A stretch of DNA of 35,614 nucleotides from Plantimonas leprariae (GTDB lineage: Bacteria > Pseudomonadota > Alphaproteobacteria > Rhizobiales > Rhizobiaceae), in contig NZ_VZDO01000028.1 of NCBI RefSeq assembly GCF_008802405.1, positions 1-35,614 on the forward strand, written 5' to 3'. Shown here piece by piece: positions 1-35,614 of this stretch. The position numbers were made by a program, and so were the translations under genes. Every line of letters starts with the position of its first letter. Positions within the stretch are counted from its first letter, which is position 1. The notes under the pieces were generated by a model that searched no databases, had not been told where the DNA came from, and saw only the letters and a program-made list of their open reading frames with translations.

Positions 1-141
1 GTCGAAACCGATCACCCGGAAGCCGGCACGGCAGGCGGTCAGCGCCAGCGGAATACCGACATAGCCGAGACCGATGATGCCCACCGTGTAATCACGGTTT
101 CGTATGCGTTCGATCAGGTTGGCAGCGATCTCGGCGGTCAT
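1..141 (-). CDS. UDP-sugar (UDP-GlcNAc/UDP-hexose) 6-dehydrogenase, N-terminal fragment
   Basis: Only the first 47 codons are present; the gene runs off the left edge. The complement starts with ATG at 141 and reads MTAEIAANLIERIRNRDYTV, followed by GIIGLGYVGIPLALTACRAG. The GxGYVGxP loop is the NAD-binding signature of the UDP-glucose/GDP-mannose dehydrogenase family, and the longer N-terminal helix before it resembles the WbpA/TviB-type UDP-HexNAc dehydrogenases. Such enzymes oxidise C6 of a nucleotide sugar to a carboxylate in the cytoplasm, giving the uronic acid that the amidotransferases and SDRs of this locus could use. It is divergent from the gene at 514 and shares the intergenic region with it. 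The family call is firm; the exact substrate cannot be read from this fragment. Confidence 0.85.
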   Translation of the reverse strand, partial: MTAEIAANLIERIRNRDYTVGIIGLGYVGIPLALTACRAGFRVIGFD

Positions 142-513
142 TCACTAACACCGGAGGGATGACGAAGCCGCGAGCGCGGCGGCAGGAGATAACCGACCGA
201 GGCCAGGTCCGCCGCGACCCTCTAAAACCTTTTGCGGCATTGTCAACGCAAGCCGCGCGACAGTTGCACCCGTCTGTTTTCGCCGTCAGGCGCTTCGAGA
301 CGGCGCCATACGGGACGCAAACCTCGCAGCCTCGCAGGACTGCCGTTGACGCGCGCGGACATGGGGCATTCCGCGGCTCGCCGGTTGACAAATGTCCGCC
401 GTTACCGCAACCGCCATGCGACGTTCGTCCCGCTCGCGCGGTTCGCCACCGGGTCATAGCTTGGCCGCCTGCCGGAGTTACGAGGCCGGCCTTTCCGAAT
501 TAGGTGCCTGCCG
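142..513. promoter_or_regulatory. Divergent intergenic region between the dehydrogenase and the first amidotransferase gene
   Basis: This 372-base stretch has no convincing coding sequence; its overlapping short reading frames have arginine-rich compositions typical of GC-rich noise. It must hold the start signals for both flanking genes. A good minus-strand promoter candidate is listed separately at 219-246. On the plus strand a TTGACA hexamer lies at 385-390, but I see no acceptable -10 box 16-18 bases downstream. The gene at 514 has a modest AGGTG ribosome-binding site seven bases before its ATG. Confidence 0.5.
219..246 (-). promoter_or_regulatory. Candidate sigma70-type promoter for the left-edge dehydrogenase
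   Basis: On the complement, a perfect TTGACA (246-241) is followed after 16 bases by TAGAGG (224-219). This would place the start of transcription roughly 70 bases before the ATG at 141. The -35 box is strong and the -10 box weak, so this is a prediction only. Confidence 0.35.
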
Positions 514-2448
514 ATGTGCGGAATAGCTGGGATCATGTCGCTGACCGGCGTGCCGGTCGATGGCTTGGCGCAAAAGCTGCGCGTGATGAACGCGCTCATC
601 GCTCATCGCGGACCCGACGGCCAGGGCATCTGGCTGGCCAAGAACCACTCCGCCGGCCTTGCCCATCGACGGCTTTCGATCATCGATCTCTCGGAGCATG
701 GCGCCCAGCCGATGATCGGCGCGGACGGCTCGGTCATCACCTTCAACGGCGAGATCTACAATTATCTCGAGTTGCGCGAGACGCTGCGGACGCGGTGGGA
801 TTTTCGTTCCCATTCCGACACCGAGACGATTCTCGCGGCGCATTCGCACTGGCAGCAAGGCTGCCTCGACCATCTGCAGGGCATGTACAGCTTCGCAATC
901 TGGCGGGACGGCGAGCTCCTGGCGGCGCGCGACCCGTTCGGCATCAAGCCGTTCTACTATGCCGAGGTCGCGGGCACGCTGTATTTCGCGTCGGAGATCA
1001 AGGCGCTTCTTCCGTTTCTGCCGGAGATCGAGACGGATGCGGACGCTCTCGCCGAGTACCTGACCTTCCAGTACCAGATCGGTTCCGGCAATCTTTTCCG
1101 CCACGTCCAGACCCTGCTGCCCGGCCACCGCCTGCGCGTCGCCAACGGTCGCGCGGTCGTGGAACGCTACTGGGACGTCCATTACGACATCGACTACAAT
1201 CATACCTCCCGGTACTTCGAAGAGCGGCTTCGGGAGATCGTCGCCGTCAGCATGGAGCGCCATATGCGCTCGGACGTGCCTGTCGGCGCCTACATCTCCG
1301 GCGGCATCGATTCAAGCCTGATCGCGGCACTGGCCAGCGATCATCCGCAATCGGCCCGCTCCGGCTTTCATGGCAAGTTCCTCGAGTCTCCCGCCTATGA
1401 TGAAAGTCGTTACGCCGCCGCTGCGGCGGAGAAGGCGGGCATCGAACTCCATCAGGCGGCGATCACCGCCGACGACTTCCGGAATTCGATCTTCAAGGTC
1501 ATGCATCACCTCGACCATCCGGTCGCCGGTCCGGGCTCCTTCCCGCAGTACATGGTGTCCGAACTGGCTGCCAAACACGTCAAGGTCGTGCTCGGCGGAC
1601 AGGGAGGCGACGAGATCTTCGGAGGTTACGCCCGCTATCTGGTGGCGTATCTCGAACAGGCGCTGAAGGCGTCGATCAACGGCACGTATCGCAACGGCAA
1701 CTTCGTCGTGACGCCGGAATCGATCATTCCGAACCTCGCCGTGCTGCAGGAATACGTGCCGCTCCTGCGCCAGTTCATGGCCGAAGGCCTCTTCGGCAAT
1801 ATCGACGAGCGCTATTTCCGCCTCGTCGGCCGCTCCAACGACATGCAGGAGGAGGTCGACTGGCGGGCGCTCGACATGGCGGGCGTGATGGAGCGCTACA
1901 AGGGCGTCTTCAATTCCGTCCGCAACGTGCGCAAGGAGGCCTATTTCGACTCGATGACGCATTTCGATTTCAAGTGCCTGCTCCCGGCCCTCCTCCAGGT
2001 CGAGGACCGCATGTCGATGGCGCACGGACTGGAAGCGCGCGTGCCGCTGCTCGATCGCGATCTCGTCGAGTTCGCCGCGACGATCCCCGCCGACATCAAA
2101 TTTCCCGGTGGCCGGATGAAGCATCTCCTGAAGGAGTTCTCGCGGCCGCACCTGCCCGAAGCCGTCATGAACCGGCGCGACAAGATGGGCTTCCCGGTGC
2201 CGCTCAAGGAATGGTTCTCCGGCCCTCTGCGCGATTTCGTGCAGGACATCTTCTCGAACCAAGCCGCCAAAAGCCGGTCCTACCTCGACAACGCCGCGAT
2301 CCTGAAGAACTTCGACGCGGGCGGCCAGTTCTCGCGCAAGACCTGGGGGCTGCTGTCGCTCGAGATCTGGCATCAGCTCTTCCACGACCGGTCGGCCGAG
2401 TATCAGAACATGGTCCGGATGGACGAGATCGTGGCGCCCGCTGCCTGA
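514..2448 (+). CDS. asnB: AsnB-type glutamine amidotransferase/asparagine synthetase-like protein 1
   Basis: 644 residues. The protein begins MCGIAGIM, so Cys2 is the N-terminal nucleophile of a class II glutamine amidotransferase domain (about residues 2-215, with HRGPDGQG, NGEIYNYLELRE and RDPFGIKPFYY). The synthetase half follows, with the ATP-pyrophosphatase loop SGGIDSS at 262-268, GGQGGDEIFGGY and EDRMSMAHGLEARVPLLD. Family members activate a carboxylate with ATP and transfer ammonia from glutamine to give a primary amide. Some make asparagine; others in O-antigen loci (for example WbpS of Pseudomonas) amidate sugar uronic acids. The direct downstream SDR genes and the upstream sugar dehydrogenase favour uronic-acid amidation, which is an inference. 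It is one of three paralogues here. The start is set by Cys2, with AGGTG upstream. The gene is intact. Confidence 0.93.
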   Translation: MCGIAGIMSLTGVPVDGLAQKLRVMNALIAHRGPDGQGIWLAKNHSAGLAHRRLSIIDLSEHGAQPMIGADGSVITFNGEIYNYLELRETLRTRWDFRSHSDTETILAAHSHWQQGCLDHLQGMYSFAIWRDGELLAARDPFGIKPFYYAEVAGTLYFASEIKALLPFLPEIETDADALAEYLTFQYQIGSGNLFRHVQTLLPGHRLRVANGRAVVERYWDVHYDIDYNHTSRYFEERLREIVAVSMERHMRSDVPVGAYISGGIDSSLIAALASDHPQSARSGFHGKFLESPAYDESRYAAAAAEKAGIELHQAAITADDFRNSIFKVMHHLDHPVAGPGSFPQYMVSELAAKHVKVVLGGQGGDEIFGGYARYLVAYLEQALKASINGTYRNGNFVVTPESIIPNLAVLQEYVPLLRQFMAEGLFGNIDERYFRLVGRSNDMQEEVDWRALDMAGVMERYKGVFNSVRNVRKEAYFDSMTHFDFKCLLPALLQVEDRMSMAHGLEARVPLLDRDLVEFAATIPADIKFPGGRMKHLLKEFSRPHLPEAVMNRRDKMGFPVPLKEWFSGPLRDFVQDIFSNQAAKSRSYLDNAAILKNFDAGGQFSRKTWGLLSLEIWHQLFHDRSAEYQNMVRMDEIVAPAA

Positions 2449-2482
2449 GGCGGGCGGCAGGACGCAGAACACAGGAGATACC

Positions 2483-3436
2483 ATGAAGCTGCTCGTGACC
2501 GGAGGTTTTGGCCAGGTCGGCTCGACCGTAGCAAATCTGGCGCTCGCGCGGGGCGATGACGTCCTGTCGATAGACAATTTCGCGACGGGACGGCGCGACA
2601 ACCTCGACGATCACCCCCGGCTGACCGCCGTCGAGGGCTCGATCGCCGACCCGGCTCTCGTCGCCGAGCAGTTCGAAACCTTTCGCCCCGATGTCGTGAT
2701 CCATACGGCGGCGTCCTACAAGGACCCGGACGACTGGCATTCGGATACGCTCGTGAACGCCCTCGGGACGGCGAACATCGCGAAGGCCTGCAAGGACCAC
2801 GGCGTCAAGCGGCTCGTCTATTTCCAGACCGCGCTCTGCTACGGCACCAAGCCTCTCACCTCGCCGATCACGCTCGATCATCCGATCGACCCCGTGAACT
2901 CGTCCTACGCGATCTCGAAGACCTGCGGCGAACATTACGTTCAGTTCAGCGGGGTCGACTGGGTCACCTTCCGCCTCGCCAACGTCATCGGCGAGCGCAA
3001 CGTTTCCGGTCCGCTGCCGATCTTCTACGGCCGGCTCGCCAAGCGGCAGAAATGCTTCGTCACCGAAGCGCGGCGCGACTTCTGCTACGCCGGCGACCTC
3101 GCGAAAGTCGTCGTCCGCGCCGCCGATGGGGCGGGCCGCGGAACCTATCACTTCTCCTCCGGCAAGGACGTCGCCATCAAGGAACTCTACGATGCCGTCG
3201 TGCGGGCGATGAAGTTGAACGATTACCCCGAACCCGAGGTTCGGCCGCTCGGTCCGGACGACGCGGCCTCCATCCTCCTCGATCCCTCGCGCCTCATGGC
3301 GGATTTCGGCAACGTCGAATTCACCTCGTTGGACGACATCGCGCGGACCGCCGTCGAACGCTGGGAGACGGCTGGGGTCGTCGGCGGTTACACCCACCTG
3401 AAGGAGGCGCGGGGCCCGATCGAGGGTTCGCGGTGA
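2483..3436 (+). CDS. Extended SDR nucleotide-sugar epimerase/dehydratase 1 (WbmG/WbmH-like)
   Basis: 317 residues. The Rossmann loop TGGFGQVG (Gly7, Gly10, Gly13) and Asp31 in SIDNFATG indicate NAD binding. The catalytic triad appears complete: Thr116 in FQTALCYG, then Tyr142 and Lys146 in SSYAISK. This is the extended SDR family that acts on nucleotide sugars by oxidoreduction at C4. A TYK triad fits a 4-epimerase or related oxidoreductase. An AGGAGA ribosome-binding site precedes the ATG. The stop overlaps the GTG of the next gene (GTGA), and that gene encodes a clear paralogue of the same length, so the pair probably arose by tandem duplication. Both share A-A-x-Y-K-x-P-D-D-W and TALxYG. 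In Bordetella, WbmG and WbmH are adjacent SDRs with TYK triads. The family call is firm; the substrate is inferred to be a UDP-uronic acid or its precursor. Confidence 0.9.
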   Translation: MKLLVTGGFGQVGSTVANLALARGDDVLSIDNFATGRRDNLDDHPRLTAVEGSIADPALVAEQFETFRPDVVIHTAASYKDPDDWHSDTLVNALGTANIAKACKDHGVKRLVYFQTALCYGTKPLTSPITLDHPIDPVNSSYAISKTCGEHYVQFSGVDWVTFRLANVIGERNVSGPLPIFYGRLAKRQKCFVTEARRDFCYAGDLAKVVVRAADGAGRGTYHFSSGKDVAIKELYDAVVRAMKLNDYPEPEVRPLGPDDAASILLDPSRLMADFGNVEFTSLDDIARTAVERWETAGVVGGYTHLKEARGPIEGSR

Positions 3437-4386
3437 GACGCATCCTTCTCACGGGCGGCGCCGGCTGTCTCGGCTCCAACCTCGCCGAGCGTTTCATCGA
3501 CGCGGGCGACGCGGTGTACGTGCTCGACAATTTCGCGACCGGCCAGCGCGCATCGCTGCCCGACGAACACGACCGCCTGACGGTGCGGGAGGGATCGGTC
3601 TCCGACCGATGGACGGTAGACGACGTGTTCACGGAGTTCGAACCGACCCACGTCGTTCACAGCGCCGCCGCCTACAAGAATCCGGACGATTGGGCGACCG
3701 ACGACGCGGTCAACGTCGGCGGCACGATCAATGTCGTGCGCGCGGCGGAGGCGGCGGGCGTCCGGCGGCTTCTCAACTTCCACACCGCGCTCGGCTACGG
3801 CCGGCCCGAGCAGGTCCCGATCGCGGTATCGGCGCCGGCTCGTCCCTTCACGAGCTACGGCATCTCCAAGCAGGCCGGCGAGAACTACCTCGCCATGTCA
3901 AAGCTGCCCTGGGTCTCGTTGCGCCTGGCGAACGTCACCGGTCCGCGCCTCGCCATCGGGCCGATCCCGACCTTCTACACGCGCCTGAAAGCCGGCAAGA
4001 GCTGTTTCTGTTCGCGCACCGTTCGGGACTTCGTCGACATGGAGGACTTCTTCGCCGTCGTCGATCTCGCCCTCGCGGACGAGGCGCCGACCGGGCGGTT
4101 CAACGTATCGACCGGGACCGGACATTCCATCCGCGAGATCTTCGACATCGTCGTCCAGCATCTTGGCCTCCCGAAGCAGGACGTGCCGGAGGTGGATGCT
4201 GGGCCGGACGACGTCGAGAAGGTGGTTCTCGACCCGTCCGAGACGATCGCGGCCTTCGGCTGGCGGCCGCGGTATTCCTTCGCGGACACGATCCGGCGCA
4301 TGCTCGCCTGGTACGACACGCACGGCGTCACCACGATCTACAGCCATGTCCGCCGGCCGGAAGGTCACGGCGAGGCCACCCGATGA
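3433..4386 (+). CDS. Extended SDR nucleotide-sugar epimerase/dehydratase 2 (tandem paralogue)
   Basis: 317 residues from a GTG start that overlaps the previous stop as GTGA; the end overlaps the next start as ATGA, so translation of the three SDR genes is probably coupled. The Rossmann loop is TGGAGCLG (Gly8, Gly11, Gly14), with LDNFATGQR after it. Thr118 in FHTALGYG, Tyr142 and Lys146 in TSYGISK make a complete TYK triad, with Tyr and Lys at exactly the same positions as in the upstream paralogue. The two differ mainly in small gaps between the Thr and Tyr motifs and in the residues around TALxYG (Cys versus Gly), which may separate their substrates. An ATG far upstream in the same frame (3052) lies inside the preceding gene and is not the start. 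Role: cytoplasmic nucleotide-sugar conversion, substrate unknown. Confidence 0.9.
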   Translation: MRRILLTGGAGCLGSNLAERFIDAGDAVYVLDNFATGQRASLPDEHDRLTVREGSVSDRWTVDDVFTEFEPTHVVHSAAAYKNPDDWATDDAVNVGGTINVVRAAEAAGVRRLLNFHTALGYGRPEQVPIAVSAPARPFTSYGISKQAGENYLAMSKLPWVSLRLANVTGPRLAIGPIPTFYTRLKAGKSCFCSRTVRDFVDMEDFFAVVDLALADEAPTGRFNVSTGTGHSIREIFDIVVQHLGLPKQDVPEVDAGPDDVEKVVLDPSETIAAFGWRPRYSFADTIRRMLAWYDTHGVTTIYSHVRRPEGHGEATR

Positions 4387-5456
4387 GCTCGCCCTCCATG
4401 CCTTCCTTCGAAAACGCCCGGATCCTCGTCGTCGGCGGCGCGGGCTTCGTCGGCTCGAATCTCGTCAAGGCGATCCTGAAGGACCGTCCGGAGCGCCTGA
4501 CGATCGTCGACAACTTCCTGTCCGCCGATCCCGTGAACGTTCCGGACGATCCGGCCATGCACCTGGTATCGGGCTCGATCACCGATGAGCGCGTGCTAAG
4601 CGATCTCGGCGGCGATCTCGACTATGTCTTCCATCTCGCCTGCTTCCACGGCAACCAATCCTCGATCGCCGATCCGATCGCGGACCACGACAACAACACG
4701 CTGACGACGCTGAAGCTGTTCGAACGCCTGAAGGATAGCCGCTCGCTCCGCAAGGTCGTCTACGCGGCGGCCGGCTGCGCGGTGGCGGAGAAGACCTTCG
4801 AGGGCGCCAGCGCGACGCGCGAGGATGCGCCGGTCTCGCTCTACCACGACAGTCCCTATTCCATCTCGAAGCTCGTCGGCGAGATGTACGGCAACTACTA
4901 CTGGGCGCGGCACGGCCTGCCATTCGTGAAGGCGCGCTTCCAGAACGTCTACGGACCCGGCGAAATCCTCGGTGCCGGCCGCTGGCGCGGCACCGCGCAT
5001 ACCGTATGGCGCAACGTGACACCGACCTTCGTTTGGCGCGCTCTGCACGGCGAAGCGCTGCCGGTGGAGAACGGCGGCATCGCGACCCGCGACTTCATCT
5101 TCGTCGAGGACATGGCGCGCGGTCTGATGGCGGCGGCGCTTCGAGGCGAACCCGGCGAGATCTACAATCTCGGCTCGGGGGTCGAGACGACGGTCCGCGA
5201 TCTCGCCGAGCGGATCAATCGCCATGCCGGCAACGCGACGCCGATCGCCCTCGCCCCGCCGCGAGACTGGGACCGCTCCGGCCAGCGTTTCGCCGATACG
5301 ACGAAGGCGAAGGCGAAGCTCGGTTTCGAAGCCGCCGTCGACCACGACGCCGGCATAGCCCGCACCGTCGCCTGGACCCGCGAGAACAAGGACACGATCC
5401 TGCGCTGCATGCTGCAGCACCGTCATTTCGTGCCGGAAGTGGGACGATATGCATAA
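4383..5456 (+). CDS. Extended SDR with Cys/His active site instead of Ser/Thr (WbmF-like, possible sugar 3,5-epimerase)
   Basis: 357 residues, starting at an ATG that overlaps the preceding stop (ATGA). The Rossmann loop VGGAGFVG and Tyr/Lys in SPYSISKLVGE place it in the extended SDR family. The residue that is normally Ser/Thr in the triad is in the stretch AAAGCAVAEK, where Cys132 stands near that position. His89 lies in ACFHGNQSS. From memory of the Bordetella structures, WbmF lacks the Ser/Thr of the triad and instead has Cys133 and His90, features of GDP-mannose 3,5-epimerase-type chemistry. The near-identical spacing here supports a WbmF-like role, inverting centres of a UDP-uronic acid toward an L-sugar. 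That role is an inference; the SDR family call is secure. It is a different branch from the two SDRs before it and overlaps the next gene by eight bases. Confidence 0.88.
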   Translation: MSSPSMPSFENARILVVGGAGFVGSNLVKAILKDRPERLTIVDNFLSADPVNVPDDPAMHLVSGSITDERVLSDLGGDLDYVFHLACFHGNQSSIADPIADHDNNTLTTLKLFERLKDSRSLRKVVYAAAGCAVAEKTFEGASATREDAPVSLYHDSPYSISKLVGEMYGNYYWARHGLPFVKARFQNVYGPGEILGAGRWRGTAHTVWRNVTPTFVWRALHGEALPVENGGIATRDFIFVEDMARGLMAAALRGEPGEIYNLGSGVETTVRDLAERINRHAGNATPIALAPPRDWDRSGQRFADTTKAKAKLGFEAAVDHDAGIARTVAWTRENKDTILRCMLQHRHFVPEVGRYA

Positions 5457-6597
5457 GGGTCGACATGCCGCCGGTCTGTTCCCAGTTGTTTCCCTCCTCG
5501 TCGTGTCGTTGCTGTTTCCGAGCGCCGGCGCCGCGGCCGATCCGATACCGGAAAGCGGCCTCGCTGCGGCGCGCAGTTGGTTTCAGCGACATGCTGGGTC
5601 GTCGGAGGCGATGACGGCGTATTCCACGGAAGAGAAGGCCAAACGTTTGACGCAGGCCGTCTACTCCTTCTGCGAGGATGGCACGCAACCCGCCGACCCC
5701 GACCAGTTGTTCGATCGCTGCACCGCCGCTTGCGGCGGGCGTTCATACGTGCTTCGCGGCCTTTTGGAAGCGATCGGCGTCGAAACGCGCTTCGCCGAAC
5801 TCTACAACATACCCAATCAAGGAAATCACACGGCGATCGAGGTCAAGGTCGGTCAAGGGTGGTCGCTTTTCGATCCGACCTTCGGCGCCTACTTCGCGCC
5901 GGACGGATCGGTCGAGGCCAACGCGCTTTCCCTGCAGGACGTTGCCTATCGATATCCGAAGGGAAGCCTGGGCGGCCACGTTCTGCAGGCGCGGAAAGAG
6001 CCGATGAGCTTCGCCACGGATAAGCTGCAGAAGCTCTTCGACGGCAAGTTCGACCACCAGTTCATGTCTTTGGAAAACTATCAGGTGGCCGAGCAGATCA
6101 CGACGGGGGAAGAAGGCTTCAGCTTGAGCCTCGACATACCTCTTACCCTGTCGAACGGCGAAGGCGGCATCGGCGCACGCGAGATCGCCGATATCGACAC
6201 TTTATCGAAGCAATGGCTTTCCGCGACGAACGACACCTTGAACGACGACGACCCTCTGAACGACGTCTCATACAATTCGAGCATACTTGCCAGTGGCGAG
6301 ATACGGAAAACGACGACGCTTTCGTTGTTCGGACTCGAGGCTGGCCATCGATACGAGCTTGAGTTGATTCTTCATGGCGAAGGTGCCGACGACAGGATAC
6401 AGGTAATCGGCATCGGCAAGGGGGTCGAGTATGCGGCGGTCGGCGGCATCGACTTGGGCGACAAGTCGGTGAAAGCCCGGAACAGCTTCGTTCCGCTCCG
6501 CGACACGGCGCAGTTCCGGCTGCGGAACATGTCGGCCGTCGGACAGGCCCGCGTGCTCGGCATCCGCGTGCGCGAGGCCGACGGTCGGACCGACTGA
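5449..6597 (+). CDS. Exported transglutaminase-fold protein 1 (possible polysaccharide deamidase)
   Basis: 382 residues. An N-terminal signal peptide is visible (basic start, hydrophobic core FPVVSLLVVSLLF, likely cut after AGAAA), so the protein should act in the periplasm or outside. The central part has the transglutaminase-like Cys-His-Asp arrangement: Cys95 in TAACGGRSYVLRGLLEAIGV, His127 in GNHTAIEVKV and Asp142 in LFDPTFGAYF. The last ~170 residues look beta-rich and have no family I recognise. The papain-like transglutaminase superfamily includes WbmE, a periplasmic enzyme that deamidates uronamides of the finished Bordetella O polysaccharide. The position between the SDR trio and a second amidotransferase makes a similar role attractive, but a true cross-linking enzyme or peptidase cannot be excluded. 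The start overlaps the SDR gene by eight bases; GGGA lies four bases upstream. Base composition is visibly less GC-rich than its neighbours. Confidence 0.8.
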   Translation: MHKGRHAAGLFPVVSLLVVSLLFPSAGAAADPIPESGLAAARSWFQRHAGSSEAMTAYSTEEKAKRLTQAVYSFCEDGTQPADPDQLFDRCTAACGGRSYVLRGLLEAIGVETRFAELYNIPNQGNHTAIEVKVGQGWSLFDPTFGAYFAPDGSVEANALSLQDVAYRYPKGSLGGHVLQARKEPMSFATDKLQKLFDGKFDHQFMSLENYQVAEQITTGEEGFSLSLDIPLTLSNGEGGIGAREIADIDTLSKQWLSATNDTLNDDDPLNDVSYNSSILASGEIRKTTTLSLFGLEAGHRYELELILHGEGADDRIQVIGIGKGVEYAAVGGIDLGDKSVKARNSFVPLRDTAQFRLRNMSAVGQARVLGIRVREADGRTD

Positions 6598-6663
6598 TGC
6601 CGACCGCCATGCCTGCCACGCTTCAGAACTGAACGCCGACCGATAGTTGCCGAGCTAAACGAC

Positions 6664-8562
6664 ATGTGCGGACTTTTTGGATCCATCGGTTTCGAGCCGG
6701 ATCGCAGCAGCATCGACCGGATCGGACACCGCGGACCAGATGGAACAGGCTGGCAGGTTTTCGACAGCGCCGGCGGTCCGGTGGCGCTCGGGCACCGCCG
6801 TCTCGCGATCATCGACATCAGCGATGCCGGACTCCAGCCGATGCCGGACGCATCCGGCCGGTTCCAGCTCGTCTTCAACGGCGAGATCTACAACTATCTC
6901 GAACTTCGCGAGGAGATGCGGGCGCGAGGCGAGGTCTTCGTCTCAGACAGCGACAGCGAAGTGCTGCTGCGCGCTTATATGGTCTGGGGCAAGGAATGCC
7001 TGTCGCGCCTGCGCGGGATGTTCGCCTTCCTCATCTGGGACGATCGGGAGAAGACGCTGTTCGCCGCGCGCGACCGCTACGGCATCAAACCCCTCTACGT
7101 CTTCGAAGGCCCTGCCGGCATCGCCTTCGCCTCGGAAATCAAACAGTTCCTGGGCATGTCCGGATGGACGGGACGGATGAATGTCGCACGCGTCCACGAC
7201 TTTCTCGGAGCAGGCATCTCCGATCATACCGAGGAGACGATGTTCGACGGCGTGCGCCAGTTGCGCGGCGGCGAATGCGCGGAAGTCGCGATCGCGGGCC
7301 GTTCGATCCGCACGCGGATCGAACGTTGGTATCCGGCGACCGCCGGTTCGCTCGACATCGGGGAGGAAGAAGCGGCGGAGCGATTCCGTGAGCTCTTCGA
7401 CGAGTCGGTGCGACTGCATCTGCGATCGGACGTCCAGATCGGTTCCTGCCTGTCGGGCGGCCTCGACTCCTCGGCCATCGTCTGCGTGATGGCGCGCGAA
7501 CTCGGAGGTGGCGCGGGGCTCAACACCGTTTCCGCCTGCTATCCGAACAAGGAGGTGGACGAGAAGCCGTTCATGGAGGCGGTCGTGCGGGCGACAGGCG
7601 CCCGGCCGCACTACGTTTTCCCGCGGGCGGATGACGTTTTTGCTCGCGCCGTCGACATCACCTGGCATCAGGACGAGCCTTTCGGCTCCAGTTCCATCTT
7701 CGCGCAATGGTGCGTCTTCGAAGAAGCGAAACGCGCCGGCGTGAAGGTTATGCTGGACGGCCAGGGTGCCGACGAGCAGCTCGCCGGCTATCACGGGTCC
7801 TTCCCCTACTACATGGCCGGATTGCGGAAGGATCGCTTGCGACGCCAGATCGTCCGCACGATCCTCGAGCGCAAACGCTACCATGGCACGCCGATCGCAC
7901 CTTTGATACGCGAGTATCTTCTGCCGCTGCTGCCCACCGAGATGGCCGGGCGGATCGCCGCGCGCCTGCCTGGCACGGTGCCCGCCCCTGCGGCTCGGGA
8001 CTGGCTGTCCGGACCCGCCATCCGAGAGAGCGGCAACCCGAAGGGCGCGTTCCCACTGGCCACCGAGCGGCTGGACCTGCCGCCGGTCGAGGACCTACGC
8101 AGCCTCTGCCTGACCCTGACCTACGCCTCGAACCTCCAGATGCTTCTGCACTGGGAGGATCGCAATTCGATGGCGCATTCGATCGAGGCGCGGGTTCCCT
8201 TCCTCGATCATCCCCTGGTGGAGTTCACTCTGGCGCTCGGCAACAGCCACAAGATCGTCGGCGGCGATACGAAGCGCGTGCTGCGGCGGGCGATGCGCGG
8301 GGTGCTGCCGCACCGGGTGCGCGAGCGTCGCGACAAGCTCGGCTTCGCAACGCCCGAACAGGCATGGTTCCGGGGACCGCTCAAGGGTCTGGTGCACGAC
8401 GGCGTGGAGGCCAGCCTTCGACGCTTTCCCGAGCTCTTCGACGCGAACGAGACGCGCGGTCTCGTCGGTGACATGCTCGAAGGGCGGCGGCCGGTGGATT
8501 TCACGCTCTGGCGGATCGTGAACATGAGCATCTGGGGCGAGCGCTTCGGCATCGCCGCCTGA
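6664..8562 (+). CDS. asnB: AsnB-type glutamine amidotransferase/asparagine synthetase-like protein 2
   Basis: 632 residues beginning MCGLFGSIG, with Cys2 as nucleophile of the glutaminase domain, then HRGPDGTG, GHRRLAIIDIS, NGEIYNYLELRE and RDRYGIKPLYVF. The synthetase half carries SGGLDSS at 264-270, LDGQGADEQLAGYHGS and EDRNSMAHSIEARVPFLD, so both active sites look intact. The substrate-pocket region differs from the first copy (WHQDEPFGSSSIFAQW instead of LDHPVAGPGSFPQY), which suggests a different acceptor rather than a recent duplicate. It follows the exported transglutaminase-fold gene and precedes a GT4 gene by 12 bases, so it is probably transcribed with them. Housekeeping asparagine synthesis is the alternative role. 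Confidence 0.93.
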   Translation: MCGLFGSIGFEPDRSSIDRIGHRGPDGTGWQVFDSAGGPVALGHRRLAIIDISDAGLQPMPDASGRFQLVFNGEIYNYLELREEMRARGEVFVSDSDSEVLLRAYMVWGKECLSRLRGMFAFLIWDDREKTLFAARDRYGIKPLYVFEGPAGIAFASEIKQFLGMSGWTGRMNVARVHDFLGAGISDHTEETMFDGVRQLRGGECAEVAIAGRSIRTRIERWYPATAGSLDIGEEEAAERFRELFDESVRLHLRSDVQIGSCLSGGLDSSAIVCVMARELGGGAGLNTVSACYPNKEVDEKPFMEAVVRATGARPHYVFPRADDVFARAVDITWHQDEPFGSSSIFAQWCVFEEAKRAGVKVMLDGQGADEQLAGYHGSFPYYMAGLRKDRLRRQIVRTILERKRYHGTPIAPLIREYLLPLLPTEMAGRIAARLPGTVPAPAARDWLSGPAIRESGNPKGAFPLATERLDLPPVEDLRSLCLTLTYASNLQMLLHWEDRNSMAHSIEARVPFLDHPLVEFTLALGNSHKIVGGDTKRVLRRAMRGVLPHRVRERRDKLGFATPEQAWFRGPLKGLVHDGVEASLRRFPELFDANETRGLVGDMLEGRRPVDFTLWRIVNMSIWGERFGIAA

Positions 8563-8574
8563 GGGAGTCGGACA

Positions 8575-9888
8575 ATGGCGCAACTGCGCGTGGGCATCGT
8601 ATCCCAATCGGTGATTGCCGACGACCCGCGGGTTCGCCGCCAGGGCGACGCCCTCGCCAAGGCCGGCTGGGACGTGGTCGCCTTGGGCATGGATGGCGCC
8701 ACTAGTGCGGCGCCCGACTGGCGCGTCGTGCCGTCGAGCGTCGCCCATGGCATGCCGGATGCGACCATGCCCGACACGGGCTATGCGACCCGCGGCGTTC
8801 GCGCGCTTGCGATCCGTGCGCTCGCGAGGGCGGGCCAGCTGAAACTCCTGTCGCTGTCGCCTTACGAACAATCATTGGTCTCAGTACGCATTGACCCTAA
8901 GCGCGCCGAGACCGTCTACTGGACGATGAACAGTATATTCTGGCATTTCCTCGCGCTGGGCCGCCGCGAAAAGGTCGATCTCTGGCTGGGCAACGACTGG
9001 ACGTCCTTGCCCGTCGTGGCACGTCTGTCTAGGGAAGCCGGTATCCCGTACGCTTACGATACGCACGAGTTGTGCGCCGAGGAGTTCTACGAAGACAAGC
9101 GGTGGAGATTCGTCCAGAAGCCGGTGCGTGTCCTCACCGAAGGTGCCTTCATTCGGGACGCCGGAGTGGTCAGCACCGTTTCGCCGAAGATCGCCGAGCG
9201 CCTCGCCGCGATCCACAGCCTTGACAGAACGCCGCTTTCGATCCGCAGCACCCCGACCTATCAGGAACATCCGTTCCGCCCGACGGGCGAACGCATCCGC
9301 GTTCTCTACCATGGAGCGGTGTGGCAGCATCGCGGTCTCGAAGCCTGTATTCGTTCCGTCGCGGCTTGGCGATCGGAGTTCGACCTGACCATTCGCGGCC
9401 CGATCAGCGATGCTTACCGGGCGGAACTGGAGCAGGAGATCGAACGGAGCGGCGTGGTCGGCCGCGTCACGCTCGCGCCTGCCGTTCCGATGACGGAACT
9501 CGTACGCGAGGCGTCGCGCTTCGATGTCGGCATCTTCGCTCTGCCCGGACACTCCAATCACAATCGCTACGCCCTGCCGAACAAGTTCTTTGAATACGCG
9601 ATGGCCGGTCTTGCCCTGTGCGTCAGCGACCTGCCGGAGATGGCTTCCCTCGTGAACCGGTATCGGCTCGGCACGCTGATCCGCGGCGCCTCCTCCACGG
9701 AGATCGCCGCCGCGATCAATTGTCTAGATCGAGAAACGATCGACAAGGCCAAGCAGAACGCTCTTCTGGCGGCCCGGGAGTTGTGTTGGGAAGAGGAAAG
9801 CCGCAAGATGGTCTCAGCCTACGAGGCGCTCGCGAGAGACGGGGTTGCGCGGATGCCCGCTCGCGACGGCGCTGCACTCGTAGGGTGA
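8575..9888 (+). CDS. GT4-family (GT-B fold) glycosyltransferase A
   Basis: 437 residues, no signal peptide or membrane segment, so cytoplasmic. The N-terminal Rossmann half starts LRVGIVSQSVIADDPRVRRQ and contains YDTHELCAEEFY; the C-terminal half has VLYHGAVWQHRGLE and ALPNKFFEYAMAGLALCVSD, the nucleotide-sugar binding region of GT4-like enzymes. The (Y/F)D(S/T/A)HE and PNK(L/F)F(E/D) motifs recur in the glycosyltransferases at 18387 and 26761, so the three form one subfamily. It would add one sugar to the growing chain from a nucleotide donor; donor and linkage cannot be deduced. Start: ATG with GGGAG seven bases upstream, 12 bases after the amidotransferase stop. Confidence 0.88.
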   Translation: MAQLRVGIVSQSVIADDPRVRRQGDALAKAGWDVVALGMDGATSAAPDWRVVPSSVAHGMPDATMPDTGYATRGVRALAIRALARAGQLKLLSLSPYEQSLVSVRIDPKRAETVYWTMNSIFWHFLALGRREKVDLWLGNDWTSLPVVARLSREAGIPYAYDTHELCAEEFYEDKRWRFVQKPVRVLTEGAFIRDAGVVSTVSPKIAERLAAIHSLDRTPLSIRSTPTYQEHPFRPTGERIRVLYHGAVWQHRGLEACIRSVAAWRSEFDLTIRGPISDAYRAELEQEIERSGVVGRVTLAPAVPMTELVREASRFDVGIFALPGHSNHNRYALPNKFFEYAMAGLALCVSDLPEMASLVNRYRLGTLIRGASSTEIAAAINCLDRETIDKAKQNALLAARELCWEEESRKMVSAYEALARDGVARMPARDGAALVG

Positions 9889-10008
9889 CGGATCGCCAAC
9901 CTTCCTTCGAGAAGGGTCCGGCGGCCGGCGTCGACGCATTTCACTGACGATTCCGGCGCACTGTTGTCTCCTTGGGAGCGTTGCAGCCAGCGACGGCAAT
10001 ACTAAAGA

Positions 10009-10037
10009 TTGACGCCATTTCTTCCGTATCGTACGGA
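10009..10037 (+). promoter_or_regulatory. Weak promoter candidate before the HTTM-DCC gene pair
   Basis: TTGACG (10009-10014) is followed after 17 bases by TACGGA (10032-10037). The -10 box overlaps a small inverted repeat, CCGTA-TCG-TACGG, at 10024-10036. The -35 is good and the -10 poor. A separate promoter would fit the 180-base gap before the HTTM gene and its different base composition. Confidence 0.25.
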
Positions 10038-10068
10038 CACGAACCAAACCCAACCATAGGTGGATTAC

Positions 10069-11874
10069 ATGACGTCGATCTCGACCCCGGAGGAGCGGGT
10101 CGCGATCTGGCAGGCATCGTCACGCACGATACGAAATTATCTGTTCCCGCTCGGCGGAGCCTATCAGGTAGCCATCTGCCGCATCGGTCTTTTCAGTTAC
10201 CTGTACTTGCATGTGTACAGAGCGGCCCGAACCGCCGGCCTCGGAACGGAAACTTACTATCAAAACGTCAACGTCGCCGCCTACCAAGCGAAATCGCTGG
10301 TTTATCTACTGTTCTCGACCGTCCCGCCCTCCCCTTCTGTCTTGCTCGCCATCCTCGTCATGGCGCAAGTCTCGACCCTGTGCGCCATAGTCGGTTTGGC
10401 CACCCGGCCTGCCATGATAGTCAGCGTGCTGTCCAACATATTCTTGGGCGCCATGCTGTTTTCATGGGAGCCGCTGTGGTCGCATCCCTACAATTCGGGA
10501 CTGCTCGCCGGCATCGGCATGATGTTCGGCCGAGCTGGGGACGTCTTTTCGCTGGATGCTGTTCTGACTCGGTATCTTCAGGGCCGAAGGATCCGGACGG
10601 ATCGCGCCACCTACCGTTGGCCGGTGCTCCTCGGACTGTTCGGAACGTCAGCAGTCTATTTCGGCGGTTTCTACGCGAAGTGGTCAACACCGGAATTCAC
10701 GTACACCCTCTCTTGGGCTTTCAGCGACAATCTGCGGAACTCGATCTCGCTCCCGTGGCTGATCTACGGCAAGCCGCTCCCTTGGCAGGTCGAGATGCTG
10801 GCCAACAATCCATGGCTATGGAAACTCGCCGCGCTCGGCCACCTGCTGACGCAGGCCCTGCCGATGCTTGCCCTTTTTTCAATGAACAGACCGTTCGTTC
10901 GGCTGGCCGAAGGTCTCGTCTTCATCGGAGGCGTATGCCTGCTGAAAGAAGTTATGGGATTTTGGAATCCTGAATGGATCATACTCGCGGTGTCCTTCGT
11001 CGATTGGGAATATTTTCTGGCAGCTGCAGGGCTCGAACTCCGACTCGTGGGGCCGGAGGCTCCAGTGACGGGGATAGCCTGGATCTTATCCTTCGGTGCC
11101 GCCTTCATGCTTTCCAATCTGATTGTCATCGGCGTACGATATGACGACCGCGGTTCGAGTATCTTGTACCCGTTCTCGTCGATGAACTTTTATTCCAACG
11201 TAGCAGCCACGAGACCTTACTCAGACCATCATCATTATCCGTTTGCTTATGGCGAACTGACTCTGCATTACAGGGATGGTTCCTCACAAAACTACAATTG
11301 CTACCCCGCTATTGCGAAGGGCTTTGCCACCGCTTTCAGCAACGGCACCCCCGTAGAGGAAAAGCTCAGGGTACAGGCCGGGGAGATCGTGGCGGCGAGG
11401 AATACGATCGCATCCGCACATGGCGCAGTCATCGACGATTGCAGCCACTCGTTGCGCGCAAGCGATGTCGTTGCGCTCGACCAGTACACCTCAATCCGCG
11501 ATATCCCGCCTTATCCGGAACGCGTGCAGTTCGTTCCCGGTCAGAAGGCCCTGATCGGACGCTGGGAATACAATGGCGATCGCTTCATTTCCGCTGCGGG
11601 CCAAGTAAAGCTCGATGGTATGGCGACCGCAATCTTGGTCAGCAGCTCCGGCTTGGATGTAGACCAGTACGAAATCCTCTTGGCGAACGATCCCTGGAAG
11701 AACTACCGGATCGGACCCTATATCGAAGCGAAGGGCCGGTGGACGGGCACCAAGTTCACCGTCGACTCCGATTTCGCGACTTCGCTGCCGGTCGGCTGGT
11801 ATCCGGTCGTGATTAGGGTTCACGAGAAAGGCGGTCGTTCGTATGACTTCTCGGGTGGTGTGATGTACCGTTGA
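10069..11874 (+). CDS. HTTM-domain integral membrane protein with C-terminal soluble domain
   Basis: 601 residues from the ATG with AGGTGG five bases upstream; a GTG nine bases earlier (10060) is in frame but uses part of that site. The first ~360 residues hold several hydrophobic segments (for example VAICRIGLFSYLYLHVY, VLLAILVMAQVSTLCAIVGL, ILSFGAAFMLSNLIVIG). The layout, with SWEPLWSHPYNSG between early helices, resembles HTTM proteins, relatives of the membrane part of vitamin K-dependent gamma-carboxylase. The remaining ~240 residues are soluble and end in a beta-rich stretch (LPVGWYPVVIRVHEKGGRS). HTTM proteins are commonly encoded beside DCC thiol-disulfide proteins, and one follows here with a stop/start overlap or a gap of eight bases. 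Function is unknown; redox chemistry in the membrane is the usual suggestion. Composition is AT-richer than the flanking genes, a possible sign of separate acquisition. Confidence 0.72.
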   Translation: MTSISTPEERVAIWQASSRTIRNYLFPLGGAYQVAICRIGLFSYLYLHVYRAARTAGLGTETYYQNVNVAAYQAKSLVYLLFSTVPPSPSVLLAILVMAQVSTLCAIVGLATRPAMIVSVLSNIFLGAMLFSWEPLWSHPYNSGLLAGIGMMFGRAGDVFSLDAVLTRYLQGRRIRTDRATYRWPVLLGLFGTSAVYFGGFYAKWSTPEFTYTLSWAFSDNLRNSISLPWLIYGKPLPWQVEMLANNPWLWKLAALGHLLTQALPMLALFSMNRPFVRLAEGLVFIGGVCLLKEVMGFWNPEWIILAVSFVDWEYFLAAAGLELRLVGPEAPVTGIAWILSFGAAFMLSNLIVIGVRYDDRGSSILYPFSSMNFYSNVAATRPYSDHHHYPFAYGELTLHYRDGSSQNYNCYPAIAKGFATAFSNGTPVEEKLRVQAGEIVAARNTIASAHGAVIDDCSHSLRASDVVALDQYTSIRDIPPYPERVQFVPGQKALIGRWEYNGDRFISAAGQVKLDGMATAILVSSSGLDVDQYEILLANDPWKNYRIGPYIEAKGRWTGTKFTVDSDFATSLPVGWYPVVIRVHEKGGRSYDFSGGVMYR

Positions 11875-11882
11875 GCCTGACC

Positions 11883-12266
11883 ATGACCGATAAAGCGCTT
11901 ATAATATACGATGGCGAATGCGTTTATTGCCAGAATTACGTGAAGTTCGTCCGGCTTCGCGAAACGGTCGGTCCCGTCGAACTGCTGGATGCCAGGTCTG
12001 GAGATCCACGTATCCTCGAGTTTCAGCGCCAAGGCCACGATCTCGACGAGGGGATGTTGTTTGTTTGGAAGGGTACCGTCAGCCACGGCAGCGATGCGGC
12101 GCATCTTCTGGCGACCTTGTCGACGGACAGTACTTGGTTCAATACCGTTAATAAAGCGGTCTTTTCCAACAAGTTTGCCGCGAGCGTCTTCTACCCACTT
12201 CTGAAACTCGGACGCCGCGTCACCCTGAAGTTACGTGGAAGGAGCATGATCGGCCATCAGCGCTGA
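11883..12266 (+). CDS. DCC-family thiol-disulfide oxidoreductase-like protein
   Basis: 127 residues. The N-terminus has the defining D-G-E-C-x-x-C motif in IIYDGECVYCQNYVKF (Cys13 and Cys16), the hallmark of the DCC (DUF393) family with a thioredoxin-like fold. The C-terminus is basic, with ACVFYPLL-like hydrophobic character around FAASVFYPLLKLG, which may touch the membrane. The family is predicted to shuttle electrons or handle disulfides, often with an HTTM partner, and the gene directly upstream is HTTM-like. A TTG at 11871 is in frame and overlaps the upstream stop (TTGA), so translation could be coupled from there; I prefer ATG 11883 because family members normally begin a few residues before the motif. 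It is the last plus-strand gene before three minus-strand genes converge on it. Confidence 0.82.
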   Translation: MTDKALIIYDGECVYCQNYVKFVRLRETVGPVELLDARSGDPRILEFQRQGHDLDEGMLFVWKGTVSHGSDAAHLLATLSTDSTWFNTVNKAVFSNKFAASVFYPLLKLGRRVTLKLRGRSMIGHQR

Positions 12267-12394
12267 CGAATTTCAGATGGTTCGACCTTTCCATTAAGGC
12301 GCTGTACGTCGACCGCCGGGCGTTCTGGCTGACTGCGGCGGCGGCGCGTTGCATAGGCATCGGAGTTGAGTTCGAGGGCGACGTTGCGCCATCG

Positions 12395-15256
12395 TCACTC
12401 CGTATGCGCGGCCTCCTCGATCTCGATTCTGCGGATGAGCATACGTTGCTGTCCGCCGAACTTCGTGACAGTCAACCGGACGTGCCGGATCCAGATCGGT
12501 TGCATTGGATAGGGTGGCTCGATCATGCCATTGGCTTCGACATCTGCGATCCGCTCCCAGCTCTCTTCGTCCGACGAGCGAACGTCGATGAAGTAGTCGA
12601 TGCCGCGATTGACGTCGTCGAACCACTCGATCTTGATGAAGTTCACCGCTCGAAGCGCCCCAAGATCGATCTCGACGAAATGCGGCAGCGGAGCGTGGTC
12701 GAGAGCGGCTGCGTAACCTCCTGGCACGAACGGCCGCAGAATGCTGTCCATGTCGTTCGGGCGCGGATGCGACGGCGTCGCGGCCGCGATGAACGCCCCG
12801 TCCTGCGCGCGAGCCCGGTTTGTCGAAGGTTCGCTGCCCGAAACGATGTGGATCGGACCTTCGAGACCGGCGACCGCGGCCCGGACGTCGGCGCGCTTCG
12901 TGGTGACGCCGAGCACCTGATCGCTCGCCAGACCATGCACGGCGACTTCGGGCCACAGCGTCGTCGGTGACTTTCCGCCGTGGAACGAGATCACCGGCGC
13001 GCTCACCACGAAAGCCCGCGGCGGGCGACCCAACAGGCGGCGCGACAGGTATCGGCTGAAATCTTCCGCGAACGCGCGGTAGCTCCAGCGGCCACTCTCG
13101 AATATCTCTCGATAGGCCCGGTCGGTTAGTTCCTCCAGATAGCCGACATCCCGCACTTTTCGAACGACCTCATCGAAGTTCGAGTAGTCCCTTTTCAGCG
13201 GAATGTAATGAACGTCCGGCTGAACCACGCCGGAATATTCGCCCTCGAAAAGAATGAGAGCCGTTCGCAACCTGATCGCCTCGAAAATCTTTGGCGAGAT
13301 CTGGTTCATTCGAACCTTTCCCTCGTGCGCTCCGAGGTATTTCTCCGCGAACGTCGCGAAGTCCCAGGAGGAGTAGAGCATCGAGAGACGTTTCAGTTCG
13401 CCGTCGTCGTCGAAGATGTTCGAGCCGCTCTCGGTGCCGAGCGTGGTGCGGCACGAACCGAGGAAGCGATACCAACCTCTGCCGTATATGCGCTTGGAGT
13501 CGTCGACCTCGATGTTGACAGGCAGTCCGTGCGGTGCGGCGCGCTTGCGCACCTCGATGCCGATCTCGTACTTCTCCTGACCCAGGATGCCGTAATGGTG
13601 CGGCAGGCGGCGGCCGCGATAGCCGATGGCGATGGGACGCTCGGCTAGCGGCATCACGTAATCGTCGATCGAAACATCCTCCGGCACGTAGCCGGTGAGG
13701 GTCGGCTGGAAATCCACGTCGGGAAAACGCTGGCGCGGGTAGACCTTTTCGACCTCGCCGAGCGGAACTACCGTGAAGATGGTGTCCAGCTTCAGGCGCT
13801 CAATCCAGCGCCGGGCGATCTCGGTGTTCTCGTATTCGTCCTGGATGTAGAGAATCTTCGGCCCATCGTAGGCTGCCACCGCGCGCGCGATGCCTTTCGA
13901 GAGATGGTCCTCGATGGAAACGCGGACGGAGTAATGAACGACGATCGCGTCGAACATTCCGAAGTCGATCGTGTCGTCGACATCATCCACACCGAGGATC
14001 GTTCCCGTCGCAGCCAGGAAAGTTATCTGGTGGCCGCTGTAACGCTGGAAAGCTTCCAGGTGCTCGGTGATGGCGCGCACATGCGTCGAATAAAGGTCGT
14101 CATACAGCACGAGGACGTTGTAGCGGTATCCGAAAACCTGCCGGCCGGCCCGCTTCTCCGCATAGCGCTGCAGCGTTTCGTTCAGGAGCGTGAAACGGTT
14201 CTCGTAGCATTCGAACGCCGCGGCGGCCAAACGGCGCTCGACGGCCGCATCGTCGCTGCGGCTCGTTCGCACCTCCTCGAGCTTGCGGGCGAAGGACTCG
14301 GCATCGGTGGCGAAACTGAACAGATCATCCCGAGCGGCCAAGGCATCGATGGGCACGCTGACGACGGGCATGCCGCAAGCGACGTATTCGTAGGCCTTCA
14401 GCGGCAGCGAGCGGCGGATCAGTTCGTCCTGCTGGAAGGGGATCAGCCCTACGCTCGACTTGCGCGCCAGGAACGCAATGCCTTCCACGCTCTGCGTGCC
14501 GAAGTATCGGACGTTGGGGAGCGAGCGCAATTCGTCCCAGCCCGTGTCCTGGGCGTTCTCGTTACCGCAGAACCAGAAGCGCCATTCGGGCAGGCGCTTG
14601 GCCAGCGCGATGAGCAGCGGAAAGTCGAGACGCTTGTTGATCCCACCTTGGAACAGAGCGACCGGCCTGTCGTCCGGCGGCGCGTCGAAACGATACGCTC
14701 CACTTTCGAGCCAGAACTTCGAGTCGCAGCCGTTCTCGAGGAGCAGCGTCGTGCCTTTGTAGCCGCCAGCCCCTACGTAGCTGTCGAGCACGCCTTGGGA
14801 AACCGCGACGAGGAGATCGACGTCCGCGAGGACGCGGATCAGCGGGGCGCGGATACTGGGATCGGCGACCGCCCAACCCTCCGGCTTGGTGAAGTAGTCC
14901 TCGGTCGCGTGAAGGACGCGGACGAGCGCATTCGATCGATGAATATATTCCTCAAAGAATATATTGTAGATCCAGAGCATCGGCTTGCGGCAGCCAGCCT
15001 GGTACAGCGCCGACGCCAGACTCTTCGCCGCCCGTACGTCGTAGATCATGGGCGCGTGGACAAGAGTGATGTTCGGTGCGATCTTTTCCAGCCAAGTCTT
15101 GGAAGACGGAGAGTCGGGCTGAACGAAGAATACCGGCACGCGCTGTGCGAAACGCGTCGCATAGTGGTATCGGTTGCTTCGAGGTTCAGTCTTCCAGTCC
15201 GACCAGGTCAGCATCACGACCGAGTCGATCTCGTTCTCCCAGAAATCGATACCCAT
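12395..15256 (-). CDS. Double glycosyltransferase with C-terminal discoidin (F5/8 type C)-like domain
   Basis: 953 residues, no signal peptide. Residues ~1-375 form a GT-B glycosyltransferase (HATEDYF, ALFQGGINKRLDFPLL, PLKAYEYVACGMPVVSV). Residues ~376-735 form a second GT-like unit with LGTESGSNIFDDDGE near 605-618 and ISPKIFEAIRLRTALILFEG, which resembles the C-terminal half of Glyco_trans_1_2 enzymes. Residues ~828-950 resemble a discoidin domain: PGGYAAALDHAPLPHFVEID, LGALRAVNFIKIEW and a closing RMLIRRIEI strand. The middle unit and the discoidin unit both recur in the 985-residue protein at 21183. A bifunctional polymerase with a sugar-binding module is the simplest reading; sugar donors are unknown. 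GGAG lies nine bases before the ATG. It follows the methyltransferase gene by 63 bases. A long reading frame on the opposite strand (13904-15850) is a shadow. Confidence 0.85.
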   Translation of the reverse strand: MGIDFWENEIDSVVMLTWSDWKTEPRSNRYHYATRFAQRVPVFFVQPDSPSSKTWLEKIAPNITLVHAPMIYDVRAAKSLASALYQAGCRKPMLWIYNIFFEEYIHRSNALVRVLHATEDYFTKPEGWAVADPSIRAPLIRVLADVDLLVAVSQGVLDSYVGAGGYKGTTLLLENGCDSKFWLESGAYRFDAPPDDRPVALFQGGINKRLDFPLLIALAKRLPEWRFWFCGNENAQDTGWDELRSLPNVRYFGTQSVEGIAFLARKSSVGLIPFQQDELIRRSLPLKAYEYVACGMPVVSVPIDALAARDDLFSFATDAESFARKLEEVRTSRSDDAAVERRLAAAAFECYENRFTLLNETLQRYAEKRAGRQVFGYRYNVLVLYDDLYSTHVRAITEHLEAFQRYSGHQITFLAATGTILGVDDVDDTIDFGMFDAIVVHYSVRVSIEDHLSKGIARAVAAYDGPKILYIQDEYENTEIARRWIERLKLDTIFTVVPLGEVEKVYPRQRFPDVDFQPTLTGYVPEDVSIDDYVMPLAERPIAIGYRGRRLPHHYGILGQEKYEIGIEVRKRAAPHGLPVNIEVDDSKRIYGRGWYRFLGSCRTTLGTESGSNIFDDDGELKRLSMLYSSWDFATFAEKYLGAHEGKVRMNQISPKIFEAIRLRTALILFEGEYSGVVQPDVHYIPLKRDYSNFDEVVRKVRDVGYLEELTDRAYREIFESGRWSYRAFAEDFSRYLSRRLLGRPPRAFVVSAPVISFHGGKSPTTLWPEVAVHGLASDQVLGVTTKRADVRAAVAGLEGPIHIVSGSEPSTNRARAQDGAFIAAATPSHPRPNDMDSILRPFVPGGYAAALDHAPLPHFVEIDLGALRAVNFIKIEWFDDVNRGIDYFIDVRSSDEESWERIADVEANGMIEPPYPMQPIWIRHVRLTVTKFGGQQRMLIRRIEIEEAAHTE

Positions 15257-15319
15257 GCTCTAGATCTCCACGGACGCACGCCCGTCGCGGGCGGCGACCT
15301 GCTCCCTTTCTCGGTTCCG

Positions 15320-16408
15320 TTACTTCCCGAAGGGAGTTACGTTCTTCCTGGTGGCGCAGATGGCGAGGTGTGCCATGCCGTCGGTCGCGGCGAAATACTC
15401 GCTGGTGACGGGAACGGCGAGCGACAACGCGTTCAGGACGATGTTGAGAGGAAGAGGATATTCCTCCGTTCGCACCGTGCGGATTTCGGCGTGGTCGGCA
15501 TCGGGAAGCAGACTGTCCCAGTACATCCAGTGTTCGGCATGATCGATCAGCGTGAAACTCGCGCCCCCGCCCTGCATGGTCTCGAACCCGCTGAAGAGTT
15601 CTGTGCGCCGGAGCAGGCGCTCCAGATTGTCCGCGCCGAAGAGCGAAAGGTGGAACGGCGGCACGACGTTCGAGTTCGAGGCCTTCGACACGTGTACGTT
15701 AAGCCGCGTGAAATGCGGAACGACCGTGATGAGAAGACCGCCCGGCTTCAGAAGGGCCGCATAGTCGCTGACGAATGCGACGGGGTCCACGACGTGCTCG
15801 AGAACGGCGATGGAAGAGACGACGTCGAATTCCCGGCCCTCGGCCCGTAGAACTGCAGAGTCTTCGGGTAGGACGTCGAGCTTCAGGAGATCGCGCGCGA
15901 TCTCGATGGATTTGACGTTCATCTCGTTCAAGGAAACGTTCCAGCCGGGCGCGCGCCGCGACACCAAACTGGCGAAGGCGCCGAGGCCGCCTCCCACGTC
16001 CAGCCAGGCACCGGACTCGCGTCCACCGGTTCCCTTGGCGATCAGCGCATCGAGCAGTTCGACAGGGGCCGAATAGGCGGAACCTATGCCCTGGTCACGC
16101 AGGCGGGGAAGTTCGTAGAACTCCCGCATGCGCGTGTAGTAGTCGCCAGAATACAGGACTTCCATCACCTGCGGCGGCGGATAGGGATCGACGCAGACGT
16201 AATCGCATTCGGCGCAACGGCTATGGCGTATGCCGAGTTTCTTGAAGGCTTCCTGAAAGCGGCTCGCACCGCAACACGGGCATTCGGTGCGCTCGATCCA
16301 GCCGAGCGGATAAAGACCCTCGACATGGCATAGACGATGAATCTCCTGGAAAAGCGTCTTCGTAGACTCCTGTCCCAACGACCCATCGCGTTCGTTTCGC
16401 GTTTCCAA
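15320..16408 (-). CDS. Zinc-ribbon class I SAM-dependent methyltransferase
   Basis: 362 residues if translation begins at TTG 16408, which has AGGGGA nine bases upstream; the same frame is open to an ATG at 16738, but those extra 110 residues are basic, low in structure and unlike the family. A CPCC...CAEC pair of CxxC motifs near the N-terminus would bind zinc. The SAM-binding core follows: LDVGGGLGAFASLVSRR (motif I), FDVVSSIAVLEHVVDPVAF and LKPGGLLITVVPH. Such proteins are common in polysaccharide loci, where they O-methylate sugars or chain ends; in ABC-exported O antigens a methyl cap can end the chain and be read by the Wzt C-terminal domain. That role is possible here because a Wzt with a long C-terminus is encoded nearby, but it is an inference. 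The substrate is unknown. Confidence 0.82.
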   Translation of the reverse strand: METRNERDGSLGQESTKTLFQEIHRLCHVEGLYPLGWIERTECPCCGASRFQEAFKKLGIRHSRCAECDYVCVDPYPPPQVMEVLYSGDYYTRMREFYELPRLRDQGIGSAYSAPVELLDALIAKGTGGRESGAWLDVGGGLGAFASLVSRRAPGWNVSLNEMNVKSIEIARDLLKLDVLPEDSAVLRAEGREFDVVSSIAVLEHVVDPVAFVSDYAALLKPGGLLITVVPHFTRLNVHVSKASNSNVVPPFHLSLFGADNLERLLRRTELFSGFETMQGGGASFTLIDHAEHWMYWDSLLPDADHAEIRTVRTEEYPLPLNIVLNALSLAVPVTSEYFAATDGMAHLAICATRKNVTPFGK

Positions 16409-16935
16409 TATGCTCGTTCCCCTACAATCTCTTGCCAGACGATCCAGCGTATTCTTCAGACGTGGTCCCTTCGATCGTGCTTGCGAGCGGAAGAACCCGA
16501 GCGTCGATCCGCTTCTTCGCTTGTTCCTTGAGACACGAAGGTTTCGTTTCCAAAAGTCGGCTGGAACCGCTTCGCCGGATGCACGCCAGCCACACCCGTG
16601 GTCGTCCGCAAGCAGCGGGAACGCCCCCGGCCTGTCAGCGCTCGAACGGACTTGGGTAAGCCTGCCCACATCCTGCCGGCCGCCGACATTGTCCGCCGCG
16701 TCGACCATGACCGAACGTCTCGTGATGATGTCAACCACGGGTCAGACGATGGACGGCTCTGGCTTCGCGTCTCTCCTTCTCACCCGCTACGGCGACATTC
16801 GCCATCGGGAACAGTCGCGGCGACACGGCCTATTCCCATGTCGGCCCCTTCCACACAAGCCTCCAGCGTTCGCCTGCCAAGCAAGCCCGAGCGAACCGAC
16901 CCAGCGCAGGGAGGACGGTCTGCCGGCATGACGGC
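16409..16935. other. Long intergenic region without a convincing gene
   Basis: About 527 bases separate the transglutaminase-fold gene from the methyltransferase on the minus strand. All reading frames here have biased, arginine/proline/serine-rich compositions and no motif. On the complement a TTGACA hexamer lies at 16734-16729, but the -10 region after it is poor. The region could hold a promoter for the methyltransferase, a long leader, or a decayed gene. If the methyltransferase starts at 16738 instead of 16408, most of it would be coding. Confidence 0.45.
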
Positions 16936-17979
16936 TCAGAACGACGCCACGTCCTTCTTCCATTCGTCGAACGCGGTGCGCGTGAAGTCGTACATCAATC
17001 CGGATGCCGCCACTAGAACCATGACCTGCCGGAAATCGGCGACGGCATCGCTGTAGACCTGCGAGCCTGCCTGCGTTCCCGCATGCGAGAAGCGGAACGC
17101 CTTGACCTGCGTGATGCCGTCGGTGACGACATCCCAAGGCGCATCGTAGGCGATCCCGATGTTCGCGTCCAAAGTCCACCAGCGACCGTCGAAATAGGCT
17201 TCGTTGAAGATGTGGGTTCCGGTCGCGATGACCCGCGACTCGATGCCGGCCGCTTCAAGCGCCGATCCGAGCACGATCGTGTAATCGGTGCAGCAGCCGA
17301 TCGGAGAGTTCAGGTAGTCGTCGAAGTTCAGAGAAATCTGCGGCTTGGACTGGCGCTCGTTCAGCGCCGCGCAGCCCGCGGTTCGGATATTATCGTAGTT
17401 GCCGTAGTGCCAGAGGCCGGAGACGAACTGCAAGGCGTTCAGGGCGAAGATCCCTTCCTTCGACGTCGTCGCAACCGCGAGACGCGCATCGTCCGTCGGC
17501 AAGGCGCGCACGACGTCGGCAAACTTGCGCGGCGTGTCTATCCCGGTGCGCCATTGCGATTCGCTGGCCATCGAACTGACCTTGGAGTCGAGATCGAGCA
17601 TCGTCAGCCGATCGAGCGGCCGGGACAGCGCATCCATTGCGGCTGTCGGATCGAGGATCTTGACTTGCCCCAGATATCGGTTGAGCTCGACCTCCGCCCC
17701 CCCGCTCTTCCGGGATTGGATGCCAAGGAACAGGAGGCCGGCTTGCTCCGGCCTCACTTCCAGCACGTGGCTCGACGACCATGTCGCATTCCAGTTCCAA
17801 TCGCCGTTCGCCGACTTGCTGAGAACGCGATACTCATGGTCGTCTGCCGCGTTGCCCAGAACGATCCGCAAGGGTTTGCCGACATAACTCTGCCTCGGTA
17901 GCGCGGACGTGTTCAGGTCCGCCCCGGAGGCGGCTCCTGCCACGACGACGAGAAAGACCGCAAGAAGCGCGCGCAGCAA
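16936..17979 (-). CDS. Exported transglutaminase-fold protein 2
   Basis: 347 residues from TTG 17979, chosen because GGGAGG lies eight bases upstream and the protein then begins with an ideal signal peptide (LLRALLAVFLVVVAGAASG, then ADL). The frame is open to an ATG at 18144, which would bury that signal behind 55 polar residues. A transglutaminase-like triad is visible: Cys229/Cys230 in PIGCCTDYTIVLGSALEAAG, His256 in GTHIFNEAYF and Asp271 in WWTLDANIGI. The double cysteine is unusual; which one is catalytic is unclear, though alignment to the fold favours the first or second by one residue. It shares the fold but little sequence with the protein at 5449, and its domain lies further toward the C-terminus behind a ~200-residue N-terminal part of unknown type. 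Likely periplasmic, acting on amide or peptide bonds of surface material; substrate unproven. First gene of the minus-strand block. Confidence 0.8.
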   Translation of the reverse strand: MLRALLAVFLVVVAGAASGADLNTSALPRQSYVGKPLRIVLGNAADDHEYRVLSKSANGDWNWNATWSSSHVLEVRPEQAGLLFLGIQSRKSGGAEVELNRYLGQVKILDPTAAMDALSRPLDRLTMLDLDSKVSSMASESQWRTGIDTPRKFADVVRALPTDDARLAVATTSKEGIFALNALQFVSGLWHYGNYDNIRTAGCAALNERQSKPQISLNFDDYLNSPIGCCTDYTIVLGSALEAAGIESRVIATGTHIFNEAYFDGRWWTLDANIGIAYDAPWDVVTDGITQVKAFRFSHAGTQAGSQVYSDAVADFRQVMVLVAASGLMYDFTRTAFDEWKKDVASF

Positions 17980-18386
17980 GGACCAAGCCTCCCAATTTCG
18001 CCCGGACGACGAAGATACTCGACGATCGATGACCGATGCGAAGCTCGGCGCCGGAGAAGACGGCCGTTGGCATCCTCGCGCGGCGAAAGAATGTTCGCGA
18101 GGATCCGGCGAGAAAGCCTCCGAGCTGCTTCGTTCAAACAGCATTCCGCGAATGCGTCAATCTACGCGGGCGCGCGTCCGAACGGCTGTGGTGAGCGGCT
18201 TCGGCAGGTTCGATTGATTTATTCGAAGGCCACTCCTATAGCACCGCCGAGCGAGCTGCATTGGCGGCATACCTGCGACAACACGATCTCTCGGCGGGAG
18301 TTTACCTCGCCAGCGCCACTGCAGTTGGGACCTGCGGAGGGCAGCGATCCCTATGGCGTCAGGAACTACATCCGGGAAAGGTGCTC
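17980..18386. promoter_or_regulatory. Divergent promoter region between exported transglutaminase-fold protein 2 and a GT4 gene
   Basis: This 407-base region separates divergent genes and carries no gene I can support. It contains the plus-strand promoter listed at 18214-18242. On the complement a TTGACG lies at 18160-18155, partly overlapped by the small inverted repeat GCATTC-CGC-GAATGC (18141-18155), but no good -10 follows. The in-frame ATG at 18144 lies inside that repeat and is unlikely to be a start. Confidence 0.5.
18214..18242 (+). promoter_or_regulatory. Sigma70-type promoter for the 18387-24140 glycosyltransferase run
   Basis: TTGATT (18214-18219), a 17-base spacer and TATAGC (18237-18242). 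Transcription would start near 18249, giving a leader of about 138 bases before the ATG at 18387. The same TATAGC -10 box occurs before wzm. Confidence 0.45.
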
Positions 18387-19613
18387 ATGAATGTCCTGAT
18401 GCTCTCGCCGGACGCGCAGATGATCGACCGCCGCATCCTTCAGGAGGCGCGGACGCTTGCCGCAGCCGGTCATCGGATCGAACTTCTCAGCGGATTCGAG
18501 TGCCGGCAAGCGGACGCCTACGAGGATGGGCCGATACGCATCAAGCGCTATCGCTACGATTGGCAGGACCGCAGACGCGCGGTTCTCAACGATCGCGTCG
18601 GCAGGCAGGCCGCACGATACCTTTGGCCTCCCGTCCGCCTTCTGACACGCCTTTCGGACGGTCCGAACGCCTTCGAAGCCTTCGTTCTGGAGAAGGCGAT
18701 GGAGCACGATTTCGACGTCGTGCACGTGCATGACTTCCCGATGCTTCGGTGCGGAGCGATGGCCGCCGCGCGTCGCGACGTGCCGCTCGTCTACGACTCG
18801 CATGAGTTCTATCCGATCCAGTCGCATTTCGCGCCGGAAGACCAGAAGCGCTATCTACGGCAGGAAAAGGCGCTCGTTCGCCGCTGCGCAAGTGTCATCA
18901 CCGTCAATCCCTACATCGCCGGGATGATGGCGGACGCGCACGGAATCCAGCCGCCCGAAGTCATCTTGAATGCCTGCGAGCCGCCGGTCGCGACCGCGGC
19001 CGACCTCGACGCAGGGCAACGCCGAGACCGCCGGATAGCCAAGGCGCTACCTCCCGACGATTTCCTGTTTCTTTACCAAGGTTGGCTGTCGGCAGAGCGG
19101 AACCTCGAACCGATGATCGAGGCCACGGCACGTCAGCGCGACGGTGTTAAGCTCGTCGTGGTCGGCTACGGCGAATACGAGGCCTCCCTCCATCGCCTGG
19201 CGGCAGAAGTCGGCGCTGCGGATCGGGTGATCTTCCTTGGCAGGATCGAGAACGAGGTCCTGTCCGAAATCACCTCGCTGTGCGACGTCGGCATCGTGCC
19301 GTACCGCGCCGTCGACGAGATGCACCGCTACTGCAGTCCAAACAAGCTGTTCGAGTTCATCGCGGCGCAGATTCCCGTGGTTGCGAGCGACTTGCCCTAC
19401 CTTCGCGACATCGTCGATGGATATTCGATCGGCTGGCTTGCGGATCTCGAAAAGGTCGATGCGTTCGCCTCGGCCCTGGCCGTCGCGGCGACGGACGCCG
19501 ACGGCATGGCCGCCAGCCGGACGAACCTTGGAAGAGCATGGCAGGAGTTGAATTGGGTCGTAGAGGGCGAGAAGCTGATACGGATCTATGAAGGTCTCGA
19601 TCGCGGTCGATGA
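18387..19613 (+). CDS. GT4-family glycosyltransferase B
   Basis: 408 residues, cytoplasmic. The start is ATG 18387 with GGGAAAGG five bases upstream and the typical opening MNVLMLSPDAQMIDRRILQE; an upstream in-frame ATG at 18261 would add 42 unlikely residues. The N-terminal half has VYDSHEFYPIQSHF; the C-terminal half has FLYQGWLSAERNLEPMIEA, VGYGEYEASLHRLA and SPNKLFEFIAAQIPVVASD. It belongs with the glycosyltransferases at 8575 and 26761. It would transfer one sugar from a nucleotide donor to the lipid-linked chain. Its stop overlaps an in-frame ATG of the next gene (ATGA at 19610), so the two are one transcription unit. Confidence 0.9.
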   Translation: MNVLMLSPDAQMIDRRILQEARTLAAAGHRIELLSGFECRQADAYEDGPIRIKRYRYDWQDRRRAVLNDRVGRQAARYLWPPVRLLTRLSDGPNAFEAFVLEKAMEHDFDVVHVHDFPMLRCGAMAAARRDVPLVYDSHEFYPIQSHFAPEDQKRYLRQEKALVRRCASVITVNPYIAGMMADAHGIQPPEVILNACEPPVATAADLDAGQRRDRRIAKALPPDDFLFLYQGWLSAERNLEPMIEATARQRDGVKLVVVGYGEYEASLHRLAAEVGAADRVIFLGRIENEVLSEITSLCDVGIVPYRAVDEMHRYCSPNKLFEFIAAQIPVVASDLPYLRDIVDGYSIGWLADLEKVDAFASALAVAATDADGMAASRTNLGRAWQELNWVVEGEKLIRIYEGLDRGR

Positions 19614-19657
19614 CGCCTTCTACGCCGCGAACACTCCGCACCGCTTCCCGGGAAGTC

Positions 19658-21124
19658 ATGAAGATCCTCGTCGTATCAAACATGTACCCTTCGGCGCATC
19701 ATCCGGTCGGGGGCATCTTCGTCCACGAGCAGGTGAAAGCCCTCCGGGCGGCGGGTGCGGACGTGCGCGTCGTGACCGGCCGCCCGCTCTGGCTGTCCGG
19801 GCGGCGCCCGCGTCATGCGTTCCGCCTCTTCCGCCATGAATTGGGCGAGCGCAGGCGGCGGCCGGAATGGACCTCGCACGACGGGGTTCCGCTCATCGAA
19901 TTTCCGTACTTCGCCGGTGCCCTCGCGCGGCCCTGGATGTATTCATGGATCTACCGAAGCGGCTTGGCTGCACGGCTCGCTTGGATCGCCGCGGATTTCC
20001 CGTACGATCTGGTCCACTCGCATACGGCCTTCCTCGACGGCCGCGCCGCCGCCGCCGCTGCCGCCCATCGCTCGGCGCCGATGGTGCTGACCGAGCATAC
20101 GGGGCCGTTCTCCATCGTGACGGACAAGCCGCTCTACCGCATGCACACGCTGGCCGGCATGAAGGCGGCGGATCGGATCGTCGCCGTCAGCGGAGCGCTC
20201 AAGAAGGAGATCGTGACGCGGCTGCCCGAGATCGTTCCGACCCGGATCGATGTCGTGCCGAATGGGGTCGACACGCGCTTCTTCGATCCCGATCGCGAAA
20301 TGCCTGCCGCTGAGGAAGGCCTGTACGGCATGTCGTGGCCAGAACTGCTCGGAAGGGCTCGCCAAGAGTTGATCTTGTCGGACTTCATCGTCGGACTGCG
20401 CGAAGGGTTCCGGCGGGTCGGCGACAGAGCCGTCACGGGCGACGATCTGGCGCACATCGTCGAACTGGCGACGCTGAACGGAATCGGCGAAGGCCCACTT
20501 CGCGATACGCCGGCCGATGGAGCGCTGCCAAGACCGGAGGCCGCGGAGACCGCGGAGGCCCGAATCGACGTGCTCTGGGTGGGACACCTCGTGTCGGTCA
20601 AGCGCGTCGACCGGTTGCTCGAAGGCTTTGCCATCGCGCGGCGGCGGGCACCGCGACTGCGGCTGCGGATCCTGGGAGGCGGAGAACTGGAGCAGGCACT
20701 TCGCGCGCAGACCAAGGCGCTGGGCATCGAGGCATTCGTCGCCTTCCTGCCGAGCGCCGATCGCCAAGGCGTCCGGCGGGAAATGGAACGAGCCGACTTT
20801 CTCGTCATCTCGAGCGAAACCGAAACCTTCGGCGTGGTCGGAGTGGAGGCGATGGCGATGGGACTGCCGGTTCTGGCGACCGATTGCGGCGGTCCAGCCG
20901 AATACGTGACGAACGGGAGTTACGGCGAGCGCGTCGGCCTTTCGGCCGAAGACATCGCGATCGGCCTGCAGCGAATGGCCTCGCGGATCGACGGCTTCGA
21001 CGGCGAGCGGATCCGCGCCCACGCCGTCGCGAACTTCGAATTCGCCCGGATTGCGGAGCGCCTGCTCGGTATCTATAGCGAGTTGCTGGCTACGCAAACC
21101 GCGCGGACTGCAAGACCGCATTGA
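19658..21124 (+). CDS. GT4-family glycosyltransferase C with a central insertion
   Basis: 488 residues from ATG 19658, where the typical GT4 opening MKILVVSNMYPSAHHPVGG begins. ATG 19610, overlapping the upstream stop, is in frame and would add 16 residues; coupling to the upstream gene makes it a real alternative. The N-terminal half has FVHEQVKALRAAGADV, DLVHSHTAFLDG, LTEHTGPFS and DVVPNGVDTRFFDP. The C-terminal half has VLWVGHLVSVKRVDRLLEGF and the E-x7-E signature in SETETFGVVGVEAMAMGLPV. Between them lie about 90 extra residues (helical, beginning MPAAEEGLYGMSWPELLGRA) not expected in a standard GT4 enzyme of ~380 residues. It is a retaining glycosyltransferase by family; donor unknown. 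Confidence 0.9.
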   Translation: MKILVVSNMYPSAHHPVGGIFVHEQVKALRAAGADVRVVTGRPLWLSGRRPRHAFRLFRHELGERRRRPEWTSHDGVPLIEFPYFAGALARPWMYSWIYRSGLAARLAWIAADFPYDLVHSHTAFLDGRAAAAAAAHRSAPMVLTEHTGPFSIVTDKPLYRMHTLAGMKAADRIVAVSGALKKEIVTRLPEIVPTRIDVVPNGVDTRFFDPDREMPAAEEGLYGMSWPELLGRARQELILSDFIVGLREGFRRVGDRAVTGDDLAHIVELATLNGIGEGPLRDTPADGALPRPEAAETAEARIDVLWVGHLVSVKRVDRLLEGFAIARRRAPRLRLRILGGGELEQALRAQTKALGIEAFVAFLPSADRQGVRREMERADFLVISSETETFGVVGVEAMAMGLPVLATDCGGPAEYVTNGSYGERVGLSAEDIAIGLQRMASRIDGFDGERIRAHAVANFEFARIAERLLGIYSELLATQTARTARPH

Positions 21125-21182
21125 TCGTCGCCATTCGAACCCGCGAGCGCGACAGCGTTCCCCGAGCAATCTCGCCAGGCGC

Positions 21183-24140
21183 ATGACCTCGAAGCCCGTT
21201 TTCGGATCGCGACCCTTCGGCAAGCGCGATGCGCGCCTGCTGATCGTAGCCTATTTCGATCCGAACGGCATCGAGACCATCCCTCAGAGCATCGAGGCGT
21301 GGCAGCGCCACAGCCGCCACGAGATTGTTCTCTTCAACCTTTGGCCGGGGCGCGCGGGCCAGGTACTTCTGCCCTCCACGCTGGCTTTGCGCGAGTTCGA
21401 TGGAGTGATCGTCCATCCGACCGTCAGCTACCATCCATCGATCGTCGAGGGTCTGGACGCGCTTCTCCCTCGCGGCTTGGCCGAATTCGACGGCGTCAAG
21501 ATCCTCATGAAGCAGGATGAACAGGTGCTGTCCGGGCGTCTGCCCGGCTTGGTACGTGCGAAGGGCTTCGATCTCGTCATGACCTGCGTGCCGCCGCGCG
21601 AGCAGGAGAAGATATATCCTCGCGCCCTGATCGGAGACGCGCGTCTGTTCCAGACGCTGACCGGCTATGTCGCGCCTGCCATGCGCCAGGGTTTCCGCCG
21701 GCAGGACAAGCGGTTCGCCCTGACCTATCGCGGCTCCCTTCAGCCGCTCGCATTCGGGCGGCTGGGATACGAGAAACGTGGGATCGGCTACCAGATGTCC
21801 GCCTTGCTGGCCAAGCATGCGGACATCCGGTGCGACATTTCCAGCCGGTGGGAGGACCGCATTTCCGGGAAGGCCTGGAGCGAATTCCTCGCCGCGTCGA
21901 ACGTCGTGCTCGGCGTCGAGTCGGGTTCGAACATCTTCGATTTCGACGGCGAAGTCGGGATCCGGTGCTCGGCCTACGAGGCACGGCATGGAAACGAGGA
22001 CCCCTGGTCGCAACGCTACTACGACCGAGCGCACGAGGAATTCCTCCACTCCTTCGAAGGCAACGTCGACTATGCGCAGATTTCGCCGCGCCACTTCGAG
22101 GCGGCGGCGATGGGCGCGGCGCAACTCCTGTACGAGGGGCGTTACTCCGGCATCTTCCGGCCTGGCGAGCACTACTTTCCGCTGGCTCGCGATCTCGTCG
22201 ATCCCAGTGCCATCATCGACTTTCTGAGGGACGAAGCGGCGCAAGGGCGAATGGCGGACCGGGCGTTCGAGGAGATCGTTCTTGCCCCCCGCTATTGGTA
22301 CGAGACATTCGTCTCGCAAGCGGACGATGCGATCGATGAGTGTCTGGCCACGAAGGGCCGCCGCGCAAGGCCGCCCGGTCCGGCGCCCAAGCCTGTCGCC
22401 CACCTGCTTTCGGCGAAGGATCCGATCGGCGATCCCGAGATCGAACGCTTCGTTTCTTCTTTGTCGGCGACGCACGATGTCGTCGTGATCGGCATCCGCG
22501 AGTCCGACGACGCGACCACGGCACCGGTTCTCCAGCGGCGGCGGGACGGCACGAACGTCCTGCGCCTGGGCCGTACCGACCATCGTGCCGACTGGATCCC
22601 CAGTGCGGCACAGCTTGCACAGAAGCCATCCGAAGCGCGCAGCCTTCTCGCCGTTCTCGTCGGCTGTCTCGGAGCGCCGGCCGACGTTCTAGCTGCGCGG
22701 CTCGGAGCGGACATCGCCGTCGAGAGCGAATTGGAGGCGTTCCGCGATCGGTGCCGGCATCTGATCGACGTCAATTCGACCTTTATCGCTGCGATCGGCA
22801 ACCTCGGCGCCCCCGACGTCACCGTCGCATTCGGTCTCGAAGCCCTCTTCGCCGCGATTGCATGTGCCGACGATTTCGGCTGCGAGGCCGCTTATGATGT
22901 CAGCGAGTTCCGACGATTCACGCACGGCGACTTCCAGCACTGGGAAATCGAGTTCTGGCAGACGATCGAGAAGCGTCTTGCAGCGCGCTGCGCGCGGCGC
23001 TTCGCGGACACGCCCCTGTTGGCCGACCTCATGACGAAGGATCAGGGCCACTCGTTCCTCGCATCATCGCACACGACGGACATCGGAACCAGACGCGTGC
23101 GCGGCACCTGCGAACCGGATTTGCGCTGGATCGACCGTCCTCCGCCGGAACGGATTTTCCCGTGCTCGGCACCGGCGGTTGCGTCATCGGTTTTCGGAAA
23201 CCCGCCGGGCAGACGCCTCGTGGATATCGCCTTGGCCTCGCGTGGAGCGTCGATCGTCGGTTCGTCGCCGTTCCACGAGCGGCCAAACGATGCCGACGCG
23301 GTGCTGCGAGCCGAACCCGGCGGATATGCCGCAGCCTTGGCGGATGGCGCTCCGCCATGCTGGGTGGAGATCGATCTCGGCCGCGTCGAAGCGATCGAGG
23401 CGGTGGAGATCGGCTTTCTTGCCGCCAGCGTTCCGGAGGAATTCTCCGTGCTTTGCCGCGACGGGGTAAACCGGCCATGGCGAATTCTCGTCGAACGCTC
23501 GCACAATTCCGCGCAACGCGTTCGAGAGCGGTTCCCCGCCGGGGCGGCGCGATTCCTGCGCTTGATCGCCTTCTCCTTCGCCGGCGTCCAAAATCGCCTG
23601 CTCCTCTCATCGTTTCGCGTCTTCGCGTCCGCAACGGCCGCAACGGCCGCAACAGGGGATCGAGCCGGCCAGCCAACGTCGGCGGAGCAGCGGCAAAGAC
23701 TCGGCGTCCATCTCATGCACGACGTCTCGACAGGCGGATCCGGCTCCCGGGTCGTCGCGTCGTCGCCGTTTAATCCGGACCCTAACGGCGCAGCGGCCGC
23801 CCTGCGGCGGGACGCTGACGGATATGCCGCGGCGCTGAACGAGAGCCCATTCCCGCACTGGCTGGAGATCGATCTCGGTCGTGAGCGGACGATCGGCGCG
23901 ATCGGACTGCGGTTCCTGAATGCGGCGAATTTCGCCAGCGGATTCCGGGTTTCGGGCCGCAGGGAGCCAAGCGAGCCGTGGCATGTCCTGATCGAACGCC
24001 GCGACCATTCCGGCGCGGACGTGCTGGAACGGATCGACCCCGTCGCTGTGCGGTTTCTCCAACTCGAGGCCTTCGCCTTCGCAGGACAGCAGCGCCTGCT
24101 GCTCGCGGCGCTCCATGCCTACGAAATGCCGCAGGATTAG
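21183..24140 (+). CDS. Glycosyltransferase-like protein with an orphan GT4 half and two discoidin-like repeats
   Basis: 985 residues from ATG 21183; the frame opens at 21051 inside the previous gene, but the first 44 residues there look non-coding. Residues ~18-395 match the middle unit of the 953-residue protein (YRGSL, LGVESGSNIFDFDGE at ~243-257, ISPRHFEAAAMGAAQLLYEG). Residues ~403-620 resemble only the N-terminal Rossmann half of the GT4 enzymes here, with YDVSEF at 571-576 where the others have YD(T/S/A)HE, and no C-terminal half follows. Two tandem discoidin-like repeats (~680-828 and ~845-985) each start SSPF and contain GGYAAALA or DGYAAALN, then W(V/L)EIDLGR. No signal peptide, so it is probably cytoplasmic. 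It may extend or modify the glycan while the discoidin modules hold the chain; this is inference. Confidence 0.83.
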   Translation: MTSKPVFGSRPFGKRDARLLIVAYFDPNGIETIPQSIEAWQRHSRHEIVLFNLWPGRAGQVLLPSTLALREFDGVIVHPTVSYHPSIVEGLDALLPRGLAEFDGVKILMKQDEQVLSGRLPGLVRAKGFDLVMTCVPPREQEKIYPRALIGDARLFQTLTGYVAPAMRQGFRRQDKRFALTYRGSLQPLAFGRLGYEKRGIGYQMSALLAKHADIRCDISSRWEDRISGKAWSEFLAASNVVLGVESGSNIFDFDGEVGIRCSAYEARHGNEDPWSQRYYDRAHEEFLHSFEGNVDYAQISPRHFEAAAMGAAQLLYEGRYSGIFRPGEHYFPLARDLVDPSAIIDFLRDEAAQGRMADRAFEEIVLAPRYWYETFVSQADDAIDECLATKGRRARPPGPAPKPVAHLLSAKDPIGDPEIERFVSSLSATHDVVVIGIRESDDATTAPVLQRRRDGTNVLRLGRTDHRADWIPSAAQLAQKPSEARSLLAVLVGCLGAPADVLAARLGADIAVESELEAFRDRCRHLIDVNSTFIAAIGNLGAPDVTVAFGLEALFAAIACADDFGCEAAYDVSEFRRFTHGDFQHWEIEFWQTIEKRLAARCARRFADTPLLADLMTKDQGHSFLASSHTTDIGTRRVRGTCEPDLRWIDRPPPERIFPCSAPAVASSVFGNPPGRRLVDIALASRGASIVGSSPFHERPNDADAVLRAEPGGYAAALADGAPPCWVEIDLGRVEAIEAVEIGFLAASVPEEFSVLCRDGVNRPWRILVERSHNSAQRVRERFPAGAARFLRLIAFSFAGVQNRLLLSSFRVFASATAATAATGDRAGQPTSAEQRQRLGVHLMHDVSTGGSGSRVVASSPFNPDPNGAAAALRRDADGYAAALNESPFPHWLEIDLGRERTIGAIGLRFLNAANFASGFRVSGRREPSEPWHVLIERRDHSGADVLERIDPVAVRFLQLEAFAFAGQQRLLLAALHAYEMPQD

Positions 24141-24209
24141 CGGCTGGGACGGAAGCCTGGGCGGATTTCCGACGACCGGCGGGAATGGCGCGGTTTCGAC
24201 GGCGCGCGC

Positions 24210-24239
24210 TTGCGTCTTCCGAAGCTTCGTTGCTATAGC
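24210..24239 (+). promoter_or_regulatory. Promoter candidate for the wzm-wzt export genes
   Basis: TTGCGT (24210-24215), an 18-base spacer and TATAGC (24234-24239). It lies in the 263-base gap before wzm. The spacer contains the palindrome CGAAGCTTCG (24220-24229), a possible binding site. The leader to the ATG at 24404 would be about 158 bases. Confidence 0.35.
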
Positions 24240-24403
24240 GCCCGCGCGGCGCGAGGCGGTCCGTGGAACGGCGTTGAAGGTTCCAGAGCTGCGGGCAGAG
24301 GGTGGCATCGTCCGTCTTGACCACCGGAACCTGCCGCGTCACGGCAGGCCTGAAATACAGCTGCGCGCGGCGTCGGCGGGCCGCCGAGCGAAAGGAAACT
24401 TCA

Positions 24404-25183
24404 ATGGAGTGGATGCGTCTATATGGACCGCGGCTCTGGAACGCGGTCAAGCACGACGTGCATCAGCGCTATGCGGGCTCGAAGTTCGGCTCACTGTGGG
24501 CCATCCTTTACCCGATGGCGATGCTGGCTTTCTACGCCACGATATACGTCGTCGTGTTTCGCGTCCGCGTCCCCAATCTGACGCCGGCGACCTACACGGT
24601 TCTGGTGATGAGTGGCCTGTCGGCAATCATCATGTTTTCCGAAAGCATTTCCAACGGCCTCAGCGTCATCTCCGGCCAGCGCGCCCTGCTGATGAACACG
24701 GTGTTTCCCGCCGAGTTGCTGCCGCCGCGATCGGTTCTCGCAAGTCAGGTTCCCTCGCTGGCCGCGCTCTGCATCACGAGCGTCGGCGCGATCGTCCTGC
24801 GGTCCGCATCGCCGATCGCGCTTCTCGTCGTGCCGCTCACCTGGATCCTGCTGATTATGTTCATGATCGGGCTCGTCTGGATATTCTCGCTGCTGGCCCT
24901 TGCCTTGCGCGACATCCAGCAGGCCGTCGGCATCGTCAACATGGCGATGATGGTGCTGAGCCCGATGGCCTACACGCCCGACATGGTGCCCGACGCGCTG
25001 AAGTTCATCATCTGGTTCAACCCGATGAGCTATTTCGTGCTTTGCCTGCAGGCGCCGCTCGCGCTCGGAACCTGGCCATCGGCCTTCGCGATGACGGGCG
25101 CTTGCGCGCTTGGGCTAGGGACCTTCCTTGTCGGCTTGTCCTTCTTCCGTCGTGCTCGCTACGCATTCGTGGATTACGCCTGA
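24404..25183 (+). CDS. wzm: Polysaccharide ABC exporter, permease subunit (Wzm-type)
   Basis: 259 residues, the usual length for Wzm/KpsM-type ABC-2 permeases. The start is ATG 24404 with AAGGA seven bases upstream; an in-frame ATG at 24302 would add a basic 34-residue tail. The N-terminal amphipathic stretch (KHDVHQRYAGSKFGSLWAIL) is typical, followed by about six membrane segments such as YPMAMLAFYATIYVVVF, LIMFMIGLVWIFSLLALAL and PMSYFVLCLQAPLAL. It forms the inner-membrane channel that exports a finished lipid-linked polysaccharide, powered by the ATPase encoded two bases downstream. The presence of this system, and no Wzx or Wzy in the window, suggests chains are completed in the cytoplasm before export. 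Confidence 0.93.
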   Translation: MEWMRLYGPRLWNAVKHDVHQRYAGSKFGSLWAILYPMAMLAFYATIYVVVFRVRVPNLTPATYTVLVMSGLSAIIMFSESISNGLSVISGQRALLMNTVFPAELLPPRSVLASQVPSLAALCITSVGAIVLRSASPIALLVVPLTWILLIMFMIGLVWIFSLLALALRDIQQAVGIVNMAMMVLSPMAYTPDMVPDALKFIIWFNPMSYFVLCLQAPLALGTWPSAFAMTGACALGLGTFLVGLSFFRRARYAFVDYA

Positions 25184-25185
25184 CA

Positions 25186-26754
25186 ATGACGACCGCTGCG
25201 GCCCACGCGATCAGCTTCCAGAACGTCACCAAGCGCTACCGGCTCGGCGGCGGATCGAAGGAACAGCTCGCCGATGTGCTTGGACTTTCGCGGTTTTTTG
25301 GCCGGCGCCAGAAGAAGCAGGAATTTCTTGCTCTCGACGATGTCTCGTTCCAGTTGGAGCGCGGGCGCCGCATGGGCCTCATCGGCCGCAACGGCGCCGG
25401 CAAGACTACCTTGCTGAAGCTGATTTCCGGCAACTACCGGCCGACCTCCGGATCGATCGACGTGAACGGCTCGATCCAGGCCCTGATGACGATGGGACAA
25501 GGCTTTCATCCGGATTACACCGGAAGGGAGAACATCGACGCTTCGCTGCACTACAACGGCTTGTCCCGGCGCCAGGCGGCCGATGCATTCGAGGACGTCG
25601 TCGAGTTCTGCGAACTCGGTCCCTTCCTCGATCAACCGTTCCGCACCTATTCGAGCGGCATGCAGTCCCGGCTAATGTTCGCCACGGCGACGGCGATCAG
25701 GCCGGATATCCTCATCATCGACGAAGTGATGGGCGCAGGCGACGCCTATTTCCTGGCGAAATCGAAGCAGCGCGTCGACCGCATCATCTCCGACGGCTGC
25801 ACGCTCCTCTTGGTCTCGCACGCCATGCAGCAGGTTCTCGAGCTCTGTGACGAGGTCATCTGGCTCGAGGGCGGCCGCGTGAATATGATCGACGAAGCGT
25901 TCCGCGTGGTGAAGGCCTACGAGGAAGCACTCTACGGCGCCCTGCCGGGGAGCGGCGATCCATCCTCGACGCGCCGGCGCCTCGACCGCAAGGGCCGGCT
26001 CGTCGCTTCGGAAAAGGCGCTGACGGTGGATGCCGCCCATGCCGTCGCCGCGGCGGCGGACGGAGCCGGCTCGCAGCATTCCGCGGACGACGGCGAGACG
26101 GTGGCTTGGCCCGGCATCGGCCGTCCGGTGGATGCCTCCGCCATGCGGATGCAGATTCCCCGGTTCGTGCCGCATGCCGAGGCCGCCTCGATGCTGCCGC
26201 CCGTGCCGAACGGCGACGGTCGCACGTTCCGCAACCTCGCGCGCGACGGAATCTCCCGCTGGGGGGAAAGTGGCGACCTGCAAATCGTCGGGTTTGCCGT
26301 CAGCAACGCGAACGGTCTCGTGGACAGGCTCGTCTCGCTGCAGCCGGCCAAGCTGACGATCTTTCTCGAAGCGCATGTCGCCCGCCGTTTCGATTGCACC
26401 TACGGCGTCGCCATTCACGACCTGCAGGGCCGTCCGATGGCTCGCTTCTTCAGCGAGCCCGATCACTTCGACGCGGTTGAAGGCACCGGTCGTCGCATCG
26501 ATCTCATCCTGAACCCCAACCAGCTCGGCCCCGGCGTCTATTCGATCGGCATATCGATTCACGAGGAGACCAGCATCGAGGATGCGAGCTCCGCGATCCG
26601 ATACGACCTCCTCAGCCGGAGCTTCGAAGTGACCGTCGAACTGCCCGACAGTCTTTCCAGCGCCAGCGCACAGTTCTTCCACTCCGCCGAATGGGACTTC
26701 CACTCCGCCGACCTGCCGGAGGCGGTAGCGGAAGACGTTCGTATCGCGGTCTGA
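25186..26754 (+). CDS. wzt: Polysaccharide ABC exporter, ATPase with long linker and C-terminal glycan-recognition domain (Wzt-type)
   Basis: 522 residues from ATG 25186, two bases after the wzm stop. The nucleotide-binding domain has Walker A GRNGAGKTT (Gly67 to Thr75), the ABC signature SSGMQ (156-160), Walker B LIIDE (Asp179, Glu180) and an H-loop LVSHAMQQ. After residue ~245 comes a linker of roughly 110 residues rich in Ala/Gly/Arg, then a beta-rich domain (~365-515; LQIVGFAVSNANG, PNQLGPGVYSIGISIHEETS) matching the Wzt C-terminal fold, which in known O-antigen exporters binds the modified non-reducing end of the chain. A C-terminal domain implies a chain-end cap; the methyltransferase at 15320 could supply one. 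An upstream in-frame ATG at 24115 is not the start because it lies across wzm in another frame. Confidence 0.93.
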   Translation: MTTAAAHAISFQNVTKRYRLGGGSKEQLADVLGLSRFFGRRQKKQEFLALDDVSFQLERGRRMGLIGRNGAGKTTLLKLISGNYRPTSGSIDVNGSIQALMTMGQGFHPDYTGRENIDASLHYNGLSRRQAADAFEDVVEFCELGPFLDQPFRTYSSGMQSRLMFATATAIRPDILIIDEVMGAGDAYFLAKSKQRVDRIISDGCTLLLVSHAMQQVLELCDEVIWLEGGRVNMIDEAFRVVKAYEEALYGALPGSGDPSSTRRRLDRKGRLVASEKALTVDAAHAVAAAADGAGSQHSADDGETVAWPGIGRPVDASAMRMQIPRFVPHAEAASMLPPVPNGDGRTFRNLARDGISRWGESGDLQIVGFAVSNANGLVDRLVSLQPAKLTIFLEAHVARRFDCTYGVAIHDLQGRPMARFFSEPDHFDAVEGTGRRIDLILNPNQLGPGVYSIGISIHEETSIEDASSAIRYDLLSRSFEVTVELPDSLSSASAQFFHSAEWDFHSADLPEAVAEDVRIAV

Positions 26755-26760
26755 TCGCCC

Positions 26761-28125
26761 GTGCCTCCGGCACTCCCCGCCCCACCCGCCATAAGCTACC
26801 GCAGGCCGCTCTGGCGGCGCTTGGCGCGAAGCCTCCTCGACGCTGTACGTCCTCCTTCGGTTCACTCTTCGTTCGGGGACGCCGCACGCGAGAAGCCGCG
26901 GTCGCTTGCGGTGACGATGCTGGTGGCCGACGATCGCATCGACCGTCGCGTCCTGCTCGAAGCCGACAGCCTTGCCAAGGCGGGCGCGGCCGTGCGGGTG
27001 ATCGCGTTGCCTTATCCAGGTCTCGATGACCGAGACGCGGAAGCGTTTCCACACGTGGATATCCAGCGTATCGCCCTTTCCGACCGGCGAGCGAGCCGGG
27101 TCCGGCCGGGACGAGCAGGCGGATTGTCCGTCTTCGCGCCGTTGCTCTTCCTCCATCACGACGGGTTCTACCGTTCCGCCATCGCGAAGGCAGCCGACGT
27201 CGTCGTCGCCCATGATCTCCCGGTTCTCCTGACTGCGGCCCTCGCAGCGGATGAGCTCGGGGCCCGTCTCTTCTTCGATGCCCACGAACTCTATCCGGAG
27301 CAGCGGCAACTGCCCGCTTGGCGTCGAAGCGCTTACCGCCGCCTGGAAAGACGCCTGCTTCCCAAGGTCGATGGCGTGATCACGGTCAACGCCTCCATCG
27401 CCGCCGAGCTGAAACGTCGGGGTTCGCGCTCGCTGCCCGCGGTGATCCTGAACCTCCCGCTCGCGGCGCGGACCGACCGACCGGTGTCTGACGACGCGGT
27501 CTCATTGCGACTCGCGTTCGGCATCCCCCCTGACACGCACCTCCTCCTCATGCATGGCTCGCTGTCGGCGGGACGGAACCTTGAGGCGCTGGTGGACGCC
27601 ATGGCGCTCGTCGAGGGGCATCGGGCGGCCCTTGTCCTCCTGGGACCGGACGGCGGCATCGAACAAGCATTGCGTAACAAGGCGGAAAGTCTCGGACTCC
27701 TCTGGAAGGGCGTGTTCTTCCATCCGCCTGTCCCGCAGAATGCCCTTCTCGCGACGGTCGCGACTGCGGACATAGGGATCGTTCCCTATCGGGAGGTCGA
27801 TCTGAACACCCGTCTCTGCACGCCGAACAAGCTCTTCGACTTCATCGCCGCGGGACTGCCGGTTCTGGCGAACAATCTTCCGGAGTTGCGTCGCTTCGTC
27901 GTCGAGCGAGGTTTCGGGCTAAACCTCCCGATGCATGATGCGCGCGCCATGTCGGATGCTATCGTCACCATGCTGGCGGCCGATCTGCCGGCCATATCGG
28001 GAAGGGTCGCAGCTGCGGCCCCGGATTTCTCCTGGGAGGCGCAGGAGGAAGAATTCCTGCGCCTGTTCGACATCGGCGCAGCTACCGCAGGTGATCCGTC
28101 GGAAGGACGCGATGTGCGGCATTAG
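26761..28125 (+). CDS. GT4-family glycosyltransferase D
   Basis: 454 residues from GTG 26761, six bases after wzt. The conserved fold starts only at about residue 49 (LAVTMLVADDRIDRRVLLEA), matching the first residues of the glycosyltransferase at 18387, so the true start may be further in (GTG 26911 or ATG 26917); the first ~45 residues are basic and proline-rich. The N-terminal half has FFDAHELYPEQRQL and VDGVITVNASIAAELKRRG; the C-terminal half has LLMHGSLSAGRNLEALVDA, IGIVPYREVDLNTRL and TPNKLFDFIAAGLPVLANN. It is the third member of the (Y/F)D(S/T/A)HE subgroup. It overlaps the next gene by 14 bases. Cytoplasmic; donor and linkage unknown. Confidence 0.87.
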   Translation: MPPALPAPPAISYRRPLWRRLARSLLDAVRPPSVHSSFGDAAREKPRSLAVTMLVADDRIDRRVLLEADSLAKAGAAVRVIALPYPGLDDRDAEAFPHVDIQRIALSDRRASRVRPGRAGGLSVFAPLLFLHHDGFYRSAIAKAADVVVAHDLPVLLTAALAADELGARLFFDAHELYPEQRQLPAWRRSAYRRLERRLLPKVDGVITVNASIAAELKRRGSRSLPAVILNLPLAARTDRPVSDDAVSLRLAFGIPPDTHLLLMHGSLSAGRNLEALVDAMALVEGHRAALVLLGPDGGIEQALRNKAESLGLLWKGVFFHPPVPQNALLATVATADIGIVPYREVDLNTRLCTPNKLFDFIAAGLPVLANNLPELRRFVVERGFGLNLPMHDARAMSDAIVTMLAADLPAISGRVAAAAPDFSWEAQEEEFLRLFDIGAATAGDPSEGRDVRH

Positions 28126-30067
28126 CGGGATCGCATGGCTCGACGCGAGCCGGCCGGCCGGCATCGAGGAGGTTCGCCGGATGAACGCCGCCATCCGGCA
28201 TCGAGGTCCCGACGGCGGCGGCATCTTCAGTTGCGGCCCCGTAGTGCTCGGCCACCGAAGGCTGTCGATCCTCGATCTGTCCGACGAAGGCCAGCAACCG
28301 ATGGTCTTCGAAGAGGACGGGTTGGCGCTGACGTTCAACGGCGAGATCTACAACTACATCGAGTTGCGGGAGGAACTGCGCGGCAGAGGCGTACGATTCC
28401 GGTCGCAAAGCGACACGGAGGTGCTGCTCGCCGCCTACCGCCATTGGGGCGCCGATTGCGTGCAGCGCTTCAACGGCATGTGGGCCTTTGCGATACACGA
28501 CCGGCGGCGGAACGTTCTGTTCGCCTCGCGCGACCGCTTCGGCATCAAGCCCTTCTACTTCACTGTCGACGCCGGGCGTTTCGCCTTCGCTTCCGAGATC
28601 AAGGCGCTTCTTGCAGCCTTCCCGGAACTGCGCCGACCCGATCACGGACGGCTGCGCCATTTCCTGCCGACCGGCCTGCTCGACGACGACGCCGGGACCG
28701 TGTTCGCCGACGTCCGCCAGCTCGAACCGGCACAGAACCTTCGCCTTGACCTTGCAACGGGAAGCCTCACGACCGAGCGTTACTGGGACGTGCAGCCCGA
28801 AGCCTTCCGCGATCGCTGGGCCGGCACGGATCCGGTGGAGGTCCTGCGGGAATTGCTCGGACAAAGCGTCGACCTCCACATGCGCTCCGACGTTCCGGTC
28901 GGCATCTGCCTGTCCGGCGGTGTCGACTCCAGCGCCCTTCTTTCGCTGATGGCAGCGCGCAGTCCGACGGCGGTACACGCCTATTCCGGACTTTATGAAG
29001 GGAAGGACTACGATGAATCGTCTTATGCCCGCGCCGCCCGCGCACGGGCGGGCGCGACCGGCGCCGAGATAACGCAGGAGCCGAGCGGCGATCTTCTGGA
29101 TACGCTCGCCCGCATAACCTGGCATCAGGACATGCCGAGCGCGGGTCCCGGCCTCTACACGCAGTTCAACGTCATGCGCCGGGCCTCGACCGACGTGAAG
29201 GTCGTGCTCGACGGTCAAGGCGCGGACGAGCTGTTCGCGGGCTATCTTTATTACTACGGCCTGCGCGTGGACGATCTGGCGGGCGACGGATCGATCCGGC
29301 AGTCGCTGGCCGCCCACCGCCTCGCCGCGTCCGTGGTCCGCCATTTCGGACCGCGCGGCCTCGGGACAACCGAAGGCCCCGCGGCGTTGCGGGCGGCGAA
29401 GGCGTTGCGAACCGCCGCGCTTGGTCTCGAGGCACGGTTCCGACCGCATGCCGCTGGCGCGGCCGCGCCTCCGTTCTTTGCCGACATGCCGGCAGGCGAC
29501 GCGACATGCGGCCTCGACTCGCCTTACCTGGACAGGCTTTCCCGACGACTGCACGAGGACCTGGCCAGCCGATCGATTCCGGCACTGCTCCACTACGAGG
29601 ATCGCAACTCGATGGCCTTCTCGATCGAGGCACGGGTGCCGTTCCTCGATGTGCGGCTCGTGGAATTCGCCCTTGGTTTGGATCCGGCGTTCAAGATCCG
29701 AGACTCCTGGACGAAATGGGTGCTCCGCCGGGCTGCCGAGCCGCTGCTCCCGCCCCAGATAGCGTGGCGTCGCAGCAAGTTCGGCTATCCGACACCCGCC
29801 GCGCGATGGATGCGACGGGGAGCCGATCGCGACAGGCTGGCGGATCTCCTGTTCTCGCAGTGCTTCCGGGAGCGTGGCCTTGCGACGCCGGCGAGCCTCG
29901 ATTTCTACTGGCGGCAGCACCAGGCGGGCACCGTGGACCGCAGCTGGCTGCTTTGGCGGTACGCAACCGTGGAACTCTGGTTCCGGCACTTCATCGATGC
30001 GTTCGAGCCGATGCCGGCGAACGCCGCACGAGGACCGGACGATCTCGTGACGACCTTCGTCGGCTGA
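28112..30067 (+). CDS. asnB: AsnB-type glutamine amidotransferase/asparagine synthetase-like protein 3
   Basis: 651 residues. The start is ATG 28112, fixed by MCGISGIAWL with Cys2 as nucleophile and by GGAAGGA just upstream; the ATG at 27935 lies inside the preceding gene. The glutaminase domain has HRGPDGGG, GHRRLSILDLS, NGEIYNYIELREEL and RDRFGIKPFYF. The synthetase domain has SGGVDSS at 268-274, LDGQGADELFAGYLYYYG and EDRNSMAFSIEARVPFLD. Both active sites look complete. The acceptor-side stretch (WHQDMPSAGPGLYTQFNV) resembles that of the first copy more than the second. It is translated directly after a glycosyltransferase (14-base overlap), which argues for a role in the glycan pathway over general asparagine supply. 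It ends 16 bases from the converging acyltransferase gene. Confidence 0.93.
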   Translation: MCGISGIAWLDASRPAGIEEVRRMNAAIRHRGPDGGGIFSCGPVVLGHRRLSILDLSDEGQQPMVFEEDGLALTFNGEIYNYIELREELRGRGVRFRSQSDTEVLLAAYRHWGADCVQRFNGMWAFAIHDRRRNVLFASRDRFGIKPFYFTVDAGRFAFASEIKALLAAFPELRRPDHGRLRHFLPTGLLDDDAGTVFADVRQLEPAQNLRLDLATGSLTTERYWDVQPEAFRDRWAGTDPVEVLRELLGQSVDLHMRSDVPVGICLSGGVDSSALLSLMAARSPTAVHAYSGLYEGKDYDESSYARAARARAGATGAEITQEPSGDLLDTLARITWHQDMPSAGPGLYTQFNVMRRASTDVKVVLDGQGADELFAGYLYYYGLRVDDLAGDGSIRQSLAAHRLAASVVRHFGPRGLGTTEGPAALRAAKALRTAALGLEARFRPHAAGAAAPPFFADMPAGDATCGLDSPYLDRLSRRLHEDLASRSIPALLHYEDRNSMAFSIEARVPFLDVRLVEFALGLDPAFKIRDSWTKWVLRRAAEPLLPPQIAWRRSKFGYPTPAARWMRRGADRDRLADLLFSQCFRERGLATPASLDFYWRQHQAGTVDRSWLLWRYATVELWFRHFIDAFEPMPANAARGPDDLVTTFVG

Positions 30068-30083
30068 ATCGATCGTCGATCGA

Positions 30084-31169
30084 TCAGACGGAGTACCGCA
30101 GAAGGGGAATGTGTCGGATGACCGTCACGCAGGCGGTGGCGAGGAGGAGGGTCAGCACGAAGGTGACCGGCAAGTCGAGGACGGGCCACAGGAGCGGAGG
30201 CGCAAAGCGAGCGTAAAGCGCACGCAGCGTTTCCAGCACGAGCGGGTGTATCAGGAATACTCCCAAAGTCAGCGGTGCGAGTCGTTCCGCTGCGGCCATA
30301 AGCGTACGTGGCAGCCGCAGGGCGGTCACGCAGCAGAACAGCGCCGGAGCCATGATGAGGACGGTCGGGTTGAAGTAGCTGTAGAAATACATTCCCCATG
30401 GGCCGTTGATCCCGGCGAGCGAGGCGGTCCAGTGGGTGAGCCCGGCGGTGACGAGAATGCCGGCGACGAAGAGGCTGCCTGATATGGACGGCGGAACGCG
30501 AGACTCCAACAGCAACGCGCCGAGCGCGAAGTAGCCGAGATATGGAACGAACTGCGTCAGCGCATTGCCGTTCAAGCCTTGCACGGTCATGGTGATGCCG
30601 GCGGTTGCCAGTGCCAACCAGGCGAACGCCAATGCTTGGCGACGCGGGAGGCTCCGCACGACCGCCGCCACCGTCGGCGTGAAGACGTAGAGGCCTGCGA
30701 TCATGAAGAGGAAGTACAGATGATAGTAGGGAAAGCCTAGGAAGAGTTCGAGCGCCACCGCCGAGGCACCAAACGACTCGCCGTACCAGTAGGTCCGCCA
30801 CCAGAGATAAACGGCGCTCCAGACGATGATCGGCACGGCGATCCGGCCGAACCGACGCCGCACGAAACTGATCGGATCCGGGATAGGCCGCGTCAGCAGC
30901 AGCGCGCCACTGATCATCACGAACTCGGGCACGCACCAACGCGTCGAAGAACTGATGAAGTTCGCCGCGTTCCAGGATAGGTAACTGATCTCGCCATAGA
31001 GGTAGATCGTCCGCCCGCTGACGTGCAGCAGCACGACGGCGAGACACGCGAGGACGCGCAGCACGTCGAGGTTCGCGTTGCGCGCTCCGGCGCTCGGCGT
31101 ACGCATCGGCGGCTGCACGGTGAAACCAGCCTCGGTGGTCGTCGTGGATGGTAGGTTCGCGCTCGACAT
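30084..31169 (-). CDS. Acyltransferase family 3 membrane protein (sugar O-acyltransferase)
   Basis: 361 residues. A polar N-terminus of about 30 residues precedes NLDVLRVLACLAVVLLHVSG, the first helix of acyltransferase-3 proteins with the expected Arg and the VLLHVSG histidine. Roughly ten membrane segments follow (for example VPIIVWSAVYLWW, FPYYHLYFLFMIAGLYVF, LFCCVTALRLP, LTLGVFLIHPLVLETL). The family moves acetyl or other acyl groups across the inner membrane onto sugars, so this protein could O-acetylate the exported polysaccharide. The retained FLIHPL near the end is typical. The gene is on its own on the minus strand between the third amidotransferase (convergent) and the 2-epimerase (divergent). 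Confidence 0.88.
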   Translation of the reverse strand: MSSANLPSTTTTEAGFTVQPPMRTPSAGARNANLDVLRVLACLAVVLLHVSGRTIYLYGEISYLSWNAANFISSSTRWCVPEFVMISGALLLTRPIPDPISFVRRRFGRIAVPIIVWSAVYLWWRTYWYGESFGASAVALELFLGFPYYHLYFLFMIAGLYVFTPTVAAVVRSLPRRQALAFAWLALATAGITMTVQGLNGNALTQFVPYLGYFALGALLLESRVPPSISGSLFVAGILVTAGLTHWTASLAGINGPWGMYFYSYFNPTVLIMAPALFCCVTALRLPRTLMAAAERLAPLTLGVFLIHPLVLETLRALYARFAPPLLWPVLDLPVTFVLTLLLATACVTVIRHIPLLRYSV

Positions 31170-31281
31170 GACGCTTGGGGGTTACGGCATCGCGGAAAGC
31201 TTGTCCGACGGAAGATCGACCGTCCGGGCGTTTCGGGAACCGTGTCGCCCGAAGGACACAGGCACCGGCGCAGGGATGAAG

Positions 31282-31301
31282 CCGGCGACGATTGTCGCCG
31301 G
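31282..31301. repeat. Perfect 8-bp inverted repeat overlapping a -35 box
   Basis: CCGGCGAC (31282-31289), a four-base loop GATT and GTCGCCGG (31294-31301). It covers the predicted -35 box of the 2-epimerase promoter. It could be an operator or chance in GC-rich DNA. Confidence 0.35.
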
Positions 31302-31320
31302 GTGACCGGATGTTTAAAAG
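31292..31320 (+). promoter_or_regulatory. Promoter candidate for the 2-epimerase gene
   Basis: TTGTCG (31292-31297), a 17-base spacer and TAAAAG (31315-31320). The leader to the TTG start at 31495 would be about 168 bases. The match is moderate. Confidence 0.3.
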
Positions 31321-31494
31321 CGCCTTACCGAATTCGCGAAAGCCGCGACACGGCAGGCAAACCTCTCACCGGAAGACGGCGACGCTGGAAGGGTACGGCG
31401 CAGCCTCAGTCCGGCGACGGAGCGAGACCGCTGGTTCGTTCCCGAAGCTGACGCAGACCGGCGAAGACCGCCGACGACGAGAAGGAGCAGATTC

Positions 31495-32550
31495 TTGGCC
31501 CAAATCCTGACGATCGTCGGAGCCAGGCCGCAGTTCGTGAAGGCGGCGGCCGTCAGCCGGGCGCTCCTCGAGAAAGGCTTGAAGGAAACCATCATCCACA
31601 CCGGTCAGCATTTCGATGCCGGCATGTCGGATATCTTCTTCGACGAGCTCGGCATTCCGGCCCCGGCCCATAACCTCGCCGTCCATTCCCTTGGACACGG
31701 AGCGATGACGGGCCGGATGCTGGAAGGCATCGAAGAGATCCTTCGTGCCAACGCCCCCGATCTCGTCCTCGTCTACGGCGACACCAACTCGACCCTGGCG
31801 GGCGCTCTCGCGGCTTCCAAGCTGCACTGCCCGGTCGCTCACGTCGAAGCGGGCCTGCGATCCTTCAACCGACGCATGCCCGAGGAGATCAACCGGGTGA
31901 TGACCGACCATCTCAGCGATATCCTGTTCTGTCCCACTCGCGCGGCCGTCGACAACCTGAAGCGCGAAGGCCTCGAACGCGAGACGCATCTCGTCGGCGA
32001 CGTCATGTATGATGCGACGCTGGATGCGGTGCGCCGCTCGGCAACGCGCGAGAACGTCGCGGTTCGGCTCGGCCTCGCGCCAAGAGGTTATGCCGTCGCC
32101 ACCATCCATCGCGCCGAGAACACCGACGATCCGGTACGCTTCGCCCGCATCGCCGACTGGCTCGCCGCCGCCGCCGAGAAGCAGCCGATCGTCCTGCCGG
32201 TGCATCCGCGAACGCGTGCGCTTTTGAACGAGCGGCGGCCGGGCGGCAAGCGGGTTCATCTCATCGATCCTCTCGGCTATCTCGACATGGCACGTCTTTT
32301 GTCGCAGGCGGCCGGTGTCTTCACCGACTCCGGCGGTCTCCAGAAGGAGGCCTACTTCCATCGCGTGCCCTGCGTGACGCTGCGCGACGAGACCGAATGG
32401 ATCGAGACCATCGACGCCGGCTGGAACCGCCTGTGGACGGTCGAGACCTATCGCGAGCGCTCGGAGATCGCCGACTACGGCGAAGGCCAGGCAAGCCTCG
32501 CGATCGCCGGTATCCTCGAGACTTTCCTCGGAGCCGATCGAGCCGCCTGA
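31495..32550 (+). CDS. wecB: UDP-GlcNAc 2-epimerase family protein (non-hydrolysing; possibly WbpI/WlbD type)
   Basis: 351 residues from a TTG start, supported by AAGGAG seven bases upstream and by the family opening AQILTIVGARPQFVKAAAVS. Further family motifs are HTGQHFDAGMSDIFF, LVYGDTNSTLAGALAA, HVEAGLRSFNRRMPEEINR, TIHRAENTD and FTDSGGLQKEAYF. The family inverts C2 of UDP-GlcNAc or of UDP-2,3-diacetamido-glucuronate. Classical WecB begins GTRPEAIKMAP and is ~376 residues; this protein is shorter and has GARPQFVKAA, which I associate with the WbpI/WlbD branch acting on uronic acids. That would fit a locus for diacetamido-uronic acids, although the WbpB/D/E partners are not in the window. 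The symbol is given for the family only; the precise substrate is uncertain. Confidence 0.9.
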   Translation: MAQILTIVGARPQFVKAAAVSRALLEKGLKETIIHTGQHFDAGMSDIFFDELGIPAPAHNLAVHSLGHGAMTGRMLEGIEEILRANAPDLVLVYGDTNSTLAGALAASKLHCPVAHVEAGLRSFNRRMPEEINRVMTDHLSDILFCPTRAAVDNLKREGLERETHLVGDVMYDATLDAVRRSATRENVAVRLGLAPRGYAVATIHRAENTDDPVRFARIADWLAAAAEKQPIVLPVHPRTRALLNERRPGGKRVHLIDPLGYLDMARLLSQAAGVFTDSGGLQKEAYFHRVPCVTLRDETEWIETIDAGWNRLWTVETYRERSEIADYGEGQASLAIAGILETFLGADRAA

Positions 32551-32666
32551 TGCAGCGCCGCATCACCTTCGCCGTCATTCTCGTTCGGGATGATCGCTCA
32601 AGTTGCGGGCAAGGACGAAGCTGATATCGGTCGGCACGGCGTATGCCGCAGTGAAGTGAGGCTCGC

Positions 32667-34289
32667 GTGACCGTTCCTTTCACAGGTCCCAAATGGGGTG
32701 ACGGCGGCGTCGGCATCGCCGCCGGCGTGGTGACATGGAGCTTCGCGACGTCGGCGGCGCGGCTCTTCGGATTCGACGGGGCGATCGACGAGACCGCTTT
32801 CCAGGACGTGGTGAAGACCGCCTTCGATACCTGGGAGAAGGTCGCGAACATCGATTTCAAGCAGACTTCGGACGACGCGTCGTCGGATATCAGGCTGGGG
32901 TGGGACAGCTTCGACGGTATCGGCGGCACTCTCGGTTACACCACCTGGGAGATGTCCGGCTCGCACCTCACTTATGCCGAGGTTGCATTCGATGGCAGCG
33001 ACAGCTGGGACGTCGACGGCGATGCATGGGGCTACAACTTCTACGCCGTCGCCGTGCACGAGATCGGGCACGCGATCGGTCTCGGTCATTCCGACCAACC
33101 AACCTCCATCATGTATCCTTATCTGGATAGCCAAACCGGGCTGACCGCCGAGGATATCGCGGCGATCCAGACGCTCTACGGCACGAGCAGCAGCGCACAG
33201 TCACCGACGGCGCTGGTTTTCGACGGCACGGCATACGCCGACACGCGGCAGGGGACCGAAGGCAACGACATCATGCACGGCTTCGGCGGTGACGACGTGC
33301 TTCGCGGTAACGGCGGAGACGACGAGCTGCATGGGGGTGTTGGCAACGATCTGCTTTACGGCGGCGCGGGCTCGGACTGGCTCTACGGCGAGGAGGGCAA
33401 CGACGTTCTTTATGGTGGCACGGGCAGCAACCATCTGAACGGCGGGACGGGCATCGACACGGCGTCCTATGCCGATCTCGACGGGCTGGTGGTGGCGAAC
33501 CTTGCCGATGCCGGGCTGAACGCCGGTCTGGCTGCGGGCGACGAGTACATCTCGATCGAGAACCTCATCGGCAATCGCTTCAACGACACGCTGACCGGCG
33601 ACGGTTTCGCCAACATTCTCGACGGCGGGCGCGGCGTCGACCGCCTCGTCGGCGGGCCCGGCAACGACATTTATCTCGTCGACAATTTGCGTGATGTGGT
33701 TGTCGAAGCGGCGGGCGGGGGCGGCGACACGGTGATCGCCAGCGTCAGCTACGGGCTTGGTTCGGGCCAGGAGATCGAGGCGTTGCAGGCGGCGGCCGGC
33801 ACGGCGGCGATCAAGCTGAACGGCAACGAAGGGCGCAACTGGCTCTACGGCAATGCCGGCGACAACTTCCTGGTCGGGCGCGACGGCAACGACACCCTTC
33901 TCGGCTATGCCGGCAACGACCGCCTGTTCGGCGGCAAGGGCGTCGACCTTCTCGACGGCGGGGCGGGCAAAGACATCTACGTCTTCGCCGAGGCGCCGGG
34001 CCAGGCGGATGCCGACACGATCAAGGGGTTCGTCGCGGCCGACGACACGATCTGGCTGTCGAAGGCGGTGTTCGCGGCGGCCGGGCCGCTCGGAGCGCTG
34101 GCGGTAGATGCGTTCTATGCCAGCCTGTCGGGCACCGCACACGACGCCAGCGACCACATCCTCTACTCCAGCCGCACCGGCGGCCTCCTCTACGACGCCG
34201 ACGGCAACGGTGCCGCCGCCGCCACCGTCTTCGCCCACCTCGACCCGGGTTTGCGTCTGACGAGCAACGACTTCAACGTCATCGCCTGA
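32667..34289 (+). CDS. Serralysin-like zinc metalloprotease with RTX calcium-binding repeats
   Basis: 540 residues from GTG 32667, with GAGG five bases upstream. The catalytic domain (~1-175) carries HEIGHAIGLGH (His131, Glu132, His135, His141), the metzincin zinc motif, and the Met-turn SIMYPY with Met149. From ~190 to 305 and again from ~385 to 440 there are glycine/aspartate nonapeptide repeats such as GGDDVLRGNGGDDELHGG and GNDTLLGYAGNDRLFGG, which bind calcium and form a beta-roll. There is no N-terminal signal peptide, as expected for export by a type I system through a C-terminal signal (the end reads LTSNDFNVIA). No type I exporter is in the window. Typical serralysins are ~470-500 residues and have a propeptide; here the zinc motif sits unusually near the N-terminus, so little or no propeptide is present. 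It may be a passenger of the locus and not part of glycan synthesis. Confidence 0.88.
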   Translation: MTVPFTGPKWGDGGVGIAAGVVTWSFATSAARLFGFDGAIDETAFQDVVKTAFDTWEKVANIDFKQTSDDASSDIRLGWDSFDGIGGTLGYTTWEMSGSHLTYAEVAFDGSDSWDVDGDAWGYNFYAVAVHEIGHAIGLGHSDQPTSIMYPYLDSQTGLTAEDIAAIQTLYGTSSSAQSPTALVFDGTAYADTRQGTEGNDIMHGFGGDDVLRGNGGDDELHGGVGNDLLYGGAGSDWLYGEEGNDVLYGGTGSNHLNGGTGIDTASYADLDGLVVANLADAGLNAGLAAGDEYISIENLIGNRFNDTLTGDGFANILDGGRGVDRLVGGPGNDIYLVDNLRDVVVEAAGGGGDTVIASVSYGLGSGQEIEALQAAAGTAAIKLNGNEGRNWLYGNAGDNFLVGRDGNDTLLGYAGNDRLFGGKGVDLLDGGAGKDIYVFAEAPGQADADTIKGFVAADDTIWLSKAVFAAAGPLGALAVDAFYASLSGTAHDASDHILYSSRTGGLLYDADGNGAAAATVFAHLDPGLRLTSNDFNVIA

Positions 34290-34357
34290 AGTTCGCAAGA
34301 TTCGCGCTTCGGCAGGGCTTCGTTGCGGATGCGCCGAACCCCAAGGTGGTTCATTCT

Positions 34358-34394
34358 ATGGATCGGCAGCGGCTCGTCCCCGCTGCCGATCCAT
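34358..34394. terminator. Perfect 15-bp inverted repeat, probable terminator hairpin
   Basis: ATGGATCGGCAGCGG (34358-34372), a seven-base loop, then CCGCTGCCGATCCAT (34380-34394), with no mismatch. It lies 69 bases after the metalloprotease stop and 50 bases before the next gene. There is no T-tract on the plus strand, so it is not a classical intrinsic terminator; RNA stabilisation or an operator are alternatives. Confidence 0.5.
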
Positions 34395-34444
34395 TCGTCC
34401 GCATGAAACTTGACCTCTGACGCAGTATCGCTCAACGAGTAGCG

Positions 34445-35371
34445 ATGCTGCGACCGCCTCTATGGATTCTTCTGCTAACTTTACCCGTCGCGATTGCTTC
34501 CGCCGAAGAACCATTTCGGGTCGAGATCGCCCAAGGGACGACCGAAGCGTGCTTGGTCGCTCGCGGCCTTTCTTCAAACAGCGAATTATCGACGATCGGG
34601 CTTCAAGAGCGAACGAACAGTTCCTGGCCCGCCAGAAACTTCGCCGGAATGCCGGTCGTCTACGAAGGCAAATGGTCCCCTTACGTCTGGGCTCTCGACG
34701 CGACCGTTCTCGCGGGCACGTCCGATGCTCCCCTCCAACGGAGAAAAGAACTCGCCGGCGAACTGCTGTCCTCCCTTAGAGAACATACGCAGAAGATCGG
34801 TCTTGAGCGTTTCGTCTTCTACGACTTTAACTACAACTACGTCGGACACGATTTGAAAGCCCCTTGGTACTCGGCGCTCGCCAACGGCTTCGCCGCCATC
34901 GGACTCATGCACATCTCGAAAGTGCTCGCCGATCCGTCGCTGCTGGACATCGCGCGGTCGTATCTGCTGCCGCTTCCGACCGCGCTTTCCTATCGAGCCG
35001 CGGACGGGACGGACTGGTTCCTGGAATACGTCTCGGACGATCTTCCGAACGGCGGAAGCGCGGTGGTGAACGGACATTACGGCGCGTTGATCGCGCTTCA
35101 CGAGTGGTCGCGCAGGACGAACGATTGCCGATTCGCCGAAGCGGTCATCGGCGGCCTGCATACGCTACGCGCCTGGTATCCGCGGATCGTTCGCGATCAG
35201 TTCTTCGCCTACGCCATGGACCATCTCGACATCAAGGACTACGGACAGGAACGAGCGGTGCGCCAGGCGGAGGGGGCGTGTCGACTATGGCCGGACGCCT
35301 CGCTTTGCGCGACGGCGGTGCATATGCGTGAACTCGACGGCAGCTGGAAAGCGGCTGGCATCGTCAAATAG
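34445..35371 (+). CDS. Exported D-glucuronyl C5-epimerase-like protein
   Basis: 308 residues. An N-terminal signal peptide is clear (LRPPLWILLLTLPVAIASA, then EEP), so it should act in the periplasm. The rest resembles the C-terminal catalytic domain of heparosan-type glucuronyl C5-epimerases: APWYSALANGFAAIGLMHIS, then DWFLEYVSDD, VVNGHYGALIALHEWSRRT and a late aromatic stretch FFAYAMDHLDIKDYG. In that family the polymer is the substrate and C5 of a uronic acid is inverted after polymerisation, changing D-gluco to L-ido configuration or the equivalent. With a uronic-acid locus to its left this is a sensible role, but an (alpha/alpha) toroid lyase or hydrolase of related fold is possible. The start has only a weak ribosome-binding site (GAG five bases upstream). 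Confidence 0.62.
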   Translation: MLRPPLWILLLTLPVAIASAEEPFRVEIAQGTTEACLVARGLSSNSELSTIGLQERTNSSWPARNFAGMPVVYEGKWSPYVWALDATVLAGTSDAPLQRRKELAGELLSSLREHTQKIGLERFVFYDFNYNYVGHDLKAPWYSALANGFAAIGLMHISKVLADPSLLDIARSYLLPLPTALSYRAADGTDWFLEYVSDDLPNGGSAVVNGHYGALIALHEWSRRTNDCRFAEAVIGGLHTLRAWYPRIVRDQFFAYAMDHLDIKDYGQERAVRQAEGACRLWPDASLCATAVHMRELDGSWKAAGIVK

Positions 35372-35614
35372 GCGGCTGCGATACGATGGCTCGCTCGTGA
35401 GAGCCGCAAGCCGCGGCGTTTTGGCGGGGCTACGTGTTTCGCTTCGATCTCGATCGCAGCGCTCTCTCAGCAAACCTTCGTTTCGTTGGATGTGCCGGCC
35501 GTCCAGCGCGTACCTGTCTCGGCACGCGAGTTCGCTGTCTGCTTTCGGGAACGTCGAAACGGCCGGCGGTCGTTATTCCGTCGATCCTATTCCGTCGGCG
35601 GTCGTTACGCCTCA
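35372..35614. other. Non-coding right end with short direct repeats
   Basis: No gene can be supported in these 243 bases. Near the end CGGCGGTCGTTA occurs at 35564-35575 and again at 35596-35607, and ATTCCGTCG at 35575-35583 and 35589-35597. The interleaved pairs could be protein-binding sites or a trace of local duplication; the window ends before the context is clear. Confidence 0.4.

What the first reader, a model, noticed from the sequence alone, without database searches (positions are those of the whole stretch)
514..8562. Amide-on, amide-off module: amidotransferases flanking an SDR trio and an exported transglutaminase-fold protein
Seen: AsnB-type enzyme, three coupled SDRs, a signal-peptide protein with a Cys95/His127/Asp142 triad, then a second AsnB-type enzyme. 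Known: Bordetella makes a uronamide O antigen with WbmF/G/H, and its periplasmic transglutaminase-superfamily enzyme WbmE removes part of the amides after assembly. Inference: this locus may install amides on uronic acids in the cytoplasm and tune them outside, setting surface charge. A more daring option is that the primary amides serve as acyl donors, so that the exported enzyme cross-links the glycan to amines.
Basis: partly seen in the sequence, partly recalled or inferred. Interest (0 to 1): 0.85.

Follow-up and report, generated by a model that had tools for sequence, protein, structure and literature searches.

The report
Uronamide module with exported putative deamidase
A bacterium related to Bosea carries the gene block that Bordetella uses to make an unusual amide-bearing coat sugar, plus an exported enzyme that may remove some of those amides after export; the block is of a known kind, the exported partner looks like a rare addition.

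Summary
In detail: the six genes are there, a GT4 gene follows, all closely packed on one strand, and the exported protein has the Cys95/His127/Asp142 triad. The SDRs match WbmH, WbmG and WbmF one to one (64, 62, 59% to the solved Bordetella enzymes). The window holds a WlbD-like epimerase; another contig of the genome holds WlbA (WbpB), WlbB and WlbC-like genes. [quoted passage not shown] The first AsnB is its partner: an AsnB lies within 1.2 kb 5' of wbmH in 42 of 51 loci, and 40 of 41 of these group together. The exported transglutaminase-fold protein is accessory (seen in 6 of 51 loci, two groups). Between wbmG and wbmF, 6 of 34 loci have an extra gene: 2 of this fold, 4 methyltransferases. 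Best reading: amide added in the cytoplasm, partly hydrolysed after export, as WbmE does. Homology to WbmE was not testable: no sequence was within reach and structure prediction was off. Cross-linking has no support here. The second AsnB lies outside the first one's group, with a GT4 in 8 of 14 loci. Missed earlier: a second exported transglutaminase-fold protein (16936-18144, minus) and a third AsnB.

The parts
514..2448 (+). AsnB1: glutamine-dependent amidotransferase, partner of the WbmHGF block (WbpS-like role inferred)
   Evidence: Asn_synthase 309 bits, GATase_7; an AsnB within 1.2 kb 5' of wbmH in 42 of 51 loci; 40 of the 41 long enough for the tree fall in one split
2483..3436 (+). 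WbmH homologue (SDR)
   Evidence: 64% identical to 2q1w, 41% to the WbmG chain
3433..4386 (+). WbmG homologue (SDR)
   Evidence: 62% identical to 2pzk
4383..5456 (+). WbmF homologue (SDR, putative 3,5-epimerase)
   Evidence: 59% identical to 2pzj; A130, C132, H89, N211 match WbmF Ala131, Cys133, His90, Asn213
5449..6597 (+). TG1: exported transglutaminase-fold protein, putative uronamide deamidase
   Evidence: PF01841 27.6 bits; Cys95/His127/Asp142 invariant in 7 proteins, itself included; start overlaps the wbmF stop by 8 bases
6664..8562 (+). AsnB2: second amidotransferase, outside the AsnB1 group
8575..9888 (+). GT4-family glycosyltransferase beside AsnB2
   Evidence: Glyco_trans_4_4 and 1_4; AsnB2-GT4 neighbours in 8 of 14 loci, window included; the GT4 is 3' here and 5' in the other seven
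16936..18144 (-). TG2: second transglutaminase-fold protein, export read by eye, other subfamily
   Evidence: PF01841 27.2 bits; profile comparison with the TG1 set Prob 67, E 5e-5
24115..26754 (+). ORF with Wzt-like ABC ATPase (ABC_tran at residues 407-538); no permease partner identified
   Evidence: Wzt_C and the galactan Wzt model are below their cut-offs
28112..30067 (+). AsnB3: third amidotransferase
   Evidence: Asn_synthase 269 bits; TIGR01536 455 bits
31495..32550 (+). WlbD-like (UDP-GlcNAc3NAcA 2-epimerase), would make the WbmHGF substrate
   Evidence: 389 bits to 8sxv; 4neq 273, the rest of the list outside the 8sx/8sy entries 164 or less. Also above the cut-off of generic wecB TIGR00236, 292 against 210
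1..120 (-). N-terminal part of a UDP-sugar dehydrogenase gene cut by the contig end
   Evidence: PF03721 22.9 bits, below its cut-off of 27; sequence printed

Best explanation
This is a surface-polysaccharide locus that builds 2,3-diacetamido-2,3-dideoxy-L-galacturonamide and then edits the amide outside. WlbA, WlbB, WlbC and WlbD make UDP-D-ManNAc3NAcA. WbmH, WbmG and WbmF invert C3 and C5 to give UDP-L-GalNAc3NAcA. AsnB1 turns the carboxylate into a primary amide with ammonia from glutamine. The sugar enters a chain exported by a Wzt-like ABC transporter. TG1, exported and coupled to WbmF, hydrolyses some amides back to carboxylates through a Cys-His-Asp thioester mechanism, setting the charge of the coat. 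Shown: gene identities, order, overlaps, conserved active-site residues and the conserved AsnB1-SDR block. Inferred: substrate, which molecule carries the amide when it is made, the transporter, the place of action and the direction of the TG1 reaction.
For: SDRs match WbmH/G/F at 64/62/59%. WlbD-like epimerase in the window; WbpB/WlbA (396 bits), WlbB-like (226 bits) and a DegT aminotransferase in a row at the start of another contig of the genome. An AsnB within 1.2 kb 5' of wbmH in 42 of 51 loci, 40 of 41 in one split. WbpS makes uronamides (PMC3684757, passage); deleting the AsnB-type gene PGN_1234 abolished the uronamide (PMC7468200, passages). WbmE deamidates uronamide-rich O chains in the periplasm and is a transglutaminase relative (PMC3507681, passages). 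Transglutaminase-fold genes recur at this block: window, L003, L087, L012, L022, and on the contig of L017. TG1-like proteins were found only in the own genome and in G202, both of which have the block; the profile was built from these.
Against: No WbmE sequence was at hand. TG1 is at most about 33% identical to the other block proteins, over 86 residues of the core. A TG was found in only 6 of 51 loci, so the block can do without it; B. pseudohinzii L024 has none within its 21 kb, the only PF01841 match of that genome lying about 100 kb from wbmF. The fold is common: PF01841 in 34 of these 40 genomes and in 10 of 14 control genomes. The weak solved-structure matches are a putative cysteine protease (E 0.06) and peptide N-glycanase (E 0.27). 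The enrichment test is post hoc and modest (P 0.005 to 0.02). Both AsnBs exceed the cut-off of the generic asparagine synthase model, and the epimerase that of wecB.
Confidence: 0.66

Rival explanations
1. TG1 is a transamidase: it uses the primary uronamide as acyl donor and joins the glycan to amines (other glycans, proteins, polyamines), cross-linking the coat.
For: The same Cys-His-Asp chemistry can transfer to amines (general knowledge); a bacterial domain of this fold, TgpA, was assayed for transglutaminase activity (PMC3507681, figure legend and passage).
Against: The nearest functional precedent, WbmE, is described as a deamidase. The genes scanned with Pfam in the window suggest no amine acceptor.
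Confidence: 0.07
2. TG1 is a periplasmic peptidase or regulatory member of the transglutaminase fold, comparable to HvyA of Caulobacter, and does not touch the sugar.
For: HvyA is a transglutaminase homologue with a signal sequence and a catalytic triad that restricts capsulation (PMC4241560, passages). The weak solved-structure matches are a putative cysteine protease and PNGase.
Against: HvyA is called BTLCP and lies among export genes; TG1 hits only Transglut_core, overlaps a sugar-nucleotide gene, and distantly related proteins of the fold recur beside or inside the same biosynthetic block.
Confidence: 0.17
3. AsnB1 or AsnB2 makes something other than a uronamide (asparagine or another amidated group), so there is no amide to remove.
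For: Both exceed the cut-off of the generic asparagine synthase model TIGR01536 (497 and 406 bits, cut-off 267). AsnB2 lies outside the AsnB1 group.
Against: AsnB1 is tied to the WbmHGF block in loci from several phyla, and one AsnB-type gene beside Wbp-pathway genes was shown by deletion to make a uronamide (PMC7468200, passages).
Confidence: 0.1

Closest known systems
Bordetella bronchiseptica/parapertussis wbm O-antigen locus (WbmE, WbmF, WbmG, WbmH, WbmI)
   Same: Same three SDRs and the same predicted sugar; a periplasmic transglutaminase-superfamily gene, wbmE, in the same locus. wbmE is missing in some strains (PMC1794550, PMC4497623, PMC12243275, passages), as TG genes are here. In B. 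pseudohinzii L024 an AsnB1-type gene stands just 5' of wbmH, as here.
   Different: TG1's relation to WbmE is untested, and that WbmI is this AsnB is inferred, not compared. Three AsnBs and two TG-fold proteins in the window.
WbpS of Pseudomonas aeruginosa O6 and PGN_1234 of Porphyromonas gingivalis
   Same: Amidotransferases that make uronamides (PMC3684757, PMC7468200, passages)
   Different: Not compared by sequence here; those loci were not examined.
HvyA of Caulobacter crescentus
   Same: Transglutaminase homologue with signal sequence and Cys-His-Asp triad, tied to a surface polysaccharide (PMC4241560, passages)
   Different: Described as BTLCP; negative regulator of capsulation; among export genes.
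TgpA of Pseudomonas aeruginosa
   Same: Periplasmic transglutaminase domain with the triad (PMC3507681, passages)
   Different: Carries DUF3488, linked to viability; no link to uronamides in the passages seen.

Membership tests
WbmF/WbmG/WbmH trio | Each SDR closest to its own Bordetella counterpart | tested here: met
   59, 62, 64% to its own, at most 42% to the other two. PMC2279256 lists these entries without saying there which is which: 2pzj fits WbmF by four named residues and 2pzk fits WbmG by Phe190 (mapped by hand); 2q1w is WbmH by elimination
WbmF/WbmG/WbmH trio | Residues named for WbmF (Ala131, Cys133, His90, Asn213) conserved; YxxxK in WbmG and WbmH | tested here: met
   Alignments read against passages of PMC2279256; mapped by hand with a 20-residue tag offset
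WbmF/WbmG/WbmH trio | Source of UDP-D-ManNAc3NAcA in the same cell | tested here: met
   WlbD-like in the window; WbpB/WlbA, WlbB-like and WlbC-like on contig C5. The 6-dehydrogenase step: three PF03721 matches over the cut-off elsewhere in the genome, not assigned, and a cut fragment below it here
WbmE (periplasmic uronamide deamidase) | Sequence homology to WbmE | not testable with these tools
   No B. bronchiseptica genome recognised: 2 of 15 genomes of the genus of G198 had WbmF, at 88 and 60%, neither with a TG in the stretches examined; WbmE paper not held
WbmE (periplasmic uronamide deamidase) | Transglutaminase-superfamily core with Cys-His-Asp triad | tested here: met
   PF01841 above cut-off; triad invariant in 7 proteins, itself included
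WbmE (periplasmic uronamide deamidase) | Export to the periplasm | tested here: inconclusive
   Signal-peptide-like N-terminus read by eye only
WbmE (periplasmic uronamide deamidase) | Gene in a WbmFGH locus | tested here: met
   Overlaps wbmF by 8 bases
WbmE (periplasmic uronamide deamidase) | Amide hydrolysis on the O chain | not testable with these tools
   Needs chemistry
Cross-linking transglutaminase | Acyl transfer to amines | not testable with these tools
   Needs an assay
BTLCP / HvyA | Match to a BTLCP model | tested here: not met
   Pfam to E 1 lists only Transglut_core; NCBIfam to E 0.1 lists nothing

The most novel reading that the evidence does not exclude
The L-GalNAc3NAcA block has an exchangeable carboxyl-tuning slot: in different bacteria, distantly related exported transglutaminase-fold enzymes, or cytoplasmic methyltransferases, are set into or beside the same AsnB1-wbmH-wbmG-wbmF operon, so that surface charge is changed by swapping one gene. 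In this organism two such exported enzymes may act in one cluster, one of them possibly joining the glycan to amines.
Probability: 0.25. Interest if true: 0.7.

Novelty: new variant of a known kind. Interest (0 to 1): 0.52.

Why it matters
Amide or acid on surface uronic sugars sets charge, and so may affect binding of phages, antibodies and antimicrobial peptides (general knowledge). In the passages seen, deamidation after assembly is told for Bordetella only. If distantly related transglutaminase-fold proteins serve the same sugar block in alphaproteobacteria, Nitrospirae and others, editing amides after export would be a wider strategy. The survey also ties one AsnB group to one sugar block, which would make uronamides predictable from genomes.

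Tried and rejected
WbmE sequence: not found. The paper is not held; the search of 15 genomes of the genus of G198 gave WbmF at 88 and 60% only, and those two loci have no TG in the stretches examined. Plasmids: no match for TG1 or WbmF. Both AsnBs as one on-switch: rejected, since they fall in different parts of the tree. TG1 as a widespread protein: rejected (1 of 198 genomes of the family and 1 of 398 of the phylum, both times the own genome; 1 of 198 genomes of the phylum of G202, which is G202 itself). TG2 as another block protein: no phmmer match at E 1e-5 in the 50 other loci, 1 of 337 order genomes, the own one. Literature on another uronamide-removing transglutaminase: no such title in the listings of searches (open-licence papers only).

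Rows dropped: of the 80 loci listed (109 relatives found), the 40 with 22-32% identity were dropped as other SDRs. Of 12 further WbmF loci fetched, two repeat known contigs (L084 = L005, L085 = L003). That leaves 40 + 10 + the window = 51. The PF01841 matches were not all mapped to the loci, so six loci with a TG is a lower bound. Nine loci lack an AsnB within 1.2 kb 5' of wbmH: L013 and L026 begin at wbmH; L093 has broken frames; L010, L012 and L035 have an AsnB1-type gene elsewhere nearby; L025, L092 and L095 show no AsnB1-type gene in the stretch held. In L090 and L091 another gene lies between AsnB1 and wbmH, and in L037 the AsnB beside wbmH is the one outside the group.
Full report
What is there. 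The six genes of the finding and a following GT4 gene run on + from 514 to 9888, with overlaps of 4, 4 and 8 bases from wbmH to TG1. Pfam gives Asn_synthase and GATase_7 on both AsnBs, Epimerase on the SDRs and Transglut_core on the exported protein (27.6 bits, cut-off 23). Both AsnBs begin MCG and have an SGG(I/L)DSS loop; that these mark an active enzyme is recalled. Both also exceed the cut-off of the generic asparagine synthase model TIGR01536.

The sugar. Each SDR is closest to its own Bordetella counterpart: 64% WbmH, 62% WbmG, 59% WbmF (solved chains). PMC2279256 lists the entries; I assigned 2pzj to WbmF and 2pzk to WbmG by residues named in its passages and 2q1w to WbmH by elimination. 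The residues named for WbmF are conserved. That paper (abstract, introduction and passages read) proposes that the trio turns UDP-D-ManNAc3NAcA, made by WlbD, into UDP-L-GalNAc3NAcA. In this window 31495-32550 matches UDP-2,3-diacetamido-glucuronic acid 2-epimerase at 389 bits; 4neq is 273 and the other listed epimerases 164 or less. Against this, it is also above the cut-off of the generic wecB model. Another contig of the genome starts with a WbpB match (396 bits to 3oa2), a match to 3mqg (226 bits; that this is WlbB is recalled) and a DegT aminotransferase that I call WlbC-like by position. Relatives of the window epimerase are in 23 of the 50 other loci (129-502 bits), not separated there into WlbD and WecB types. 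The sugar prediction is strong but indirect.

The amide. A scan of genome contigs with a WbmF alignment gave 109 relatives, 80 kept. I kept the 40 with 52% or more identity, added 10 further loci and the window: 51. An AsnB lies within 1.2 kb 5' of wbmH on the same strand in 42 of 51; of 41 such proteins long enough for the tree, 40 fall in one split with two others that lie near, but not next to, wbmH (support 0.77). WbmG is found in 35 of 51. Record titles name alpha-, beta- and gammaproteobacteria, Blastocatellia, Nitrospirae, Bacteroidetes, Cyanobacteria and others. AsnB2 lies outside that split; close AsnB2 relatives occur in 14 of 51 loci, window included, with a GT4 next to them in 8. 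[quoted passage not shown]

The exported protein. A transglutaminase-fold gene was found between wbmG and wbmF in L003 and L087, just 5' of wbmH in L012, twice in L022 with one gene between them and AsnB1, and 10.6 kb 3' of wbmF on the contig of L017. With the window this is 6 of 51. By BLAST among themselves they form two groups: L003, L087, L012 and L017 (E 2e-10 or better), and TG1 with the two of L022 (E 1e-11 and 5e-10); TG1 also matches L012 at 6e-8, so the groups are distant relatives, and no tree was made. TG1 and the L022 proteins align over the C-terminal part too (19-22% identity). All seven match only Transglut_core in Pfam at E 1; the L087 one scored 21.4 bits, below the cut-off, when given as the whole frame. 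The family is common: in 34 of the 40 genomes and 10 of 14 controls. With 122 matches in about 171 Mb, 0.3 to 0.6 loci would be expected to have one within 12-20 kb around 40 blocks; 3 did (P 0.005-0.02, post hoc). Of 34 loci with wbmG and wbmF, six have a gene between them: two transglutaminase-fold and four methyltransferases that match one query. TG1-like proteins were seen in 1 of 198, 1 of 398 and 1 of 198 genomes: the own genome and G202, from which the profile was built.

Mechanism. WbmE deamidates uronamide-rich O chains in the periplasm (PMC3507681, passages; the original paper was not available). By position, fold and triad TG1 most likely does the same. Which way the reaction runs, and on what, is inference. 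A transamidation that ties the glycan to amines is possible and untested. wbmE is missing in some Bordetella strains, in line with the accessory pattern here. Export through the Wzt-like ATPase is inferred; its permease was not identified, and Wzt_C is below its cut-off.

Rivals. HvyA shows that a transglutaminase homologue with a signal sequence can control capsulation, so a regulatory or peptidase role stays possible. The profile search of solved structures is too weak to decide.

Verdict. The core is a known kind of sugar pathway, here in a member of the order of Bosea (the L003 contig, a Bosea record, comes back as 'same order'). The exported partner is a new variant. The use of one slot by transglutaminase-fold or methyltransferase genes is the most interesting observation, from few loci.

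Noticed in passing
window 16936-18144 (-): A second transglutaminase-fold protein with a Cys-His-Asp set and a signal-peptide-like stretch (by eye), of another subfamily; no match in 50 other WbmF loci and 1 of 337 order genomes, the own one.
   Followed up: partly
window 28112-30067 (+): Third AsnB-type amidotransferase in the same cluster.
   Followed up: no
L088, L089, L090, L092 between wbmG and wbmF: A methyltransferase sits where L003 and L087 have a transglutaminase-fold gene; L090 and L091 have another methyltransferase between AsnB1 and wbmH.
   Followed up: partly
L024 (Bordetella pseudohinzii): Carries AsnB1-wbmH-wbmG-wbmF with WbmF 88% identical to the solved one. PMC5045587 (passage) reports the wbm locus absent from all non-classical bordetellae it studied; B. 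pseudohinzii is not named in it.
   Followed up: partly
window 34445-35371 (+): Protein with a D-glucuronyl C5-epimerase C-terminal domain (46.9 bits), possibly another uronate-modifying step.
   Followed up: no
window 10060-12266 (+): A 604-residue protein without Pfam match followed by a DCC1-like thiol-disulfide protein, in a stretch of lower G+C.
   Followed up: no
window 32667-34289 (+): RTX-repeat M10 metallopeptidase at the edge of the cluster.
   Followed up: no
window 1-120 (-): The first 60 bases of the contig equal the reverse complement of the last 60 of contig C20, both inside a UDP-sugar dehydrogenase reading, so the assembly may break at a repeated gene.
   Followed up: partly
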